Shown: one piece after another, positions 1-64,000 of the stretch
How the letters are laid out: each line of letters starts with the position of its first letter
Position numbering within the stretch: position 1 is the stretch's first letter
From: Rhodanobacter glycinis
GTDB taxonomy: Bacteria; Pseudomonadota; Gammaproteobacteria; Xanthomonadales; Rhodanobacteraceae
Length of the DNA stretch: 64,000 nucleotides
Assembly: GCF_900114325.1 (NCBI RefSeq)
Contig: NZ_FOSR01000003.1
Coordinates: forward strand, 186,001-250,000
Reading direction: 5' to 3'
Made by a program: the position numbers and the translations under genes
The notes under the pieces: model-generated
The model's database searches: none
What the model was told of the DNA's origin: nothing
The model's input: the letters and a program-made list of their open reading frames with translations, nothing else

Positions 1-683
1 GCGTGGGCGACGAGGTGAAGCTGGGCCGGCAGCGCTGGAAGGTCGTCGGCGTGTTCGCCAGCGGCGACGCCTACGCCTCGGAATTGTGGGCCGATCGCAA
101 GGAGGTGGCGGCGGACTATCGTCGTGGCGACAGCGCCGAATCGGTGCTGGTGAAGTTGTCCAGTGCGTCGGCATTCGCACCCTTCAAGGCGGCGCTTGCC
201 GCCGATCCCAAGTTGAAGGTGGAAGCCGATACGACGAAAGCCTACTTCGCCAAGCAATCGGCAGGGCTGGCCAAGATCATCCGTATCGTAGGTCTGGTGG
301 TGGGCGTGATCATGGCCATCGGCGCGGTGTTCGGCGCACTCAACTGCATGTTCGCCGCAGTCGCCGCGCGGGCCCGCGAGATCGCCACGCTGCGCGCCAT
401 CGGTTTTCGTGGTGGCCCGGTAGTGGTATCGGTGATGCTGGAAACCATGCTGCTGGCATTGCTTGGCGGTGTCCTCGGCGCGGTCGTCGTATGGCTGGTC
501 TTCGACGGCTACACCGCTTCCACCCTGAGCGGTTTCTCCGACGTGGTATTCCAGTTCAAGGTCGACGGTGCTCTGATCTGGACCGGCCTGAAATGGGCCC
601 TCGCCATCGGCTTCATCGGTGGCCTGTTCCCCGCCGTGCGGGCGGCACGCCTGCCCGTAACCACGGCACTACGCGAGCTGTAA
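1..683 (+). CDS. ABC transporter permease, FtsX/MacB type (3' part)
   Basis: C-terminal part of an FtsX-like permease whose beginning lies before the window; the frame is open from the first bases. The visible protein has a periplasmic portion (about residues 1-90) followed by three hydrophobic segments at about 92-117, 140-167 and 190-212. The sequence RAREIATLRAIGF between the first two segments is the usual cytoplasmic signature of this family. It ends with the typical R-A-A-R-LPVTTALREL tail. The family forms the membrane half of MacB/LolCDE-like exporters acting on lipoproteins, peptides or drugs; the substrate here cannot be inferred. A family I hairpin repeat begins 3 bp after the stop and may terminate transcription. 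Confidence 0.85.
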   Translation, partial: VGDEVKLGRQRWKVVGVFASGDAYASELWADRKEVAADYRRGDSAESVLVKLSSASAFAPFKAALAADPKLKVEADTTKAYFAKQSAGLAKIIRIVGLVVGVIMAIGAVFGALNCMFAAVAARAREIATLRAIGFRGGPVVVSVMLETMLLALLGGVLGAVVVWLVFDGYTASTLSGFSDVVFQFKVDGALIWTGLKWALAIGFIGGLFPAVRAARLPVTTALREL

Positions 684-685
684 TT

Positions 686-757
686 GTAGGAGCGCACCCT
701 GTGCGCGATGCTCTTCGGTTATGTACCGAAAAGCTCGCGCACAGGGTGCGCTCCTAC
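686..757. repeat. Family I inverted repeat (copy 1)
   Basis: A hairpin of about 72 bp: the left arm starts GTAGGAGCGCACCCTGTGCG and the right arm is its complement ending CTCCTAC. It lies between two convergent genes and could act as a bidirectional terminator. Confidence 0.85.
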
Positions 758-764
758 CGATCCT

Positions 765-2180
765 TCACGGCATGACCGGCGGCACGTACGTCAGCGTGAG
801 CCCAAGCAACCACAGCAAACCCAGTACCAGCGGCACATGCACCAGCAATTGCATGAAGGTGTAGCCGACCACGTCGCGCGCCTTCAGGCCCAGCACGCCG
901 AGCAGCGGCAGCATCCAGAACGGGTTGATCAGGTTCGGCAGCGCTTCGGCGGCGTTGTACACCTGCACGGCCCAGCCCAGGTGCACGTGCAAATCGTTGG
1001 CCGCTTGCATCACGTAAGGCGCTTCTACCAGCCATTTGCCACCGCCCGAAGGCACGAAGAAGCCGAGGATGGATGAATACGCACCCATTACCAGCGGGAA
1101 GGTGTCGGTGTTGGCCACGTGCACGAACAGTTGCGACAGCCGGTGCGCCAGCGTCAAACCGCCATGGCCCTGCACGTGGGTGAGCAAGGCGGCGATGCCG
1201 CCGTACAACGGGAACTGGATCAGCACGCCCGCCGTGCTCGGCACCGCCCGGGTCACCGCATCCAGAAAGCTGCGCGGACGCCAGTGCAACAACAGGCCCG
1301 CCGTGAGGAACAGGAAGTTGTAGGTGTTGAGGTTGGCGATGGCGCTGACTGCCGGCTTGCTGGCGAATTCGTGGCCCAGCCAGCCCAGTCCCAGCAGGCC
1401 GATCAACACCGACAGCAGCGGGCTGTATTCCAGCCATTCGCCCGGCCGCGTGCGCGGCGGCAAGGCCGGCGTGGCGGTTTCCTCGGCGACGCCGAAATCC
1501 TCGGCGGTGCGTGCATTGCGGTCCGACGGAGCGGTAAGCCAGCACACCACCAGCGAAGCTGCGATCAGGCAGCCGGTGAGCGCGAATGATTGCCACAGGA
1601 AAATGGTGTTGCTGAAAGGAAGCACGCCGGTGATGGCGAGCAGGCCCGGCGGCATGCTTGTCGGGTTGGCCTGCAACTGCGCCGCGGACGAGGACAAGCC
1701 CATCGCCCACACCGCACCCAGGCCGAGATAAGCCGCCGCGCCCGCCGCGCGGTAATCCATGCGCAGATCTTTCCGCCGCGCCAGCGCACGTACCAGCAAT
1801 CCGCCGAACACCAGCGAGAAACCCCACGACAGCAGCGAGGCCAACATGCTCACCAGTGCCACGTAGCAGATCGCGCCACGCCCGCTCCTGGGGGCTCGTG
1901 CCAGCAGATCGATGAAACGTGCCACCATCGGTGCGGTGGCCACCACGTAGCCGCCGATCACCACGAAGGCCATCTGCATGGTGAACGGGATCAGACTCCA
2001 GAAACCACTGCCAAAGGCGTTCACCGTGGCAACCGGCGAACTGCCGAAGCTCAGTGCGACCACGGCCACGATGACCACACCCAGCGCAGCAAATACCCAC
2101 GCATCCGGGAACCAGCGCTCCGACCACGCCGCGCTGCGCAGTGCGGCACGCGCCATCCGACCTTCATTCACTGTATTCAT
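765..2180 (-). CDS. atoE: Short-chain fatty acid transporter, AtoE family
   Basis: Polytopic inner-membrane protein of about 471 residues, similar in length to E. coli AtoE (about 440). It carries family-like blocks: an N-terminal WFPDAWVFA region, the central GLSSSAAQLQAN segment, and near the C-terminus SILGFFVPSGGGKWLVEAPY and PNLINPFWMLPLLG. The family imports short-chain fatty acids such as acetoacetate or butyrate. The start at 2180 (MNTVNEG) is preferred because GGGGA stands five bases before it; an ATG 12 bp upstream is possible. No atoDAB partners are nearby, so the gene appears solitary and the substrate is inferred from the family only. Confidence 0.88.
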   Translation of the reverse strand: MNTVNEGRMARAALRSAAWSERWFPDAWVFAALGVVIVAVVALSFGSSPVATVNAFGSGFWSLIPFTMQMAFVVIGGYVVATAPMVARFIDLLARAPRSGRGAICYVALVSMLASLLSWGFSLVFGGLLVRALARRKDLRMDYRAAGAAAYLGLGAVWAMGLSSSAAQLQANPTSMPPGLLAITGVLPFSNTIFLWQSFALTGCLIAASLVVCWLTAPSDRNARTAEDFGVAEETATPALPPRTRPGEWLEYSPLLSVLIGLLGLGWLGHEFASKPAVSAIANLNTYNFLFLTAGLLLHWRPRSFLDAVTRAVPSTAGVLIQFPLYGGIAALLTHVQGHGGLTLAHRLSQLFVHVANTDTFPLVMGAYSSILGFFVPSGGGKWLVEAPYVMQAANDLHVHLGWAVQVYNAAEALPNLINPFWMLPLLGVLGLKARDVVGYTFMQLLVHVPLVLGLLWLLGLTLTYVPPVMP

Positions 2181-2281
2181 GCCAGTCCCCATGCGGTGTC
2201 CCGGCCATGGTGGCGCGCGTCACGCAGGCAGGACAAGCCGACGATGGTCGATGCGCGCCGCTGCGACGAAGCCAGGCATTT

Positions 2282-2380
2282 CTCCCTCCCCTGTGCAGGG
2301 GAGGGTTGGGGTGGGGTTAGGCGTTGCGGTAGAGCCTCACCCCCTCCCAGCCTCTCCCTGCGCCGCAGAGGGAGGGGAAA
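2282..2380. repeat. Family II CCCTCCCC/GGGGAGGG repeat
   Basis: Two opposed purine/pyrimidine-rich hairpin units (CTCCCTCCCCTG / CAGGGGAGGG, then CCCCTCCCAGCC / GAGGGAGGGG). The right part is translated as the last residues of the yedA-like gene. Confidence 0.75.
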
Positions 2381-3305
2381 TGCTGGTGAGTTTGGGCGGC
2401 TTCTGCCGAGCCAGCGTGATCACCGCCACACCCAGCAGGATCACCGCCATGCCTGCGAGATCGAACGGTCCAACATGTTCGCCCGCCAGCAGCAGGCCGA
2501 ACAGCACTGCCACCGGCGGATTCACATAGGCGTAGCTGGTAGCCAGCACCGGCCGCGCGTGCTTGAGCACGTAGAGGAACGCGCTGAAGCCGATCAGCGA
2601 ACCGAACACCACCAGGTAAGCGAGCGCCAGCGTGGCGTGGGCGGTGGGATGTGCCGGCAAGCGTTCGCCGCCGCCGAAGCCCATGACGAGCAACGCCGCG
2701 CTGCCGCACAGCATCTGCGCCGCGGTGTTCATCGGGCCGGAGGGCATGTCCTGGCGCTTGCTCCACACCGAGCCGAAGGCCCATGCGGCAGCAGCGGCCA
2801 ACAGCGCCAGTGCACCGAGGCGCGAACCGGACAGGCTGCTGCCGAGATTCAGCACGATCACCCCGGCGAAGCCGATCGCAAGCCCCAGGCTTTCACGGCG
2901 GCTGGGCCAGTCGTTGTAGAAGCCGGAGAACAGCGCGGCGAACAGCGGCATGCTGGCGACCGCCACGGCGGCGATACCCGAGCTCACGCGCTCCTCGGCG
3001 AAGCAAACCAGCCCGTTGCCCAGGCCGAGCAGCAGGATGCCGGTGACCGCTGCATTGCGCCATTGGCGTGGCGAGGGCGGCGCCACCCCGCGGAGTCGCA
3101 GGTAACCGAACAGCAGGCCGCCGGCACACAGGAAGCGCACGCCGGCCAGCAGGAACGGCGGATAGCTGGCCAACGCGAAGTGGATGCCGAGATAGGTCGA
3201 ACCCCAGATCACATACAGCGCGAGCAGGCCCAGCGGCACCATCACGCGCGGATTGGCGGACAGCGGGATCGCCGCAACGGCAGGCGTGGTGGTGGAGTCG
3301 TTCAT
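2337..3305 (-). CDS. yedA: EamA/DMT family exporter, YedA-like
   Basis: 322-residue drug/metabolite transporter with two EamA repeats and about ten hydrophobic segments. It matches YedA in YVIWGSTYLGIHFA near the N-terminus, the GNGLVCFAEERVSSG segment, and YAYVNPPVAVLFGLLLAGE near the C-terminus. The start at MNDSTTT (3305) is chosen because the open frame upstream runs through repeat DNA and gives non-protein-like sequence. The last roughly 20 codons, after LARQKPPK, are encoded by a family II repeat, so the original C-terminus has probably been replaced or extended by repeat insertion. Substrate unknown; YedA-type proteins are putative amino-acid or metabolite exporters. Confidence 0.87.
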   Translation of the reverse strand: MNDSTTTPAVAAIPLSANPRVMVPLGLLALYVIWGSTYLGIHFALASYPPFLLAGVRFLCAGGLLFGYLRLRGVAPPSPRQWRNAAVTGILLLGLGNGLVCFAEERVSSGIAAVAVASMPLFAALFSGFYNDWPSRRESLGLAIGFAGVIVLNLGSSLSGSRLGALALLAAAAAWAFGSVWSKRQDMPSGPMNTAAQMLCGSAALLVMGFGGGERLPAHPTAHATLALAYLVVFGSLIGFSAFLYVLKHARPVLATSYAYVNPPVAVLFGLLLAGEHVGPFDLAGMAVILLGVAVITLARQKPPKLTSISPPSAAQGEAGRG

Positions 3306-3435
3306 GGGGAGTCGAGGGGGAGGGAGGCGACGCAGTGTAGCGCCGGAAGCATGCTGCATCGTGACGGCAGCAGGCGCCAGCGAGCATTTCGCAAGGCAGG
3401 CTTGAGGCAGCGTCAAGACGTCCGGTTTGCGGCAG

Positions 3436-3505
3436 GTAGGAGCGCACCCTGTGCGCGAAAAGCCTGTTGCAGGCTCAGGCAATCGCGCACAGGGTGCGCT
3501 CCTAC
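3436..3505. repeat. Family I inverted repeat (copy 2)
   Basis: 70 bp hairpin with the same arms as copy 1. Its last bases (CTA, 3502-3504) form, on the minus strand, the TAG stop codon of the methyltransferase gene that follows. Confidence 0.85.
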
Positions 3506-4353
3506 CGTTCTGCCATGCGTTGTTCGCTGGCCAGAAGTTGGCGCTTGCGCTCCACGCCCCAGCGCCAACCGCCCGGCGAGCCGTCTTCGCGCACCACGCG
3601 GTGGCAGGGCACGATCAGCGCCAGCCGGTTGCTGCCACAGGCGTTGCCGACGGCGCGGGCGGCTTTCGGTTGGCCGAGCTCGGCGGCCAGTTCGCCGTAG
3701 CTGCGCGTCTGGCCGGAGGGGATGCGGGTCAGCGCGTCCCATACGCGCCACTGGAAGGCGGTGGCGGCCACGTCCAGCGGCGGGAGAGCGGGTGCATCGG
3801 CGCCGCTCCAGCCCAGTTGACTGGCGATGCGGGCGATCACCGCATCCAGCCATTCCTCGCGGCCGGCATCCACGCGTTCGCGGGCGGCTTTGGGAAATTC
3901 ATTGGCCAGGCGCGTTTCCAGTTCGGTGTCGTCCGCACCCAGCGTTACCGAGCAGATGCCGCGGGTGGTGGCGGCCACCAGCAAGCGGCCAAGCGATGTG
4001 TCGGTGGTGGTGTAGCGGATGCTGGCGCCGGCACCACCGGCCCGGTAGCTGGCCGGGGTCATGCCGAGCAGACGGTCGCTGTGCTCGTAGACGCGACTGC
4101 CCGAGCCGAAGCCGGCTTCATAGACCGCGTCGCTGACGCCGGCACCTTCACGCAGGGCCGCCTTGAGCTGGCCGAAGCGACGGGCGCGGTGGTATTCGGC
4201 CGGACTCATGCCATAGCGCCGACGAAAGGCACGCTGCAGATGGCTCGGGCTGAGCCGGGCGGTCTTGGCCAGGGTGTCGAGTGTCGGCGCTTCATCGGTG
4301 CAGTCGAGCTGTCGACGCACTTGTTCGAGCGTGGATTCGGTGGATTTGTTCAT
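3502..4353 (-). CDS. AraC-type HTH / methylated-DNA-protein cysteine methyltransferase fusion
   Basis: 283-residue Ada-like protein without the N-terminal zinc-binding Ada domain. Residues about 10-100 are an AraC helix-turn-helix region (LDTLAKTARLSPSHLQRAFR; the second helix pair around ALREGAGVSDAVYEAGFGSGSRVYE). Residues about 110-275 are an O6-alkylguanine-DNA alkyltransferase with the acceptor-cysteine motif PCHRVV and the preceding SGQTRSYGELA block. It should repair O6-methylguanine by suicidal transfer to Cys and may regulate genes through the HTH. Without the Ada Cys-ligand domain it cannot sense methylphosphotriesters. The start at 4353 is preferred (GGGGCT just upstream); ATG at 4365 is an alternative. 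The stop codon lies in a repeat. Confidence 0.9.
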   Translation of the reverse strand: MNKSTESTLEQVRRQLDCTDEAPTLDTLAKTARLSPSHLQRAFRRRYGMSPAEYHRARRFGQLKAALREGAGVSDAVYEAGFGSGSRVYEHSDRLLGMTPASYRAGGAGASIRYTTTDTSLGRLLVAATTRGICSVTLGADDTELETRLANEFPKAARERVDAGREEWLDAVIARIASQLGWSGADAPALPPLDVAATAFQWRVWDALTRIPSGQTRSYGELAAELGQPKAARAVGNACGSNRLALIVPCHRVVREDGSPGGWRWGVERKRQLLASEQRMAER

Positions 4354-4457
4354 GGGGAGCCCCATGCGGATACATGGGACGAGATTAGGGCGCGAGTGCC
4401 GTTCCGACTATCCGGATCGTGCGCACAGAGCAAATCGTGTGCCGGTAGCCCGTTTTT

Positions 4458-4533
4458 GTAGGAGCACACCCTGTGCGCGAATGCTCTTGGCCGGATATCG
4501 CGAGAAGCCTTTCGCGCACAGGGTGGCTCCTAC
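4458..4533. repeat. Family I inverted repeat (copy 3)
   Basis: 76 bp hairpin with slightly diverged arms (GTAGGAGCACACCCTGTGCG and AGGGTGGCTCCTAC), followed at 4549-4570 by a short GGAGCGGCTTCAGCCGC palindromic unit. Confidence 0.75.
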
Positions 4534-4582
4534 GAGAGCCTGCATCGTCGGCAGGAGCGGCTTCAGCCGCGGTCCACCCGAT

Positions 4583-4861
4583 TCAACGCGAGACCGGTCG
4601 CCCGTGCTGAATCACCACGAATTCGCCTTCCAGCACGTCGGGCTGGTGCGGCTGGCGGCCCTGCATGGCAGGCTTCGCACCTGCGCGACCCTGTTTCCAC
4701 TGTCGCCAAGCCAGCAACAAGCCGCCGCCGACCAACAGGATGCCGGCCACCATCAGGCCGAAGACCAGCAGGACACCGACCACGGCCAGCCCGATCAGCA
4801 GGGACAGGGCACGGGCCAGCGGATGGCGAGGGCGACGCATGGGCGGCAGGATAAAGCGCAT
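4583..4861 (-). CDS. Small membrane protein, hypothetical
   Basis: 92-residue protein with a basic N-terminus (MRRPRHPLAR), one long or two tight hydrophobic segments at about residues 17-51, then a polar tail with DVLEGEFVVIQHG. No catalytic motif is visible. The composition and conserved-looking tail suggest a real small inner-membrane protein; I do not recognise a function. ATG at 4840 is an alternative start that removes the first seven residues; neither start has a clear ribosome-binding site. It is divergent from the Rieske gene, with about 80 bp between them. Confidence 0.6.
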   Translation of the reverse strand: MRFILPPMRRPRHPLARALSLLIGLAVVGVLLVFGLMVAGILLVGGGLLLAWRQWKQGRAGAKPAMQGRQPHQPDVLEGEFVVIQHGRPVSR

Positions 4862-4875
4862 GTGTTAAAAATCCG

Positions 4876-4886
4876 TGTGCTAAAAT
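4876..4886 (+). promoter_or_regulatory. Possible extended -10 element for the Rieske gene
   Basis: TGTGCTAAAAT resembles an extended -10 (TGn-TAAAAT) about 50 bp before the gene at 4940. No convincing -35 is seen. Confidence 0.3.
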
Positions 4887-4939
4887 CAATGACTTACATG
4901 TGCAACGATGGGGCCTGACGGCCCGCGAGACAAGTGCCG

Positions 4940-5287
4940 ATGGATACACTCCCCCCGCTCCGCCCATTGTGCCGCCTCGATGATCTGCCCGATGGCGAAG
5001 CCGTGGCGCTGGACGCGATGTTGCCCGACGGCGAGGAAAACCTGATCGTGCTGCGCCATGGTGATGGCGTGCGGGCATGGATCAATGTTTGCCCGCACGC
5101 CGGGCGTCGACTGGATTGGGCGCCGGGTAAATTCCTGATCACTCGCGGCACCCTGGTCTGCGCCGTACACGGCGCCAGCTTCCGCACCGATGATGGTTGC
5201 TGCGTGGGCGGCCCTTGCCGTGGCGACAGCTTGCGCGCGGTGCCGCTGACGATTGAAGACGGCGAGGTGTGGCTGGTACCGGGATGA
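4940..5287 (+). CDS. Rieske [2Fe-2S] domain protein
   Basis: 115-residue stand-alone Rieske ferredoxin-like protein. The cluster ligands are visible as CPHAGRRLD (C-x-H) near residue 51 and CAVHGASF (C-x2-H) near residue 74, with the family's wider spacing between them. There is no transmembrane anchor or signal peptide, so it is probably a cytoplasmic electron carrier or the ferredoxin part of an oxygenase. A GTG six bases upstream is an alternative start. No oxygenase gene is adjacent, so the partner is unknown. It is followed by a GCGGCTGAAGCCGC unit and a family I repeat. Confidence 0.85.
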   Translation: MDTLPPLRPLCRLDDLPDGEAVALDAMLPDGEENLIVLRHGDGVRAWINVCPHAGRRLDWAPGKFLITRGTLVCAVHGASFRTDDGCCVGGPCRGDSLRAVPLTIEDGEVWLVPG

Positions 5288-5339
5288 TCGCGGCTGAAGC
5301 CGCTCTTACAACGGCACCCGTGGCCGCGATCCCCACATT

Positions 5340-5415
5340 GTAGGAGCGCACCCTGTGCGCGATGGCTCTTGATCTTGGTCGTCGTCAGAGCATCGCGCAC
5401 AGGGTGCGCTCCTAC
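5340..5415. repeat. Family I inverted repeat (copy 4)
   Basis: 76 bp hairpin between the convergent Rieske and gfcD/yjbH genes; arms are GTAGGAGCGCACCCTGTGCG and its complement. Confidence 0.85.
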
Positions 5416-5450
5416 AGTGGCAGTCACGTTTGGCGCTTCTATCCGCGTAC

Positions 5451-7604
5451 CTACTGCGTGATCATCTGCAAATTGCCGTTGAAGTTGTCGCTGTCGCGGC
5501 CGTCGGTCAGGGTGTACAGCGAATAGCGGCGACCCAGCGTGGCACCGCCGTCGCGGATCAACGGTTGCCACAGGATGTTGGCGCGGTTGACGGTGGAGCG
5601 GGGCAGCATCAGGTCGAACGGGATCGAGATGTAGATGCCCTTGTCGAAGCTGCCTTCGCCGTATTGCTTGCCGTCGGCGCTGGTCAACGTCGCGTAGGCG
5701 CCCATGCGCACGCCGTTGCGGAATTCACGCGAGACGTCGATGGTGCCGCCCCAGTCGCCGGCGAGATAACGGCCGGCGCTCAGCGCCAGGGTGACGTCGT
5801 CCACGCCGGTGTCGATGTAGGCCGTCACATGGCCGGTGGCGACGTGATAGTGGCGGAACGAGAAATCCTGGTCGAAGCCGCGCTGCTTCACCCACGCCGC
5901 ATCGGCGCCCAGCGCCCAGCGTTCGCCGAATGGGCGGTACAGCACTTCGCCGCCGACGCCGCCATACATGCTTTCGAACATGCCGGCGTAGGCCATGCCG
6001 TACCAGTCCTGGCCCAACCGTTTCGTGGCGGTCAGCTGGAACACCGGCAGGGTGATGCGCCGGCTGGTGAGGTATTCGCGAATGTAGGTGCGTACGCGCG
6101 GCAGGTTGCTGGGTGCGTCGTAGGTGAACTTGTCGTAGTTGTTGATCAGGTTGGCGCTGACCACGCCGCTCCACCAGAAGTTGGGCGTGAAGTGGAAGTT
6201 GGCTTCGTAGTTCGCGGCAATCTGATACAGGATGAACGCGTCGGGGCCGCCCAGGCTCTGGCCGTAGGTGATCGAGGCACCGCCATCGAACTTCTTCGGC
6301 TTGGGCTGGTACAGCACTTCCTCGTGCTGCGGCATGGGCTGGTCCTGCTCCACGCTGAGCCGGAACTCGTCCATCGGGATGCGGTGGTCGAGCAGGGCAT
6401 CGAAGCGTTCGCGATGCACGCTGGTATCGACGATGGGCAGGCCCTCGCGGGTGGATTCCACGGTGAACCAGTCGATGCCCGGCCCCAGGTAATCATCCAG
6501 CACGCGCGCGGTACGGCCCATCGCCTTGGCGGTGTAGAAGTAGCGGACCTGTTCGCCGGTGACCACTACCTCGCGGCCGCGACGGGTGATCTTCGACACG
6601 CGAATGCCGGCGTTGTCATGCAACTGGCGGCTGACGTCGGCCCAGTTCACCTGTTCCGACGTGGTGGTAACGGGCGTCGTCTTGCGTGGCGGCAGCGGCG
6701 GATCGAGCACCTTCGGCGGCGCCGCGTGTTCAGCCAGGTTGGTGTGCAACGTGATGCTGAACATGGCGGTGTTGCCGCGTTCCAGCGCCGCACTGAAATC
6801 CACGCTGCGATTCAGTCGGAACACCGCGCCGACGTTAAACGGGCTGCTCTGCGGTTGATTGTCGTTATGCGGCTCGTGCTTGTAGTTGTTGCCGTCGTAT
6901 TCCACTTTGATCACCAGCGGCTGCCACGGCGTCTGGTAGCTGATGCCGCCGAACAGTGCCGCCGGACCACGGAAATAGGCGTGGCTGTTGAACTCGCCGC
7001 CGGTGCTGGAGTGCCCGGTGGGGCGAGTCTTGAACTTGTCGCTGAGGACGCCGAACGGATTGGAGATGTCGCCGCGGGCGCCCATGTAGCCCCAAGCCAT
7101 GCCAAGGCTGGCGTCGATCGGACCGAAGCGCTTGCTGGTCACCACGTATTCGCCGGAGAACAAGCCAGTGCCACCCAGGTCGCGGATGCCCACGGCTACG
7201 GCCGGTAACCAATGGCTTTCCTGCCACAGCCGCACCTTGGCGTCGATCGATTTGTCCTTCAGGCTTTGATTGCCGCTGAGTGACTCGGGACCGTATGGGA
7301 TGTTGCTGATATCGGAATAGCGAATGATCCCTTCCAGCCACGGCAGCGGCTGCAAGGTGAAGTTGTAGCGTGTGTACGGCTGCGCGTGGCTGGCGGTGAA
7401 GGCGACTTCGCCGGCGTCGGCCATGCGTGCGGTCGGGGTCTGCCACAGGCCGGCGCCCCCCCAGTCGCTTTGCGTGGGTGCATAGCCGGTCGGCGTGGTG
7501 TCGGCCAGGGCCGGTGCGGCAATCAGCAACCCGGCCAACAGGCAGGCGCGGCGACAGGGAGCGGAAACGCGCGAGCGACGCGTATGACGGATGCGTTGCT
7601 TCAT
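5451..7604 (-). CDS. gfcD: YjbH/GfcD-type outer-membrane exopolysaccharide protein
   Basis: 717-residue protein with a signal peptide (basic RIRHTRRSR start, hydrophobic core LLAGLLIAAPALA). Residues after about 40 show the YjbH pattern: GGAGLWQTPTARM, RYNFTLQPLPWLEGIIRYSD, and later a beta-strand-rich region (YGMAYAGMFESMYGGVGGEVLYRPFG, RYLAGDWGGTIDVSREF). YjbH/GfcD proteins are predicted outer-membrane barrels needed for secretion or assembly of exopolysaccharide or group 4 capsule. Its start overlaps the stop of gfcC by 4 bp (ATGA), so it is translationally coupled as the last gene of the gfcB-C-D unit. Confidence 0.9.
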   Translation of the reverse strand: MKQRIRHTRRSRVSAPCRRACLLAGLLIAAPALADTTPTGYAPTQSDWGGAGLWQTPTARMADAGEVAFTASHAQPYTRYNFTLQPLPWLEGIIRYSDISNIPYGPESLSGNQSLKDKSIDAKVRLWQESHWLPAVAVGIRDLGGTGLFSGEYVVTSKRFGPIDASLGMAWGYMGARGDISNPFGVLSDKFKTRPTGHSSTGGEFNSHAYFRGPAALFGGISYQTPWQPLVIKVEYDGNNYKHEPHNDNQPQSSPFNVGAVFRLNRSVDFSAALERGNTAMFSITLHTNLAEHAAPPKVLDPPLPPRKTTPVTTTSEQVNWADVSRQLHDNAGIRVSKITRRGREVVVTGEQVRYFYTAKAMGRTARVLDDYLGPGIDWFTVESTREGLPIVDTSVHRERFDALLDHRIPMDEFRLSVEQDQPMPQHEEVLYQPKPKKFDGGASITYGQSLGGPDAFILYQIAANYEANFHFTPNFWWSGVVSANLINNYDKFTYDAPSNLPRVRTYIREYLTSRRITLPVFQLTATKRLGQDWYGMAYAGMFESMYGGVGGEVLYRPFGERWALGADAAWVKQRGFDQDFSFRHYHVATGHVTAYIDTGVDDVTLALSAGRYLAGDWGGTIDVSREFRNGVRMGAYATLTSADGKQYGEGSFDKGIYISIPFDLMLPRSTVNRANILWQPLIRDGGATLGRRYSLYTLTDGRDSDNFNGNLQMITQ

Positions 7605-8383
7605 GGCGTTGCTCCCGGGCCAGGCAAGGTCTGGGTGGCCAAAAACGCAGCCACGTCATGGTTCAGTGTGGCATCGACGTGCTGGGCGGCGCGCGCCGGC
7701 AACGGCACATAGATCACCGCCCCCTGGGCCAGCGACAGTGGCAGGGAGCGGTTCCACAGCGCTACGCCCTGGCGAAATACCCGGCCGTCCGGTTCGATCA
7801 CGTAGATCCAGTCGTGGTCGGCGCGTCGGGAGTAAGGGCACGCGGCGAGATAGCTGCGTGCGTCCTGCATGGCTTGCAGCGGCAGCGTGCATGGCTGCTG
7901 CACCGCGCCGACGACGCGGATCGTAGTGGGGCGCAGCGGATAGAACAGACGGTCGCCCGGCTGTAGCGGCAGGTTGGCAGCGGCATTGGCCTCTACCGGA
8001 CGCGGGTCGAGCAAGGCCGGCATGCGACCGGTGACTGGCAATGCGGCGATCCGGTTGCGCAGGCGGCCAACCTCTTCCGCCAGCGCCGCGTCACCACGTT
8101 GAAGCGCCTGAAGGTGCAGGCTGTCCAGATCGAACAGTACGCCGGCTTTCTGGCGCTGTTGCTCCGATTGCAGCGATGGCCGCAACCAGGCGGCGCCGAG
8201 CATGTAGGCGTCAGGCCGTACCTGGGCCGCAAGCGCGGCATCACTGAGACGGGCCGAGTCCTTGAGATTCAGCACGCCAGGGTGATCCACGGCTCCTTCG
8301 ACGCGTACCTGTACCTGTGCCAGGACGGGCAGGGTAGCGGAGGCCAGCAACATGGCCAGGCTGGTCAGCATCCACCGCTTCAT
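7601..8383 (-). CDS. gfcC: GfcC/YjbG-type capsule biosynthesis protein
   Basis: 260-residue periplasmic protein; signal peptide MKRWMLTSLAMLLASATLPVLA with the mature part starting QVQVRVEG. It contains SLBB-like stretches (VEGAVDHPGVLNL; TIRVVGAVQQPCTLPL) and the family's C-terminal region (DHDWIYVIEPDGRVFRQGVALWN, IYVPLP). GfcC is a periplasmic component of group 4 capsule and Yjb exopolysaccharide systems. The internal ATG at 8383 is chosen because the signal peptide begins there and the ATGA overlap with gfcB supports it. The gene overlaps its neighbours by 4 bp on both sides. Confidence 0.9.
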   Translation of the reverse strand: MKRWMLTSLAMLLASATLPVLAQVQVRVEGAVDHPGVLNLKDSARLSDAALAAQVRPDAYMLGAAWLRPSLQSEQQRQKAGVLFDLDSLHLQALQRGDAALAEEVGRLRNRIAALPVTGRMPALLDPRPVEANAAANLPLQPGDRLFYPLRPTTIRVVGAVQQPCTLPLQAMQDARSYLAACPYSRRADHDWIYVIEPDGRVFRQGVALWNRSLPLSLAQGAVIYVPLPARAAQHVDATLNHDVAAFLATQTLPGPGATP

Positions 8384-9051
8384 GACGCCTTCCCGCGATA
8401 CGGGCGCAACTGCACCAGGGTGATGGCCATACCCGGCGCCACTTGCTGCACGCTTTTCCATATGAAGCCGTCGGCTGGATCGACCCAGTAACGGTTGGTG
8501 GCGCGGTAGTGGGCGGCCGGCGCGCTCAAGTGTTCGTCCACGCGCAGCACGGTATGCGTCTGGCCGAGGATGGTGAGCTGCTCCGTGCCGGCCGGTACCA
8601 GTCGGGCCTGGACCACGACGTCGTAGCGATAACCGGGTGACCAGTCTTCGTGGCGGACGTAATCAAGCGGTCCACTGAGGTGCTGCAGGCCGCGCGCGAA
8701 AGGGTTGTCGGGGGATTGATGAAGGCCGTCGAGATTCTGCGACAGCCCGGCGGTTTGCACGATCTGACCGTGCTTGAGGAAGACCACCACGCCGTGACTG
8801 CCATACCAGTCTTCGCGCGCACCATCGATATTGCCGAGAATCAGCACGGCGTGGCCTTCACGCGTGCTCGCCTCCATCTGGTAATACGGACGGGCGGCGA
8901 CTTCGGCGGCCGTCGGGCTGTGGTCACGATGCTGCTGCACCACCAGCTTCACGGCATCGACGGAGGAAGAAGACACTGCCGTGCAGCCGGCAAGCATGGT
9001 CACGAGCAGCAGGCTGGTTAGACCGTGGTAGAGCGTCTTGCCTTTGGCCAA
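8380..9051 (-). CDS. gfcB: GfcB/YjbF-type capsule lipoprotein, TTG start
   Basis: 223-residue lipoprotein of the YjbF/GfcB family. A hydrophobic signal ends in the lipobox LVTMLAGC, so it is predicted to be lipidated at Cys about 26. Downstream are the recognisable DWYGSHGVVVFLKHGQIVQT and TNRYWVDPADGFIWKSVQ blocks. No ATG precedes the signal peptide in a sensible place. The TTG at 9049-9051 is preceded by AGGGA with an 8-base spacer, giving a good ribosome-binding site, whereas the upstream frame is repeat-derived and not protein-like. First gene of the coupled gfcB-C-D unit. Confidence 0.87.
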   Translation of the reverse strand: MAKGKTLYHGLTSLLLVTMLAGCTAVSSSSVDAVKLVVQQHRDHSPTAAEVAARPYYQMEASTREGHAVLILGNIDGAREDWYGSHGVVVFLKHGQIVQTAGLSQNLDGLHQSPDNPFARGLQHLSGPLDYVRHEDWSPGYRYDVVVQARLVPAGTEQLTILGQTHTVLRVDEHLSAPAAHYRATNRYWVDPADGFIWKSVQQVAPGMAITLVQLRPYRGKAS

Positions 9052-9496
9052 GGGCGCTATCCCTGATGCTTCGTATTGTGCAGCGGCGTCATTCCAGCGA
9101 AAGCTGGAATCCAGTGCCTTGTGCACCCCAGAGCTTGAAGCCACGGGATCCCAGCTTCCGCTGGGATGACGAATTCTTAGCCATGTCGCAAAAGTGGGGG
9201 GCATGGGGTCGGGACGATGAACGAAGGCGTGGCACCGGTGCATGCTGCACATGGCGGTAGCCGCCTGGACCATTCCTGATAGCCGTGAGCGAAAGCTGGA
9301 ATGATGGCGAGGGAGGCGCGCTTTTCCCGCACCAGAATCACGGGCTCTCAGCCTTGTCGCCAAAGCTCGGAGCAGGGAGGCTGCGTAATGGTCCGGTGAC
9401 AAGCCGTGGATTCCTTGTTCCTCGGAAGATCGGTTCACGCGGCCATGCGAGGACGCGTGCCTGTTGATACGCGCCGCCAAACGGCGGCGCGGACAA
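9052..9496. other. Intergenic region with repeats between wza and gfcB
   Basis: 445 bp without a credible gene. It holds a family III hairpin pair (9087-9171), a partial family III unit near 9288-9306, a GC-rich hairpin just after the wza stop (9471-9490, arms GCGCCGCC/GGCGGCGC), and no obvious promoter. Confidence 0.6.
9087..9171. repeat. Family III CGTCATTCC..GGAATCCAG repeat pair
   Basis: Two outward-facing hairpin units (CGTCATTCCAGCGAAAGCTG and GATCCCAGCTTCCGCTGGGA) enclosing a short spacer. Confidence 0.75.
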
Positions 9497-10606
9497 TCAG
9501 TTGCTCTTGTCGAGATAGTAGTGCGAAGAGGCAGCCGCACTCAGCGCGCTGGTCAGCGGCAGTACCTGACTCAGGAAACGGTTCCAGCGGGTGACCCCGG
9601 CTGCGCCCACGAACACCACGTCGCCAGGCTGCACCTGGAAATGATCGGCGAGTGCGAAAGCGGCCGGCGAATGTGCATTCAGCTGGTATACGGTCGCGGG
9701 CTCATTCTCGATATTCTTCGCCCCGCGAATCACGTACACCGATTTGCCCTTGGAGGTGGTCTGGCTAAGGCCACCGGCCCGCCCGAGCGCCTGGGTCAGG
9801 GTCAGATCGGAGGTCTTGAATGGAATAGCCATCGGGTGGGTAACTTCACCCAGCACGTAGGCTTCCTGGCGATCGTTGTAGGGCAGGTACAGGCGATCGC
9901 CAGGCTTCAGATAGATGGCACGAGCCAGATCCTTGCCATGATCGAGCTTGTCCAGATTGATGTGGTAAGTCTGACCATCGCGGGTCAACACCAGATTGGA
10001 CAGGTTGGCATCCTGGGTGTTGATCGTGGCTACTCCAATAGCTTGTGCCAGCGTCAGTGGGACCGCAGTAATCGGCTGTGGATCGGTTTTCACAAATGCG
10101 CCGCTCAACGTCACGTGTTGGCTGCCGTAGCCGATCACGCTGACATCCACCTGCGGCTTCTCGATATAGGTGGCCAGTTTGTTGCTGATGGCCTGGCGCA
10201 ACTGCTCGATGGTCATGCCCTCGACCTTGAGCTGGCCCACATACGGGTAGAACAACGTGCCGTCGGAGCGCACCAGGCGGCCGTTGGCCAGCGGCTGCTG
10301 CTGTGGGCCGGCCGGCGAGGTCAGCTCGGGGTGATCCCACACCGTGATGTACAGCGTGTCGCCCGCACCGATGCGGTAAGGCTGGGGCTGATAGGCCAGC
10401 AGCGCGGGCGGTACGGCGGCACTTTGCTCGGAGGCCTGGTCCATCGCCAGCAGCTTCGGCGTGATCTGCACGAGCTGGACGTGGCTGTTGTCGGCGTTGC
10501 CGTCGCGCACCAGCTTGCCGGTGGACATGTGCTGACCGGGTGCCCAGATGCAGCCAGCCAGCAGGCTGACGGAGGCGGCAAGGGTCAGGAGCGGGAGTAT
10601 CTTCAT
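9497..10606 (-). CDS. gfcE: Polysaccharide export outer-membrane lipoprotein, Wza/GfcE family
   Basis: 369-residue lipoprotein; signal MKILPLLTLAASVSLLAGC predicts lipidation at Cys19. It has the Poly_export domain (YRIGAGDTLYITVWDHPEL, GTLFYPYVGQLKVEG) and SLBB domains (QHVTLSGAFVKTDPQP; EAYVLGEVTHPMAIPF). The length fits E. coli Wza (about 379). It should form the octameric outer-membrane channel for capsule or exopolysaccharide, working with the Etk/Wzc homologue encoded at 12-14 kb. The C-terminal region (NRFLSQVLPLTSALSAAASSHYYL) could form the amphipathic membrane-spanning helix known in Wza. Preceded by a terminator-like hairpin after the gfcA-like gene. Confidence 0.93.
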   Translation of the reverse strand: MKILPLLTLAASVSLLAGCIWAPGQHMSTGKLVRDGNADNSHVQLVQITPKLLAMDQASEQSAAVPPALLAYQPQPYRIGAGDTLYITVWDHPELTSPAGPQQQPLANGRLVRSDGTLFYPYVGQLKVEGMTIEQLRQAISNKLATYIEKPQVDVSVIGYGSQHVTLSGAFVKTDPQPITAVPLTLAQAIGVATINTQDANLSNLVLTRDGQTYHINLDKLDHGKDLARAIYLKPGDRLYLPYNDRQEAYVLGEVTHPMAIPFKTSDLTLTQALGRAGGLSQTTSKGKSVYVIRGAKNIENEPATVYQLNAHSPAAFALADHFQVQPGDVVFVGAAGVTRWNRFLSQVLPLTSALSAAASSHYYLDKSN

Positions 10607-10643
10607 GGCGAGCAGCTACCTTTTCTGCTTTGCAATCAGGCAC

Positions 10644-10673
10644 GAAAAACCGTGCCGGACGCATCCGGCACGG
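10644..10673 (-). terminator. Intrinsic terminator after the gfcA-like gene
   Basis: On the minus strand a 10-bp stem (CCGTGCCGGA/TCCGGCACGG, loop of four) is followed by GTTTTT. It lies between gfcA and wza and may attenuate read-through. Confidence 0.65.
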
Positions 10674-10704
10674 CTGTTCATGCAATCATCACGGCGCGAC
10701 GAAC

Positions 10705-11001
10705 TTAGTTCGTACCAGTGGTGCCGGTGGTGCCGCCGGGGCCAGTGCCGCCGCCGCCATTGTTCTCGTTACCGTGGTTGCTGCTGCTGGTAGCGCCAGC
10801 AAGCACGGCTACAGCCGTGGCGCCCATGCCGATATAGACGGCGGTCAGCGCGCCCTTCGACGCTTGGCCTGCGGTGTTTGCGCCAGGGACGGTGGCTGCA
10901 GCAGAAGGTGCAGGCGCAGCCGGGCTCGGTGAAGAAGGCGCCTGGGCGAAAGCCTGGCTAGCCAATCCCGTGGCCAACAGTGCGATGAGCAGTGTTTTCA
11001 T
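10705..11001 (-). CDS. gfcA: Small secreted Ala/Gly/Thr-rich protein, GfcA/YjbE-like
   Basis: 98-residue protein with a clear signal peptide (MKTLLIALLATGLASQAFA), a Pro/Ala/Ser-rich segment, one hydrophobic stretch (ALTAVYIGMGATAVAVLAGA) and a low-complexity tail of G, N and T residues (GGGGTGPGGTTGTTGTN). Architecture and position match GfcA/YjbE, the small threonine/glycine-rich first product of gfc/yjb operons. The similarity is mainly compositional, so the assignment rests on context. The start at 11001 has GGAG eight bases upstream. A TATACT -10 element lies about 30 bp before the ATG. Confidence 0.72.
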   Translation of the reverse strand: MKTLLIALLATGLASQAFAQAPSSPSPAAPAPSAAATVPGANTAGQASKGALTAVYIGMGATAVAVLAGATSSSNHGNENNGGGGTGPGGTTGTTGTN

Positions 11002-11032
11002 GGTAGGAGCTCCGTGCCGTGATAGTTGGGGA

Positions 11033-11038
11033 AGTATA
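11033..11038 (-). promoter_or_regulatory. Putative -10 box of the gfcA-like gene
   Basis: TATACT on the minus strand about 30 bp upstream of the ATG at 11001. A weak AAGACA-like -35 lies 19 bp further upstream. Confidence 0.35.
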
Positions 11039-11200
11039 ACCATAACTGTGTCGCGGTTGTCTTGCAGTTTTGACACCGATGGGGCACGCATTCAGCTTGC
11101 CAGGCCAGTTTCATGCGAAACTTTGCCGCTTGGTCGGGTACCATAACCGACTTTGGCAGGATACAACGCAGCCGGTTGAGTATGGTCTGAGCGTTTAGCT

Positions 11201-11290
11201 CGTCATCCCAGCGCAGGCTGGGATCCAGTGCCTCCAAGCCAGCAGACACAAGGCACAAGGCACTGGATTCCTGCTTGCTCAGGAATGACG
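11201..11290. repeat. Family III repeat pair
   Basis: CGTCATCCCAGCGCAGGCTG hairpin followed by the inverted unit ending CAGGAATGACG; about 90 bp. Confidence 0.75.
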
Positions 11291-11513
11291 AACCAAAAGC
11301 TGGTTACCCAGACCTTTCTTGGATACAAGCTGTCGCATATTCTGTTGCACTGCACAAACAGTGCGAACGGCCGGAATCTCGCGTTATCAGGGGGAGATGC
11401 CGGCTACAACCCAAGCCATGCCGAAACGGTGCTTCCTCGGAACGACGGTCAATGGAATGGCTGCCGTGTCGCTTTGCACCTGCGCCGGCGATGATTCGGA
11501 GAGTCAAGTCAAG

Positions 11514-11948
11514 GTGTTCAAAAGGATATTGACGGTCTGCGTTGGCAACATCTGCCGCAGCCCCACAGCCGAATACCTCTTTCGGCAGCAGTTGGCCCAC
11601 CGCGGCATCGAGGTGGGCAGCGCCGGCATTTCCGCCATGCGCGACTACCCCATGGACGCGACCGCCCTGCAGGTCATGGGGGAGCGGGGCGTGGATGGCT
11701 CCGTGCATCGCGCGCGCCAGGTGACGCCGGGAATGCTGCGCGAATCCGATCTCATCCTCGGCATGGAAAAAAGCCACCTGACCACGCTTGCACAACTGGC
11801 CCCCGAGGCCAGCGGCAAGATGTTCCTGCTCGACAAGTGGGGGGAAGCGCGGGATATTCCTGATCCATATCGACAGCAGCGCCCGGCGTTCGAGCACGTC
11901 TATGCGCTGATCGATCAAGGCGTCCGTGGCTGGCTGCCCTACCTGTAA
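11514..11948 (+). CDS. etp: Low-molecular-weight protein-tyrosine phosphatase, Etp/Wzb
   Basis: 144-residue phosphatase. The P-loop CVGNICRSPT (C-x5-R-S) is at residues 8-17 and the general-acid motif DPYR is near the C-terminus. Wzb/Etp enzymes dephosphorylate the tyrosine-rich tail of the Wzc/Etk kinase encoded immediately downstream, cycling the polysaccharide export complex. The start is taken as GTG at 11514 (VFKRILTVCVGN), which gives the usual short N-terminus; the open frame continues upstream through repeat DNA and an AT-poor non-coding stretch. About 48 bp separates it from etk. Confidence 0.92.
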   Translation: MFKRILTVCVGNICRSPTAEYLFRQQLAHRGIEVGSAGISAMRDYPMDATALQVMGERGVDGSVHRARQVTPGMLRESDLILGMEKSHLTTLAQLAPEASGKMFLLDKWGEARDIPDPYRQQRPAFEHVYALIDQGVRGWLPYL

Positions 11949-11995
11949 TCAACGTGTCGCACACTTTTAGCCCTTTCAGCCGAAAAGCGAATTCC

Positions 11996-14197
11996 ATGGC
12001 AGCTGCGCAAAGCACGACCTCGAACGACGACGAAATCGACCTGAACGCTCTGCTGGGAACCTTGCTCGACCACAAATGGTTGATCATCGTGGTGACGGCG
12101 GTGTTCTGCGTGCTCAGTGTGGCTTACGCCATCCTGGCCACGCCGATTTACCAAGCCAACGCCATGGTGCAGGTGGAGCAGAAGGTGCCTGATCTGCCTG
12201 GGCTGAGCGCGATTAGCCAGACCCTGGGTGCCTCCAGTTCCGAGGCGACTACCGAGATTGCGATCATCACTTCGCGCTCGGTGATCAGCAAGGCGGTGGA
12301 CAAGCTCAATCTCAACGTGGTGGTGACGCCGCACCGGTTTCCGCTGATTGGCAATTTCATGGCGCGTCGTTACTCGCCAGCCCAGCCCGGTGACGTAGCC
12401 TCGCCATGGCTGGGCCTCAGTCGTGACGACTGGGGTGGCTCCAAGTTGGATGTGTTTCAACTGGATGTGCCAAATGGCTTGCTGGGCAAGCACCTGACCC
12501 TGATCGCGGGTGAGCACGGTGCCTACACCGTACTGGATGACGACGATAACCTGCTGCTGCGCGGTCAAGTGGGGCAGGTGGCCAAGGGCCATGGCGTCAC
12601 CATGCAGGTGAAAACCTTGGCAGCCAACCCGGGAATGCGTTTCGATGTGGTACGTAATCGGGATCTGACGACGGTTAGTGATCTTGCACAGAAAATCAAT
12701 GCCAGCGAGCAGGGCAAGGATTCCGGCATCATCGCCTTGACCTACGACAATGCCGATCCGCAGCTGGCAACCGATGTGCTGGACCAGGTCGAGCAGGCCT
12801 ACGTGCGCCAGAACGTGGATCGCAACTCGGCACAAGCGGCCAACAGCCTGCAGTTCGTCAAGGAACAAATGCCGATCGTGCGTGAAAAGCTGGAGAAGGC
12901 CCAGGCAGCCTTGAATGCATTCCAGACCAAGGCCCATTCCGTCGATATCACGCTGCAGACCAAGGGTTTGCTCGACCAGATCGTGGCGGTTGAAACCAGC
13001 ATCCAGCAACTGGACATGCAGAAGGCGGACATGGAGCGCCGCTTCACCAAGGATCACCCGGCCTACAAGGCCTTGATGCAGCAGATTGGCCAGTTGCAGG
13101 CGCAGAAAGCGGGCATGGAAAAGCAGGTGGGAAGCCTGCCGGATACCCAACAGGAACTGCTGCGCTTGACGCGCGATGTGCAGGTCAGTGACAGCACCTA
13201 TACCGGTTTGCTTAACCAGGCGCAGCAACTGGAAATTGCTCGCGCCGGCACCGTGGGCAATGTGCGAGTGGTGGATACAGCCGCCGTCGATGTCACCCAC
13301 CCGGTAAAGCCGAAGAAGGCCATTATCGTGTTGGGCGGCACGTTCCTGGGTGGTTTCCTGGCGATTGCTTTCATCTTCCTTCGCCAGATGCTGAACCGCG
13401 GCGTGGAAGATCCCGCCGATATCGAGCAACTGGGCTTGCCGGTGTATGCCTCCATCCCGCAGAGCGACAAGGAACGCGATATTTCGTTGCGCGGCACACA
13501 TCAGCACGGCGACGGGCGACAACATCTGCTGGCCGTGACCGACCCCGCGGACTTGGCCACCGAAGCCTTGCGCAGCCTGCGTACCAGCCTGCATTTCGCC
13601 CGGCTGGAAGCGAAGAACAACCTGCTGATGATCTCCGGCTCCAGCCCCGGAGCCGGCAAAACCTTTGTGTCGGCCAACCTGGCCGCAGTCATCGCCCAGG
13701 CGGGGCAAAAGGTGTTGCTGATCGACGCAGACATGCGCAAGGGTAGCCAGCACAAGGTCCTGGGTGGGCGTGCCGAAAACGGTCTGTCCGAATTGATCTC
13801 CGGGCAGCTCGAACTGGCCGCAGCCATTCGCCCCGTGACAGGATTGGACAGCCTGCACTTCATCGCCCGCGGCAAGGTGCCGCCGAATCCGTCCGAGCTG
13901 CTGATGCACTCCGGGTTCACCGCCCTGCTTAAGCAGGTGATGCCGCTTTACGACCTGATCATCATCGATACGCCACCGATCCTGGCCGTAACCGACGCCG
14001 CCGTGATCGGCCACCATGCCGGCACCAGCTTGCTGGTGGTGCGCTTCGGCCTGAATCAGGCGCGCGAAATAGCACTGGCCAAACAGCGCTTCGAGCAAAA
14101 CGGCGTGGAGATCAAGGGCGCCATCTTCAACGCAGTGGAAAAACGCAGCGCCGGCTACTACTCCTACGGCTACTACGAATACAAAACCGCCAAATAA
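11996..14197 (+). CDS. etk: Polysaccharide co-polymerase / BY-kinase, Etk/Wzc
   Basis: 733-residue inner-membrane protein. The N-terminal Wzz domain has a first transmembrane segment at about 26-46 (WLIIVVTAVFCVLSVAYAIL), a periplasmic coiled-coil region to about 430, and a second membrane segment (IIVLGGTFLGGFLAIAFIFL) near 440. The cytoplasmic kinase has Walker A GSSPGAGKTF (about 548), Walker A' VLLIDADMR (about 575), Walker B LIIIDTPP (about 655) and a C-terminal tyrosine cluster, YYSYGYYEY. It autophosphorylates and controls chain length and export together with Wza/GfcE and Etp. A GTG at 11954 is an alternative start adding 14 residues. Confidence 0.94.
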   Translation: MAAAQSTTSNDDEIDLNALLGTLLDHKWLIIVVTAVFCVLSVAYAILATPIYQANAMVQVEQKVPDLPGLSAISQTLGASSSEATTEIAIITSRSVISKAVDKLNLNVVVTPHRFPLIGNFMARRYSPAQPGDVASPWLGLSRDDWGGSKLDVFQLDVPNGLLGKHLTLIAGEHGAYTVLDDDDNLLLRGQVGQVAKGHGVTMQVKTLAANPGMRFDVVRNRDLTTVSDLAQKINASEQGKDSGIIALTYDNADPQLATDVLDQVEQAYVRQNVDRNSAQAANSLQFVKEQMPIVREKLEKAQAALNAFQTKAHSVDITLQTKGLLDQIVAVETSIQQLDMQKADMERRFTKDHPAYKALMQQIGQLQAQKAGMEKQVGSLPDTQQELLRLTRDVQVSDSTYTGLLNQAQQLEIARAGTVGNVRVVDTAAVDVTHPVKPKKAIIVLGGTFLGGFLAIAFIFLRQMLNRGVEDPADIEQLGLPVYASIPQSDKERDISLRGTHQHGDGRQHLLAVTDPADLATEALRSLRTSLHFARLEAKNNLLMISGSSPGAGKTFVSANLAAVIAQAGQKVLLIDADMRKGSQHKVLGGRAENGLSELISGQLELAAAIRPVTGLDSLHFIARGKVPPNPSELLMHSGFTALLKQVMPLYDLIIIDTPPILAVTDAAVIGHHAGTSLLVVRFGLNQAREIALAKQRFEQNGVEIKGAIFNAVEKRSAGYYSYGYYEYKTAK

Positions 14198-14210
14198 CTC
14201 CCGCCGTTAA

Positions 14211-14291
14211 CTCCCTCCCTCGCAAGCAGGGGGAGGGCTGCGGCGCCCTTAACTCCCTCCCCTGCCTGCAGGGGAGGGCTGGGGAGGGGTA
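14211..14291. repeat. Family II repeat, double unit
   Basis: Two successive CTCCCTCCC(T/C) / GGGAGGGCTG hairpin units just after etk; probably a transcription terminator or processing site. Confidence 0.7.
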
Positions 14292-14479
14292 AAGCTTTGG
14301 GGTGAGATAAAGCCCCTTAAATTCCAGTGCACAACGCTCAAGAAATACCAGGTCACACGCTCGCCATGAAACATTTCAAGCCCATCATTCCCAGCCATGC
14401 TTGATTGACCAACAGTCCTCCGTCCGTCTCCTACCAGAACGAACGGATTCCCCTTCGAACATCACCCAACGGAAGCCTC

Positions 14480-15760
14480 ATGCAGTCACTGGACAACGCG
14501 AAGATCGCCATCATTGGCTTGGGTTACGTCGGCCTGCCGCTGGCCGTGGAATTCGGCAAGCAATTCGACGTAATGGGTTTCGACATCCATGCCGCGCGCA
14601 TCGAGCAACTGCGTGCCGGAGTCGACCATACCCAGGAAACCTCGGCCGAAGAGCTGGCTTCTGCAAGCAAGCTTCGCTACACCACCGATCTTGAAGCCTT
14701 GTGTGATTGCACGGTGTTCATCGTTACCGTGCCGACGCCGGTGGACGAGATCAAACGCCCCGATTTCACCCCGTTGATCAAGGCCAGCCAGTCCATCGGC
14801 AAGGTGCTCAAGCGTGGTGACGTGGTGATTTACGAGTCCACGGTGTATCCCGGTGCCACTGAAGAAATCTGTGTGCCCGAGCTGGAGCGTGTCTCTGGCC
14901 TGAGGTTCAACGTCGACTTTACCGTGGGCTACAGCCCCGAGCGCATCAATCCGGGTGACAAGCAGCGCCGACTCACCACGATTCCCAAGATCACCTCTGG
15001 CTCTACCCCAGCAGCCGCTGATTTCGTTGATGCGCTGTACCGCCGCATCATCACCGCCGGCACGCACAAGGCGTCCAGCCTGATGGTGGCCGAGGCCGCC
15101 AAGGTCATCGAAAACACCCAGCGCGATGCCAATATCGCGCTGATCAACGAATTCGCCCTGATCTTCCACCGCCTGGGCATCGACACCACCGACGTACTGG
15201 AAGCGGCGGGCACCAAGTGGAACTTCCTGCCGTTTCGACCGGGCCTGGTCGGCGGGCATTGCATCGGCGTGGATCCGTACTACCTGATCCAGAAGGCACA
15301 ATCGGTGGGTTACTACCCGGACATCCTGCTTGCCTGTCGACGCATCAACGATGCCATGGGCCAGCACGTGGCCAGCGAAGTGGTGAAACTGATGATCGGC
15401 AAGGGTCATGCCATCAAGAACAGCCGTGTGCTGATTCTGGGCCTGACGTTCAAGGAAAACTGCCCGGATCTGCGCAATACCCGTGTGGTGGATCTGGTAA
15501 AGGAATTCGAGAGCTTCGGCGCCCAGGTGGATATCTACGATCCATGGGCTGACGCAGCTGAAGCCAAGGCCGAATACGGTCTGGACCTGCTGCCACACGC
15601 TCCCGAACCGGGTACCTACGACGCCGTAGTGATTGCCGTGGCGCATGACGAGTTCAAGGCCGGCGGCAGCGCAGGCGTGCGTGCGTTGGCCAATGGGCGT
15701 GCCGTGCTTTACGACATCAAGGGCATTCTGCCCAAGGATGAAGTCGACGGCCGCCTTTGA
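14480..15760 (+). CDS. wbpA: UDP-N-acetyl-D-glucosamine 6-dehydrogenase, WbpA
   Basis: 426-residue UDP-sugar dehydrogenase. The Rossmann motif IIGLGYVGLPLAVEFG lies at residues 11-26; TVPTPVDE, ESTVYPGATEE, and GYSPERINPGD follow. The catalytic cysteine is in GGHCIGVDPYY near residue 260. The C-terminal domain has VLILGLTFKENCPDLRNTRV. The TPVDE/YSPERINPGD pattern is that of WbpA/TviB-type enzymes oxidising UDP-GlcNAc (or UDP-GalNAc) rather than UDP-glucose. The start at 14480 has CGGAAG eight bases upstream. It supplies UDP-GlcNAcA for the WbpB-E-D-I steps encoded downstream. Confidence 0.92.
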   Translation: MQSLDNAKIAIIGLGYVGLPLAVEFGKQFDVMGFDIHAARIEQLRAGVDHTQETSAEELASASKLRYTTDLEALCDCTVFIVTVPTPVDEIKRPDFTPLIKASQSIGKVLKRGDVVIYESTVYPGATEEICVPELERVSGLRFNVDFTVGYSPERINPGDKQRRLTTIPKITSGSTPAAADFVDALYRRIITAGTHKASSLMVAEAAKVIENTQRDANIALINEFALIFHRLGIDTTDVLEAAGTKWNFLPFRPGLVGGHCIGVDPYYLIQKAQSVGYYPDILLACRRINDAMGQHVASEVVKLMIGKGHAIKNSRVLILGLTFKENCPDLRNTRVVDLVKEFESFGAQVDIYDPWADAAEAKAEYGLDLLPHAPEPGTYDAVVIAVAHDEFKAGGSAGVRALANGRAVLYDIKGILPKDEVDGRL

Positions 15761-15856
15761 GTTTTTTGGCCTTTCGTTGCCGGTGCGCGAAGAACTCATC
15801 GACAACTGGAGGTTGTTTCGAAGATCTCGATATGTGCCAGGCATCTTGAGGGTGCT

Positions 15857-16892
<1,036 letters not shown>

Positions 16893-16902
16893 GGCAGGCA
16901 CC

Positions 16903-17490
16903 ATGACCCACTATCAGCACCCAAGTGCCATTGTCGATGACGGAGCACAGATCGGCGAAGGTTCGCGGGTATGGCACTTCGTCCATGTTTGCGGCGGTGC
17001 GCGTATCGGCCAGGGCGTGTCGCTGGGGCAGAACGTATTCGTCGGCAACAAAGTGGTAATCGGCGACCGCTGCAAGATCCAGAACAACGTGTCGGTGTAC
17101 GACGACGTGACGCTGGAAGAAGGCGTGTTCTGTGGCCCGAGCATGGTGTTCACCAATGTCTACAACCCCCGCTCGCTGATCGAGCGCAAGGACGAGTACC
17201 GCAATACCCTGGTGAAGAAGGGCGCCACGCTGGGCGCCAACTGCACCATCGTTTGCGGCATCACCATCGGCGAATTCGCCTTCGTGGGTGCGGGCGCAGT
17301 GGTCAACAAGAATGTGCCCGCGTACGCGCTGATGGTGGGTGTGCCAGCGCGCCAGATCGGTTGGATGAGCGAGTTTGGCGAGCAGCTCGAACTGCCGCTG
17401 CAAGGCGAAGGCGAAGCCGTGTGCAAGCACACAGGGGCGCGTTATGTGCTCAAGGGCATGCAACTCCAAAAGCTGGGTACATCTAAATGA
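16903..17490 (+). CDS. wbpD: UDP-3-amino-GlcNAcA N-acetyltransferase, WbpD
   Basis: 195-residue left-handed beta-helix acetyltransferase with hexapeptide repeats ([55 protein letters not shown]) and the typical coenzyme-A side loop NVYNPRS. Such enzymes acetylate the 3-amino group of UDP-3-amino-GlcNAcA, giving the 2,3-diacetamido sugar. The start at 16903 follows wbpB by 10 bp (GGCAGGCACC precedes). Its stop overlaps the wbpE start by 4 bp (ATGA), so the two are coupled. Confidence 0.93.
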
Positions 17491-18587
17491 TCGAGTTCTG
17501 CGACCTCAAAGCACAACAAGCGCGCATCAAGGACAAGATCGATGCGGGCATCCAGCGCGTGTTGGCGCATGGTCATTACATTCTCGGGCCGGAAGTGGCT
17601 GAGCTGGAGGAAAAGCTGGCGGCCTATGTGGGCGCCAGGTACTGCATCACCTGCGCCAACGGCACCGATGCGCTGCAGATTGCCCAGATGGCGCTGGGCA
17701 TCGGCCCCGGCGATGAAGTCATCACGCCAGGCTTCACCTACATTGCCACCGCAGAGACCGTGGCACTATTGGGTGCCAAGCCGGTGTACGTGGACATCGA
17801 TCCGCGCACCTATAGCCTGGATCCTGCGCTGCTCGAAGCGGCCATTACGCCAAAGACGAAGGCCATCATTCCGGTATCACTGTATGGCCAGTGCGCCGAC
17901 TTCGATGCCATCAACGCGATTGCGGAGAAGCATGGCATCCCGGTGATCGAGGACGCGGCACAAAGTTTCGGCGCCACCTACAAGGGGCGCAAAAGCTGCA
18001 ATCTCACCACGATTGCCTGTACCAGCTTCTTTCCCAGCAAGCCGCTGGGTTGCTATGGGGACGGTGGCGCCATCTTTACCAATGACGACGAGCTGGCCAA
18101 AGTCATGCGCCAGATTGCGCGACATGGGCAGGATCGGCGATATCACCATGTGCGCGTGGGGGTGAACAGCCGGCTGGATACGCTGCAGGCGGCGATTTTG
18201 CTGCCGAAGCTGGAGATCCTCGATGAGGAGATGGAAGCCCGCCAACATGTGGCTCAAACCTATGGGGAGTTACTGAGTAAAGCCGGAGTGACCACCACAC
18301 CGCATGTGGAACCACACAACCGCAGTGCCTGGGCGCAATATACGATTCAGGTTGATCAGCGAGCGCAAATACAAGAGAAGCTGAAAGCAGCCGGAATTCC
18401 GACCGCTGTGCATTACCCTATTCCGCTTAATCGTCAGCCAGCGGTAGCTGATATCAATGTCAAATTGCCAGTAGGTGATGCTGTTGCCGAAAAAGTGATG
18501 AGTTTGCCGATGCATCCGTATCATGCTGAAAACAGCGTTGTTGCCGTGGTGGAATCGTTGATCGTGCGCGAGGAAGTGAGCGGCTGA
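17487..18587 (+). CDS. wbpE: UDP-2-acetamido-3-ketoglucuronate aminotransferase, WbpE (DegT/DnrJ/EryC1)
   Basis: 366-residue PLP-dependent sugar aminotransferase. Landmarks: [10 protein letters not shown] near residue 59, [42 protein letters not shown], and the PLP lysine in [16 protein letters not shown] near residue 186. It transaminates the 3-keto sugar made by WbpB. The last third (from about 18,280) has lower GC than the first, foreshadowing the AT-rich wzx/wzy segment. The stop overlaps the wzx start by one base (TGATG). Confidence 0.94.
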
Positions 18588-19915
18588 TGATTGCCTCATG
18601 GTGGCAACGCGTAGAAGGAATATTACCGAAAGGCCGGGTGGCACGCAGCATCGTTACTTTGGCCAGCGGCACTGCGGCTGCACAAGCAATTACAGTCTGC
18701 GTAATGCCTGCCGTGACACGGTTATACACACCATCCGAAATAGGTGTGATCTCGCTGTTTCTGGCATTTTTTAACTTCTGTGCGCCGTCGCTTTCATTGC
18801 GTTACGAATACGCATTATTAAACGCACAGAACGATGCCGAATCGCATGTGATCAATCGATTGGCGATGATTTGCGTTGTTGGTACATCGATTATTTCCAT
18901 GCTGATTCTTGCCATTTTGTGGAATGCAAATATTCTTGGATTTGGGTTATTACCGTGGTGGTCGCCGATAGCGGTCATGATTATACTTTTCGGCTATGGG
19001 CAATTCATGGTTTGCCGCTCATGGGGACTGCGCGCAGGTCTGGTGAGTCGCATCACCAAAGCTACCATGGCGCGTTCTGCGGCAAACGCCATCACGCGTA
19101 TTGGTTTTGGGGCGCTAGGCGCAGGTGTGTCTGGACTGTTTGCGGCTGAATTGGCTGGCGCCTGGGGGCCTGCTGCGGCTCTTTACCGTTCGGTACACAG
19201 TCATTTCGCGCCTAGTCGACCTATTCCGATTACTCAAGAAATGTTGAAAGCGACCATGAAGCGTTACCTGAAGTTTCCGATTCTGGAAATGCCTTCAACT
19301 CTCGTTAATCAGTTTGCGGCGACCCTGCCAGTGCCAATGATCGCCACCCTGTATGGCCCTTCGGCGGCGGGTTGGTTCGGACTAGCGCGTGCAATGGTGG
19401 GAATTCCGAACACACAAATCGGTGCCGCTGTTGGCGATGTATTTCAGGTGGAGTTGGCGCGTGCTATAGCAGAACAAGATCACGCGCGTGGGCGTCGTCT
19501 TTTCTACATGATGATGGGTAGGTTGAGTCTATTCGGGTTATTGCCCATGGCAGGTGTGGTAACGCTAGCGCCATGGTTAATGGCAACAGTCTTCGGTCAG
19601 GCATGGAGCGAAGCTGGATGGATTGCGGCGACAATTTCTCCTTGGTTATATGTTGCATTGATAGTTAGTTCGCTTAGTCGCCTGTTGTCCGTCTTACAGG
19701 TACAGGAGTTTAAATTGTTTTATGACGTGGCTGCGGTGCTTTTATTCGTGGGCGCATTTTTGCTAGCGCGATACATGAAGTGGACATTGTTGCCAATGGT
19801 TGCATGCATGTCGGGGGCGGGAGTATTTGCGTATCTTATTTATTTGATAGTTCTTGTTATGGTTGTTGAGTCGCGCCTTCGAAAAGGGCGTGGTGGTCAT
19901 CAGGATTTGAGATAA
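18587..19915 (+). CDS. wzx: Polysaccharide flippase, Wzx type
   Basis: 442-residue polytopic protein of the MATE/oligosaccharidyl-lipid flippase type: about 12 hydrophobic segments, the early block VTLASGTAAAQAITVCVMPAVTRLYTP typical of Wzx/RfbX, and YFALARAM-like GWFGLARAMVGIPNTQIG in the middle. It should flip the undecaprenyl-linked repeat unit to the periplasm. It starts in the stop codon of wbpE. GC content falls below that of the flanking sugar genes, as is usual for Wzx/Wzy. Confidence 0.87.
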   Translation: MIASWWQRVEGILPKGRVARSIVTLASGTAAAQAITVCVMPAVTRLYTPSEIGVISLFLAFFNFCAPSLSLRYEYALLNAQNDAESHVINRLAMICVVGTSIISMLILAILWNANILGFGLLPWWSPIAVMIILFGYGQFMVCRSWGLRAGLVSRITKATMARSAANAITRIGFGALGAGVSGLFAAELAGAWGPAAALYRSVHSHFAPSRPIPITQEMLKATMKRYLKFPILEMPSTLVNQFAATLPVPMIATLYGPSAAGWFGLARAMVGIPNTQIGAAVGDVFQVELARAIAEQDHARGRRLFYMMMGRLSLFGLLPMAGVVTLAPWLMATVFGQAWSEAGWIAATISPWLYVALIVSSLSRLLSVLQVQEFKLFYDVAAVLLFVGAFLLARYMKWTLLPMVACMSGAGVFAYLIYLIVLVMVVESRLRKGRGGHQDLR

Positions 19916-19920
19916 ATTAG

Positions 19921-21246
19921 ATGGCGCTGAAGAAATCCAGCATATTGGATATCCTTCTCGTATGCATATACGAGACGCTGTTGTCGATTATTTTTGTGCG
20001 GTTTATTTTGCCTCTTCATGGTTATGAAGTGCAGATCGCGCAGACAACTGGTGGTTCGGTTAATTATGTCAAGGTCGCACTATCATATGTTGTGACCTGT
20101 GTTGCTGTCTTTCTCTTTAGGTCAATAGGAGTGGCGAAGAGGGCGAGCCGCTTTGTGATGCTAATCCAGCTTCTGATGATAGTTGTGCCATTTTGTGTAT
20201 TGTACGGCTATTTGAATTATCCGACATGGCAGCTTGCATTGGTTTTTCTTGGTTATGGCGGTGCTGTTCTTTCTATAAATGTAATTCCATCTATTAGACT
20301 TCCATTGTTGAGTATTGAGGTTAGGAGATTTTTTATATTTCTGGCAGTGGCGATTATATTTTATGTGTATGTTGGCTTGGTGGCGACCGGTGGAATTCAG
20401 AGAATAAATTTCGACTTTTCGCAGGTTTATAAGGTAAGGGCGGGTTTGAGTAAGCATGAATTTCCGTTGTCGGGATATTTTATACCGTGGGTAGCATATG
20501 TTTTAAATATGGCCATTCTTACCTACTCTTTGAGTATTAGGGGGCGTTCTTTAATTAAGTCTATGTGTGGCGTTTTTTTGGTTATTCTGATGCAGGTGAT
20601 GTTATTTGGGATGACGAACTTCAAGGCTTTCATATTTTTGCCTTTTGTCATTGTGTTTCTTGTTCTTTTTATGGGAAAAATTAATCTTTTTAGAAGCGCT
20701 GTCATGGGTGTATCGGTTGCTTTGTGTTGTTTGATTTTGTTGTCACTGGTTGGGGTTGTGTTTAGTATTGCTATCGTGGATAGGGTGTTTGTTACTCCAT
20801 CTGCTATCCATAGTTTGTACTTCAATTATTTTTCAACTCACCCTTTGGGTTTGTTGCAAGGAACAGTGGGTAAGCTATTTGGTTCTTCCTATAATGAATC
20901 TATTATTATAGTGATTTCCAAGTTTTATTGGGGTAGGGTGTTTTCGCCGAATGTCGGATGGATCGCCGATGCATTTTCTAACTTTGGAGTCATCGGGGTT
21001 CCAGTATACAGCTTAATTCTGGCGCTATCTTTGAGGGTCGTTGACGGTTTCGTGGACGAGCGCATGCCAAGTGGCGTGGTGGAGGGTTTGCTGTTTGGCT
21101 TTGCGTTCAGTATTACAAATACGTCGTTATTGACATCCTTGCTTACTGGAGGATATGTGGTGGCAGTTGTTGCACTATGGGTCATGACCTCTCGCTGGAG
21201 GCGAGTTTCTAGTGTGGTATCGAAGAAAGCTAGGGTGAATTTCTGA
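19921..21246 (+). CDS. wzy: O-antigen/capsule polymerase, Wzy-like
   Basis: 441-residue very hydrophobic protein with 11-12 predicted membrane segments and a large extracytoplasmic loop around residues 275-345 (VFVTPSAIHSLYFNYFSTHPLG ... FSPNVGWIADAF), the layout of Wzy polymerases; the segment resembles the oligosaccharide repeat-unit polymerase family. There is no catalytic motif that can be read by eye, so the call rests on topology and position between wzx and the transferases. It is by far the most AT-rich gene in the window, indicating transfer from another source. Confidence 0.78.
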   Translation: MALKKSSILDILLVCIYETLLSIIFVRFILPLHGYEVQIAQTTGGSVNYVKVALSYVVTCVAVFLFRSIGVAKRASRFVMLIQLLMIVVPFCVLYGYLNYPTWQLALVFLGYGGAVLSINVIPSIRLPLLSIEVRRFFIFLAVAIIFYVYVGLVATGGIQRINFDFSQVYKVRAGLSKHEFPLSGYFIPWVAYVLNMAILTYSLSIRGRSLIKSMCGVFLVILMQVMLFGMTNFKAFIFLPFVIVFLVLFMGKINLFRSAVMGVSVALCCLILLSLVGVVFSIAIVDRVFVTPSAIHSLYFNYFSTHPLGLLQGTVGKLFGSSYNESIIIVISKFYWGRVFSPNVGWIADAFSNFGVIGVPVYSLILALSLRVVDGFVDERMPSGVVEGLLFGFAFSITNTSLLTSLLTGGYVVAVVALWVMTSRWRRVSSVVSKKARVNF

Positions 21247-23114
21247 TGTGTGGTATTGCTGGATATATTTTTCACTCTTCATTTGTGGCCGAGAGAGAAA
21301 CTTTTTCATCACTATCTTTTATTGAACGGCGGGGGCCTGATGCGAATGGAGTCGAGAGCGAGTTGGTGCATGGACATTCAGTGGCTTTGCTGCATTCGCG
21401 TCTTTCGATTATCGATCTGACGGTGCGGGCGCGTCAGCCGATGCGCGACCGTGATTCAGATTGGTTGATTACTTACAACGGCGAGATATTCAACTACCTC
21501 GAGTTACGCAGGGAGCTGATCTCTCTGGGGCGGGTGTTCGAAAGCGACAGCGATACTGAGGTCCTGCTGCAAGCGTGGGCGCAATGGGGCGTTGAGGCGC
21601 TTTCCCGTCTGAATGGAATGTTTGCCTTTGCCGTGTTCAACAAACGCACTGGCGAGCTATGGCTGGTGCGTGACCGCTATGGAGTCAAGCCCTTGCTATG
21701 GGGGCGCTTGCCGAATGGCGGGCTGGTTTTCTCTTCCTCGGTGGCGAGTGTCGCCACTGACGTCGGAGCTGAAATCGATCTCGATTACTGCGCGCGCGGC
21801 GCGCGCTACAAGGCATTCGAATTGCCGGAATCCGGCGCACCGTTCCGACAGGTGCATGCTGTTCCACCGGGCTGCTGGGTAAAGGTTCAGATCTCGGATG
21901 CTGGCCTCGATGTTACGGAGGGGCAGTGGTATGACTTACGCCATGCTGTCGTCAAGCGAGCGGCTACACTCACATCGTGCACCGATCAGCAGCTTCTGGA
22001 AGAGTGCCGGCTGGTTCTGGAGAGCGCCGTTCAGTTGAGGCTGCGCAGCGACGTCCCACTGGCTGTTTCACTCAGTGGTGGGCTCGATTCCTCAAGCATT
22101 GCCGCGCTGGCCTCGAGGCGTGTCGCGGATTTGAAGGGCTTCACGTACGGCGCCCCGGACGCGGCGGAATCCGAAGGACCGGTGGTGGCTGACTTTGCGA
22201 AGCGGGTTGGCATTGGTGCCGAATTCATCTGGCCCAAGTTCGATGCGAACGAACTGGATGCTTTGCTCGAGCGCACGTTTGTGTCCCAGGAAGCGCCATT
22301 CGGCGGTCTCAGTGTGCTGGCCCAGAACGAGGTCTTCCGCACCGTTCATCAAGCCGGCTTCAAAGTTCTCCTGGGGGGGCAGGGGGGCGATGAGTCATTT
22401 GCGGGGTATCGCAAGTTTTTCGTGGTCGCACTGCGGGATGCATTGAGTCGGCATGATCCCCGTGGTGCGGTCCATTTCGCCTGGTCGTTGGGCCTTATGC
22501 TGTTGCATGAGGCCAGGCAGGCGCGCATGTACTGGCAAGGGCTGAGTCGCTACAGCAACCGCCGACCGTTCGAGTTCCAGTTGCTGGACTGGCAATCGCC
22601 GGCAATCAATCTGTGGGGTGACGGTGGCACTGCGCTCAGCGTGCGGCAGATCGAGGATGTTCAGCGCTGGAGCATTCCCAGCCTGCTGCGCTACGAGGAC
22701 CGCAACTCGATGTCGCATGGCTTGGAAACCCGATTGCCATTCATGGACTACCGACTGGTGGAGCTTGCCCTTGCGTTGCCTGCGCGGCTGAAGATTGCCA
22801 AAGGGTTCGGCAAATGGGCGTTGCGCAGCATCGATAAAGGCACAGTGCCGGACTTCATCAGGCTCAATCGGCGGAAGCGTGGATTCGACGTCACCCAATC
22901 GTGGATCGAAGGCGGTATAGGAGCGAGCCTGCGCCGACGGATCCAGGACCATCGTGGCGCATTGGCCGCGCACCTCAAGCCGAAACTTGATATCGATCGG
23001 CATCTAACGAATGAGCGATTGAGCAATGACAGAAATTTACTGGACGAGGCCTTGATGCTGGCATGGCTGGCCGAACCGGTGCGCGCACCGAATCGCCTGG
23101 AACCGGCAGCATGA
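21246..23114 (+). CDS. AsnB-type glutamine amidotransferase/ATP-dependent amide ligase
   Basis: 622-residue protein with full asparagine synthase architecture. Nucleophilic Cys2 follows Met (MCGIAGYIF), then RRGPDANGV, SRLSIIDL and TYNGEIFNY in the glutaminase domain, and the PP-loop SLSGGLDSSSIAAL near residue 277 in the synthetase domain; C-terminal RLPFMDYRLVELAL. Inside a polysaccharide cluster such proteins (for example WbpS in P. aeruginosa O6) convert the carboxyl of a uronic acid residue to an amide. That is the likely role here, acting on the mannuronic/glucuronic sugar made by the Wbp enzymes. It overlaps the previous and next genes. Confidence 0.88.
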   Translation: MCGIAGYIFHSSFVAERETFSSLSFIERRGPDANGVESELVHGHSVALLHSRLSIIDLTVRARQPMRDRDSDWLITYNGEIFNYLELRRELISLGRVFESDSDTEVLLQAWAQWGVEALSRLNGMFAFAVFNKRTGELWLVRDRYGVKPLLWGRLPNGGLVFSSSVASVATDVGAEIDLDYCARGARYKAFELPESGAPFRQVHAVPPGCWVKVQISDAGLDVTEGQWYDLRHAVVKRAATLTSCTDQQLLEECRLVLESAVQLRLRSDVPLAVSLSGGLDSSSIAALASRRVADLKGFTYGAPDAAESEGPVVADFAKRVGIGAEFIWPKFDANELDALLERTFVSQEAPFGGLSVLAQNEVFRTVHQAGFKVLLGGQGGDESFAGYRKFFVVALRDALSRHDPRGAVHFAWSLGLMLLHEARQARMYWQGLSRYSNRRPFEFQLLDWQSPAINLWGDGGTALSVRQIEDVQRWSIPSLLRYEDRNSMSHGLETRLPFMDYRLVELALALPARLKIAKGFGKWALRSIDKGTVPDFIRLNRRKRGFDVTQSWIEGGIGASLRRRIQDHRGALAAHLKPKLDIDRHLTNERLSNDRNLLDEALMLAWLAEPVRAPNRLEPAA

Positions 23115-24220
23115 TCCGCGTATGTCACATGTCATCGGCCCATCAAGGCCTGGATATCCGCATATTCGCCAAGGAATGTGTCTCATTGGCTGATGCGGGG
23201 TACGAGGTGCATCTGGTCATCACGGCACCGACCGATGCGGTCGCGAAGGCGGCGGCACAGAGGGTGACTATGCATGTTTTGCCGCGGCCCGCTGGGCGCT
23301 TGGCGCGCATGTTCAAGCAGGGGTGGCGTTGTTATCGCATGGCAAGCAGGTTGAATGCCGATATCTACCACTTCCATGATCCGGAGCTGATTCCATACGG
23401 GATGTTGCTCAGGCTGACTGGAAAGCGAGTGATCTACGATGTACACGAGGACCTGCCGCGAGACATTCTCGACAAGGAATGGATCCCCGCCTGGGCGAGG
23501 CGTTGGGTGGCAGCTGGAGCCGAGGCACTGGAGTATATCGGTGCGCGCTGGTTCTTCGCGGTGTCGGCGGCAACGCCGTTCATTGCCGAGCGCTACCGGC
23601 GTATTACATCGAGAGTTATTGATATCAATAACTTTCCGATGCCAGATGAGCTCGCGCCCCCGGAAGTCGCTGTCAAGCGGCGCAGGCAGGTATGTTATGT
23701 CGGAGGTATCACGCGTGTACGGGGGCTTAAGCCATTGGTGCAAGCGCTACCTGCAGTGACAGATGTCCGTTTGGTCCTATGTGGAAAGTTCACTGAGCCG
23801 GCGTTCGAGGCAGAGATCAAGGCGTTGCCGGGCTGGCGGCAGGTGGATTATCGAGGCCAGGTTGGCCGAAAGGACATGCAGCGCATTTTGAGTGAGTCGA
23901 TGGCCGGTGTCGTTACTTTCTTGCCGATTCCGAATCATACGGATGCCCAGCCCAACAAGATGTTCGAATACATGTCCGCCGAACTTCCCGTTCTCGCATC
24001 CGACTTTCCCTTGTGGCGACAAATTGTGGATGGGGCGCAGGCCGGCGTATGCGTCGACCCGCAGTCGCCACAATCCATTGCCGCAGGGATTCGCGAGCTG
24101 GTCGACGATCCAGCCAAGGTCCAGCGAATGGGCAAGGCCGGACGCAAGGCGGTGCTGGAAAAATACAATTGGCCAACCGAAGCCGAGAAGCTGGTCAACT
24201 TCTACAAGGAATTGCAATGA
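23111..24220 (+). CDS. Glycosyltransferase, GT4-like (GT-B fold)
   Basis: 369-residue GT-B enzyme: N-terminal CHMSSAHQGLDIRIFAKE with YHFHDPELIPYGMLL, and a C-terminal nucleotide-sugar domain (QVCYVGGITRVRGLKPLVQAL; LPIPNHTDAQPNKMFEYMSAELPVLASDFP). The FEYMS..LPVLASDFP motif is the E-x7-E-type region of GT4 enzymes. Donor and acceptor unknown; it probably adds one sugar of the repeat unit on the cytoplasmic face. It overlaps asnB and wbpI by 4 bp each, so the cluster is a single tightly coupled operon. Confidence 0.9.
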   Translation: MIRVCHMSSAHQGLDIRIFAKECVSLADAGYEVHLVITAPTDAVAKAAAQRVTMHVLPRPAGRLARMFKQGWRCYRMASRLNADIYHFHDPELIPYGMLLRLTGKRVIYDVHEDLPRDILDKEWIPAWARRWVAAGAEALEYIGARWFFAVSAATPFIAERYRRITSRVIDINNFPMPDELAPPEVAVKRRRQVCYVGGITRVRGLKPLVQALPAVTDVRLVLCGKFTEPAFEAEIKALPGWRQVDYRGQVGRKDMQRILSESMAGVVTFLPIPNHTDAQPNKMFEYMSAELPVLASDFPLWRQIVDGAQAGVCVDPQSPQSIAAGIRELVDDPAKVQRMGKAGRKAVLEKYNWPTEAEKLVNFYKELQ

Positions 24221-25302
24221 GGGTCGTAACGGTTCTAGGGGCTCGTCCACAATTCATCAAGGCCAGCGTGGTTTCGGCGGCCATGCTTCAGCACGAAGAC
24301 ATGCATGAGGTGGTTGTTCATACCGGGCAGCACTTCGATGCCAATATGTCGGACGTGTTTTTCGCGGAACTTGGCATGGCGTCGCCAGCGTATCATTTGG
24401 ATATCCATGGCGGCCAACATGGCGAAATGACTGGGCGTATGCTCCAGGGTATCGAGCGTGTATTGCTGGATGAGAAGCCCGATGCCATGTTGGTCTATGG
24501 CGACACTAACTCGACACTTGCTGGTGCTCTGGCAGCGGCCAAATTGCACATCCCGGTGGCACACGTCGAAGCAGGGCTGCGTTCATTCAACATGCGTATG
24601 CCCGAAGAGGTCAATCGCATTCTTGTTGACCGCATTTCCAGTTGGTTGTTCGCTCCCACCGACGAGGGCGTGGTCCAACTGCAACGGGAGGGTATTGATG
24701 CGGCACGCATACATCAGGTAGGCGACGTGATGTATGACGTGGCACTGCATCATGGCGAACGCGCGAAACGCATGAAAGTCAGTGCGGTCGAGCGGCTGGG
24801 CTTGCAGAACCGTGGCTATGTATTGGTCACTGTTCATCGTGCGGAAAACACCGATGATCCACATCGGTTACAAGCGATCGTAGATGCCTTCATTGAGGTC
24901 GGGCGACAATTGCCCGTAGTGTGGCCACTTCATCCCCGCACGCGTGGCATGCTGGCCAAGGCGGGGCTGCTATCGTCCCTTGAGCGGGCCGTACGCTTGG
25001 TTGAGCCTCTCGGCTACATGGAAATGGTGCAGTTGGAGCAGTCTGCTGCTGTCATCGCTACCGACTCCGGCGGCGTGCAGAAAGAGGCATTTTTTCACCG
25101 CGTACCCTGCGTGACATTGCGAGATGAGACCGAGTGGGTGGAGTTAGTAAGTGGTGGCTGGAACCGGTTGGCCCCCCCCAATAATGCATCGCAGGTAGCG
25201 ATAGCGGTGCTTGAGGCGCGAGGGCGTGCAGGGGACTCGATACAGCCCTATGGTGATGGGCATGCCGCCGCTAAGATCGTGACGGGTCTTGCAGCGCTAT
25301 GA
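24217..25302 (+). CDS. wbpI: UDP-2,3-diacetamido-2,3-dideoxyglucuronate 2-epimerase, WbpI/WecB family
   Basis: 361-residue non-hydrolysing UDP-sugar 2-epimerase: VLGARPQFIKASVVSAA at the N-terminus, VHTGQHFDANMSDVFF, VYGDTNSTLAGALAAAKL, VAHVEAGLRS, VTVHRAENTDD and DSGGVQKEAFFH. The family includes WecB (UDP-GlcNAc 2-epimerase) and WbpI. With wbpA-B-D-E in the same operon, WbpI is the natural assignment, completing synthesis of UDP-2,3-diacetamido-2,3-dideoxy-D-mannuronic acid. No wecC-like second dehydrogenase is present, which favours WbpI over WecB. Overlaps both neighbours by 4 bp. Confidence 0.88.
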   Translation: MRVVTVLGARPQFIKASVVSAAMLQHEDMHEVVVHTGQHFDANMSDVFFAELGMASPAYHLDIHGGQHGEMTGRMLQGIERVLLDEKPDAMLVYGDTNSTLAGALAAAKLHIPVAHVEAGLRSFNMRMPEEVNRILVDRISSWLFAPTDEGVVQLQREGIDAARIHQVGDVMYDVALHHGERAKRMKVSAVERLGLQNRGYVLVTVHRAENTDDPHRLQAIVDAFIEVGRQLPVVWPLHPRTRGMLAKAGLLSSLERAVRLVEPLGYMEMVQLEQSAAVIATDSGGVQKEAFFHRVPCVTLRDETEWVELVSGGWNRLAPPNNASQVAIAVLEARGRAGDSIQPYGDGHAAAKIVTGLAAL

Positions 25303-26519
25303 GAATATTGTTTTTTTCCGACAATTTTCCGCCGGAAAGCAATGCCCTGACCGCACGGCTCTATGAGCATGCGATGTACTGGATCAAGGCAGGACACCAA
25401 GTGACGGTGGTCACCTGCGCGCCGAACTTTCCGGAAGGAAAGTTGATGGCGGGCTACAAGAACCGTTGGCGGCAGGTGGAGGACATGGATGGAATCCGTG
25501 TCGTCCGCGTAAAGACCTATATGAGTGCCAACAAGGGCTTTTTGAAGCGCATGATCGATTTCATGAGCTTCATGGTGGTCGGCGCGTTCTTCGGCATGTT
25601 CGAACGTAAGCCGGACGTGGTCGTTGCGACATCGCCGCAGTTTTTCTGTGCATTGGGTGGTATGGCTGTTGCGCTATTGCGACGCAAGCCCTTCGTGCTG
25701 GAGGTTCGCGACCTTTGGCCTGATTCAATCGTCGCGCTGGGTGCTATGCGGCGTAATGCGCTAATTCGATCATTCGAGTGCATGGAGAGATTTTTATATC
25801 GTAGGGCGGATTCGATCGTTGCCGTGACCCAAGGTGTTCAAAGGGGAATTATTGATAAGGGAATCGACCCTGGGAAAGTTCATCTTGTCATAAATGGAGT
25901 CGAGCTCTCGCTTTATGGGGCATCTTCCTCTGACAGAGAAATGGCGTCCAATTATGATCTGAAAGGTAAGTTTGTTGTCGGCTACCTTGGGACGCATGGC
26001 CTTGCGTATGCTTTGAATGAAGTTCTGGATGCCGCGAAGCTTCTTGAGGCGCGAAGTGATATTGCTTTTTTCTTTGCCGGATCCGGTATTAATAGAGAAG
26101 CTATCGAGATGCGTGCCAAATCTATGCGCCTGACAAACGTAAGAATGGTTCCTAGGCAGCCGAAAGAAATGATGCCGGCATTATGGGATATGTGCAGTGT
26201 CGCGCTAATACCTCTAAAGGCGAATGACTTCTTTTCATTGACTCTGCCAGCAAAAATGTTTGAGGCGATGGGCAGTGGCGTTCCGCTGCTTTTTTCCGGT
26301 CCACGGGGCGAGGCTACGGAAATAATAGAAGAAACGGGTGCCGGTATCTGCATGCCCCCGGAAGATCCACAAGCGTTGGCAGATGCCATTTGTCGTCTTG
26401 CAGACGATCCACTACAAGTGAAAGAAATGCGTGATGCTGCGCGAGTTGCAGCGCCTGCGTACTCGCGCCAAGTACAAGCAATGCGCATGGAAGATGTACT
26501 ACGCGCTGTATCTGCATAG
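25299..26519 (+). CDS. wbuB: Glycosyltransferase, WbuB-like (GT4)
   Basis: 406-residue GT-B glycosyltransferase. The WbuB-type N-terminus LFFSDNFPPESNALTARLYE, VTVVTCAPNFPEGK, FVLEVRDLWPDSIVALGAM and the C-terminal LPAKMFEAMGSGVPLLFSGPRGEA are seen. WbuB-like enzymes transfer N-acetylated deoxyhexoses, often FucNAc, to a growing lipid-linked oligosaccharide; the donor here is uncertain. Codons for residues about 160-340 are AT-richer than the ends, suggesting a mosaic gene. Last gene of the plus-strand polysaccharide operon; convergent with the next gene (26 bp apart). Confidence 0.87.
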   Translation: MRILFFSDNFPPESNALTARLYEHAMYWIKAGHQVTVVTCAPNFPEGKLMAGYKNRWRQVEDMDGIRVVRVKTYMSANKGFLKRMIDFMSFMVVGAFFGMFERKPDVVVATSPQFFCALGGMAVALLRRKPFVLEVRDLWPDSIVALGAMRRNALIRSFECMERFLYRRADSIVAVTQGVQRGIIDKGIDPGKVHLVINGVELSLYGASSSDREMASNYDLKGKFVVGYLGTHGLAYALNEVLDAAKLLEARSDIAFFFAGSGINREAIEMRAKSMRLTNVRMVPRQPKEMMPALWDMCSVALIPLKANDFFSLTLPAKMFEAMGSGVPLLFSGPRGEATEIIEETGAGICMPPEDPQALADAICRLADDPLQVKEMRDAARVAAPAYSRQVQAMRMEDVLRAVSA

Positions 26520-26545
26520 CTTCCGGTTGCGACAAACCACCATCT

Positions 26546-28057
26546 TCAGTTGCCAACCAGGCTTGACAGAAATGTCAGGCTCCAGATCTCCTGAGCCGCA
26601 TCCGGTGTTTTTGGCATCTGGAGCCGGGAATAGTATTTGTCGACGAACGTACTTTTTTTGGTATCGGCCCCGTCGAGCAGACGATAGATCTGCAGGTTTA
26701 ATGACCGCAGCGTTTCATTGAATTCCCCCCATTGCGGATATCCCCCGGTCGGATACGACCAAGCCAGACTATATGGAGCCTGGCCTGGTCGGCACTGGTC
26801 GGTTCCGTTCGAGTAACCTGCGCGGTACCACCCGTTGCTTCCGTCCCAGAAGTTGCTGAACAGAGGGTGCTGCCTGTCCTTGTTCCATACCTTGTCCACG
26901 ATCTGATTGGCAAACGCCCGCTGCAATTTAGAGGGATTGAACGAGGGGTTGCTGTAGTCGAAGACCTTGGTCAGATTAGTGCGATTACGTACGAAAGAAG
27001 CCAGCGCTGGTACCAGGCGGCGGGCGTGGCTAAGGTCCCAGCCGATACTTGAGTCGACATAGGCGGCTTTGCTTTTTACACGGTAGGTTTTTTGCATCAC
27101 GCCGAAAATGTTCTGATGACAGGACACGGGACTGGTGAGTGCGTTGTAGGCGGCGTATTTGGAGTCGGCATAGTTGCGCCAGTAGCCGCGATCAATCTCT
27201 GCGCGTTGGTCGCCTGATGTATTAAATAGCGTGATCCGGGTAAGGAACAGGTTGAATATGCCGGCGATCTGGCTGTGCTTGGTTTGCAAGGACTGGAATG
27301 CTTGCCTCCCTGCGCCTTCCATCTTGACGCCGGTTTCATGTAGTTCAGCCAGGTCGGACAGTATGGTCATGAACCAGAGGTCGCGATCCTGGAAGAAATA
27401 CGTGGACTGTCCATCCTTGGCATCGGCTGATGTCATTCGGGTACGCGCAGCCACCGACTTGAAGTAGGTGGGTGACAGCCAGTTGTCCACCTGGGTAGCC
27501 ATGGCGGTGGCGGCGTTGACCACAAAGGCTTTTTCTGCGGCAGTTCGCTGGCTAGTGGGTATGGTTTCCACGATATCGGTGGCAACGGCGCCGAGCAAAC
27601 CGAGGAACTGCGCACTGCACAGTTGCACCTCTTTGCCGAGCAGATGATTTGCTGGCGTACATGTACTGCCACCAGTACAAACCCATCCACGGGTGCCAGG
27701 TGCGTCTGGCAGCGGGCGTAGGGACGCGAAGACGGGGCTGAGCGCATCGACCAGTTCAGCGATCTGCTGGCGGTCTTTGCAACGCCGGGTCATTTCAACG
27801 AAGGGCTGCAGCTCTTCCTGCGTATTGTACAGGACGTAGACGTTCCCTTCCTTGTTCAAGCCGCTGCTGATCTGGTTGCCGTAGTAACCGCGCAGTGCGT
27901 GTTCCCATAGCCCGATGGCTTGAGCGTGCACGGTTCCGGTGCATGAGAAATCAGGAGAAGTTGGCGGGGGCGTGGCAGACGTCCGCGCGTTAGCCGATGG
28001 CGGAGCGCCAATCAAGAAGATGGCTAGGGCAACCAGAGGAATCGCGATGATGCGCAT
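26546..28057 (-). CDS. Secreted protein of unknown function
   Basis: 503-residue protein starting with a signal peptide (MRIIAIPLVALAIFLIGAPPSANA). The mature part is largely helical by composition, with paired cysteines (SCTGTVHA, VCTGGSTCTPAN, QLCSAQF, VSCHQNIFG) that could form disulfides, and many Trp/Tyr residues (FFQDRDLWFMTILSDLAELHETG; LAWSYPTGGYPQWGEF). I do not recognise the family. An alpha-toroid polysaccharide lyase or other carbohydrate-active fold is conceivable given the position at the end of the polysaccharide operon, but no catalytic motif supports it. The start at 28057 is chosen for the signal peptide; the open frame upstream is not protein-like. Confidence 0.7.
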   Translation of the reverse strand: MRIIAIPLVALAIFLIGAPPSANARTSATPPPTSPDFSCTGTVHAQAIGLWEHALRGYYGNQISSGLNKEGNVYVLYNTQEELQPFVEMTRRCKDRQQIAELVDALSPVFASLRPLPDAPGTRGWVCTGGSTCTPANHLLGKEVQLCSAQFLGLLGAVATDIVETIPTSQRTAAEKAFVVNAATAMATQVDNWLSPTYFKSVAARTRMTSADAKDGQSTYFFQDRDLWFMTILSDLAELHETGVKMEGAGRQAFQSLQTKHSQIAGIFNLFLTRITLFNTSGDQRAEIDRGYWRNYADSKYAAYNALTSPVSCHQNIFGVMQKTYRVKSKAAYVDSSIGWDLSHARRLVPALASFVRNRTNLTKVFDYSNPSFNPSKLQRAFANQIVDKVWNKDRQHPLFSNFWDGSNGWYRAGYSNGTDQCRPGQAPYSLAWSYPTGGYPQWGEFNETLRSLNLQIYRLLDGADTKKSTFVDKYYSRLQMPKTPDAAQEIWSLTFLSSLVGN

Positions 28058-28495
28058 AAGGGCGGCTTCGGAAGTTATGGGGGCCGGGACCGTGAGGTTC
28101 CGACATGTGCAGCGTGCACAGCATAACTTTCGACCGAGCTTGGAATTCGGGGATTCGCGGTCGATTTTTCTTGCGTTTCTGTCTGGTTTATTGAGCCACC
28201 TTGATTGCCCGTATGAATTTTTGTGGAAACTCAGGGTACAGTCCAAAAGACACCGCCGTATGCATGGCTGCGCTGTACTTCGGGATCTCCGCGATTGAAT
28301 GGTTCTTGAACTTGGTGAGGAGTGAGCACCTGTTGCGCGAAGAGAAGATCCGCGAGGTATGACCCGCGTCAAAAGGCTCGGGTCGGAAGGTGTCAGCAGC
28401 GTGCTCAGCTCCCGTGGATTGGCTCGATTGCTTTCGCTTTCTTTCGAGGTGGCCAGTAACGGCGACCTTCTGCTCTATCGTCGGTTATGGGTGTC
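28058..28495. other. Intergenic region
   Basis: 438 bp without a convincing gene. It includes the presumed promoter of the secreted-protein gene; a TATGCT sequence on the minus strand near 28122 is a candidate -10, and a GTGCA-GCG-TGCAC palindrome lies nearby. Base composition is lower in GC than the genes around it. Confidence 0.4.
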
Positions 28496-28816
28496 CTACC
28501 GCTTCTTAGCGCGCGCTTTAAGCTCGCTCACAACGGTCCGCTGCTCCGCGCGCGGCAGCTTTGCAAACGCAATGATCATCTCTGCGATTTCGTCTGTATC
28601 CGCATACAGCGCTGCGAGCGGCATTTCCAGTGCGTCTGCGAGTCTTTTTGCGGTGCGTAGGTCGCACTCGTTAACGCCACGTTCGTAGCGGTTGATCCGT
28701 GTACGTGCCACTTCAGCCACGATCCCGGTGGCGACGCCAAGCGCTTCCTGAGTCAAGCCTGCAGCCAGTCGGGCTGCACGCAAGCGGTTGGCGAAAATGA
28801 AGCGGGCGTCGTCCAA
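28496..28816 (-). CDS. XRE-family transcriptional regulator
   Basis: 106-residue protein with an N-terminal Cro/CI helix-turn-helix: ANRLRAARLAAGLTQEALG, then TRINRYERGVNECDLRTAKRLADAL (about residues 9-66). The C-terminal stretch (DEIAEMIIAFAKLPRAEQRTVVSEL) resembles tails of small phage or plasmid repressors. Between the two HTH helices there are a few extra residues (ATGIVAEVART) compared with the usual spacing. It is divergent from the TonB-dependent receptor gene, with a palindrome between them, so it may regulate receptor expression or itself; that is inference. Confidence 0.82.
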   Translation of the reverse strand: MDDARFIFANRLRAARLAAGLTQEALGVATGIVAEVARTRINRYERGVNECDLRTAKRLADALEMPLAALYADTDEIAEMIIAFAKLPRAEQRTVVSELKARAKKR

Positions 28817-28876
28817 GGTATTGCCACGGGAATGTGAGTCGTAGAGTCAGCATGCAGTCTTGCTCTCGTCTTGTCT

Positions 28877-28893
28877 GTTACTGTATAAGTAAC
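28877..28893. promoter_or_regulatory. Palindromic operator candidate between xre and the receptor gene
   Basis: GTTACT-GTATA-AGTAAC is a perfect 6-bp inverted repeat with 5-bp spacer. It contains a TATAAG -10-like sequence and a TTGCTC hexamer lies 18 bp upstream. Typical size for an XRE-repressor site. Confidence 0.5.
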
Positions 28894-29066
28894 ATTGTGA
28901 TGCTGTTGCGGCAATCGATTTGCCTGTTTGCCGCTTTGCGGCCAGCGATTCGGGACGCATCACCAGTGCGAGTCATTAGCGGGACATATCTCGCCTGACG
29001 ACCTTGCAACTCCGAGACACACGGGACCGGCAGGCCAGAAGGGCCAACCAAGGGGAGGGACGCAGC

Positions 29067-31457
29067 ATGAAAACAAGCACGCTACGCAACGCCATTTCCA
29101 TCGCTTTGCTTGTGGCCGCCACCGGCACCGGCGATTGGGCCATGGCCCAGGACGCCACGAAGGACGCGACTGCGCAGGGCAGGGCGCCAGTGATTGACGC
29201 ATCAGGTAAGACGCACCTGAAACACACGACAGACGTCACCTCGCCGCCAGCCATCACGAATCTGGAAAGCGTGCAGGTCACAGGCACGCGCATCCGCGGC
29301 GGCACCACGCCATCGCCCGTCATCACGATCGGCAGTGAACAGATCCAGCAAGAAGGTTTCACCGACCTCGGCCAAGTGATTCGTAGCGTGCCGCAGAACT
29401 TTTCTGGTGGGCAGAACCCGGGCGTCGCGGCAGGCGCAGCGCAAGGTGGGCCCAGTGATCAAAACCTGACTGGCGGTTCGGGCCTCAATCTCCGTGGGCT
29501 GGGGCCAGATGCCACTTTGACCCTGCTCGATGGCCGTCGCATGTCCTACGGCGGGGCCGTACAGGCTGTCGACATCAGTGCCATCCCGGTTGAGGCAGTG
29601 GAACGCATCGAGATCGTGCCGGATGGTGCCTCGGCCATCTATGGCTCCGATGCGGTGGGCGGCGTAGCCAATGTAATCCTCAAAAGCGACTTCGATGGTG
29701 TGACCGTTGGCACGCGCTATGGCGGTGCCACCGACGGAGGGCTGTCCACGCACGAGTACAACGTCACCGCTGGCACTACCTGGGCCACGGGTGGCTTGAT
29801 TGTGGCCGGGGAGAAAACCTCCAGCGATCCGATCTACTCGGACCAGCGCGACTACACCCAATCAATGTACCGGCCTTCGACGTTGTGGCAGGGCAACGAC
29901 TTGCGCAGTGGCCTGCTCAGCCTGCACCAGTCGTTGGGAGATGCCGTTGAGCTGCATCTGGATGCACTCAAGAGCGAGCGGGATATCCACACAGCGACGG
30001 GTTATGGCAGCGTTTATTACCTCTATCGGGCGCGGACCGATACCACTCTGGTAGCACCCAGTCTCGAAATGGATTTGTCGGGCGACTGGACGCTCACGAT
30101 CAGCGGGGCGGTGGGGAAAGACAAGACGTCTTTTGTTGAGCCGACGGTGAGTAGTGCGAGCGGGATGGCCATCGCAAGTGGCCTTGGTGCGTACCGCAAC
30201 AAAAGTCTGATTTACGAGATCGGCGCGGAAGGGCCGTTGTTCACACTGCCTGGGGGCGAAGCAAGGCTGGCTACGGGTGCGGGCTATCGATACAACGATT
30301 TTCTATACATGGGTGGCAGGACGATCTACGCCGATGGCGACGAAAACAGTCGTTTTGCCTATGCCGAGTTAAACCTTCCAGTGGTTGGGCCGGAGCAGGG
30401 CATTGGGGGCATTGAGCGGCTTGCGCTGACTGGCGCGGTCCGCACCGAAGATGGTGATTACGGGAGGGTGACCACGCCCAAGCTCGGGGTGATCTATTCG
30501 CCTAATGCCGATTTCTCGTTGAAAGCCTCATGGGGCAAGTCGTTCAAGGCGCCTACGCTCCTGCAGCGCTATTTCGCCCAGAACGCCGTCTACTATCCGG
30601 CGTCGACATATGGCGGCGGTTATCCGACGGATGCCGCGGTGCTGTTTCTGACGGGTGGAAACGCGAGCCTGCAGCCGGAGCGGGCACAGACATGGAGTGC
30701 CTCGCTCGCATTCCACCCGGAAGGATTGCCCAGCTTTGAGACGGAGCTGAGCTGGTTCGATATCGACTACACCCAACGTGTCCTGCAACCGATCACTACG
30801 AACAATGTGTTCGGTAATCCGATCTATGCGGATTTTGTCGACTACGATCCAACCGAGGCCGCGCAGGCGGCGGTGCTGGCAAGTACCAGTAACTTCTACA
30901 ACTACGTTGGCACACCTTACGACGCCAGCAAGGTCGTGGCGATCGTTGATGGCCGGTATGTCAATGCATCCCGGCAGCAGATTAAAGGAATCGATCTGTC
31001 GGGGTCGTACCGAGCTGACTTGGGCACGGGGCAATTGACGTTCCGTGGCTCGGCCAGTTGGTTGGACAGCACACAATCCCTGACGGCGGCGCAAAGCCCT
31101 TACGACCTGGCCGGTACGTTGTTCTACCCAGCCAGGATCAGCAGCCGAGTCGGGGCGGCGTGGCATCAGGGTGGCTTCACCGCTTCGCTGTTTGGAAACT
31201 ACAAGAGCGGAGTAACCGATACGGCAGACGGCAGGAAGGGCGCCTCGTTTACTACCTTCGACGCCACGCTGCGCTATGACACCGGCGCGCGCAATGACAT
31301 CTGGTCGAACGTGGCATTGGAGCTGTCGGCACAGAACCTGCTCAATCGCGCGCCGCCGTTATACGCAGTCACATCGTTGACCCTTGCGCCTTACGACTCG
31401 ACCAACTACTCGGCGATCGGTCGTTATCTCAGCCTCTCTGTTTCCAAGCACTGGTGA
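29067..31457 (+). CDS. TonB-dependent outer-membrane receptor, lasso-peptide associated
   Basis: 796-residue receptor. A signal peptide covers about the first 27 residues (ending WAMAQ). The plug domain contains VQVTGTRIRGGTTPSPV (TonB-box/plug start), NLRGLGPDATLTLLDGRRM and the classic VERIEIVPDGASAIYGSDAVGGVANVILK. A 22-strand barrel follows, ending in aromatic W (LSLSVSKHW). The start at 29067 has AGGGGAGGGA about seven bases upstream. Together with the adjacent isopeptidase it fits the proteobacterial lasso-peptide arrangement in which the receptor takes up the peptide, possibly with a bound ligand, for intracellular hydrolysis; the ligand is inferred, not shown. 52 bp separates it from the isopeptidase gene. 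Confidence 0.9.
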   Translation: MKTSTLRNAISIALLVAATGTGDWAMAQDATKDATAQGRAPVIDASGKTHLKHTTDVTSPPAITNLESVQVTGTRIRGGTTPSPVITIGSEQIQQEGFTDLGQVIRSVPQNFSGGQNPGVAAGAAQGGPSDQNLTGGSGLNLRGLGPDATLTLLDGRRMSYGGAVQAVDISAIPVEAVERIEIVPDGASAIYGSDAVGGVANVILKSDFDGVTVGTRYGGATDGGLSTHEYNVTAGTTWATGGLIVAGEKTSSDPIYSDQRDYTQSMYRPSTLWQGNDLRSGLLSLHQSLGDAVELHLDALKSERDIHTATGYGSVYYLYRARTDTTLVAPSLEMDLSGDWTLTISGAVGKDKTSFVEPTVSSASGMAIASGLGAYRNKSLIYEIGAEGPLFTLPGGEARLATGAGYRYNDFLYMGGRTIYADGDENSRFAYAELNLPVVGPEQGIGGIERLALTGAVRTEDGDYGRVTTPKLGVIYSPNADFSLKASWGKSFKAPTLLQRYFAQNAVYYPASTYGGGYPTDAAVLFLTGGNASLQPERAQTWSASLAFHPEGLPSFETELSWFDIDYTQRVLQPITTNNVFGNPIYADFVDYDPTEAAQAAVLASTSNFYNYVGTPYDASKVVAIVDGRYVNASRQQIKGIDLSGSYRADLGTGQLTFRGSASWLDSTQSLTAAQSPYDLAGTLFYPARISSRVGAAWHQGGFTASLFGNYKSGVTDTADGRKGASFTTFDATLRYDTGARNDIWSNVALELSAQNLLNRAPPLYAVTSLTLAPYDSTNYSAIGRYLSLSVSKHW

Positions 31458-31509
31458 TGCTGCGTTGGAGCCGAGCGATACATTGCCATGCTGGTATAGG
31501 AGTGAGGTC

Positions 31510-33714
31510 ATGATGTCTGTTCCTTTCTACGTCATCACCAGACGGATTTTGAGCCTGGGGCTGTTACTTAGCGTGTTTGCTGCTGTCCCCCAGGCTTTTG
31601 CGGTGTCGCCACGGCAACTGGTGGAGATCGCGGACTTCAGTAGTCCAGTGGTTTCGCCCGACGGAATGTATGTTGCGTTCCGGGTGTCGCGAGCATCGAT
31701 CGAGCGCAATACCTACGACACCGTTTGGTACATCCAGCGGATGGATGGATCGTCGCCGCCGCAACGTGTGGGCGACGGTGGCTTTCCCCTGCGCGACTCG
31801 GCCGGCATTCCCGTGCCGGCCACGGTGGTCTGGTCGCCGGACGGGCGCTGGGTGTATTACCGCGCCCGGTTGGGCGGTCGCATCGACGTTTGGCGTGCTT
31901 CGATCAACGGCGCGGCTGCCGAGCGCGTGACCGGCGGCGATGCCGATGTGCGAGGCTTTGCCCTGAGCGATGACGGCAAGGTGCTGAAGTACAGCATAGG
32001 GCCGACGCGCGAGGATGTGGCTGCGGCGGAGCAGTCCGAATACGACCACGGCATTCACGTCGACCGATCCACTCCACTCGGACAGCCCTTGTTCCGATCC
32101 GGCTATACCGAAGGGCGTCCGACTACTCAACGTTTGGGCCTCATGTTCAACCGGATCGACCTGACTGCTGATGTGCCGGATCGCTGGAAGGCGATCGATC
32201 TGGCGAGCGGTGCGGTACGGGATCTCGCGCCATCCGAAAGGCCGCCCAAGGTGCTGGAGGCGTCGGATCTTGCTAAACGAGTGCCTCACATCTGGAAATT
32301 GGCGCGCGATCGCAAAAGCGGGCGTATCGCGCTAGTGACGCGCACGGGAGCAAGAGCGGGTCGGCCACGGATCGAGCTAGCTATGTTGCCAAGCCGCGAC
32401 GCACGTCACTTGGTGAAATGCGTGGCGGAGGCGTGTGTCGGCAAGCGGATCAGTGGTGTGCAGTGGCGCCCCGGGACCGATGAAGTGATCTTCACCGTCA
32501 CGCCCTACGACCGCGGCTTCGCCCAGTCCATTTATCGCTGGAATGTAGATACGGGCGCGGCTCATCTGGTCGCCACATCGAGTGGTTTATTTGGCGGAGA
32601 AAAGCGCTGGGAACCCGGAACCTGTGGTGTGTCATCCAAGGCGTTGGCGTGCGTGACAGCCAATGCCAATCGCCCGCCACGGTTGGAAAGGGTCGATCTG
32701 CAGACTGGGGCGCGACAGGTGCTATTCGACCCGAATAAGGCCCTGGCGCAGGATCTCGCCAAGATTCCAACACAACTGTTGCGTTGGACGGATGCGAAAG
32801 GAAGAACGTTCACCGGCCAGCTCTACTCGGCACGCCGGAGTGGTAACACACCGCCGCCTTTATTCATCACCTACTACTGGTGCATCGGTTTCGTGCGGGG
32901 AGGGGCCGGCGACGAGTGGCCGTTGGCCACGATGGCGGAACAGGGTATTTCCACGCTTTGCATTAACTCACCCTCGTTCTCGCCCGATGCCGACAAACGC
33001 TACAGCATGGGGCAATCGGCTGTAGAGAGTGCGGTGCAACTGCTCGCATCGGAGGGCCGTATCGACAGATCGAAGGTTGGGATGGGCGGGCTCAGTTTTG
33101 GCAGCGAAGTGACGATGTGGACGCTCATCCATTCTGACGTAATTACAGCAGCATCGATGGCGTCGCCCACCACGTCGTTTATGTATTACCTATTGGGTAG
33201 CAATATCGGGAAGCCGTTCTTGTCGCTGCTACGGACGAACTGGCAACTGGGTGCTCCGGACAAGACGCCCGCACAGTGGCGGAAGATTTCGCCGACCTTG
33301 AATCTGGACAAGATTCACGCCCCGATACTGATGCAATTTCCTGAGCAGGAATACATGTTTGCACTTGGCTATGCCATTCCGCTTATGCTAAGTCATCGCG
33401 CGGACGTCTATGTTTTTCCCAACGAGCCACACAACAAGTTCCAGCCCCGACACAAGCTTGCCGTGTACGCGCGTAATTTGGACTGGTTCCGGTTCTGGCT
33501 GCAGGGGTATGAGGATCCGGATCCGACAAGGGCAGCGCAATACGCCCACTGGCGCACCATGCGGTCGAGCATGTGCCAGGAAGCCAGGAACACATTGTGC
33601 GATAGGGAGCACTCTAGGGCTGATGGCGTACCCAGTTCTCGACCATGCACAAGTCGAACATTCTCAGGAAGGTTCTGTCGCGCGGCGGCAAAGGCCTTGA
33701 AAAGAAGGAGCTGA
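31510..33714 (+). CDS. Lasso-peptide isopeptidase, AtxE2 family (S9-type serine hydrolase)
   Basis: 734-residue protein with an N-terminal signal-like segment (residues 1-31, ending PQAFA), a beta-propeller-like domain (VSPDGMYVAFRVSRASIE; WSPDGRWVYYRARLGG), and a C-terminal alpha/beta-hydrolase domain. The nucleophile is in GGLSFGSE (Ser about 529), the histidine in NEPHNKF (about 641), and an acidic residue is in FPEQEYM (Glu 612 or 614). The block YYWCIGFVRGGAGDEWPLA is characteristic of AtxE2-type enzymes, which cut the macrolactam isopeptide bond of lasso peptides. The start has AGGAG seven bases upstream. The last roughly 33 codons overlap the 3' end of the cyclase gene on the other strand and look unlike a normal C-terminus. 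Confidence 0.9.
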   Translation: MMSVPFYVITRRILSLGLLLSVFAAVPQAFAVSPRQLVEIADFSSPVVSPDGMYVAFRVSRASIERNTYDTVWYIQRMDGSSPPQRVGDGGFPLRDSAGIPVPATVVWSPDGRWVYYRARLGGRIDVWRASINGAAAERVTGGDADVRGFALSDDGKVLKYSIGPTREDVAAAEQSEYDHGIHVDRSTPLGQPLFRSGYTEGRPTTQRLGLMFNRIDLTADVPDRWKAIDLASGAVRDLAPSERPPKVLEASDLAKRVPHIWKLARDRKSGRIALVTRTGARAGRPRIELAMLPSRDARHLVKCVAEACVGKRISGVQWRPGTDEVIFTVTPYDRGFAQSIYRWNVDTGAAHLVATSSGLFGGEKRWEPGTCGVSSKALACVTANANRPPRLERVDLQTGARQVLFDPNKALAQDLAKIPTQLLRWTDAKGRTFTGQLYSARRSGNTPPPLFITYYWCIGFVRGGAGDEWPLATMAEQGISTLCINSPSFSPDADKRYSMGQSAVESAVQLLASEGRIDRSKVGMGGLSFGSEVTMWTLIHSDVITAASMASPTTSFMYYLLGSNIGKPFLSLLRTNWQLGAPDKTPAQWRKISPTLNLDKIHAPILMQFPEQEYMFALGYAIPLMLSHRADVYVFPNEPHNKFQPRHKLAVYARNLDWFRFWLQGYEDPDPTRAAQYAHWRTMRSSMCQEARNTLCDREHSRADGVPSSRPCTSRTFSGRFCRAAAKALKRRS

Positions 33715-35362
33715 TGGCGCGCGTGTCCAGGAGGCCTTGTGACTCGAGACGACCCGATAGCAGGAAGTCTTCGATCTGATGCTTGTTCCGTTCATACATG
33801 GCTCCCAGGTAGCTCATGTAAGTCGCCTTGCTTTGGCGGTTCAGCACGTCGGGTGGCAAGCGGTCGGAAAAAGCGGTTCGTGCGACCGCGCGATTTCTGC
33901 CCCCGGCGATCCACATCCAGCTTGGTGCCCGGAGGCAGGCTTCCATGACAGGTTGTGTCAATAGTGGAAACCGTAGAGGTCGTCTGTATTTGCGCGCTGC
34001 CTGGCTCTCGAAAAGCTGATTCCCAGCCAGATCGAAAATTCGCTCCCGGTCACCCGGTAACGCATTCATGGGAGCCGCAAACCATGGATGTGCTTCCGGC
34101 TCTACGTGTGCCGAGCTTGGTGCCAAGAACGTGGGATCTTGATGGAAAGGAGATTGAGGCGGCCGCCGAAGTTTGGAGAGGGTAAGGCGGCCTGCCTTCC
34201 AGAATGTGCATTGGTGCAGGCTAGCCAAATTGCGCACGGCAGTGATGGCGTCACCGAAACTATGAGCTCTCCAGGCATCAGCACTGGGAGCCGCGGTCCG
34301 GAGATAGCAGAACACTGAATCGCCTCCTCCTCCCGAGTAATAGGCGGTGGCGCCGTGGTGTTTGGCAGCTGCCTCCATGACCTCGTCCACGACATACTGC
34401 AAGGGCCCCATCGCGGGAATCACGGAGTCGGGAGGGGGCGTAAAGTTAAAACGTGCCTTGTCGAAGCTCAGGTGCTCAGCGTGGAGTTCGACGCCGAGCT
34501 GTTCTGCCACCTGACGCGCGTACTGCTGTTCATCCACTCCGGGAACCGGGGTAACCAAATTGCAACAGGTGACGTGCGCATGGCAATTCCGTAGACATGC
34601 CGCGACGATAGATGAGTCGAGGCCGCCGGATAATTCCAGCAATATGGAGCGGTCCACACTCATCCATGCGCGGACAGCACTCTCGACGGCGTGGAGGACC
34701 TGGTTCGCCGCATCGCGCAAGTCGCGGTAACGCTGTTCGCGGGCGACGAAATTCCAGGGCGACCACGCTTGCCGGATTGAGACCTCGGTGCCACTTGTAC
34801 GTAACGAACAGCCAGGCAGCAGTTCGAATAGATCAGCGAGTCCAGTGCGTTCCGTCTTGATGTCGGGATAACGCAGGCGGTGAGCGATGAAATCCCAGTT
34901 GACCTGCTTTCGGTAGAGAAGGGCCTGGAGGGCCAGGGAAATGTCTGACGTAAGGAAGCCTGCCCCATCTTTGATAGACCAGACGCACGGAAGATTGCCG
35001 GCGGCTGATGGGGCCCGCGTCATCGTGAACGCTCCGGGGTGCCGTGTATCAGGCTGGATAATGAGGTACGAGCCCCAGTAGATTTCCAGTATGTGCTTTT
35101 GGGTCTGCGTTGGATCTGAATGCCTTGGAAGTTTTGCGCTGTCGCGGACAGCGATCCCGTCCCGTGTAAACAGGTGGCCGATGACTATCCCCCCGCCAGG
35201 CAGTGACAACGTCGACGTGTCCTCCGTCCCGAACAGTGTCAGTTTGCCTGACGCATAGTGGACGCGCATACCTATCGCATGAAGCGTATCAGCCAAGTTG
35301 GAAAATTTGGTGTCAGCACTCTCGTCCGCGGGGGCCAGGATAGCGATGTAATCGTTGTCCAT
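33614..35362 (-). CDS. Lasso-peptide macrolactam synthetase (C protein, AsnB-like)
   Basis: 582-residue asparagine-synthetase-like protein lacking the N-terminal Cys2 nucleophile: it begins MDNDYIAILAPADES, so it cannot hydrolyse glutamine. The PP-loop ELSGGLDSSIVAA lies near residue 243, with YYSGGGGDSVFCY about 100 residues later and RFPLLTQPVMEACL near the C-terminus. C proteins adenylate the ring Asp/Glu side chain of the precursor and let the alpha-amine of Gly1 attack, closing the macrolactam around the tail. Its ATG overlaps, as TGATG, the stop that the B gene would have in the intact frame, indicating coupled translation. It converges with and overlaps the isopeptidase gene by 101 bp. 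Confidence 0.9.
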   Translation of the reverse strand: MDNDYIAILAPADESADTKFSNLADTLHAIGMRVHYASGKLTLFGTEDTSTLSLPGGGIVIGHLFTRDGIAVRDSAKLPRHSDPTQTQKHILEIYWGSYLIIQPDTRHPGAFTMTRAPSAAGNLPCVWSIKDGAGFLTSDISLALQALLYRKQVNWDFIAHRLRYPDIKTERTGLADLFELLPGCSLRTSGTEVSIRQAWSPWNFVAREQRYRDLRDAANQVLHAVESAVRAWMSVDRSILLELSGGLDSSIVAACLRNCHAHVTCCNLVTPVPGVDEQQYARQVAEQLGVELHAEHLSFDKARFNFTPPPDSVIPAMGPLQYVVDEVMEAAAKHHGATAYYSGGGGDSVFCYLRTAAPSADAWRAHSFGDAITAVRNLASLHQCTFWKAGRLTLSKLRRPPQSPFHQDPTFLAPSSAHVEPEAHPWFAAPMNALPGDRERIFDLAGNQLFESQAARKYRRPLRFPLLTQPVMEACLRAPSWMWIAGGRNRAVARTAFSDRLPPDVLNRQSKATYMSYLGAMYERNKHQIEDFLLSGRLESQGLLDTRAISSFFSRPLPPRDRTFLRMFDLCMVENWVRHQP

Positions 35363-36041
35363 CAGATCACCCGTATGGGCGTGAAGGCTGACGTGTGCCC
35401 CACAGAATCATTCAGAACCGTGGTCCGAGCTGCGCCCAGCTGTGCGCGGAGAATGGGTCTCCTGTCACGCCGAAGACGAGATCGGCATACAGCTCACGCT
35501 TGGCCAGGAACTTGATCATCGCGATGGAATCGAGAAGGCAACACGTATCTATCGGGACGTACAGGCGCGCGCTGCGGAAAGCAGCTGCAGCCTCCAGAAC
35601 ATGGGATTCATTCGGACAGCTTGTTGAAAGTCGAGATGTCCGTTTTCCTCGAAAGGATGCAAGCCTCCAGAGGACCTGCTTCAGACCATGGGTTTTCAGT
35701 TGCCGCCGTATTGAACAGACGATTGCCAAGGTGTCCAGCCATTCGCTGACGCTTGTCCGACTGGCGTGAACAACCTCTTCCTCCATCGCGCTACGCGTGG
35801 GAGTTTTTGTAAATAAAAGTGGTGTGTGATCGGAGTCGACGAGTTTTTCGATCAGTATGTTTCGTTCGATCAATCTACGAATGCTGCTGGCTGGTGCATC
35901 GCCGTTATCCAGATAAGTGACCAACGCAGACTCCAGGCACCCACCGAGACGAAAGTACCGATCGTTTTGGATGTCGAGGAAGATCAGGTGGCCATCGACC
36001 CTGCAGAATGACAGGTCACGATGTAGTCTGAGTTGTGTCAT
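35362..36041 (-). CDS. Lasso-peptide B protein (RRE + transglutaminase-like protease), apparently frameshifted
   Basis: As sequenced, the frame runs from ATG 36041 (GGAG eight bases upstream) to a premature TGA at 35412-35414, giving 209 residues. Residues about 1-75 form a PqqD-like leader-recognition domain (LSFCRVDGHLIFLDIQNDRYFRL); the rest is a B2 transglutaminase-like peptidase with Cys in PIDTCCLLDS (about 167) and His in FSAHSWAQ (about 200). Shifting by one base at 35418-35423 opens VLND and later AFTPIRVI, the expected B2 C-terminus with the catalytic Asp, ending TGA at 35362-35364 and overlapping the C gene. The gene therefore has a one-base deletion, or the assembly is wrong there. 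B recognises the leader and cleaves after it. Confidence 0.88.
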
Positions 36042-36062
36042 TTGCATTACTCCGGAAAAGAG

Positions 36063-36084
36063 AGGCGCGCCTTTCGGCGCGCCT
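36063..36084 (-). terminator. Stem-loop between lasso precursor and B gene
   Basis: Nine-bp GC stem (AGGCGCGCC/GGCGCGCCT, loop TTTC) directly after the precursor stop. On the minus strand it is followed by TCTCTTTT. It probably protects or partly terminates the precursor mRNA so that A is expressed above B and C. Confidence 0.65.
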
Positions 36085-36090
36085 TGTCGG

Positions 36091-36231
36091 TTATGCTTCG
36101 GAGATGCCGCCAAGCGGGGATCCACCGAAGTTCTCGATGAATCCGCCGGGCCCTTTGGTTTCGACGCTTGCGACGCCGAGTTCGATGACCTCGTCCTGCG
36201 CGTTGCTGCGAATGTTTTCGTTCGTGTCCAT
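36091..36231 (-). CDS. Lasso-peptide precursor (A), 46 residues
   Basis: Small gene read directly from the sequence: ATG at 36231 with AGGAG about six bases upstream, TAA at 36091. The leader (residues 1-26) contains DEVIELGVASVETK, with Thr at the penultimate position as in known lasso leaders. The core (27-46) is GPGGFIE followed by NFGGSPLGGISEA. Gly1 and Glu7 could form a seven-residue macrolactam ring like that of the xanthomonins; the bulky Phe/Asn/Leu residues of the tail may act as plugs. The ending GISEA resembles other proteobacterial cores. Position directly before B and C, and the isopeptidase nearby, make the identification strong. No second precursor was found between here and the GntR gene. 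Confidence 0.88.
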   Translation of the reverse strand: MDTNENIRSNAQDEVIELGVASVETKGPGGFIENFGGSPLGGISEA

Positions 36232-36250
36232 CTTAATCTCCTGCGTTTGC

Positions 36251-36269
36251 GTCATGGCTGTTCCATGAC
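36251..36269. promoter_or_regulatory. Inverted repeat in the precursor leader region
   Basis: GTCATGG-CTGTT-CCATGAC, a perfect 7-bp inverted repeat with 5-bp spacer, 20-38 bp upstream of the precursor ATG. Could be an operator or an mRNA hairpin. Confidence 0.45.
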
Positions 36270-36292
36270 GCGGCCACCGTAGGAGCCGGGAA

Positions 36293-36307
36293 ATTTGATC
36301 TTCAAAT
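36293..36307. promoter_or_regulatory. Palindrome upstream of the lasso precursor
   Basis: ATTTGA-TCT-TCAAAT, a perfect inverted repeat in a short AT-rich promoter-like stretch; TCATC-T-GATGA lies at 36321-36331. Candidate binding sites for the GntR-type protein encoded upstream. Confidence 0.45.
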
Positions 36308-36399
36308 GATTATTGCGTTGTCATCTGATGATTAATCCGGGAGTGTGATGTTCGTCACGTTATGCCGGACTTTGCCGCGATGCTTTTCGCTGACGCGCG

Positions 36400-37026
36400 C
36401 TAGTGAAGGTGGTCGCTGCGCTCGTTCAGCAGGGCCACGATGCACGGGACGAGTTGCTTGCGGCGTTCGTGATAGTCGTGCAGTGCGGCTTTCAGGGCTG
36501 GCATGTCGCGCTTTTGCCAGTGCCGGTTCAACTGCGCAAGCTCTTTGCCGAGGTGCTCGATCAATCCCAGTTTGGACCGGCGTATCGGCGCCAGCCGGTC
36601 GTTGGCCTGCTTCACGGCATGGTGCAAGGATCTATGGGTTGTTGCGCGGGCGATGGCGTCGAACAGTTGCCACGTCTGTTTGGGCAGGTCGTCGTCGGGT
36701 GCGGGCTCCAGCGTTTCCGCTTTCTGGGCTGCCGGTGCTGCGCCGATATCGCATGCCATCAGCAGCAGGCGTTCCATCCAGTCGTAGAGGTCGCGCATGG
36801 CCACTTCGGTAAGCAGCGGGACGTGCAGTCCGCCGCGGGCCTGATCGACGACCAGTGCTTCGCCGACCAGACGGTAAAGCGCGAACCGAACAGGTGTGGG
36901 ACTGGTGTTGAACTCGGTGGCGAGCGTGGCCGGGTCAATCCGCTGCCCGGGGACGTAATGTCCGGATCGCAGTGCGCGCCGAACCTGTCGATACACGAAT
37001 GCACTTTTGGAGTGGGTCGCATCCAT
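36400..37026 (-). CDS. GntR-family transcriptional regulator (FadR-like)
   Basis: 208-residue regulator: N-terminal winged helix (FVYRQVRRALRSGHYVPGQRIDPATLATEFNTS, with the PTPVRFALYRLVGEALV recognition part) at residues about 9-75, followed by an all-helical FCD-like effector domain (MRDLYDWMERLLLMACDIGAA ... KLGLIEHLGKELAQLNRHWQKRD). The start at 37026 has AGGGGGA about eight bases upstream. It lies just upstream of, and in the same direction as, the lasso A-B-C genes, so it probably controls them; the palindromes at 36251-36331 are candidate sites. The ligand is unknown. Confidence 0.85.
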   Translation of the reverse strand: MDATHSKSAFVYRQVRRALRSGHYVPGQRIDPATLATEFNTSPTPVRFALYRLVGEALVVDQARGGLHVPLLTEVAMRDLYDWMERLLLMACDIGAAPAAQKAETLEPAPDDDLPKQTWQLFDAIARATTHRSLHHAVKQANDRLAPIRRSKLGLIEHLGKELAQLNRHWQKRDMPALKAALHDYHERRKQLVPCIVALLNERSDHLH

Positions 37027-37416
37027 AGCTGATCCCCCTGTTTGTGAGTCGTTGCGTCCTGAGCCGGATGGTATGAGGGCTGGGCAAGTGGGATCAGGCC
37101 GCAAATGAAATCCGCACGTCGGTGTGTCTGGATTTGCGAGGAGGGTTTTACCATAGAGTTTCGCTGGATGTGACGAAGCCATGGGATGTGCGGAGCGCGC
37201 GTCGCTGCGTATTCCAGCCAGAATGACCACCTGATCCGGCAATAGCTGACCTTTCTTCCGGTGTTGGCCACCGTGCTGCAACCTACCCGTCGGCTCGCCC
37301 TTAATTCGCCCGCCGCGTTCCGTGAAGACGCTCTGGCGAGGGCAGGGAAGATCATCGCCTCAGCGATAGAGCCCGGCAGAAGCAAAAGCCAATAGTCGGG
37401 CGAAGGGATTGTTGGC

Positions 37417-37432
37417 GTAGTTTACAAACTAC
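37417..37432. promoter_or_regulatory. Palindrome upstream of the toxin remnant
   Basis: GTAGTTT-AC-AAACTAC, a perfect inverted repeat 10 bp before the toxin remnant; typical of an autoregulatory toxin-antitoxin operator. Confidence 0.45.
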
Positions 37433-37442
37433 GATTGCGCCT

Positions 37443-37568
37443 GTGATCGAGCTAAAGCAGACCGAGACATTCGCCAAGTGGGAAAGCCGCCTGCGTGACA
37501 AGGTTCGCCCTGAGCGTAATTCCGCAGGGCCGCAGGCATGGAATGCCTATGGATGGCCGTGGCTTTGA
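37443..37568 (+). pseudogene. Truncated RelE/HigB-type toxin gene
   Basis: GTG start followed by VIELKQTETFAKWESRLRDK, the N-terminus of a HigB/RelE-family 'addiction module killer' protein. After residue 20 the frame enters a dispersed repeat (GTTCGCCCTGAGCGTA) and ends after 41 codons. The rest of the toxin and any antitoxin are gone, so it is a remnant disrupted by repeat insertion. Confidence 0.6.
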
Positions 37569-37761
37569 GGCGCGAGGAAATTGAAGGGCGCGCGAAGGAG
37601 CGCTTCGACTTTGCGTGCTGGCGCAAGCTACGCTCAGCGCGAACGAAATCCATGGCTGAACTTCGTGGCCAATCAGAACGTAGTTTGGGGGCGTTTCCCA
37701 AAGCTTCGCGGCGCCGTAGAAATACAAAACCGCTTTGTTTGGCAGTCGGCTGAATAGCGCC

Positions 37762-38907
37762 TTATTCTGCCTGTACTCCGCCATGCAGCGGACTCTGGCT
37801 GGTACTTGGCAGCATGGGGTTTCGGCCGCTTGACGTGATGTCAGCATCATTGGCAGCCGGTGGCCCGACCAAGCCGCGACGACGCGATTCCTGGCGCAGC
37901 CAAATACGCGTAACCATGACGACGTACACGCCCAGCAAGGTACCAAATGCCAGCAGGCTAACTTCGGTGCCCAGCATGCGCGTGACCGAGCCGCAGAAGG
38001 CGAGGGTGGCGGCCAGTGCGATCAGGCAGACAAGGGTGCGGCGGGAGCTCAGGCCGGCGCCCATGAGGATGTGATGGATATGCCCGCGATCCGGCTTGAA
38101 CGGCGATTTGCCCTGACGCAGCCGACGGTACATCACGGCGATGGTGTCGAGTACGGGAAGCGCAACGCACCACAGTACGTCGATCGGGGAAATATGCCTT
38201 GGCGAAGCCTGGCTGAAATCGATCAGGGTCCAGGCAAACAGATAGCCCAACACCATGGAGCCGGCGTCGCCCAGGAAAATCTTGCGGCCGACCAAGCCGA
38301 GATTGGCGGCCAGATAGGGGAGCAGTGCGCAGCCCGTGAGCAGCATCAGCGCGGTCGGGCCGTGCATTTGTGCAGCATTGCTGTACAGCAGGATGGCGCC
38401 AATGGTGACCAGCGACAGGCTGCCGGCCAGGCCATCGATGCCGTCCATCATGTTGAAGGCGTTGAGCAGGCCGATGACGGCGACCACGGTAAAGGGCACG
38501 CCCAACCAGCCAAGGGCCAGCTCGTGACCGAACAGGTGACCCACGCTGTGAATATAGACGCCCGTCGTCCCGATCACGGTGAGGATGGCGGCGGTTTGCA
38601 CCAGCAGACGGGCGCGCACACTCAGGTCGTAGCGGTCATCCAGGGCGCCGAGCAAGGCAAGCACTGCCGAGGTGGCGAGCAGCATCTTCACGAAATACGA
38701 GAAGCCGTCGAACCATAGCGCGGCCACCAGCATGCCGATGAAGACGGAAAGGCCGCCCACCAGCGGGATGTTGCCTTGGTGCAGTTTGCGTTTGTTGGGG
38801 CGGTCAACCAGGCCGAGTCGCTCGGCAAGGTTTGCCAGAATGAACAGTGCGATGGCCGAGACGCCTGCTGCCAGGGCGCAGGCGAGAACGATCCGTGTGT
38901 CGAGCAT
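37762..38907 (-). CDS. wecA: Undecaprenyl-phosphate GlcNAc-1-phosphate transferase, WecA/MraY family
   Basis: 381-residue polytopic enzyme with about 11 membrane segments. Family motifs: LVDRPNKRKLHQGNIPLVGG near the N-terminus, LLGALDDRYDLS (the DD motif), NAFNMMDGIDGLAG, IFLGDAGSMVLGY, and the WecA-type cytoplasmic loop KPDRGHIHHILMGAGLS. It starts lipid-linked polysaccharide synthesis by transferring a HexNAc-1-phosphate to undecaprenyl phosphate on the inner membrane. The start at 38907 has GGAG six bases upstream. It is probably the initiating transferase of the polysaccharide locus, separated from it by the lasso cluster. Confidence 0.92.
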   Translation of the reverse strand: MLDTRIVLACALAAGVSAIALFILANLAERLGLVDRPNKRKLHQGNIPLVGGLSVFIGMLVAALWFDGFSYFVKMLLATSAVLALLGALDDRYDLSVRARLLVQTAAILTVIGTTGVYIHSVGHLFGHELALGWLGVPFTVVAVIGLLNAFNMMDGIDGLAGSLSLVTIGAILLYSNAAQMHGPTALMLLTGCALLPYLAANLGLVGRKIFLGDAGSMVLGYLFAWTLIDFSQASPRHISPIDVLWCVALPVLDTIAVMYRRLRQGKSPFKPDRGHIHHILMGAGLSSRRTLVCLIALAATLAFCGSVTRMLGTEVSLLAFGTLLGVYVVMVTRIWLRQESRRRGLVGPPAANDADITSSGRNPMLPSTSQSPLHGGVQAE

Positions 38908-39090
38908 TGGATTCTCCTCAATCCATCCCTGTTGAAAGGCACCGGGCAGACAAAACTGTCCGATAGGGGCGGTAAAGCAATCCTTGACGTCGATCAACGA
39001 CGCCCGGATGACATACGCATGAAGATTTGGAACCGCCCCCTGTCTGATGCGTCCGTTCCACTCCGTGCCATAGACGTCAAACGAACCGCG

Positions 39091-39099
39091 ATTCTAGCA
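39091..39099 (-). promoter_or_regulatory. Possible extended -10 of wecA
   Basis: Minus-strand TGC-TAGAAT about 185 bp before the wecA start; no clear -35. Confidence 0.3.
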
Positions 39100-39341
39100 C
39101 GTCATTCCAAGCCTGAAACTAAACCGGAGCGAAATAAAACGGCTGTATGTCCATGATTTTGCCGAATATGTGTAGAGGTGGTGAAGGGCGGCATATTCAG
39201 GGACGTTTTGGCGGGAACTCGCCGTTTGCGTTATTGCCGCGCCGACTGGTTGCCGCCCGGAGGCGGCGTCAAAATCGTCGTGGTGCAAGGCAGGATGATC
39301 GGAGGTCATGATCTTGGGCTCCAATTCGTGACCGATGCTTG

Positions 39342-39417
39342 TAGCCCGTTGGCGGGCGATGCTCTTGCTGCTATTCCCTCCAGAAAAGCATCGCCCGCGA
39401 ACGGGCTCCTGCAACAG
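39342..39417. repeat. Variant family I hairpin
   Basis: Same layout as family I but with CCCGTTGGCGGGCGATGCTC and AGCATCGCCCGCGAACGGGC arms, ending CTCCTGC. Confidence 0.7.
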
Positions 39418-39531
39418 AATTGTTCGAGGGGCCCCGAAGGGTTCCTCGGAAGACCCATCAATTTGCGTCATTCCGGCGAGGTGCCTTTCGACAGCCGAAG
39501 GGCTGGTCGGGCCGGATGACGAGCAAAAAAA

Positions 39532-39544
39532 GGGGGGGGGGGGG
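39532..39544. repeat. G13 homopolymer preceded by A7
   Basis: Thirteen consecutive G residues after seven A residues. No open reading frame depends on it; length is likely variable or sequencing-sensitive. Confidence 0.8.
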
Positions 39545-39579
39545 CTCGAGGGTCCTTAAAGCGGCTTTCCGTGACGCCC

Positions 39580-39649
39580 TCAATGGAACATCAGGTTGAT
39601 TGCCACCATGGTGATGGCCAGGACCACGAAGGTCAGCGAAATGCCGCAC
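39580..39649 (-). pseudogene. Duplicated 3' end of the SLC13 transporter gene
   Basis: Encodes CGISLTFVVLAITMVAINLM-FH and a stop, nearly identical to the last 22 residues of the intact SLC13 protein encoded at 41722-43563 (GIPLTFVVLAITLVAINLMF). The DNA match continues a few bases past the stop (GCCCTCAATGG). A remnant left by duplication or recombination. Confidence 0.8.
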
Positions 39650-39699
39650 TCGGACGGGCCTTTTGCAGGGCGCGCTTGGCCGAGAAATGTTTCTTTAAG

Positions 39700-39730
39700 T
39701 TGACATTTTTTGATAAATGATCATTATAAG
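39700..39730 (+). promoter_or_regulatory. Promoter with overlapping palindrome for the AbiE-like pair
   Basis: TTGACA at 39700-39705 and TTATAA/TATAAG at 39724-39730 (spacing 18-19 bp), with the palindrome AATGATCATT (39716-39725) between them. This layout fits autorepression by the HTH protein encoded just downstream. Confidence 0.6.
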
Positions 39731-39754
39731 AAACACTTTACGAAAGTTAGCACC

Positions 39755-40237
39755 ATGAATCTTCTCGTATCCAAGTCGGAAACTGCCCTCACGCTCGGGC
39801 AAACATTGCGCATCCGGCGCAAGTCGCTGGGTCTGAGCGCAGTGGCGGCTGCAGAAGCCGCCGGGATTTCCCGTGTGACCTGGCATCGACTGGAAAAGGG
39901 GGAGGCCAGCGTGGCGGCCGGTTCGCTATTGGCCGCTGCCGAGGTACTCGGCTTGCGTGTCGAGCTGCTTGCGCCTGCTTCGATACCGGAGCAGGCGACG
40001 GCTACGGGCCCCCTGGCGGATCATTTGCCATTGCATATCCGTCTGCACGATTTTCCGCAATTGCGCCGGCTGGCTTGGCAGGTAGCCGACGATACGCAGG
40101 TGCTCACGCCACGCGAAGCGCTGGATTTGTATGAGCGCAATTGGCGGCACGTTGAACTTGAGGCTCTCGAGCTGCGGGAACGTGCCCTGATCAAGGCATT
40201 GCAACAGGTCTATGGCAAGGGACTACTGGATGTTTGA
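39755..40237 (+). CDS. HTH antitoxin-like regulator paired with an AbiEii-type protein
   Basis: 160-residue protein with an XRE-type helix-turn-helix at about residues 13-70 (TLGQTLRIRRKSLGLSAVAAA, ISRVTWHRLEKGEASVAAGS, LLAAAEVLGLRVEL) and a helical C-terminal half (DFPQLRRLAWQVADDTQVLTPREALDLYERNW). The downstream gene overlaps it by 8 bp. In type IV-like modules the first gene encodes an HTH antitoxin that represses its own promoter, and the palindrome over the -10 fits that. The exact antitoxin family is uncertain. Confidence 0.75.
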   Translation: MNLLVSKSETALTLGQTLRIRRKSLGLSAVAAAEAAGISRVTWHRLEKGEASVAAGSLLAAAEVLGLRVELLAPASIPEQATATGPLADHLPLHIRLHDFPQLRRLAWQVADDTQVLTPREALDLYERNWRHVELEALELRERALIKALQQVYGKGLLDV

Positions 40238-40958
40238 ACGCCTGCATCATCGCCGTGTCGCCCAGGTATTGCTGGCCCTGGATGGTGGACGGTTGGATGC
40301 CATGCAATGCCGCTTCGGCGGGGGTACGGCCATCGCCTTGCGCTGGGGCGAATTCCGCGAGTCCGTCGACATGGACTTCCTCGTCTCCGATGCAGAAGCC
40401 TACCGTGAGCTGCGTCAATGCCTTGCCGGTGCCGATGACCTGGCGCCACTGCTGCGAGCAGGCGTTGCACCGATCCGCCTGCTGCGCCCGTGGCGGATCG
40501 ACCAATACGGTATCCGCACCGTGCTGCAGGTTGAAAGCAGCGAAATCAAGTTTGAGATTGTGCGCGAAGCGCGCATCGTGCTGGATCCGCCTGGTCGTAA
40601 TGACCGGCTATGCGGCATCGGGACACTCACTGATATAGACGCGGCCGCCAGTAAATTGCTGGCCAATGCCGACCGTTGGCGCGACGACAGCGTTTTTTCC
40701 CGTGACGCGATCGATCTGGCCATGATGAACCAGCCACCACGCCGGCTGCGCCCTGCGCTGGAGAAAGCGCGGTGTGCCTATGGCGATGTCGTGCGCATCG
40801 ATCTGGACAAGGCACTGAAGCGTCTGCGCGGCGATCCAGTGCATTTGCAGCACTGCCTGGGTGCCTTGTCGATGACGCTGCCGCCAGCGGCGCTGCAACA
40901 ACGACTGCGTGCCTTGCAGCGTCGACTCGATGTTGTTGCCGCCGATGGCTGCGCGTGA
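40230..40958 (+). CDS. AbiEii/AbiGii-type nucleotidyltransferase toxin
   Basis: 242-residue protein with the nucleotidyltransferase signature FGGGTAIALRWGEFRESVDMDFLVSD (GG-x-T then a D-x-D pair near residue 50), followed by KFEIVREARIVL and DIDAAASKLLANADRW, as in AbiEii/AbiGii proteins. Such toxins modify tRNA or other RNAs and act in phage abortive infection or plasmid stability. The start at 40230 has AAGGGA seven bases upstream and overlaps the antitoxin stop; ATG at 40212 is an alternative. Flanked by repeat DNA and the SLC13 duplicate, consistent with a recently acquired module. Confidence 0.82.
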   Translation: MFERLHHRRVAQVLLALDGGRLDAMQCRFGGGTAIALRWGEFRESVDMDFLVSDAEAYRELRQCLAGADDLAPLLRAGVAPIRLLRPWRIDQYGIRTVLQVESSEIKFEIVREARIVLDPPGRNDRLCGIGTLTDIDAAASKLLANADRWRDDSVFSRDAIDLAMMNQPPRRLRPALEKARCAYGDVVRIDLDKALKRLRGDPVHLQHCLGALSMTLPPAALQQRLRALQRRLDVVAADGCA

Positions 40959-41721
40959 TGATGGCAAGTTGCGTGAAGCGCGCACCTCCCACTGGGTATC
41001 TCGAATAACCGCTTTATTTGTTCGTCATCCCGGCCTGCGCCGATTGCTGTCCGGAATAATCTGGGCATAGCCCTGATGCATGAGGGCTGTGGAGACTTGT
41101 ATGGGACTGGTAACGGAGCGACTCAAAATCGGCCAGCGACGACCTATCGTGCTCGTCATCCCGGCGAAGGGCCACTGCTGTCCGGAATAATCCTGGGATG
41201 TCCTTCGAGAGTGAATACCCGCGCCGCTTGCGCGAGATGCAACAAGGGGGCGACTCCATTTCTGGCAGCGAGCACCTCTCCGGCTCGTCATCCCGGCGCA
41301 GGCCGGGATCCAGTAGCGATCACGCCTGTCCAAGCCATATGGCTACTGGATTCCGGCCTTCGCCGGAATGACGGGCAAAAACCGATTTCGGCATATGCCA
41401 CCGCACGACTGCGGGTATTCGAAATTATTCCGGACAGCAGTGGGCGAAGGCCGGGATCCAGTAGCGACCACGCTTGTTCAGGCCATGCGGCCACTGGATG
41501 ACCAGACAGCCGTCTGTTGAAAGGCGCCTCCGGCCTTCGCCGGAATGACGCACTTTGAGAGATTTTTGAGGTTCCCGGTGTGCGTTCAATGAGACAAGAA
41601 CCTTTTTGAGGGAGGCGATTTCGGCCGCGACCAGATTTGCCTGGAGGCACGTATCGGTTGCGGTCCCCGGCTCGGGTGCCCGCGCGGGTGGAGAAATCAT
41701 CGCGCGGAGGCGTGGGAGCCC
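40959..41721. other. Gene-free repeat array between AbiEii-like toxin and SLC13 gene
   Basis: About 760 bp with no gene. Several family III units and a recurrent GTCCGGAATAAT motif occupy 41022-41553; the remainder up to the SLC13 stop shows no recognised element. Confidence 0.6.
41022..41553. repeat. Array of family III repeats with CTGTCCGGAATAAT modules
   Basis: Multiple CGTCATCCCGGC / GCCGGAATGACG hairpin units. A second motif, CTGTCCGGAATAAT, occurs at about 41048 and 41180 and inverted at about 41424. The best-defined pair is 41286-41373. Confidence 0.7.
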
Positions 41722-43563
41722 TCAATGGAACATCAGGTTGATCGCCACCAGAGTGATGGCCAGGACCACGAAGGTCAGCGGGATGCCGGCACGCAGGAAG
41801 TCCTTGCTCTTGTAGCCGCCGGGGCCGGTGACCATCATCAGGGCGGGGTGGCCGGAGCTGATCAGGAAGGTGTTGGACGAGGACACGGCCACGATCAGCG
41901 CATAGGCGGACGGATTGCCGCCGGTGGCCACGGCCACGCTGATCGCCACCGGCACCATCATCACGGTGGCGCCCACGTTGGACATGACCTGCGAGAACAG
42001 CAGGGTGAGCGTCGCCAGTGCCAGTTGCAGCACCCACGGCGAGGCGCCGCCCATGTGCACCAGCACTTCCTGCGCCAGCCACGCGGCGGTGCCGGTGGAG
42101 TCCATCGACCAGCCCAGCGGGATCAGGCAGGCGGTGACGAAGATGGTCTTCCAGTTGATCGCCTTGTAGGCCTCATCCATGTTCAGCACGCCGGACAGCA
42201 GCATGCCGATGGCGCCGGTCATCATGGCGATGGACAGATCGAGATTGGTGAACAGGGCCAGGCACTTGGCGGTGAAGAAGAAGCCCACAGCCTGCCAGAT
42301 CTTGTTCGGGCGCTGTTCCTCCCGCGGGATGTCGGTGACCACCACCAGGTCGCGGTCCTCGGCGGTTTGCGCCAGTTCGCGCCAGCTTGAATGCAGCACC
42401 ATGGTGTCGCCGGCGCGCAGGCTGACTGCGCGCACGTCGTCGCGGTATACGTGCTCGCCACGGGTCACCGCCAACACCGAGATGCCGTGGCGCTTGCGCA
42501 GGTGGAGGTCGCCGATGGTCTGCTTGATGAAACGCGAGTTGGGCGGAATCACCGCCTCCGAAATGCCCGCGCGAGTCGGATTGAACAGCTCGCCCAACTG
42601 GCGCATGCGTGGCAGCAGGCGGCACAGCTGGTTGTTGGCGAACTGATTGAGCTGCTCGCGGGGGCCGAGCACACCCAGCACCGAGCCGACCCAGATCACG
42701 TGGTCCGCCGGCGGGGCCATGCGTGCATCGTTGCCGCTCTTGATGGCCAGGATCAGCGGCGCGCCGTGCAGTTGTTCCGCTTCGCCGATGCTCATGCCTA
42801 CCAGCGGGCTTTCCGCGGTGACGGTGAGCTCGGCGGTCTCGCCGACGATGCCGTAGGTCTCGGCGAAGTAGCTTTCGGTACGGCCCGGGGTCACCTTCTG
42901 GCGCGCGTCTTCGCGCTCGGGCAGCACCTTGCGGGTGAACAGCCAGAAGAACAGCACGCCGGTAATGGCCAGCGCCAGGCCCACCGGGGTCACGCTGAAC
43001 AGACCGAACTTGGGAATGGTCTGCGCGCCCGGCGGCAGGTTGTTGTTGGCGCTGGCGATCAGGTCGTTCAGCATGATCAGCGGGGAGTTCGCGATCAGCG
43101 TGGTGTTGGTGGCGGTGAGGATACAAAACGCCATCGGCAGCAGCAGCCGCGAGATCGGCACGCCGGTGCGCGCGGACAAGCGGCTGGATACCGGGATCAT
43201 CAGCGCGGCCAGCGCCTGACTGGGGATCACCGCGCTGAACAGGCTGGCGACCGAGTTGATCACCACGCCCAGCCGGGATTCCTTGCCACGTGCCATGCGC
43301 ATCACGAAGCGGGCGGTCAGGCTCAGCACGCCGGCGCGGTCCAACCCTTCGCCCATGATCATGATCGCGATGATCGCGATGACCGCGTTGCCGGCGAATC
43401 CGTTGAAGACCTTGTCGGCCGGAATCAGCCCGGTCAGGCCGATCACCACCACCACCAGCAGCGCCACCATGTCGGCGCGGATCCACTCCAGCACCAGCAT
43501 CAGCATGGTGAAGACCACCAGCCCGAGCACCAGCATCATGTCGGGTGTGAGGGTCAGTCCCAC
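41722..43563 (-). CDS. SLC13-family permease with two TrkA-C (RCK_C) domains
   Basis: 613-residue inner-membrane transporter. Hydrophobic halves flank a cytoplasmic insert: the N-terminal half includes FNGFAGNAVIAIIAIMIMGEGLDRAGV and FCILTATNTTLIANSPLIMLND; residues about 230-400 form two RCK_C domains (VTAESPLVGMSIGEAEQLHG; AVIPPNSRFIKQTIGDLHLRKRHGISVLAVTRG); the C-terminal half has SQVMSNVGATVMMVPVAIS and SSNTFLISSGHPALMMVTGPGGY. Family members move anions (sulfate, dicarboxylates, citrate); the RCK_C pair suggests nucleotide or ligand regulation. Substrate not determinable. The last 22 codons exist as a second, isolated copy at 39580-39649. Confidence 0.9.
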   Translation of the reverse strand: MGLTLTPDMMLVLGLVVFTMLMLVLEWIRADMVALLVVVVIGLTGLIPADKVFNGFAGNAVIAIIAIMIMGEGLDRAGVLSLTARFVMRMARGKESRLGVVINSVASLFSAVIPSQALAALMIPVSSRLSARTGVPISRLLLPMAFCILTATNTTLIANSPLIMLNDLIASANNNLPPGAQTIPKFGLFSVTPVGLALAITGVLFFWLFTRKVLPEREDARQKVTPGRTESYFAETYGIVGETAELTVTAESPLVGMSIGEAEQLHGAPLILAIKSGNDARMAPPADHVIWVGSVLGVLGPREQLNQFANNQLCRLLPRMRQLGELFNPTRAGISEAVIPPNSRFIKQTIGDLHLRKRHGISVLAVTRGEHVYRDDVRAVSLRAGDTMVLHSSWRELAQTAEDRDLVVVTDIPREEQRPNKIWQAVGFFFTAKCLALFTNLDLSIAMMTGAIGMLLSGVLNMDEAYKAINWKTIFVTACLIPLGWSMDSTGTAAWLAQEVLVHMGGASPWVLQLALATLTLLFSQVMSNVGATVMMVPVAISVAVATGGNPSAYALIVAVSSSNTFLISSGHPALMMVTGPGGYKSKDFLRAGIPLTFVVLAITLVAINLMFH

Positions 43564-43726
43564 TAGCGAGCGTCCCGGCGGGGCGAGCGATCAGTCTGGC
43601 GATGGATGGGCAGTGGATGATTCACGCTGCGGCAGCTTGGGTCCCTGATTGAACGCAAGTATAAGCGGCCAAGTGCAAGGGCTGGTGAATCGGGAGCAAG
43701 TGGATCACCGCAGTTCTCGCTTTTGC

Positions 43727-43805
43727 CCCCACCCCCTGCCAGCAGGGGTGGGTTGGGGTGGGGTAGGTAAGCTTGTGGCGAGAGTGGTTGACCCCCTCCC
43801 AACCT
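43727..43805. repeat. Family II repeat
   Basis: CCCACCCCCTGCCAGCAGGG / GTGGGTTGGGGTGGGG followed by CCCCCTCCCAACCTCCC. Confidence 0.7.
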
Positions 43806-43827
43806 CCCTTGCACGCCGTTGCTGATT

Positions 43828-43897
43828 GTAGGAGCGCACCCTGTGCGCGATTGCCTGAGCCTGCAATAGGCTTTTCGCGCACAGGGTGCGCTCCTAC
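43828..43897. repeat. Family I inverted repeat (copy 5)
   Basis: 70 bp hairpin whose loop is nearly the inverse of copy 2 (TTGCCTGAGCCTGCAATAGG). Confidence 0.85.
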
Positions 43898-43939
43898 CGG
43901 GTAGGTCATTCGATGTGGTGGATCTTGTGCTTCGCGGCG

Positions 43940-44635
43940 TCAGACGCGACGGTAAAGCAGATCCCACACCCCGTGACCCAACTTCAATCCGCGCCGTTCG
44001 AAGTGGGTTTCGATACGCCAGGCGGGCTTTTCGGCGTACTCGCCGGGGGCGATGGCGTTGGACCAGGCCGGCGCGGCTTCCATCACTTCGAGCATGTGCT
44101 CGGCGTAGGCCTGCCAGTCGGTGGCCAGGTGCAGCAGGCCGCCGGGGGCCATGCGCGTGGCGAGTTGGGCGACGAACCCGGGCTGGATGATGCGGCGCTT
44201 GTTGTGGCGCTTCTTGTGCCACGGGTCGGGAAACCAGATGCGCGCTTCGGCCAGGGTGTCCGGGGCGATCTCGTTTTCCAGCACTTCCACCGCGTCGTGC
44301 CGATACAGGCGCACATTGCCGGCATCGCGCGCTGCCAGCACGTTCATCAGCCGGCCGACGCCGGGACCGTGCACTTCCACGCCGAGGTAGTCACGCGCCG
44401 GATCGTGCTCGCTGGCCCACGCCAACGCCTCGCCGTTGCCGAAACCGATTTCCATCACCAGCGGTGCGGTACGCCCGAAGCGGGTGGCGAAGTCCTGTGC
44501 ACAGCCGGTGTAATCGATGCCGAAACGGGCCCAGTGATCGTCGAAGGCGCGTTGTTGCGCGGGCGTCATGCGGCCGTCGCGCAGCACGAAGCTGCGGATG
44601 CGGCGGAGATGGTCGGGAACGGGATGGTCGGTCAT
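43940..44635 (-). CDS. trmB: tRNA (guanine-N7-)-methyltransferase TrmB
   Basis: 231-residue class I SAM methyltransferase. N-terminal [20 protein letters not shown], the SAM-binding [14 protein letters not shown] near residue 60, [16 protein letters not shown], and the TrmB-specific [21 protein letters not shown] are all present; C-terminal [20 protein letters not shown]. It forms 7-methylguanosine at position 46 of tRNA. It lies downstream of thiG in the same direction but is separated by repeats. Confidence 0.95.
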
Positions 44636-44659
44636 GTCGGGCGAAAGCTATCGAGTGAG

Positions 44660-44705
44660 TCCCTCTCACTTTGGGAGAGGGTGCCGGCAGGCGGGTGAGG
44701 GTGCG
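44660..44705. repeat. Family II-like CCCTCTCA..GGGAGAGGG unit
   Basis: Short hairpin (CCCTCTCACTTTGGGAGAGG) and a GGTGAGGGTG tail upstream of trmB. Confidence 0.55.
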
Positions 44706-44758
44706 GGCGGAGCGAGTAGGTGCAGGCTTTTCGCAGCAGTGAGCGTGGTTTTTCACCG

Positions 44759-44836
44759 TTCGCCCTGAGCGTAGCGTAGCGAAGTCGAAGGGCTACCCTT
44801 CGACTTCGGCCCCTGCGGGCCTACGCTCAGGGCGAA
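44759..44836. repeat. TTCGCCCTGAGCGTA inverted repeat
   Basis: 78 bp element with TTCGCCCTGAGCGTAGCG and GCCTACGCTCAGGGCGAA ends and an inner TCGAAGGGCTACCCTTCGA hairpin. A degenerate relative interrupts the toxin remnant at 37503. Confidence 0.75.
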
Positions 44837-44881
44837 TGGCGTAGGGTGAAGTTCCTCTCCCGGCGGGAGAGGGGAGTGCGA

Positions 44882-45682
44882 TCAGCCGATGATGCCGTCG
44901 ACCGGGCTGGAGGCCGAAGCATAGCGCTTGCGCGGAATCCGCCCGGCGCGGAAGGCGGCGCGGCCAGCCTGGATCGCCAGTTTCATCGCGTGGGCCATCA
45001 GTACGGGATCTTTCGCGCCGGCGATGGCGGTGTTCATCAGCACGCCGTCGCAGCCCAGTTCCATCGCCACGGCGGCATCGGACGCGGTGCCCACGCCGGC
45101 GTCGACGATGATCGGTACCGTGGCGTTCTCCACGATTTCCAGCAGGTTGTAGCGATTCTGGATGCCCAGGCCCGAGCCGATCGGCGCGGCCAGCGGCATC
45201 ACTGCTACACAGCCGATCTGTTCCAACCGCTTGGCCAGGATCGGGTCGTCCGAGGTGTAGACCATCACGTCGAAACCGTCGGCGACCAGTTCCTCTGCCG
45301 CCTTCAGGGTTTCCACCACGTCCGGGAACAGGGTCTTCGGGTCGCCCAGCACTTCCAGCTTCACCAGCTTGTGGCCGTCCAGCAGCTCGCGCGCCAGCTT
45401 GCAGGTGCGCACGGCGTCGACCGCGTTGTAGCAACCGGCGGTATTCGGCAACAGGGTGAACTGCTCGGGCGGCAGCGCATCGAGCAGGCTGGGCTGGCTG
45501 GCGTCCTGGCCGATGTTCACGCGACGGATCGCCACCGTGACGATCTCGGCGCCCGCAGCCTGCGAGGCGGCGCGGGTTTCATCGAAATCCTTGTACTTGC
45601 CGGTGCCGGTGAGCAGGCGCGAGCCGTAGCTTTTGCCGGCGATGATCAACGGGTCGGCGATGTCGGTGGTTTTCAGGTTCAT
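44882..45682 (-). CDS. thiG: Thiazole synthase ThiG
   Basis: 266-residue TIM-barrel enzyme. [11 protein letters not shown] at the N-terminus, [76 protein letters not shown] and [14 protein letters not shown] match ThiG throughout; the catalytic Lys is in VKLEVLGD (about residue 106). It condenses 1-deoxyxylulose-5-phosphate, dehydroglycine and the ThiS thiocarboxylate into the thiazole of thiamin. Its start is 39 bp after the thiS stop, so the two are an operon. Confidence 0.96.
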
Positions 45683-45721
45683 GGCGTGGCCGGAATGTGG
45701 GGGAAAGGGCGAAGCGTGCGG

Positions 45722-45922
45722 TCAGCCGCCGCCGATGGCGTGGACGATTTCCACCTCATCGCCTTCGGCCAGCGCGTGCTCGGCATGGCGGCTGCGCGGA
45801 ATGATCTCGCGGTTCACTTCCACCGCCACGCGACGACCGGCGTAACCGGCTTCATCGAGCAGGTGGGCGATGGTGATCGAGGCCGTGCAATCGCGCGGCT
45901 GGCCATTGAGCGTGATATGCAT
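45722..45922 (-). CDS. thiS: Sulfur carrier protein ThiS
   Basis: 66-residue ubiquitin-like protein beginning MHITLNGQPRDC and ending EIVHAIGGG; the C-terminal Gly-Gly is the site of thiocarboxylate formation. VAVEVNREIIPRSRH is the usual central ThiS block. The start at 45922 is set by the family's length. First gene of thiS-thiG. No thiamin-pyrophosphate riboswitch elements are evident upstream. Confidence 0.93.
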   Translation of the reverse strand: MHITLNGQPRDCTASITIAHLLDEAGYAGRRVAVEVNREIIPRSRHAEHALAEGDEVEIVHAIGGG

Positions 45923-46042
45923 CCGCCTATTGTAGCGGTTGTGCCCGGGGCTGTTGGGAGCGGCCCGGCCTTGGCGCCAGGATGATGGAACGTATCGAAA
46001 GTCAATTTGTCCGGATGTTTCATAGTCCGTCGCGCGGAGGAG

Positions 46043-46117
46043 GTAGGAGCGCACCTTGTGCGCGATGCTCTCGGTAGCACACTGCGAAAAAGCATCGCGC
46101 ACAGGGTGCGCTCCTAC
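46043..46117. repeat. Family I inverted repeat (copy 6)
   Basis: 75 bp hairpin (left arm GTAGGAGCGCACCTTGTGCG) between thiS and the DUF6600 gene. Confidence 0.85.
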
Positions 46118-46138
46118 AGTGGCGTCGAAACGGCTGTT

Positions 46139-48289
46139 TCAGTGCTGCCGATCGTCGCCCGGGTGGTATGCCGGTGCGTGCCCGCCATATCCGCGGCTGG
46201 GCGCCGAATGGGCTTGGGGTGCACGCCGTTCCGGTTCTACCCGCGGTGGCTGGCGGAAGGCTGGCGCGCGGTAATCCGGGTGCGGTGCACTGTTGTAGCT
46301 GCGCTGGGGGATGTTGTTGTATGAGCGTGGGGCTGCGTTGTTGTAGCTGCGCGGCATCGCGTCGACATGTGTGCGGTAGGTGGCTGGAGGCGCGCGTTCG
46401 TCGCGCATGCGCCGGGCTGCTTCGAAGCGCGCGGCGGATTCACGGGCGCCGGTGTCGCGCGGCAGGGATTGCACGCGTTCGAAACGCGGTTCCGGCGGCA
46501 GCGCGCCCACGGGATGCTGCGTTTCCCGTGATGGCTCCGATCCGCGACCCACAAAACTCACGCCGGGACGTTGCACGTATTCGCGACGCGTGTCCCGGTG
46601 TTGCTGCGCGAAGCGGGCAGAAGGAAGCTCGCCGGTGCGTTGCAGGTCATGCGCGGTGATGAGGCGCGGCGGCGTTGGCAGGGTCGCCGGGTGGTTGCCG
46701 CCGTAGGCACGCACGTTGCTGCGCGGCGTGGTGGGTGGTACGTCCGGACGGGCAATCCCGGCGGACACGCGGTAGTCCGGGTGCGCCACGTTGTAGCGTC
46801 CGGCACGGACAAAGCGCTCGTCGTCTGGTGCATGGCGCATCACCACGGGGCGACGGAAGCCGGCCGTGGGCAGTGAGCGCAGGCGTGGGTTGCGCGACGA
46901 CAGTGGATTGACCGGCACGGGCTTCACGCGAACCCCGCGGGCTTCGATCGGCGCATGGGCCAGGCGACGGGGGTCGACATGCAGCAGATGCCGATGCACG
47001 TCGTGCGCCTCGGCGAAGCTGCGTTCGGGAACGGCGGTGAAGCCGTGCGGGTGATGGTGGGCGTAGTCCATGCCGGGGGAGGTACGGCCGCGTTGGAAGT
47101 CGCCGTAATGGCGTTCGATGCGGCCGGCGATGTCGTGCGGGCTGTGCCCGTGGCGATCGCGCAGGTCGGCGATGTTGACGCGCGAGTAATAGCCGCGGCT
47201 GGCGTGGTACCACGGGTTGAAGATCTCGCCCGGACCGAGCGGAAACCAGCCCACCGGTGCACCCAGGCCCACCGATACGCCCCAGTGTCGTCCGCCGCCG
47301 ACGAAGGCGACCAGCGCCGGTGCATAGATCGGCCGCGCGTAACGCGGACCGGGCAGCCAGCCCCATGCGCCGCGGATATAGGCCCAGCGGCCGTAGTGGA
47401 ACGGCGCGAAGCCCCACGGTGCGTCATCCACCCAGGTCCAGCCCCATGGCGTGATCCACACCCAGTGGCCGAACCGGTACGGCGCCCAGCCGGCGACGAC
47501 ATGGGCGGGGTACCACACCTCGCCATACTCGGGGTCGTCGTTCCAGTCGCCGTAGTTGTCCAGGTCTTCGGCGCCCACCACTTCGGTGGAGACGTAGCGC
47601 GGCGTCATCGCGTCGGTGTAGCGGCGGTCGCGGTCGCTGCACCAGGCATCGAACGCGTCGTTGCCGCCCACGTCGGTGATTCCCACGTCGCTCAGCGACG
47701 CGTCGTCGAACTGGTAGCTGCGCCCGGCGATCACGTCCTGCTGTGCGTTGTTCTGGCCGAACACCACCGCGTTGCCGTTGAAGGCGGTGACCGTGGTGGA
47801 GCGGCCATCGGCGCCGATATCCACGCGGAACGAGCCCGGCTGATCCATCACCAGCGCCACCGTGGGCGTGTCGATCTCGTAGCTCTGGCCGTTGGCGAGG
47901 CTGCGCACGCTGAGCTCCAGCGTGCCCTGGGTCAGCTCGAACTGGCCAAGCTGCCCGTTCAGGGCGAGCAGGCCCAGGTCGGTATCGCCATCGACGTGCA
48001 GCATGGCGCCGCCCAGTTCCAGCTCGGCACGCGCATCGGCACCGCTGGAAAGCTGGTCACCGTCGGTCAGCGGGCGGTTGACGTCGGCATCGCTCCAGTC
48101 ATGCGCACCGGCCGGCAGTACGCCGACATCCCCGGCCAGGTAGGACAGGCGCGCCACCCGTGTGGGCGGGTCGACGGCGGTGGTGTCGGTGGTTTGGGAC
48201 CACGCGGTGGCGGTCAGGCTCAGCAGCAAAAGCAGCGCGGTTACGCGCCAGCGGCGAAGTGATGGGGGCAGGCTGGTGGGCATGCGCAT
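46139..48289 (-). CDS. DUF6600-type secreted protein with FecR-like and YXW-rich regions
   Basis: 716-residue protein. A signal peptide (VTALLLLLSLTATAWSQ) is followed by a FecR-like beta domain at about 35-215 (RVARLSYLAGDVGVLPAG, GTLELSVRSLANGQSYEIDTP). A Trp/Tyr/His-rich DUF6600 region comes next at about 240-400 (YGEVWYPAHVVAGWAPYRFG, WVWITPWGWTWVDDAPWGFA). The tail of about 300 residues is disordered, rich in R, P and H, and ends in SYNN repeats. Such proteins are common in Xanthomonadales and of unknown, probably envelope, function. Start at 48289 (GAGGA upstream); ATG at 48283 is possible. Confidence 0.85.
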   Translation of the reverse strand: MRMPTSLPPSLRRWRVTALLLLLSLTATAWSQTTDTTAVDPPTRVARLSYLAGDVGVLPAGAHDWSDADVNRPLTDGDQLSSGADARAELELGGAMLHVDGDTDLGLLALNGQLGQFELTQGTLELSVRSLANGQSYEIDTPTVALVMDQPGSFRVDIGADGRSTTVTAFNGNAVVFGQNNAQQDVIAGRSYQFDDASLSDVGITDVGGNDAFDAWCSDRDRRYTDAMTPRYVSTEVVGAEDLDNYGDWNDDPEYGEVWYPAHVVAGWAPYRFGHWVWITPWGWTWVDDAPWGFAPFHYGRWAYIRGAWGWLPGPRYARPIYAPALVAFVGGGRHWGVSVGLGAPVGWFPLGPGEIFNPWYHASRGYYSRVNIADLRDRHGHSPHDIAGRIERHYGDFQRGRTSPGMDYAHHHPHGFTAVPERSFAEAHDVHRHLLHVDPRRLAHAPIEARGVRVKPVPVNPLSSRNPRLRSLPTAGFRRPVVMRHAPDDERFVRAGRYNVAHPDYRVSAGIARPDVPPTTPRSNVRAYGGNHPATLPTPPRLITAHDLQRTGELPSARFAQQHRDTRREYVQRPGVSFVGRGSEPSRETQHPVGALPPEPRFERVQSLPRDTGARESAARFEAARRMRDERAPPATYRTHVDAMPRSYNNAAPRSYNNIPQRSYNSAPHPDYRAPAFRQPPRVEPERRAPQAHSAPSRGYGGHAPAYHPGDDRQH

Positions 48290-48624
48290 GACATCCTCTT
48301 CTTGCGGGAGCGCGCGGGGACGCGCTTTCGTGAGTCCTGCCCCCGGAACAACGTGCGAATGGCCATGACGATGACAGCGGGCGAGGTGGCGGGCAAGGCC
48401 ATCGATGAGTCGGTTTCGGCCGGATTCATGCGTGGCTGCGACGCCTGAAGGACCCCGGAAGCCACCGTCGTCCAACGAACCTCGCCAGCCGAACCGCCGC
48501 TCAGTACGGAACTCCTCGACTCCGGGCCATTGAAATCAATGGTGCTGGATTGCTGCCTTCGCAGGAATGACGAGCGACCGGGATTCCAAAACCTGCCGAT
48601 CCCGGGTTACCATCCGCCGGCAAC
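48290..48624. other. Intergenic region before the tRNA gene
   Basis: 335 bp containing the upstream region of the DUF6600 gene and a partial family III unit (near 48538-48582). No gene or strong promoter is recognisable. Confidence 0.4.
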
Positions 48625-48698
48625 GCGGGTGTAGCTCAATGGTAGAGCTGTAGCTTCCCAAGCTACTGACGAGGGTTCGATTCCCTTCACCCGCTCCA
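48625..48698 (+). tRNA. tRNA-Gly (anticodon CCC)
   Basis: 74 nt including an encoded CCA. Acceptor stem GCGGGTG/CACCCGC, D-arm GCTC..GAGC, anticodon arm GTAGC-TTCCCAA-GCTAC with anticodon CCC, T-arm GAGGG-TTCGATT-CCCTT and discriminator T, the usual base for tRNA-Gly. Decodes GGG. Confidence 0.97.
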
Positions 48699-48783
48699 CC
48701 ACGCTGTCCCCGCAGCTGGTTTGAACGACCGGTTCGATCCCCGTCGAACTTCCCCGAATCCTCCAAGCAACCAGCGTGTGCCG

Positions 48784-49251
48784 ATGACTGCAGGCGTGAT
48801 GACTCTTGGTTGGCGGGAGCGGGTCGGGTTGCCGCAACTTGGCATCGAGCGGCTGCGCGCCAAGCTCGACACCGGCGCGCGTTCCAGTGCGCTGCATGTG
48901 GATTCCCTTGAAACGTTCATGCGCGATGGTTCGGTCTGGCTGCGCTTTGACGTGAGCCAGGGGCGGCATGCGCAGTACGGCGTGACGTGCGAGGCACCGG
49001 CGCTGGGCCGGCGCGTGGTGACCAACAGCAGCGGCCATCGTGCCGAACGCTGGTTCATCCGCAGCCAGATCCTGCTCGCGGGGCATTGCTTCGACGCCGA
49101 GATCAGCCTGACCGACCGCCGCGGCATGCGTTTTCCGTTGCTGCTGGGGCGCACGGCACTGAATGAGCGATTCCGCGTGGACCCGGCCTTGTCCTACGTG
49201 GCGGCAACGCTCGCTCACGCCGCGGTCGCCGGGCTTTCGTCACATGCGTGA
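48784..49251 (+). CDS. rimB: RimK-associated retropepsin-like protease (RimB/COG4067)
   Basis: 155-residue protein of the COG4067 'ATP-dependent zinc protease' family, in fact aspartic-protease-like. The motif AKLDTGARSSALHVDSLETF (active Asp about residue 31) and the later FPLLLGRTALNERFRVDP are characteristic. It is encoded near rimK, as in many proteobacteria where the pair processes glutamate tails added to ribosomal protein S6 or other substrates. Starts at 48784 or 48799 are both possible; neither has a strong ribosome-binding site. An open frame extends back to the tRNA but is not protein-like. Confidence 0.87.
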   Translation: MTAGVMTLGWRERVGLPQLGIERLRAKLDTGARSSALHVDSLETFMRDGSVWLRFDVSQGRHAQYGVTCEAPALGRRVVTNSSGHRAERWFIRSQILLAGHCFDAEISLTDRRGMRFPLLLGRTALNERFRVDPALSYVAATLAHAAVAGLSSHA

Positions 49252-49331
49252 GATGACGTTGTTGCAACATTTGCCTCGGGTGCCGGGTTGTATAAGCTTG
49301 GATTTCCCCGCGGTGGCATGGAGATGGAGTC

Positions 49332-49607
49332 ATGAAACGATGGATTGTCCTGATGGCCGGCCTGGTGCTGGCGTTTTCCGCAGCGGCTGCCGACAGCGTG
49401 CGCTTCGGTTCCAGCCTGGTGGTGCTTGGCGATACCGAGGCGCATGTGCTGAAGGTGGCCGGCAAGCCCGCGATACAGAGCGATGTGCAGAACCGCTTTG
49501 GCGCGGTGGTCGCGCATCGACTGGACTACGACGAAGGCAACAAGACCATCTCCATCTACGTCGGCCAGGATGGTCGCGTGGCGAAGATCACCGAAACGTA
49601 CAACTGA
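49332..49607 (+). CDS. DUF2845 family small secreted protein
   Basis: 91-residue protein with signal peptide [20 protein letters not shown] and a compact mature domain ([40 protein letters not shown]) matching DUF2845, a periplasmic family resembling small beta-domain proteins such as SmpA/OmlA-like folds. Function unknown. GGAG stands six bases before the ATG. Located between the RimB-like protease and RimK genes, 80 and 49 bp away. Confidence 0.85.
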
Positions 49608-49656
49608 ACCGGTCGCGCTTTTTCAACGACAGCCGCGCTGGTCATCCCGGAACCCC

Positions 49657-50535
49657 ATGAAGATCGCCATTCTCTCGCGCAATGCGCGGCTGTATTCCAC
49701 GCGTCGGCTGGTGGAGGCGGCCCGTGCCCGTGACCATGTGGTACGCGTGCTCGACCCGTTGCGCTGCTACGTGCGCATCGCGCCGGAAGCGGTGCAGATG
49801 CGCTACAAGGGCAAGCCGCTGCGCGATATCGACGCGGTGATCCCGCGCATCGGCACCAACACCACGTTCTACGGCACGGCGGTATTGCGCCAGCTGGAAA
49901 TGATGGGCGTGTACACGCCCAACCCGTCCGACGCGGTGCTGCGCGCGCGCGACAAGCTGCGCAGCCTGCAGATCCTTGCCGCCCAGGGCATTGCCATGCC
50001 GGTGACGGTGTTCGGCGACAACCCCGACGACACCGACGACGTGCTGGCGATGCTGGGCGAGCCGCCGCACGTGATCAAGCTCAACGAGGGAAGCCAGGGC
50101 ACCGGCGTGGTGCTGGCGGAAAAGCGCAGCGCCTCGCAGAGCGTGGTCGAGGCGTTTCGCGGCTTGTACGCCAACTTCCTGGTGCAGGAATTCGTGGCTG
50201 AGGCGAAGGGCTGCGACCTGCGCTGTTTCGTGGTCGGCGGCAAGGTGGTCGCGGCGATGCAACGCGAGGCCAGCCCCGGCGATTTCCGCGCCAACCTGCA
50301 TCGTGGCGGCAGCGCCAGCGCGGCCGTGCTGAGCGCGGCGGAAAAACGCATCGCGGTACGTGCGGCCGGTGCGTTGGGTCTGGGTATCGCCGGCGTCGAC
50401 CTGCTGCGCTCCCATCGTGGCCCGCTGGTGCTGGAAGTGAATGCCTCGCCGGGACTCGAAGGCATCGAAGCGGCGACTGGCGTGGATGTATCCACCTGCA
50501 TCATCGAGCACCTGGAGCGGAACACGGCAAAGTGA
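49657..50535 (+). CDS. rimK: RimK-type ATP-grasp glutamate ligase
   Basis: 292-residue ATP-grasp enzyme close to E. coli RimK (300). N-terminal [46 protein letters not shown]-binding [44 protein letters not shown] and the metal-binding [15 protein letters not shown] are all visible. RimK adds glutamate residues to the C-terminus of ribosomal protein S6 and can make poly-glutamate. Works with the upstream COG4067 protease in the same direction. Confidence 0.94.
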
Positions 50536-51011
50536 ATGTGCGGCGCTGCGCATTTCGAGAGGTTTCATGAACACTGTGCGACCGCGTATGGATGGGATTA
50601 ACTGCCGCGTAACCCTGCCACCCCTATAAAGACCCCACTGTTTTTTGCTGGACACTTCAACCGCAAGGCTACGGTGGCAGCAGATGACGGTATCGGGGCA
50701 AGTAGCTTCAGCCCGGGCAGGGTGGCCGCAAGGTCATGCGCCCGGGCTTTTTTATGCTGTCGGGTGGATCGCGGCCGAAACCGGCCATGCAATGTCCTTT
50801 GCAGGGGCGCACCCTGTGCGCGAAAGGCTTCTCGCGATACCCGGCCAAGAGCCTTCGCGCACAGGGTGCGCTCCTGCAAAAGAGCTGGGTGAGGCGGTTT
50901 CGGCCGCGATTCACCACGATGCATTCAGCTTTACCGCTTACGTCGGTGCGGCACACCGTTTAAGCTTGAGCTTCCGCCGGACTGTGTGCCGGCAGCGTAG
51001 CGGAGTGACGC
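50536..51011. other. Intergenic region upstream of the two-component system
   Basis: 476 bp with a family I copy (50801-50877) enclosed in an outer inverted repeat (GATCGCGGCCGAAACCGG near 50767 and CGGTTTCGGCCGCGATTCAC near 50893). The response-regulator promoter must lie after about 50920, but no clear boxes are seen. Confidence 0.5.
50801..50877. repeat. Family I inverted repeat (copy 7)
   Basis: 77 bp hairpin with GCAGGGGCGCACCCTGTGCG and GGGTGCGCTCCTGC ends, embedded in a larger inverted repeat. Confidence 0.8.
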
Positions 51012-51698
51012 ATGCGCGTTCTGGTGATTGAAGACAACAGCGATATCGCGACGAACATCGGCGATTATCTGGAAGACCGCGGCCATGTGGTGGATTTCGC
51101 CGGCGATGGCGTGACCGGCCTGCATCTTGCCGTGGTGCACGATTTCGACGTGATCGTGCTGGATCTGACCCTGCCCGGCATGGACGGCCTGGACGTGGCG
51201 CGCAAGCTGCGCCACGAGGCGCACAAGCAGACCCCGGTGCTGATGCTGACCGCGCGCGACGCACTGGAACAGAAGCTCACCGGCTTCGAATCCGGTGCCG
51301 ACGATTACATGACCAAGCCGTTCGCGCTGCAGGAACTGGCCGCGCGGCTGGAAGTGCTGGCGCGCCGCGGCAAGGGCCCGCAGAGCCGGGTGCTGAAGGT
51401 GTCCGACCTGACCTACAACCTCGACACGCTCACCGTGAACCGCGATGGCAAGTCGATCCAGCTCAACCCGATCGGCCTGAAACTGCTGCAGGCGCTGATG
51501 GAAGCCAGCCCCTCGGTGGTGACACGACAGGATCTGGAGCAGAAGGTGTGGGGCGAGGAACTGCCCGACAGCGACTCCCTGCGCGTACACATCCACGGCC
51601 TGCGCGCCGCGATCGACAAGCCGTTCGACAAGCCGCTGATCCACACGCGGCACGGCATCGGCTACCGCATGGTCGATCCGGATGCAGTCCAGGCGTAA
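51012..51698 (+). CDS. OmpR/PhoP-type response regulator
   Basis: 228-residue regulator. The receiver domain has acidic pocket E7/D8, phospho-acceptor D51 (VIVLDLTLPGMDG), conserved Thr (LMLTARD) and Lys (YMTKPFA). The winged-helix DNA-binding domain (about 130-222) has LNPIGLKLLQALMEASPSVVTR, WGEELPDSDSLRVHIHGLRAAID and the terminal HTRHGIGYRMV. Co-transcribed with the histidine kinase, whose start overlaps it by 17 bp. Target genes unknown. Confidence 0.93.
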   Translation: MRVLVIEDNSDIATNIGDYLEDRGHVVDFAGDGVTGLHLAVVHDFDVIVLDLTLPGMDGLDVARKLRHEAHKQTPVLMLTARDALEQKLTGFESGADDYMTKPFALQELAARLEVLARRGKGPQSRVLKVSDLTYNLDTLTVNRDGKSIQLNPIGLKLLQALMEASPSVVTRQDLEQKVWGEELPDSDSLRVHIHGLRAAIDKPFDKPLIHTRHGIGYRMVDPDAVQA

Positions 51699-52965
51699 GC
51701 TGCGGTTTCGCCTCGTCGTTTCCTTCGCGCTGTTCGGCTTCGGCCTCAGCGCGTTGTTTGCCGTGGCTGCGCTGAACATTCGTTCGCGCGTCGAGGATCA
51801 ATTGGTCAGCAACAGCCTGCAGAATGAGGTGGACAACCTCAATGCGCAGGTTCGTGCCGATCCGACCAGACCGCCTCATTTCGACATCATCAAGGCTTGG
51901 TCGTGGAGCGAGCGGACGATCTACAAGGCACCACTGAACTGGCAAAACCTGGCGACTGGCGTTCATGACATCACTGAGACGGATGCTGACGGTCACACCA
52001 AGCGCTACAAGTTGGCTGTCGAGCGGAAGGGTGGTGTCATCAGCTTTCTGCGCTACGACGTATCCCGCGATGAACTGGGCAAACGGCAACTTCTGATCAG
52101 TGTCATCGCGGCGGTATTCCTGTTTGGCCTGCTCTCGCTGGCGATCGGCCTATGGCTGTCGCGCAAGGTGCTCAAACCGGTGACCCAACTGGCGCAGCGC
52201 CTGCGTGACTTCCGCAAGGCCGGCAAGGCCGAGCCGCTGGCGGCGAACTTCGCCGACGACGAAGTGGGCGAACTGGCGCTGGCGCTGGACGAATACGCCG
52301 CGCGGCTCACCGCGATGGTCGAGCGCGACCGCGAATTCAACTCCGACGTCAGCCATGAATTGCGCACACCGCTGGCGGTGGTCGCCAGTACCACCGAATT
52401 GCTGCAGGGTTCGCCCGACCTGACGCCCAAGCTCGCCGAACGCCTCAAGCGCATCGAGCGCGCCTCGCGCCAGGCCACCGAGCTGATCGAGGCGCTGCTG
52501 CTGCTTTCCCGCGCCGAACGCCGCGGCCCCACCCGCGGCGAAACCACCGAGGTCGGCAAGGTCGCCGCCGACGTGATCGAAAGCCAGCGCCCGCAGCTGC
52601 GCGGCAAACCGGTGGAAATCGAGTTGGCGATGAACGAGCCGGTGAGCGTCAACGCCCCGGCCTCGGTGCTGTCAGTGGCGCTGACCAACCTGATCGGCAA
52701 CGCCATCAAATACACGCTGGAAGGCACCGTGCGCGTGGAAGTGGGGAAAGGCCGCATCGAAGTGATCGACACCGGCCCCGGCATCAAGCCCGAAGATGCC
52801 GAACGCCTGTTCCAGCGCGGCGTGCGCGGCGAAGGCGCCGGCGGCAGCGGTGCCGGGCTCGGCCTGGCCATCGTGCGCCGCCTGTGCGACCTCTACGGCT
52901 GGAACGTATCGATGCGCCCACGCGGCGACGCCAACGGCGCCATTGCGAGCATCGTGTTTGACTGA
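51682..52965 (+). CDS. Sensor histidine kinase
   Basis: 427-residue membrane kinase. First membrane segment about residues 11-32 (VVSFALFGFGLSALFAVAALN), periplasmic sensor to about 135, second segment about 137-156 (LISVIAAVFLFGLLSLAIGLWL), a HAMP-like linker, phospho-acceptor His in SDVSHELRTPLAVVAS (about residue 225), and ATPase boxes NLIGNAIKYT, VIDTGPGI and GSGAGLGLAIVRRLCDLYG. Architecture fits EnvZ/PhoQ-type kinases; the signal is unknown. No other gene shares the operon downstream. Confidence 0.93.
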   Translation: MQSRRKLRFRLVVSFALFGFGLSALFAVAALNIRSRVEDQLVSNSLQNEVDNLNAQVRADPTRPPHFDIIKAWSWSERTIYKAPLNWQNLATGVHDITETDADGHTKRYKLAVERKGGVISFLRYDVSRDELGKRQLLISVIAAVFLFGLLSLAIGLWLSRKVLKPVTQLAQRLRDFRKAGKAEPLAANFADDEVGELALALDEYAARLTAMVERDREFNSDVSHELRTPLAVVASTTELLQGSPDLTPKLAERLKRIERASRQATELIEALLLLSRAERRGPTRGETTEVGKVAADVIESQRPQLRGKPVEIELAMNEPVSVNAPASVLSVALTNLIGNAIKYTLEGTVRVEVGKGRIEVIDTGPGIKPEDAERLFQRGVRGEGAGGSGAGLGLAIVRRLCDLYGWNVSMRPRGDANGAIASIVFD

Positions 52966-53080
52966 GAGTCTGTTCACGACCTTGTCCTTGCAGGTGCTCC
53001 ACCTTGTGGCTGAAACCGCTCCTGCCGTGGAGCGATGAGGGCATGCGGGCGCGCTAAACGAGATCGTGGACACCAGTTTT

Positions 53081-53191
53081 CTCCCTCCCCTGCATGCAGG
53101 GGAGGGTTGGGGTGGGGTGCTCTTGCTTGATCTTTCCGTTAGCCCGGGTCACGCCCTCCCGCCCCCTGCATGCGCAAGGGGCGGGACCGAA
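53081..53191. repeat. Family II repeat
   Basis: CTCCCTCCCCTGCATGCAGG / GGAGGGTTGGGGTGGGG followed by an inverted CCCGCCCCCTGCATGCG unit, between convergent hk and res. Confidence 0.7.
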
Positions 53192-53227
53192 CGGGGGCCG
53201 CACTCGACGATGTTGGCGTGGCAGGTG

Positions 53228-56170
53228 CTAATCCAGCGCAAGCCCAGCCTGGGCTCCCGGTGCCACCGCCGGGCGCACCCGCGAATACGCCAGCAACTCG
53301 CCCAGCCGGGCGCCTTTCTCGCGCCAATCATGGAACAGTGATTCGCCGACCAGGGCGTAGTGCCAGTTCCGCTCGCCGCGTTGTGAGGGCTCCAGTGCAT
53401 TGATCCGCTCGCACCACGTGGCCGCGGCCTTCAGCTTGCGCTGCACATTTGGATGACTGATCTGCTCCTGTGCCTTGGTCTCGACCAGGTAGATCGCGTC
53501 GGCCGTGCGCACCAGGAAATCCGGGATGTAGAACGCGGGCAGGCCGTCGTTCTTCACGTAGCGCAGCCGCACGAAGTCGTGGCGGTTCTCGCTGATCTTG
53601 CAGAACGCCTCGACGCCGGCATCCCGTTGCGCCCACTCGATGAAGGTGCGCTCCAGCCCGCCGCTGCGGGTGGGATAGGGCAGCCGCGTATAGATGCACT
53701 TGGACACTTCCAGCGACGCGCTTTCGCGCACCATCAGCCTGGTCACCTCGGACAGGTGGCGATGGCGCACTTCGGTGGTACCGCTGGTGCTGTGTTCCTC
53801 GGCGCGTACCAGCGCCAGGCCAAAGATCTTCACGACGTGATCGAGCACCGGCTGCAACAGCAACAGCCGCCAGCCTTCGTCCTCGAACGGCTCGAAGGGC
53901 TCGTTGAACAGGCGTTCGCGAATGTAGTCGTCCAGCGCGGTGGCCAGTGCGGCGGTATTCATCTGCAGGTAGGGACGATCCAGGTTATAGGCGATCTTGT
54001 TGCCCTTCGGCAACGGATGATTCAGCGCCTGGCTCACGCGCCGGGTCAGCCGCGACAGCAGCTCGTTGTAGCCGCCGACGTTCATCGCCACGCCGTCGAC
54101 ACGGTAGTCGCCGAACAGCGTGCTGCTCTGCAGGTCCTGCGAGGTGAAGGTGTCGCCCTTGCCCAACAGCTCGGCGAGCTTCGCGCGGCTCATTGCGCTG
54201 AATGGCGACAGCGTGGCGATGTCGATCGGCAGGTGTTCGACGTTCTCCTCGGTCTCGCGCAGGATGAACGGAATGGCGAAGTCGTATTTCTCGTAACCCT
54301 CTCGCAGCTCGGCGGCGATCAGGTCGCCGGTGCTGCTGCCCTCGTCGTCATCACCGGTCTCGCCGACCAGACCTTCGCGCATCAGTTCGTCGTAGAAGCT
54401 CTGGAACCCCGGATGCTCGACGATGGAGAGGATGTCGATCAGCGAACCGGGTTCCTCGCCGCGGTTGATCCGCTCACGGTTCTCGCGCTTGATGTCCGCG
54501 TATTCCGGGTCGCGCCACATCAGCCGCAGGCCGCGGCCGATGGTCTGCTCCAGCAGGATCTGCGCCTGGCTGGAACGCAGCGGCACGATCACGCAGATGT
54601 TGTTGACGTCGAAACCCTCGCGCAGCATCAGTACGCTGACGATCACGCGTGGTTGCGCATGTTTGTCGACATTGAACAGGCGCTGGCGCAATGGTGCCCA
54701 TTGCTTCTCGCCCAGCTCGGCCTTTCTGCCCGAGTCGACGGTCAGCACGTCTTCGTCATGCAGTCCCTCGTCGCGCAGGAACTGCGCCACCAGCGGCGAT
54801 ACCGTGGTGTCTTCGCATACCACCAGCATCTTCGGATGGCGCGTGGCATCGACGCGGGCGAAATCCGCCTCCAGCTTGCGCAGCTTCTGCAGGCCGGCGC
54901 GCAACATCACGCGCTGGCCTTCGGACAGTTGCACGTTGCCGTCCGCATCGCGCTCGGCCTTGAACTCCAGCGGCAGCGCGCCGAGTTCCTTGCGCTTGTC
55001 CAGCACCAGCGATTTCACCAGGCCCAGCCGCATCGCGTCCTTGAGGTCGAAATCGACCACGATGTGCGGGAAGTAGACCTTGCGTCGCTTCTTGCCGCCG
55101 CCCACGTCGTTGTACGGCGTGGCGGAGAAGTCCATCTGCACGAAGCGGCGGCCCTTGCCCGCGGCGATGATCGACAGGCTCTTCTGCCACTCGACCTCGG
55201 TGATTTCGCCTTCCTTCTTCAACTCGTGGATGTGGTGCGCCTCGTCGTTGAACACCATCAGGTCGGGCAGGTCCGCGAGGTAACTCAGGATGTTGCCGCG
55301 TGCCCAGCGCCGGTCCAGCACGTCGAGGCTGTTGCCGGTGGCGCGGCCAGGCACCAGTGGCAACACGTCATAGGCCACGCGCGCCGCGTCGGCGACTATG
55401 CCGGGCGTGTCGACCCACTCGGTTTCGTTCTGCTCGGCTTCCTCCTCGGCCTCGCTGAGCAGGTGCCAGTTGGTGATCGCGATCATGCCGTTGCCGGTGG
55501 CCTTCAGGCCGATTTCCTGCTTCTGGCAGACGTTGCCGCGCACGAACTGTGCGATGCGTTCGCGCCGTGCGGGCGGCGTGAACAATTCCGCGTAACTGGC
55601 AATGTCGGAGCTGGCGAAGTCGCGGCTCTTGTCCTCACTTTCCTTGCCGAGGAAGGCGTCGAGCAGCCGCTCGTACACGATCAGCCCCGGTGCCACGATC
55701 AGGAAGCGGCGGGTGAAGCGCGGGTCGTCACGCCCCTCGTCCAGCGCCGCGGTCTTGTTCAACAGCTGCCATACCAGCAGCGCCTGCAGCACCCAGGTCT
55801 TGCCGGTACCGGTGGCCATCTTCAGGCAGTACTTCGGATGGCCGTGCTTGCCCTGCGCCACATCGGCCAGCCGCGTGCCTTCGAGCAGGACATCGGCGCA
55901 TACCTGCGTGTACAGGTCTTTCAGGTTCGGACTGTCCAGCACCTCGTGCGCCACGATCACGTTGAGGATCGCCTGCTTCTGGCCCGGATGGAAATTGAAC
56001 GCGCGCGACTGGCAGGCGTCGTCGCCGAACCACCAGCGCAGCAGCTCGGCGGTCACCGGCGTCACCAGTTCATAGAGGTCGGCGATGCCCTGTTCCAGGC
56101 CGATGCACAGTTGTTCGGTGCGGCGGGTCAGTGCGGCAGCCAACGCCAGCGGATTGGCGGGATCACGCAT
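53228..56170 (-). CDS. res: Type III restriction enzyme, Res subunit (helicase-nuclease)
   Basis: About 980 residues, typical of type III Res. Superfamily 2 helicase: NFHPGQKQAIL, Walker A MATGTGKTWVLQA (about 118-130), Walker B/DEAH box VFNDEAHHIHEL (about 310), FVQMDFSATPYND (motif III), VIVSVLMLREGFDVNNICVI and LLEQTIGRGLRLMWR (motif VI). A C-terminal PD-(D/E)xK nuclease is seen as YIPDFLVRTADAIYLVETKAQ (about 885-905). It cuts DNA after ATP-driven movement from two head-to-head sites recognised with Mod. The start at 56170 is chosen for GGGGAG eight bases upstream; ATGs at 56176 and 56185 are alternatives. It is separated from mod by higBA. Confidence 0.93.
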   Translation of the reverse strand: MRDPANPLALAAALTRRTEQLCIGLEQGIADLYELVTPVTAELLRWWFGDDACQSRAFNFHPGQKQAILNVIVAHEVLDSPNLKDLYTQVCADVLLEGTRLADVAQGKHGHPKYCLKMATGTGKTWVLQALLVWQLLNKTAALDEGRDDPRFTRRFLIVAPGLIVYERLLDAFLGKESEDKSRDFASSDIASYAELFTPPARRERIAQFVRGNVCQKQEIGLKATGNGMIAITNWHLLSEAEEEAEQNETEWVDTPGIVADAARVAYDVLPLVPGRATGNSLDVLDRRWARGNILSYLADLPDLMVFNDEAHHIHELKKEGEITEVEWQKSLSIIAAGKGRRFVQMDFSATPYNDVGGGKKRRKVYFPHIVVDFDLKDAMRLGLVKSLVLDKRKELGALPLEFKAERDADGNVQLSEGQRVMLRAGLQKLRKLEADFARVDATRHPKMLVVCEDTTVSPLVAQFLRDEGLHDEDVLTVDSGRKAELGEKQWAPLRQRLFNVDKHAQPRVIVSVLMLREGFDVNNICVIVPLRSSQAQILLEQTIGRGLRLMWRDPEYADIKRENRERINRGEEPGSLIDILSIVEHPGFQSFYDELMREGLVGETGDDDEGSSTGDLIAAELREGYEKYDFAIPFILRETEENVEHLPIDIATLSPFSAMSRAKLAELLGKGDTFTSQDLQSSTLFGDYRVDGVAMNVGGYNELLSRLTRRVSQALNHPLPKGNKIAYNLDRPYLQMNTAALATALDDYIRERLFNEPFEPFEDEGWRLLLLQPVLDHVVKIFGLALVRAEEHSTSGTTEVRHRHLSEVTRLMVRESASLEVSKCIYTRLPYPTRSGGLERTFIEWAQRDAGVEAFCKISENRHDFVRLRYVKNDGLPAFYIPDFLVRTADAIYLVETKAQEQISHPNVQRKLKAAATWCERINALEPSQRGERNWHYALVGESLFHDWREKGARLGELLAYSRVRPAVAPGAQAGLALD

Positions 56171-56192
56171 GCTCATGCTCCCCATGCTTGCG

Positions 56193-56217
56193 CATCGTAA
56201 ACATATTGTTTACGATG
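56193..56217. promoter_or_regulatory. higBA operator palindrome
   Basis: CATCGTAAAC-ATATT-GTTTACGATG, a perfect 10-bp inverted repeat, between divergent res and higB. Matches the type of site bound by HigA repressors; it could also affect res transcription. Confidence 0.75.
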
Positions 56218-56255
56218 GCCGAGCGAAAGCCGACCAGGTAAACAGGAGTGACCGG

Positions 56256-56537
56256 GTGATCAGGAGCTTTGTCGACAGGGAAACGGAGCGGTTGTTTTCC
56301 GCCGGAGCCGCCAAGCGATTTCCACCGGATATCGTGCGTCGTGCGATCGGACGCCTGCAGCATCTGCATCTTGCCAATCGGGTCGAGGATCTGCGCAAGC
56401 CGCCCTCCAATCGCCTCGAAGCCTTGAAAGGTGATCGAGCAGGCCAATGGAGTATTCGTGTCAACGAACAATGGCGGGTGTGTTTTCGTTTTGAAGGCGG
56501 CGACGCTTTCGATGTCGAGATCGTCGACTACCACTGA
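56256..56537 (+). CDS. higB: HigB toxin (RelE/ParE superfamily)
   Basis: 93-residue protein with the HigB signature: VIRSFVDRETERLFS, LQHLHLANRVEDLRKPPSNRLEALKGDR, and the C-terminal WSIRVNEQWRVCFRFEGGDAFDVEIVDYH. It is an mRNA interferase cutting ribosome-bound transcripts. It starts with GTG at 56256, supported by AGGAG seven bases upstream. It precedes its antitoxin, the usual higBA order, with 12 bp between them. Confidence 0.93.
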   Translation: MIRSFVDRETERLFSAGAAKRFPPDIVRRAIGRLQHLHLANRVEDLRKPPSNRLEALKGDRAGQWSIRVNEQWRVCFRFEGGDAFDVEIVDYH

Positions 56538-56549
56538 GGAACCGCATAC

Positions 56550-56855
56550 ATGTCCATCCCCGCCACCAAAAACGGCATGCCGCCCATTCATCCCGGCGAA
56601 CTTCTCGAAGAGATCCTGAGTGACCTCGGCATGAGTCAGGCGGCTTTCGCTCGCGTGGTCGGAGTTTCGCCGATGCGTATTTCGCACGTGGTTCGTGGCG
56701 AACGTCCGGTGACTGCGGAGCTTGCGTTGCGGTTTGGTCGCGCCTTTGGCCAGACCCCGCAAATGTGGCTGAACTGGCAGACCGACTACGACCTCAAGAT
56801 CGCCGAGCGCGAGATCAAGGACAGTCTGCGCAAAGTTCAGCGGTTGGCGGCCTGA
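56550..56855 (+). CDS. higA: HigA antitoxin (XRE-type)
   Basis: 101-residue antitoxin: MPPIHPGELLEEILSDLGMSQAAFARVVGVSPMRISHVVRGERPVTAELALRF in blocks forms the HTH, followed by the HigA-typical GRAFGQTPQMWLNWQTDYDLKIAE. It neutralises HigB and represses the operon via the palindrome at 56193. It ends 41 bp before the stop of the convergent mod gene. Confidence 0.95.
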   Translation: MSIPATKNGMPPIHPGELLEEILSDLGMSQAAFARVVGVSPMRISHVVRGERPVTAELALRFGRAFGQTPQMWLNWQTDYDLKIAEREIKDSLRKVQRLAA

Positions 56856-56896
56856 GAGCCGCTGGAATGACGAGGGCCGGAGCGTCCCACGCGTAA

Positions 56897-58972
56897 TCAC
56901 TTCCTACTCTCCGCCACCATCTGCACTACCTCGGCCTCGAAGCCGAACACGTCGACCACGCGCACGCAGACGCGGCGCTCGCCGGCCTTGCTCGGCACGT
57001 TGAAGCGCGCTTCGGTCACCACGCGCAACGGGTCGTCGTCGTTGGCGGTGTTGCCGCGATAGTCCTGCCACACCGAGCGGAACACCTGGCCGTCGTAGTC
57101 CGGGTCCACCGCCCAGTACTCGATCAGCGCCAGCGGTTCGGCGTTGGCGACCTTGAGCAACTTCTTGCGGTTGTCCTCATCGAGGTTGATCGCCTCGGGC
57201 GAGAGCAGCACGTAGTTGTCCAGTACGACTTGCAGCTGTTCCTCGTCGCCGCTGCGCGTGCGGCGCACCGGCTTGATCGTGAGGTACTGCAGGCTTGAAA
57301 AGCGCACCTGGCCGCGCAGCTTCTCGATGCCGCCCTTCTTGCGCAGGCGGTCGAGAAGGTCGGGCGGGATCACCAGCACTTCCAGCCGCGCATCGTTCAG
57401 CGCGGTGATGCTCTGGCCGATCGACGGCTCGAAGTTCCAGCCCAGCACCACGACACGATCCCAGCCGCCGAGCAGGTGTTCGCGCTGGGCGATCGCCTTG
57501 CGCAGGGTGGCGTCACCGGTGAGCTTGTTCGGCGAGTCCACCAGCACCAGTGTCTTCCTGCCGCCGAACACCACCGCACCGAGATTGCGCAGCGGGTTGT
57601 CCTCCGGCTGCAGAGGCAACGCGCCGTACAGCGACAGCACGATGGACGACAGGTCGCCGACGCGGAAGCTGCGCCCCAGCGAACTCTTCGCCGCCTCGAC
57701 CTGGTAATCGCCGATCGCCTGGTACAGGAATGGTTTCGCGCCTTGGTCGATCAGCCGCTTGCGCATGATCATGCAGGAGGGCTTGCCGAGGTCGGTGGTG
57801 ATCCAGCGGCGGCCGAGCTTTTCGGCAACGGCGGCGGTGGTGCCGGAGCCGCCGTTGAAGTCCGCGACGAGGCCACTCTCGGGGCAAGATGCTTTGACGA
57901 TACGCTCAACCAGAATTTCCGGCTTCTGCGTGCTGTAGCCAATGCGTTCTGACGAAGTGTTGCCTACGCGCGATACGTCTGACCAGATTGATTGCGGGAC
58001 AGCGCCATCCTTTTCATCGAGATAGACAATCAATCCATCCATGCGGGGCGTGCCATCTTTCTTGAGCGCGATGCGCCCTTGCTCCCACCAAGCCTCGAGC
58101 TGCTCCAACGTATATCCCCACCCACGACCAGCACTGGGCATCGTTCCGCGCCAGTTGAATTTGCCGGAGTCGCTGCTCTTTCTCTCAGCAGTCATGTCTT
58201 GGCAGGTGTAGAGGCGACCTTTGGGGTCTTTCTTGTAGCGCTTCAGTTGTTCGGAAGAAAATGGAATGCGGTCAGGATTCCAATAGCTATTTTCAGTCTT
58301 GGTATAGAACAGGATCGTGTCGTGGATTCGCCCCCACTGCCCAGCCTCGTTATGGGAATTCGTACGCTGCCATGTGATCTCGTTCCGAAATCTATCTTTT
58401 CCAAATATCTCGTCAATCACAACTTTGACGTAATGGCCGACATGCCAATCCAGATGCACATAGATCGAGCCGCTATCACTCAATAGCTCCCGCATCAGGA
58501 TCAACCGCGGCGTGATCATCGCCAGATACGACGCCGTGCCGTCCGACCACGTATCCGAATACGCGAACTGCTCGATCACCGTCGGCTTCTGCTCCAGCTC
58601 CACGCCGGGCAGCGCAACCTTGGTGCGGTAGTCCGCCTTGGAATCGAACGGTGGATCGATGTAGATCAGGTCCACCTTGCCGCGCAGGCTGGGCGTGTGT
58701 TCGTCGCCGGCCAGCAGGGCGGCCATCGCCAGCAGGTTGTCGCCGTAGATCAGCCGGTTGGTCCAGTCGGCCGTGCCTTCGTCGCCCAGGTGCGCCTGCC
58801 GGTTCGCCGCGGTGATCCAGTCGCTGTCGCGTGTGTCCTTCGACGGCAGCACCCACTCGCGCGTCTGCAGGCTGACCCGGTGGCGTCCTTCCAGGCTCTC
58901 CAGGATCTTCTCGGCCTGCTGCCGCCCGCGGGCGACGATCTCGGGGAGTTGTTCCAGCAGGGACTTGGGCAT
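56897..58972 (-). CDS. mod: Type III DNA-methyltransferase, Mod subunit
   Basis: 691-residue beta-class adenine methyltransferase. The catalytic motif [10 protein letters not shown] (about 108) precedes the SAM-binding motif [18 protein letters not shown] (about 372-390), the order of type III Mod enzymes; [17 protein letters not shown] precedes the latter. Residues about 165-355, between the motifs, are the target-recognition region and have distinctly lower GC and different codon use (58380-57890) than the rest, suggesting exchange of the specificity domain. The C-terminus carries a Res-binding region. Mod methylates one strand and supplies specificity for Res. Confidence 0.93.
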
Positions 58973-59003
58973 GACGACGACCGGCGTAAGGCTTGATCGA
59001 TCA

Positions 59004-59044
59004 TGAAAGCAAAACTTTCAACATATATAAAGTAAAACTTTCAA
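59004..59044. promoter_or_regulatory. Repeated AAAACTTTCAA boxes between mod and xre
   Basis: AGCAAAACTTTCAA (59008-59021) and AGTAAAACTTTCAA (59031-59044) are direct repeats 23 bp apart. The first also forms the palindrome TGAAAG-CAAAA-CTTTCA. An AT-rich TATATAAAG lies between. Likely operator/promoter for the divergent genes. Confidence 0.6.
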
Positions 59045-59078
59045 TGGCGTGACTGGACGGCACCTATGGTCACAGGCC

Positions 59079-59477
59079 ATGAAGATCGACAAGAAAGCCT
59101 TCGCCGACCGCCTCCGAGCTGCCTTGAAGCACGAGAGGATCGAGGCCAGTGCGTCGGAGCTGGTGCGACTTCTGGAATTGCAGGGTGAGCAGGTGTCTTC
59201 GCAGGCGGTATCAGGCTGGCTCAACGGCAAGCATCGCCCGCGACCGGCACACATGGAGGCGTTGGCAAAGGTCGTGGGCGTGGAGCCGCACGAACTGGAG
59301 TATCGGGTGACCCGATCCAGGGGCGTGCAGGACGTGAACATCGCATGGCCGGATCACGTACGTGGTCATGATCGGCTGGCTTTCGAGGACTATCTTCAGT
59401 TGTCCGACGAAAAACGGAAACTGGTTCGCGAACTGATCGCGGAGCTGGCGAAGGGGGCACCGGGCAAGCTGCGCTGA
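59079..59477 (+). CDS. XRE-family regulator next to the type III R-M system
   Basis: 132-residue protein with an XRE helix-turn-helix (FADRLRAALKHERIEASASEL, VSSQAVSGWLNGKHRPRPAHMEALAKVVGVEP; about residues 5-75) and a C-terminal tail ending in a helix (LSDEKRKLVRELIAELAKG). It resembles lambda-Cro or phage-type repressors with a short C-terminal extension. The start at 59079 is the only ATG close to the domain. Divergent from mod with repeated boxes between, so it may control the restriction system like a C protein; that is inference. Confidence 0.8.
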   Translation: MKIDKKAFADRLRAALKHERIEASASELVRLLELQGEQVSSQAVSGWLNGKHRPRPAHMEALAKVVGVEPHELEYRVTRSRGVQDVNIAWPDHVRGHDRLAFEDYLQLSDEKRKLVRELIAELAKGAPGKLR

Positions 59478-59498
59478 GCGGTAACTTCCGCATTCGCT

Positions 59499-59623
59499 TC
59501 TTCCCCAGCTAGCAGGGGAAGGTTGGGTGGGGTGTTTTTGCGGGCTTTCGCGAGGTTGACCCCTCACCCCAGCCCTCCCCCACCCGCAAGGGGACTCCCC
59601 TCGGTCGCCGGAGGGGAGAGGGA
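59499..59623. repeat. Family II repeat, several units
   Basis: TTCCCCAGCTAGCAGGGGAA, GGTTGGGTGGGG, CCCTCACCCCAGCCCTCCCC and CTCCGG/CCGGAGGGG units between xre and sdaA. Confidence 0.65.
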
Positions 59624-59631
59624 GCAGAACA

Positions 59632-61014
59632 TCAGCACTCGATGACGTTGACCGCCAGACCGCCGCGCGAGGTCTCTTTGTACTTGTCCTTCATGTCGCG
59701 GCCGGTGTCGCGCATGGTCTTGATGACCTTGTCGAGCGAGACGCGGTGCTTGCCGTCGCTCTTCATCGCCATGCGGCTGGCGTTGATCGCCTTGACCGAG
59801 CCCATCGCGTTGCGTTCGATGCAGGGAATCTGCACCAGGCCGCCGATCGGGTCGCAGGTGAGGCCGAGGTTGTGTTCCATGCCGATCTCGGCGGCGTTCT
59901 CGACCTGGTGGATATTGCCACCCAGTGCGGCGGTGAGGCCGCCCGCGGCCATCGAGCAGGCCACGCCGACTTCGCCCTGGCAGCCCACTTCGGCGCCGGA
60001 GATCGAGGCGTTTTCCTTGTACAGGATGCCGATGGCGGCGGCGGTGAGCAGGTAGTCGACGATGCCGTTCTCGTCGGCCTTGGGGCAGAAGTGCAGGTAG
60101 TAATGCCCCACGGCCGGCACGATGCCGGCGGCACCGTTGGTGGGTGCGGTGACCACGCGGCCGCCGGCGGCGTTTTCCTCGTTCACCGCCAGCGCGTACA
60201 GGTTGACCCAGTCCAGGATGGTCAGCGGATCCTTCAGCGAGGCTTCCGGCTGGTTGCGCAATTCATCGGCCATCGCCGGGGCGCGGCGCGTGACGTGCAG
60301 GCCGCCGGGCAGGGTGCCGGGCGAGCGCAGGCCGCGAGCCACGCAGTCGCGCATGGCCTTCCAGATCACCAGCAGGCCGGCGCGGGTTTCCGCCTCGGGG
60401 CGCCACACGCTTTCGTTGGCCAGCATCAACTGGGCGATGCTGAGGTGATGCTTTTCGCACTGCGCCAGCAGTTCGTCGCCGGTGGAGAACGGGTAGGGCT
60501 GTGCGGTGGTGTCGGCGACGATGCGGTCTTCCGCCGCTTCATCGGTGTTGACCACGAAGCCGCCGCCGACCGAGTAGTAATCGCGCGTGGCCAGTTCGTT
60601 GCCGTCGGCATCGTAGGCGGAAAAGCGCATGCCATTGGTGTGGAACGGCAGCTTCTGGCGCTTGTTGAAAACCAGGTCGCGCTTCTCGTCGAACTCGATC
60701 TCGTGCTTGCCCAGCAACGACAGGCGACCGCTGCCGCGAATGTGTTCCAGCGTGGCCGGAATCCGGTCGGGATCGACCGTATCCGGATGCTCGCCGGTGA
60801 AGCCGAGCAACACCGCCTTGTCGGTACCGTGGCCGCGCCCGGTCATCGCCAGCGAGCCGTACAGCTCGGCGCGCACGCGCACCACGTCGGCAAGCACGCC
60901 TTTTTCTTCCAGCCAGCGTTCGGCGAAGCGGGCGGCGGCGCGCATCGGTCCCACCGTGTGCGAGGAGGACGGCCCGATGCCGATCTTGAACAGGTCGAAT
61001 ACGCTGACGGCCAT
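59632..61014 (-). CDS. sdaA: L-serine ammonia-lyase, single-chain [4Fe-4S] type
   Basis: 460-residue enzyme. The N-terminal domain begins [22 protein letters not shown], the family hallmark, and the catalytic domain has [14 protein letters not shown]-like [20 protein letters not shown]. Cluster-ligand cysteines are seen in [10 protein letters not shown] (about 351), LTCDPIGG (about 388) and [11 protein letters not shown] (about 398). The protein ends in VIEC; in the related Legionella enzyme a C-terminal Cys acts as a reversible fourth cluster ligand. It converts L-serine to pyruvate and ammonia. The start at 61014 is fixed by the domain; the open frame runs on upstream through repeat DNA. 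Confidence 0.95.
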
Positions 61015-61082
61015 GGCTACGCTGCTGGGAAGATGGGGATGAACGGTTATTCTACGCGGGATCTCCGTCCATCCGCAGCCGC

Positions 61083-61325
61083 ATGCCCCGACTGATCCTC
61101 TACCAACGCGACTACTGTCACCTTTGCGACATGGCGCTGGCCGTACTGGCCGAAGCGCGCACGCCGGAGTTCGACAGCGTGTGGGTGGACGACAGCAAGG
61201 AACTGGAGCGTCGTTACGGCACGCGCGTGCCGGTATTGCGCAATCTCGACGACGGCCGCGAGCTGGACTGGCCGTTCGACGCGGCCGCGGTGCGGGCATT
61301 CCTGGGCAGCAAACGCCTCCTGTAG
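61083..61325 (+). CDS. Glutaredoxin-like protein (DUF836 family)
   Basis: 80-residue thioredoxin-fold protein: [19 protein letters not shown] carries the C-x2-C redox motif CHLC, and [13 protein letters not shown] contains the cis-proline (VPV). C-terminal [17 protein letters not shown] is typical of DUF836. Probably a small thiol-disulfide oxidoreductase. Its stop TAG (61323-61325) belongs to the family I repeat that follows, so the final Leu-Leu-stop is repeat-junction sequence. Confidence 0.88.
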
Positions 61326-61399
61326 GAGCGCACCCTGTGCGCGATGCTCTTCCTGTGGCGTTTGCGCCGCAAAGCATCGCGCACAGGGTGCGCTCCTGC
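61322..61399. repeat. Family I inverted repeat (copy 8)
   Basis: 78 bp hairpin, GTAGGAGCGCACCCTGTGCG to CACAGGGTGCGCTCCTGC; contains the stop codon of the glutaredoxin-like gene. Confidence 0.85.
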
Positions 61400-61425
61400 A
61401 TGATGGGGCAGGTGATGCGAGCGAC

Positions 61426-62772
61426 CTACGGTGCGCGTCTCAACCGCTTGAGAATCTCCTCGCGCGCTTCGCGCAGGATCGAATCACGGTCGAGGCTGGC
61501 GACGATCTCGGCGACGGCGCGCTTGGCGCCCTGTTCGCCCCAGGACTTGCCGGCGATCAGATAGCGTTCGGCGGCGCGGCCGATCAGCACCGTGGCGTAC
61601 CAGCCGAGCGCGCCCTGGGCCGCGGCAGTGACTACGGTGGATAGCCCGGCACTGACGCCTTTCAGCGCCGAGGCTACCAGCTGCACGCCCCAGATCGCGC
61701 CCATCAACGCGGCGAGCTGGGCGGAGATCACCGCCACCAACCGGCCGGATTCGGCGCGGGTCAGCGGCAGGCCGTAGACGCGCGACAGTTGCACCACCAT
61801 CGCCGCATCGAGGCCGGCGGCGGCGAGCAGGTCGGCAACGGGGATCGGGTTCAGCGCCACCGCCACGCCCTTGGCGATGCAGTAATGGCGGATCAGCTTG
61901 CTGGCCACCGCGCGGCGCGTTTCGGCGATGCGTGCGCTGACCTGATCGGTAAGTCGCCCTGCGTACAAGCCGGCATTGAGCGCGGACAGCGTCTTGCCTT
62001 CGCGCGCGGCGATGGCCAGCAGCCGTTCGCGCAGGGCAGCGACGTCGGGCGGCGTGGCTTGTTCGGCGGAAAACCCGCGATTGTTCTCGGCGTCGACGAC
62101 GCGTTGCGCGGCCGGGCGTGCCGCCACCGCCAGCACATCCTGCTCGCGCAGCAGCCCCTGCGTGCGCTGGCGCAGGTGATCGAGCAGATCCACACGCTCG
62201 GCCGCGCTGTAGCGGTCGGCCTTGTTCAACGCCAGCAGCAGCGGGCGCTGGGTGGCGGCCAGGGTTTTCAGTGCGTCGAGTTCTTCGCGGGTCAGGTCGC
62301 CATCACAGACGAAGATCACCAAATCGCATATTTCGGCGACGTCGAAGGCCAGCTTCTCGCGTGCCTCGCCATCCAGTTCGTTGATGCCGGGCGTGTCGAT
62401 CAATACCAGGCCGTCGTGCTGCGCCTCGTCCAGCGTGGCCTGTGCGGCCTGGGTGGTGGTGCCGTGCAGGACGCCCACCGCGAATGCCTCGTGGCCCAGC
62501 AACGCATTGGCCAGCGACGACTTGCCGGCGGAGACGCGGCCGAATACCGCCACGTGCAATTCGCCGCGTTCCAGCCGGGCCAGCATCGACTCGATGCGCG
62601 CGAAATCGGCGGCCAGTTCGTGGCGAACCGACGGCGGAATGGCGGGATCATCGATCAGGTTACGCAGGCTGTCGGCCACGCGCGTATCGGCGTTGCCGGA
62701 GGCTGTGCGCGTTGGCGCAGGCTCCGGCGTGAGCCGGTTGCGCAATCGCTGCCAGAGTGCGTCGAGATCCAC
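61426..62772 (-). CDS. Era-like GTPase with DUF697 membrane domain
   Basis: 448-residue protein. The GTPase domain has P-loop GRVSAGKSSLANALLG (about 79-94), a switch-region Thr in HGTTTQAAQ, DTPGINELDG (G3), and NKADRYS (G4). The C-terminal half (about 290-420) is a hydrophobic DUF697-type domain (IAKGVAVALNPIPVADLLAAAGLDAAMV; LGWYATVLIGRAAERYLI) like YcjF/YcjX-associated proteins. Probably a peripheral or integral membrane GTPase; role unknown. Ten bases separate its upstream end from the yceI gene's stop. Confidence 0.88.
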   Translation of the reverse strand: MDLDALWQRLRNRLTPEPAPTRTASGNADTRVADSLRNLIDDPAIPPSVRHELAADFARIESMLARLERGELHVAVFGRVSAGKSSLANALLGHEAFAVGVLHGTTTQAAQATLDEAQHDGLVLIDTPGINELDGEAREKLAFDVAEICDLVIFVCDGDLTREELDALKTLAATQRPLLLALNKADRYSAAERVDLLDHLRQRTQGLLREQDVLAVAARPAAQRVVDAENNRGFSAEQATPPDVAALRERLLAIAAREGKTLSALNAGLYAGRLTDQVSARIAETRRAVASKLIRHYCIAKGVAVALNPIPVADLLAAAGLDAAMVVQLSRVYGLPLTRAESGRLVAVISAQLAALMGAIWGVQLVASALKGVSAGLSTVVTAAAQGALGWYATVLIGRAAERYLIAGKSWGEQGAKRAVAEIVASLDRDSILREAREEILKRLRRAP

Positions 62773-62782
62773 GCGTGATCGG

Positions 62783-63343
62783 CTACTTGGCAGCGAGCAC
62801 GAGGTGTGCGGTGACTTTCACGTCGGCGCCGATCACCGAGGTATCGGCGTACTGGCCACCGCCCACGTTGAAATCGAGGCGCTTGAGGTTGCCGCTGACA
62901 TCCAGCGTGGCACCGCTGCCCTGCGGCTTGAAATCCACCGTGAGGCTGACCGGCTTGGTCACGCCACGCAGGGTGAGCTGGCCATCGGCGATCACCTTGC
63001 CGCCGACATCGCGGAAACCGGTGGTGACAAAGTGCGCGGTGGGAAATTTGGCCACATCGAAGAAGTCGGGGCCGGGCAGGGCGCTGTCGCGATCACTGTC
63101 GCCGGTTTTCGCACTGGCCAGGTTCACGTCGACGTCGAACTTCGAGCTGGCCAGGTGTGCCGGGTCGTAGCTGATCGTCGCGGTCCACTGGCTGAAGCTG
63201 CCATCGAAATTGGCGCCCTGGAAAACACCGACGAAACCGAGCTTGCTGGCGGCCGGTTGCACGGTGTAGTCGGTGGCGAAGCCGGCGCAGGGCAGCGTCA
63301 GCGCGGCGAGCAACAGCAGGGATTTCAGGGCGGGATGTTTCAT
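62783..63343 (-). CDS. YceI-family periplasmic protein
   Basis: 186-residue lipocalin-like protein: signal peptide MKHPALKSLLLLAALTLPCAGFA, then YTVQPAASKLGFVGVFQGANFDGSFSQW, FFDVAKFPTAHFVTTGFR, GQLTLRGVTKPVSLTVDF and the terminal ADVKVTAHLVLA, all YceI landmarks. The family binds isoprenoids such as ubiquinone precursors or polyprenols. The start at 63343 has GGAG seven bases upstream and overlaps the stop of the cytochrome gene by 4 bp. Confidence 0.93.
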   Translation of the reverse strand: MKHPALKSLLLLAALTLPCAGFATDYTVQPAASKLGFVGVFQGANFDGSFSQWTATISYDPAHLASSKFDVDVNLASAKTGDSDRDSALPGPDFFDVAKFPTAHFVTTGFRDVGGKVIADGQLTLRGVTKPVSLTVDFKPQGSGATLDVSGNLKRLDFNVGGGQYADTSVIGADVKVTAHLVLAAK

Positions 63344-63915
63344 CGATGGTCTCCTTCGGGCGGCGTGCGCGGGCGGCCGAACGGCAGCATCCGGCGCAGC
63401 ACATTGTCGCGATCGAACACGTGATGCTTCAGAGCGGCGCCCACATGCGACACCAGCACCAGCAACAGCAGGAAAAACAGGTATTCGTGCACGTCGCGCA
63501 CGACATGGCTGATGCCCTCGTTCTTCGCCGTCAGCGCGGGCAGGTTGAACAGCTTGAACCATTGCAGCGGCTTGCCGGTGACCGAGTTGAACCACCAGCC
63601 GCTGAGCGGAATCGCCGCGATCAGCACGTACAGAAAGGCATGCGTGGCGTGCGCGACCCGGCGCTGCCAGCGCGGCATCGGTTCATCCGGTGGCGCGCGT
63701 TCGCTCAGTCGCCACGCCAGCCGCAGCAGCAGCAAGGCCAGCAGGGTCAGGCCGATCGACTTGTGCAGCGCGAACACGTTGATCTTCGAGATCGACGGCG
63801 ACATGCCGACCATCAGCAAGCCCCACACGCCGTTGCCGAGAATGCCCAGCGCCATGATCCAGTGGAAGCACTTGATGACGCTGCCCCATTGGCGATGGTT
63901 GCTGCGCAGACTCAT
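63340..63915 (-). CDS. Cytochrome b561 family protein
   Basis: 191-residue inner-membrane diheme cytochrome b: four hydrophobic segments with histidines in KCFHWIMALGILGNGVWG (about 18), FALHKSIGLTLLALLLLRLAW (about 50), HATHAFLYVLIAAIPLSGWW (about 98) and VVRDVHEYLFFLLLLVLVSHVGAALKHH (about 148-166). Probably passes electrons between quinones and a periplasmic partner; YceI genes commonly accompany it. Start at 63915 overlaps the stop of the preceding YceI-like gene by 4 bp. Confidence 0.93.
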   Translation of the reverse strand: MSLRSNHRQWGSVIKCFHWIMALGILGNGVWGLLMVGMSPSISKINVFALHKSIGLTLLALLLLRLAWRLSERAPPDEPMPRWQRRVAHATHAFLYVLIAAIPLSGWWFNSVTGKPLQWFKLFNLPALTAKNEGISHVVRDVHEYLFFLLLLVLVSHVGAALKHHVFDRDNVLRRMLPFGRPRTPPEGDHR

Positions 63916-64000
63916 GGTTTGGCTCCGGAAGTGGTGTCGATGTGATCGTCGCGAATCGCCTCGAGTTCCAGCCATACGGCGACGTTGTGACCGATGGCGT
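63912..64000 (-). CDS. 3' end of a second YceI-like gene (partial)
   Basis: Reading the minus strand from the window edge gives AIGHNVAVWLELEAIRDDHI, then DTTSGAKP and a TGA at 63912-63914 overlapping the cytochrome b561 ATG. The sequence resembles the C-terminal strand of YceI proteins, suggesting a yceI-cybB-yceI operon. Only about 29 codons are visible. Confidence 0.6.
   Translation of the reverse strand, partial: AIGHNVAVWLELEAIRDDHIDTTSGAKP

What the first reader, a model, noticed from the sequence alone, without database searches (positions are those of the whole stretch)
28496..37026. Complete lasso-peptide system with an unannotated 46-residue precursor and a predicted seven-residue ring
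Seen: TonB-dependent receptor, AtxE2-type isopeptidase, C and B homologues, GntR regulator, and a tiny ORF (36091-36231) with leader ending SVETK and core GPGGFIE/NFGGSPLGGISEA. Known: lasso leaders carry Thr at -2; ring closure is between Gly1 and an acidic residue at 7-9, and seven-residue rings (xanthomonins) are rare. Inference: Gly1-Glu7 macrolactam with Phe, Asn or Leu plugs; the product has probably not been isolated.
Basis: partly seen in the sequence, partly recalled or inferred. Interest (0 to 1): 0.92.

Follow-up and report, generated by a model that had tools for sequence, protein, structure and literature searches.

The report
Seven-ring lasso cluster, broken protease gene
A soil bacterium carries the genes for a small knotted peptide with an unusually tight ring, but as sequenced one processing gene is cut short, so the strain may keep only the genes thought to take up and untie such peptides; some relatives carry such uptake-and-untie genes on their own.

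Summary
The lasso cluster is real. The 46-residue precursor sits exactly at 36091-36231(-) and passes the cut-offs of Pfam Subterisin and NCBIfam benenodin. Beside it are GntR, B, C, an AtxE2-type isopeptidase and a TonB-dependent receptor. Of 34 distinct cores read, 28 carry Glu7, so a Gly1-Glu7 ring is well supported; in this clade it is the norm. It is a new member of the xanthomonin kind.

"Complete" is not supported. The only B protease gene found in the genome is frameshifted near its 3' end and loses the segment with the LN(D/E) acid, the probable third catalytic residue; 29 of 29 relatives compared keep it. Of four genes tested, only B looks relaxed on this branch; isopeptidase and receptor stay constrained. 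The strain is probably a former producer, unless the shift is an assembly error.

Following this up, I found 12 receptor-isopeptidase modules without A/B/C beside them in six related genomes, five in one tandem array. They are scattered among producer isopeptidases on a tree, and in 7 of 11 cases isopeptidase and receptor have the same nearest producer. This suggests consumers of foreign lasso peptides, like siderophore piracy. Searches listed no paper reporting this.

The parts
36091..36231 (-). A: 46-residue lasso precursor; leader ends ...SVETK, core GPGGFIENFGGSPLGGISEA
35412..36047 (-). B: leader-protease ORF, frameshifted near its 3' end (211 aa; 20 relatives 224-234 aa), lacking the VLN(D/E) segment
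35362..35430 (-). lost 3' end of B, still readable in another frame and running up to the C start
33614..35362 (-). C: asparagine-synthetase-like macrolactam synthetase, full length against relatives
31507..33714 (+). AtxE2-family lasso isopeptidase; Ser/His/acid motifs align with AtxE2; about 40 extra residues at the end overlap C, probably after an 8-bp tandem duplication at 33575-33590
29067..31457 (+). TonB-dependent receptor, plug and barrel, no STN domain found
36400..37026 (-). GntR-family regulator upstream of A
36063..36084 (-). 9-bp G+C-rich hairpin between A and B, conserved in relatives
36249..36271 (-). 9-bp dyad GCGTCATGG-N5-CCATGACGC just upstream of the A ribosome-binding site; its inner 7-bp-arm form occurs once in the genome
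28496..28816 (-). HTH (XRE/RstR-like) regulator divergent from the receptor gene

Best explanation
This is a xanthomonin-type, isopeptidase-containing lasso peptide locus. A was made to be bound and cut after Lys-1 by B, and closed by C into a Gly1-Glu7 macrolactam with a threaded tail; the receptor would take the peptide up and the isopeptidase would linearise it. In this genome the B gene has a recent frameshift that removes its C-terminal segment with the probable catalytic acid. The strain therefore most likely no longer matures the peptide, while the receptor-isopeptidase half is still maintained. Shown: gene content, homology, core conservation, frameshift in the assembly, constraint pattern. 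Inferred: loss of B activity, the uptake role and the fate of the peptide.
For: Family hits for all six genes. A, B, C, isopeptidase and receptor in the same order in 20 of 20 distinct relatives' loci; GntR in all 20 genomes, but 6-7.5 kb away in two. Glu7 conservation. In 29 of 29 relatives (32 loci, three of them repeating a genome) B keeps the segment lost here; the B2 profile match is cut short in the window and not in the three relatives tested. B and C overlap in 20 of 20 relatives' loci, starts placed by alignment, against a 49-nt gap here. One B2-type match in the genome. Codons changed only in the window, N:S: B 10:8 against C 17:52, isopeptidase 9:51, receptor 10:39; Fisher p = 0.002. 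Isopeptidase catalytic motifs align with AtxE2 5txc.
Against: The genome is a 29-contig draft and no reads were available, so an assembly error is possible. The lost tail is still intact in another frame, so the lesion is recent at most. B in the window does not differ significantly from B on the other three branches (10:8 against 18:35, p = 0.16), and pairwise dN/dS of B with the window (0.21-0.34) is only slightly above that between relatives (0.16-0.27). Counts are small; A and GntR were not in the branch test. A shortened B with Cys and His might keep some activity.
Confidence: 0.66

Rival explanations
1. The B frameshift is a sequencing or assembly error and the cluster is a normal, working xanthomonin-type system.
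For: Draft assembly; the tail is intact in the other frame and ends on the C start as in relatives; C, isopeptidase and receptor are full length.
Against: The site is not in a homopolymer (sequence). Of four genes tested B alone has a raised N:S ratio on this branch.
Confidence: 0.3
2. B is completed by programmed ribosomal frameshifting, so the locus is functional as it stands.
For: The tail frame is open and runs to the C start.
Against: By eye there is no slippery heptamer at the site (no program was run). The 29 relatives encode B in one frame.
Confidence: 0.04
3. The ring closes through another acid, or the small ORF is not a lasso precursor.
For: Of 34 cores read, 4 have an acid at 8 but not 7 and 2 have Asp7-Glu8.
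Against: The window core has Asn8 and Phe9, so Glu7 is the only candidate at 7-9; precursor profile hits pass their cut-offs.
Confidence: 0.03

Closest known systems
Xanthomonins I-III, seven-residue-ring lasso peptides (Hegemann 2014; seen only as citations and a figure legend of PMC13352647)
   Same: Gly1, acid at 7 (seven-residue ring is in the title cited); a core in G367 (L031/L054), GGPLAGEEIGGFNVPGISEE, is from recall that of xanthomonin I and shares Gly1, Glu7, Gly10-Gly11 and the GISE tail with the window core.
   Different: Ring residues 2-6 differ (PGGFI here); B is frameshifted here; the legend says the xanthomonin I crystal structure lacks four tail residues, whereas nothing is known of the tail here.
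StcA, Stenotrophomonas acidaminiphila (PMC4675943, whole text)
   Same: Leader ...LGVASVETQ, core GILQGNEPMGGEPVPGISEE, predicted seven-residue ring.
   Different: Core sequence; a prediction there as well.
AtxE2 / astexin-2,-3 system (PMC9266682, passages; PDB 5txc)
   Same: GntR, A-B-C, isopeptidase, TonB receptor; isopeptidase Ser-His-acid motifs.
   Different: That review names sigma/anti-sigma pairs in such clusters; none found here, an HTH regulator instead.

Membership tests
Class II lasso peptide cluster | Precursor with Thr-2 and small residue at core position 1 | tested here: met
   Sequence and profiles
Class II lasso peptide cluster | C homologue (Asn_synthase) with SGGLDS motif | tested here: met
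   (PF00733, 108.6 bits)
Class II lasso peptide cluster | Intact B leader protease with Cys-His-Asp triad (triad as in PMC11420955, passages) | tested here: not met
   Cys and His present; segment with the (D/E) lost by frameshift as assembled. Which residue is the acid is inferred from spacing; McjB numbering recalled.
Class II lasso peptide cluster | Threaded macrolactam product | not testable with these tools
   Needs MS/MS and NMR
Xanthomonin kind (seven-residue ring) | Acidic residue at core position 7, conserved in relatives | tested here: met
   28 Glu7 and 2 Asp7 of 34 cores read
Isopeptidase-containing lasso clusters | AtxE2-type isopeptidase with Ser-His-Glu/Asp and TonB receptor | tested here: met
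Isopeptidase-containing lasso clusters | Sigma/anti-sigma pair near receptor (named in PMC9266682) | tested here: not met
   No FecI/FecR hit over 45 bits in window 24001-42000 with the queries

The most novel reading that the evidence does not exclude
Isopeptidase-type lasso peptides of these soil bacteria are shared goods that are pirated. Besides producers there are consumers that carry receptor(STN)-isopeptidase modules, mostly with FecI-FecR, matched to other strains' lasso peptides; one genome has five in a row, at five different places of the isopeptidase tree. The window strain is a producer caught turning consumer: B is broken, receptor and isopeptidase are kept.
Probability: 0.35. 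Interest if true: 0.8.

Novelty: new member of a known kind. Interest (0 to 1): 0.5.

Why it matters
The role of isopeptidase-type lasso peptides is open; the known ones, astexin-1 excepted, lack antimicrobial activity according to PMC9266682 (passages). Receptor-isopeptidase modules that stand without biosynthesis genes, and whose two proteins mostly point to the same producer, make the idea of a secreted and retaken, siderophore-like carrier or signal directly testable: give the foreign lasso peptide to a strain with an orphan module and look for induction and linearisation. One match points to a core that I recall as rhodanodin, a known compound.

Tried and rejected
Programmed frameshift in B: no slippery site seen by eye. 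Outer stem CTCCTACG...CG(N)AGGAG sequestering the ribosome-binding site of A: not supported, because the 3' side varies without compensation (by eye). The leader dyad as an operator shared with the receptor operon: no second good copy in the window and no second exact copy in the genome. A solved structure for B or for the core: none. Asp194 of McjB in print: no paper found. Mirror-distance test on 20 loci: C-isopeptidase rho 0.73, C-receptor 0.49, C-GntR 0.32, but without a species-tree baseline, so only suggestive. Precursor matches at E 0.001-1 are mostly inside longer frames and were not used.

Rows dropped: L035-L037 repeat L034, L033, L032 and were counted once; L065 13732-16000 is a cut copy of the L035 gene and was left out of the tree; an isopeptidase fragment at L069 13681-14016 was not counted; the pattern fixes Thr-2 and Gly1, so Gly1 there is not a finding (allowed G, A, S, N or C, and every true precursor it listed had G); one search missed the core of G374 (found) and was run before L072 was fetched (core); precursor hits without a fetched locus were not read; one search scored at most five candidates a genome, so isopeptidase counts are lower bounds; one orphan receptor (L065 8775-11153) was missing.
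Full report
WHAT IS THERE. The window lies in contig C11 of a 3.87-Mb, 29-contig genome. On the minus strand lie GntR (36400-37026), A (36091-36231), B (35412-36047) and C (33614-35362); convergent on the plus strand are the receptor (29067-31457) and the isopeptidase (31507-33714). The precursor passes both curated cut-offs. In 20 of 20 distinct relatives' loci A, B, C, isopeptidase and receptor stand in this order; GntR is there in all 20 genomes but 6-7.5 kb away in two.

THE CORE. Of 398 genomes of the order, 32 (own included) have a precursor match below E 0.001 (my count of its listing). Reading the fetched loci gave 34 distinct cores: 32, one (L072), one (G374). Glu7 is in 28, Asp7 with Glu8 in 2, an acid only at 8 in 4. 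Thr-2 and Gly1 were fixed by the pattern, but allowed other first residues and every true precursor it listed had Gly. The tail GI(S/A) is in 31 of the 32 cores. In the window core Glu7 is the only acid at 7-9. A seven-residue ring is therefore the best reading, and in this clade it is the common form.

B IS BROKEN AS ASSEMBLED. The window B ends ...FSAHSWAQLGPRF. In 29 of 29 relatives (32 loci, three of which repeat a genome) B continues with L(N/S)(D/E) and a further stretch. In the alignment of 13 the Cys is at 168 and the His at 200 of L034, both invariant, and the acid at 212 falls in the 17 columns missing from the window. The Cys-His spacing of 32 and His-acid spacing of 12 equal those of McjB C150, H182, D194, which I recall and did not find in print. 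A Cys-His-Asp triad in the B2 domain is described in PMC11420955 (passages). The B2 model is matched at 8-112 of 132 in the window and to 129-131 in the three relatives tested. The lost end is still readable in another frame up to the C start. In 20 of 20 relatives' loci B and C overlap, starts placed by alignment; here a 49-nt gap is left. No second B2-type match was found in the genome. Codons changed only in the window, against L032-L034: B 10 non-synonymous to 8 synonymous, C 17:52, isopeptidase 9:51, receptor 10:39. B against the other three genes on this branch p = 0.002; B here against B on the other branches p = 0.16; B against the rest on the other branches p = 1.0. Pairwise dN/dS of B is 0.21-0.34 with the window and 0.16-0.27 between relatives. 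This leans to a real, recent loss, but an assembly error is not excluded. The isopeptidase end is also changed: it runs about 40 residues past the relatives' end, probably because of an 8-bp tandem duplication at 33575-33590 seen in the sequence; its catalytic motifs remain.

CONTROL ELEMENTS. A G+C-rich hairpin follows the A stop codon. Exact arms of at least 7 bp occur in 19 of 21 loci, window included, against 2.1% of simple shuffles; in the other two the fold still shows a hairpin. There are 14 different 5' arms, so pairing is kept while letters change. In the window it folds with z -3.5. It may set the A to B-C ratio (inference). A second dyad, (C)GTCATGG-N4-6-CCATGAC(G) in most loci, lies just before the ribosome-binding site of A, with arms of at least 7 bp in 21 of 21 loci (2.0% of shuffles); its exact 7-bp-arm form occurs once in the genome. 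Whether it is an operator (GntR?) or an RNA hairpin was not settled.

RECEPTOR-ISOPEPTIDASE MODULES WITHOUT BIOSYNTHESIS. In 233 genomes of the family, 41 places in 30 genomes exceed the isopeptidase cut-off (at most five candidates scored a genome) and 34 genomes have a B2 over its cut-off. 11 of the 41 have no B2 match near. Around them no A, B or C was found by tblastn and no precursor by pattern, and one more was found at the left end of the G164 array, where 16 kb further out hold none (L104). That makes 12: five in tandem in G164, two each in G374 and G472, one each in G473, G401 and G370. One G472 case lies at a contig edge and is undetermined on that side. G164, G374, G472, G473 and G370 also have A-B-C elsewhere; G401, of the window's genus, has no B2 match at all. 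FecR and FecI homologues sit beside 10 of 12 (not G401, G370); in the producer loci read I saw no FecR of their own and one FecI (L047), the pair next to the G164 producer being assigned by gene order to the neighbouring orphan. The receptor has an STN signalling domain in 11 of 11 orphan receptors tested and in 5 of 23 of producers, window included. On a tree of 45 isopeptidases (12 orphans, 33 producers) the label needs 12 changes, at least 11 forced by well-supported branches; shuffled labels need 10.7 on average, so the orphans are not clustered at all. They are not all of different types: by identity four have L052 and three L044 as nearest of 23 producers, but the five of G164 stand at five different places of the tree. 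For 7 of 11 orphans the nearest producer is the same by isopeptidase and by receptor, and for 9 of 11 it is within the first three (the binomial p-values there ignore relatedness). Against: G401 and G164a have a receptor of another type than their isopeptidase (ranks 10 and 15). G164b is 92% and 94% identical to the G255 pair (L050); G164e is 86% and 93% identical to the G374 pair (L073), whose core GVLPIGNEFMGHAATPGITE I recall as rhodanodin.

HOW IT WORKS. Most likely: leader binding and cleavage by B, closure by C, release, retake through the TonB receptor and linearisation by the isopeptidase. Per PMC9266682 (passages) isopeptidases act on the threaded, cognate peptide, and the known peptides of such clusters, astexin-1 excepted, lack antimicrobial activity; PMC11006600 (passages) reports a Sphingomonas B2 insertion mutant that lost phenanthrene use and mentions the siderophore-like proposal. 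The orphan modules fit that proposal and add that foreign peptides may be taken. That is inference; no function was tested. That the producers mostly lack STN and FecI/FecR while the orphans have them means that the orphans are not simply worn-down producer clusters of this kind; the window strain, with its producer-type receptor, would be an early case by another road.

NOVELTY. The cluster is a new member of a known kind. For the orphan modules, searches with lasso peptide, isopeptidase, orphan, FecI, cheater and piracy terms listed no paper whose title or shown abstract start reports them; only the held open-licence library was searched, and full texts were not read for this point.

Noticed in passing
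L064 11-14001, L065 1-16000, L035 8-8026 (G164 C16 about 146000-180300): Tandem array of five receptor-isopeptidase modules with FecI/FecR and no A/B/C among them, directly beside a producer cluster with full-length B.
   Followed up: yes
L071 (G370 C1:1-16000) and L070 (G370 C13): A-B-C with GntR but no isopeptidase or receptor in the 4.5 kb left of C; a receptor-isopeptidase pair lies on another contig.
   Followed up: partly
window 36249-36271 and relatives: Conserved dyad and upstream block (AATCATTTGAAAATCAAA) before A; promoter/operator or RNA element undecided.
   Followed up: partly
window 28496-28816; L040 17826-18143; L070 14409-14726: HTH regulator beside the receptor, 92% identical in L040 and 89% in L070, although L040's B and C are only 47-51% alike: a separate history, perhaps mobile.
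   Followed up: no
L048, L050, L043: Receptor and GntR are 74-84% like the window's while C is only 47-48%: the A-B-C-isopeptidase part seems to have been exchanged between kept flanks.
   Followed up: partly
L036, L040: GntR lies about 6-7.5 kb away from A instead of next to it.
   Followed up: no
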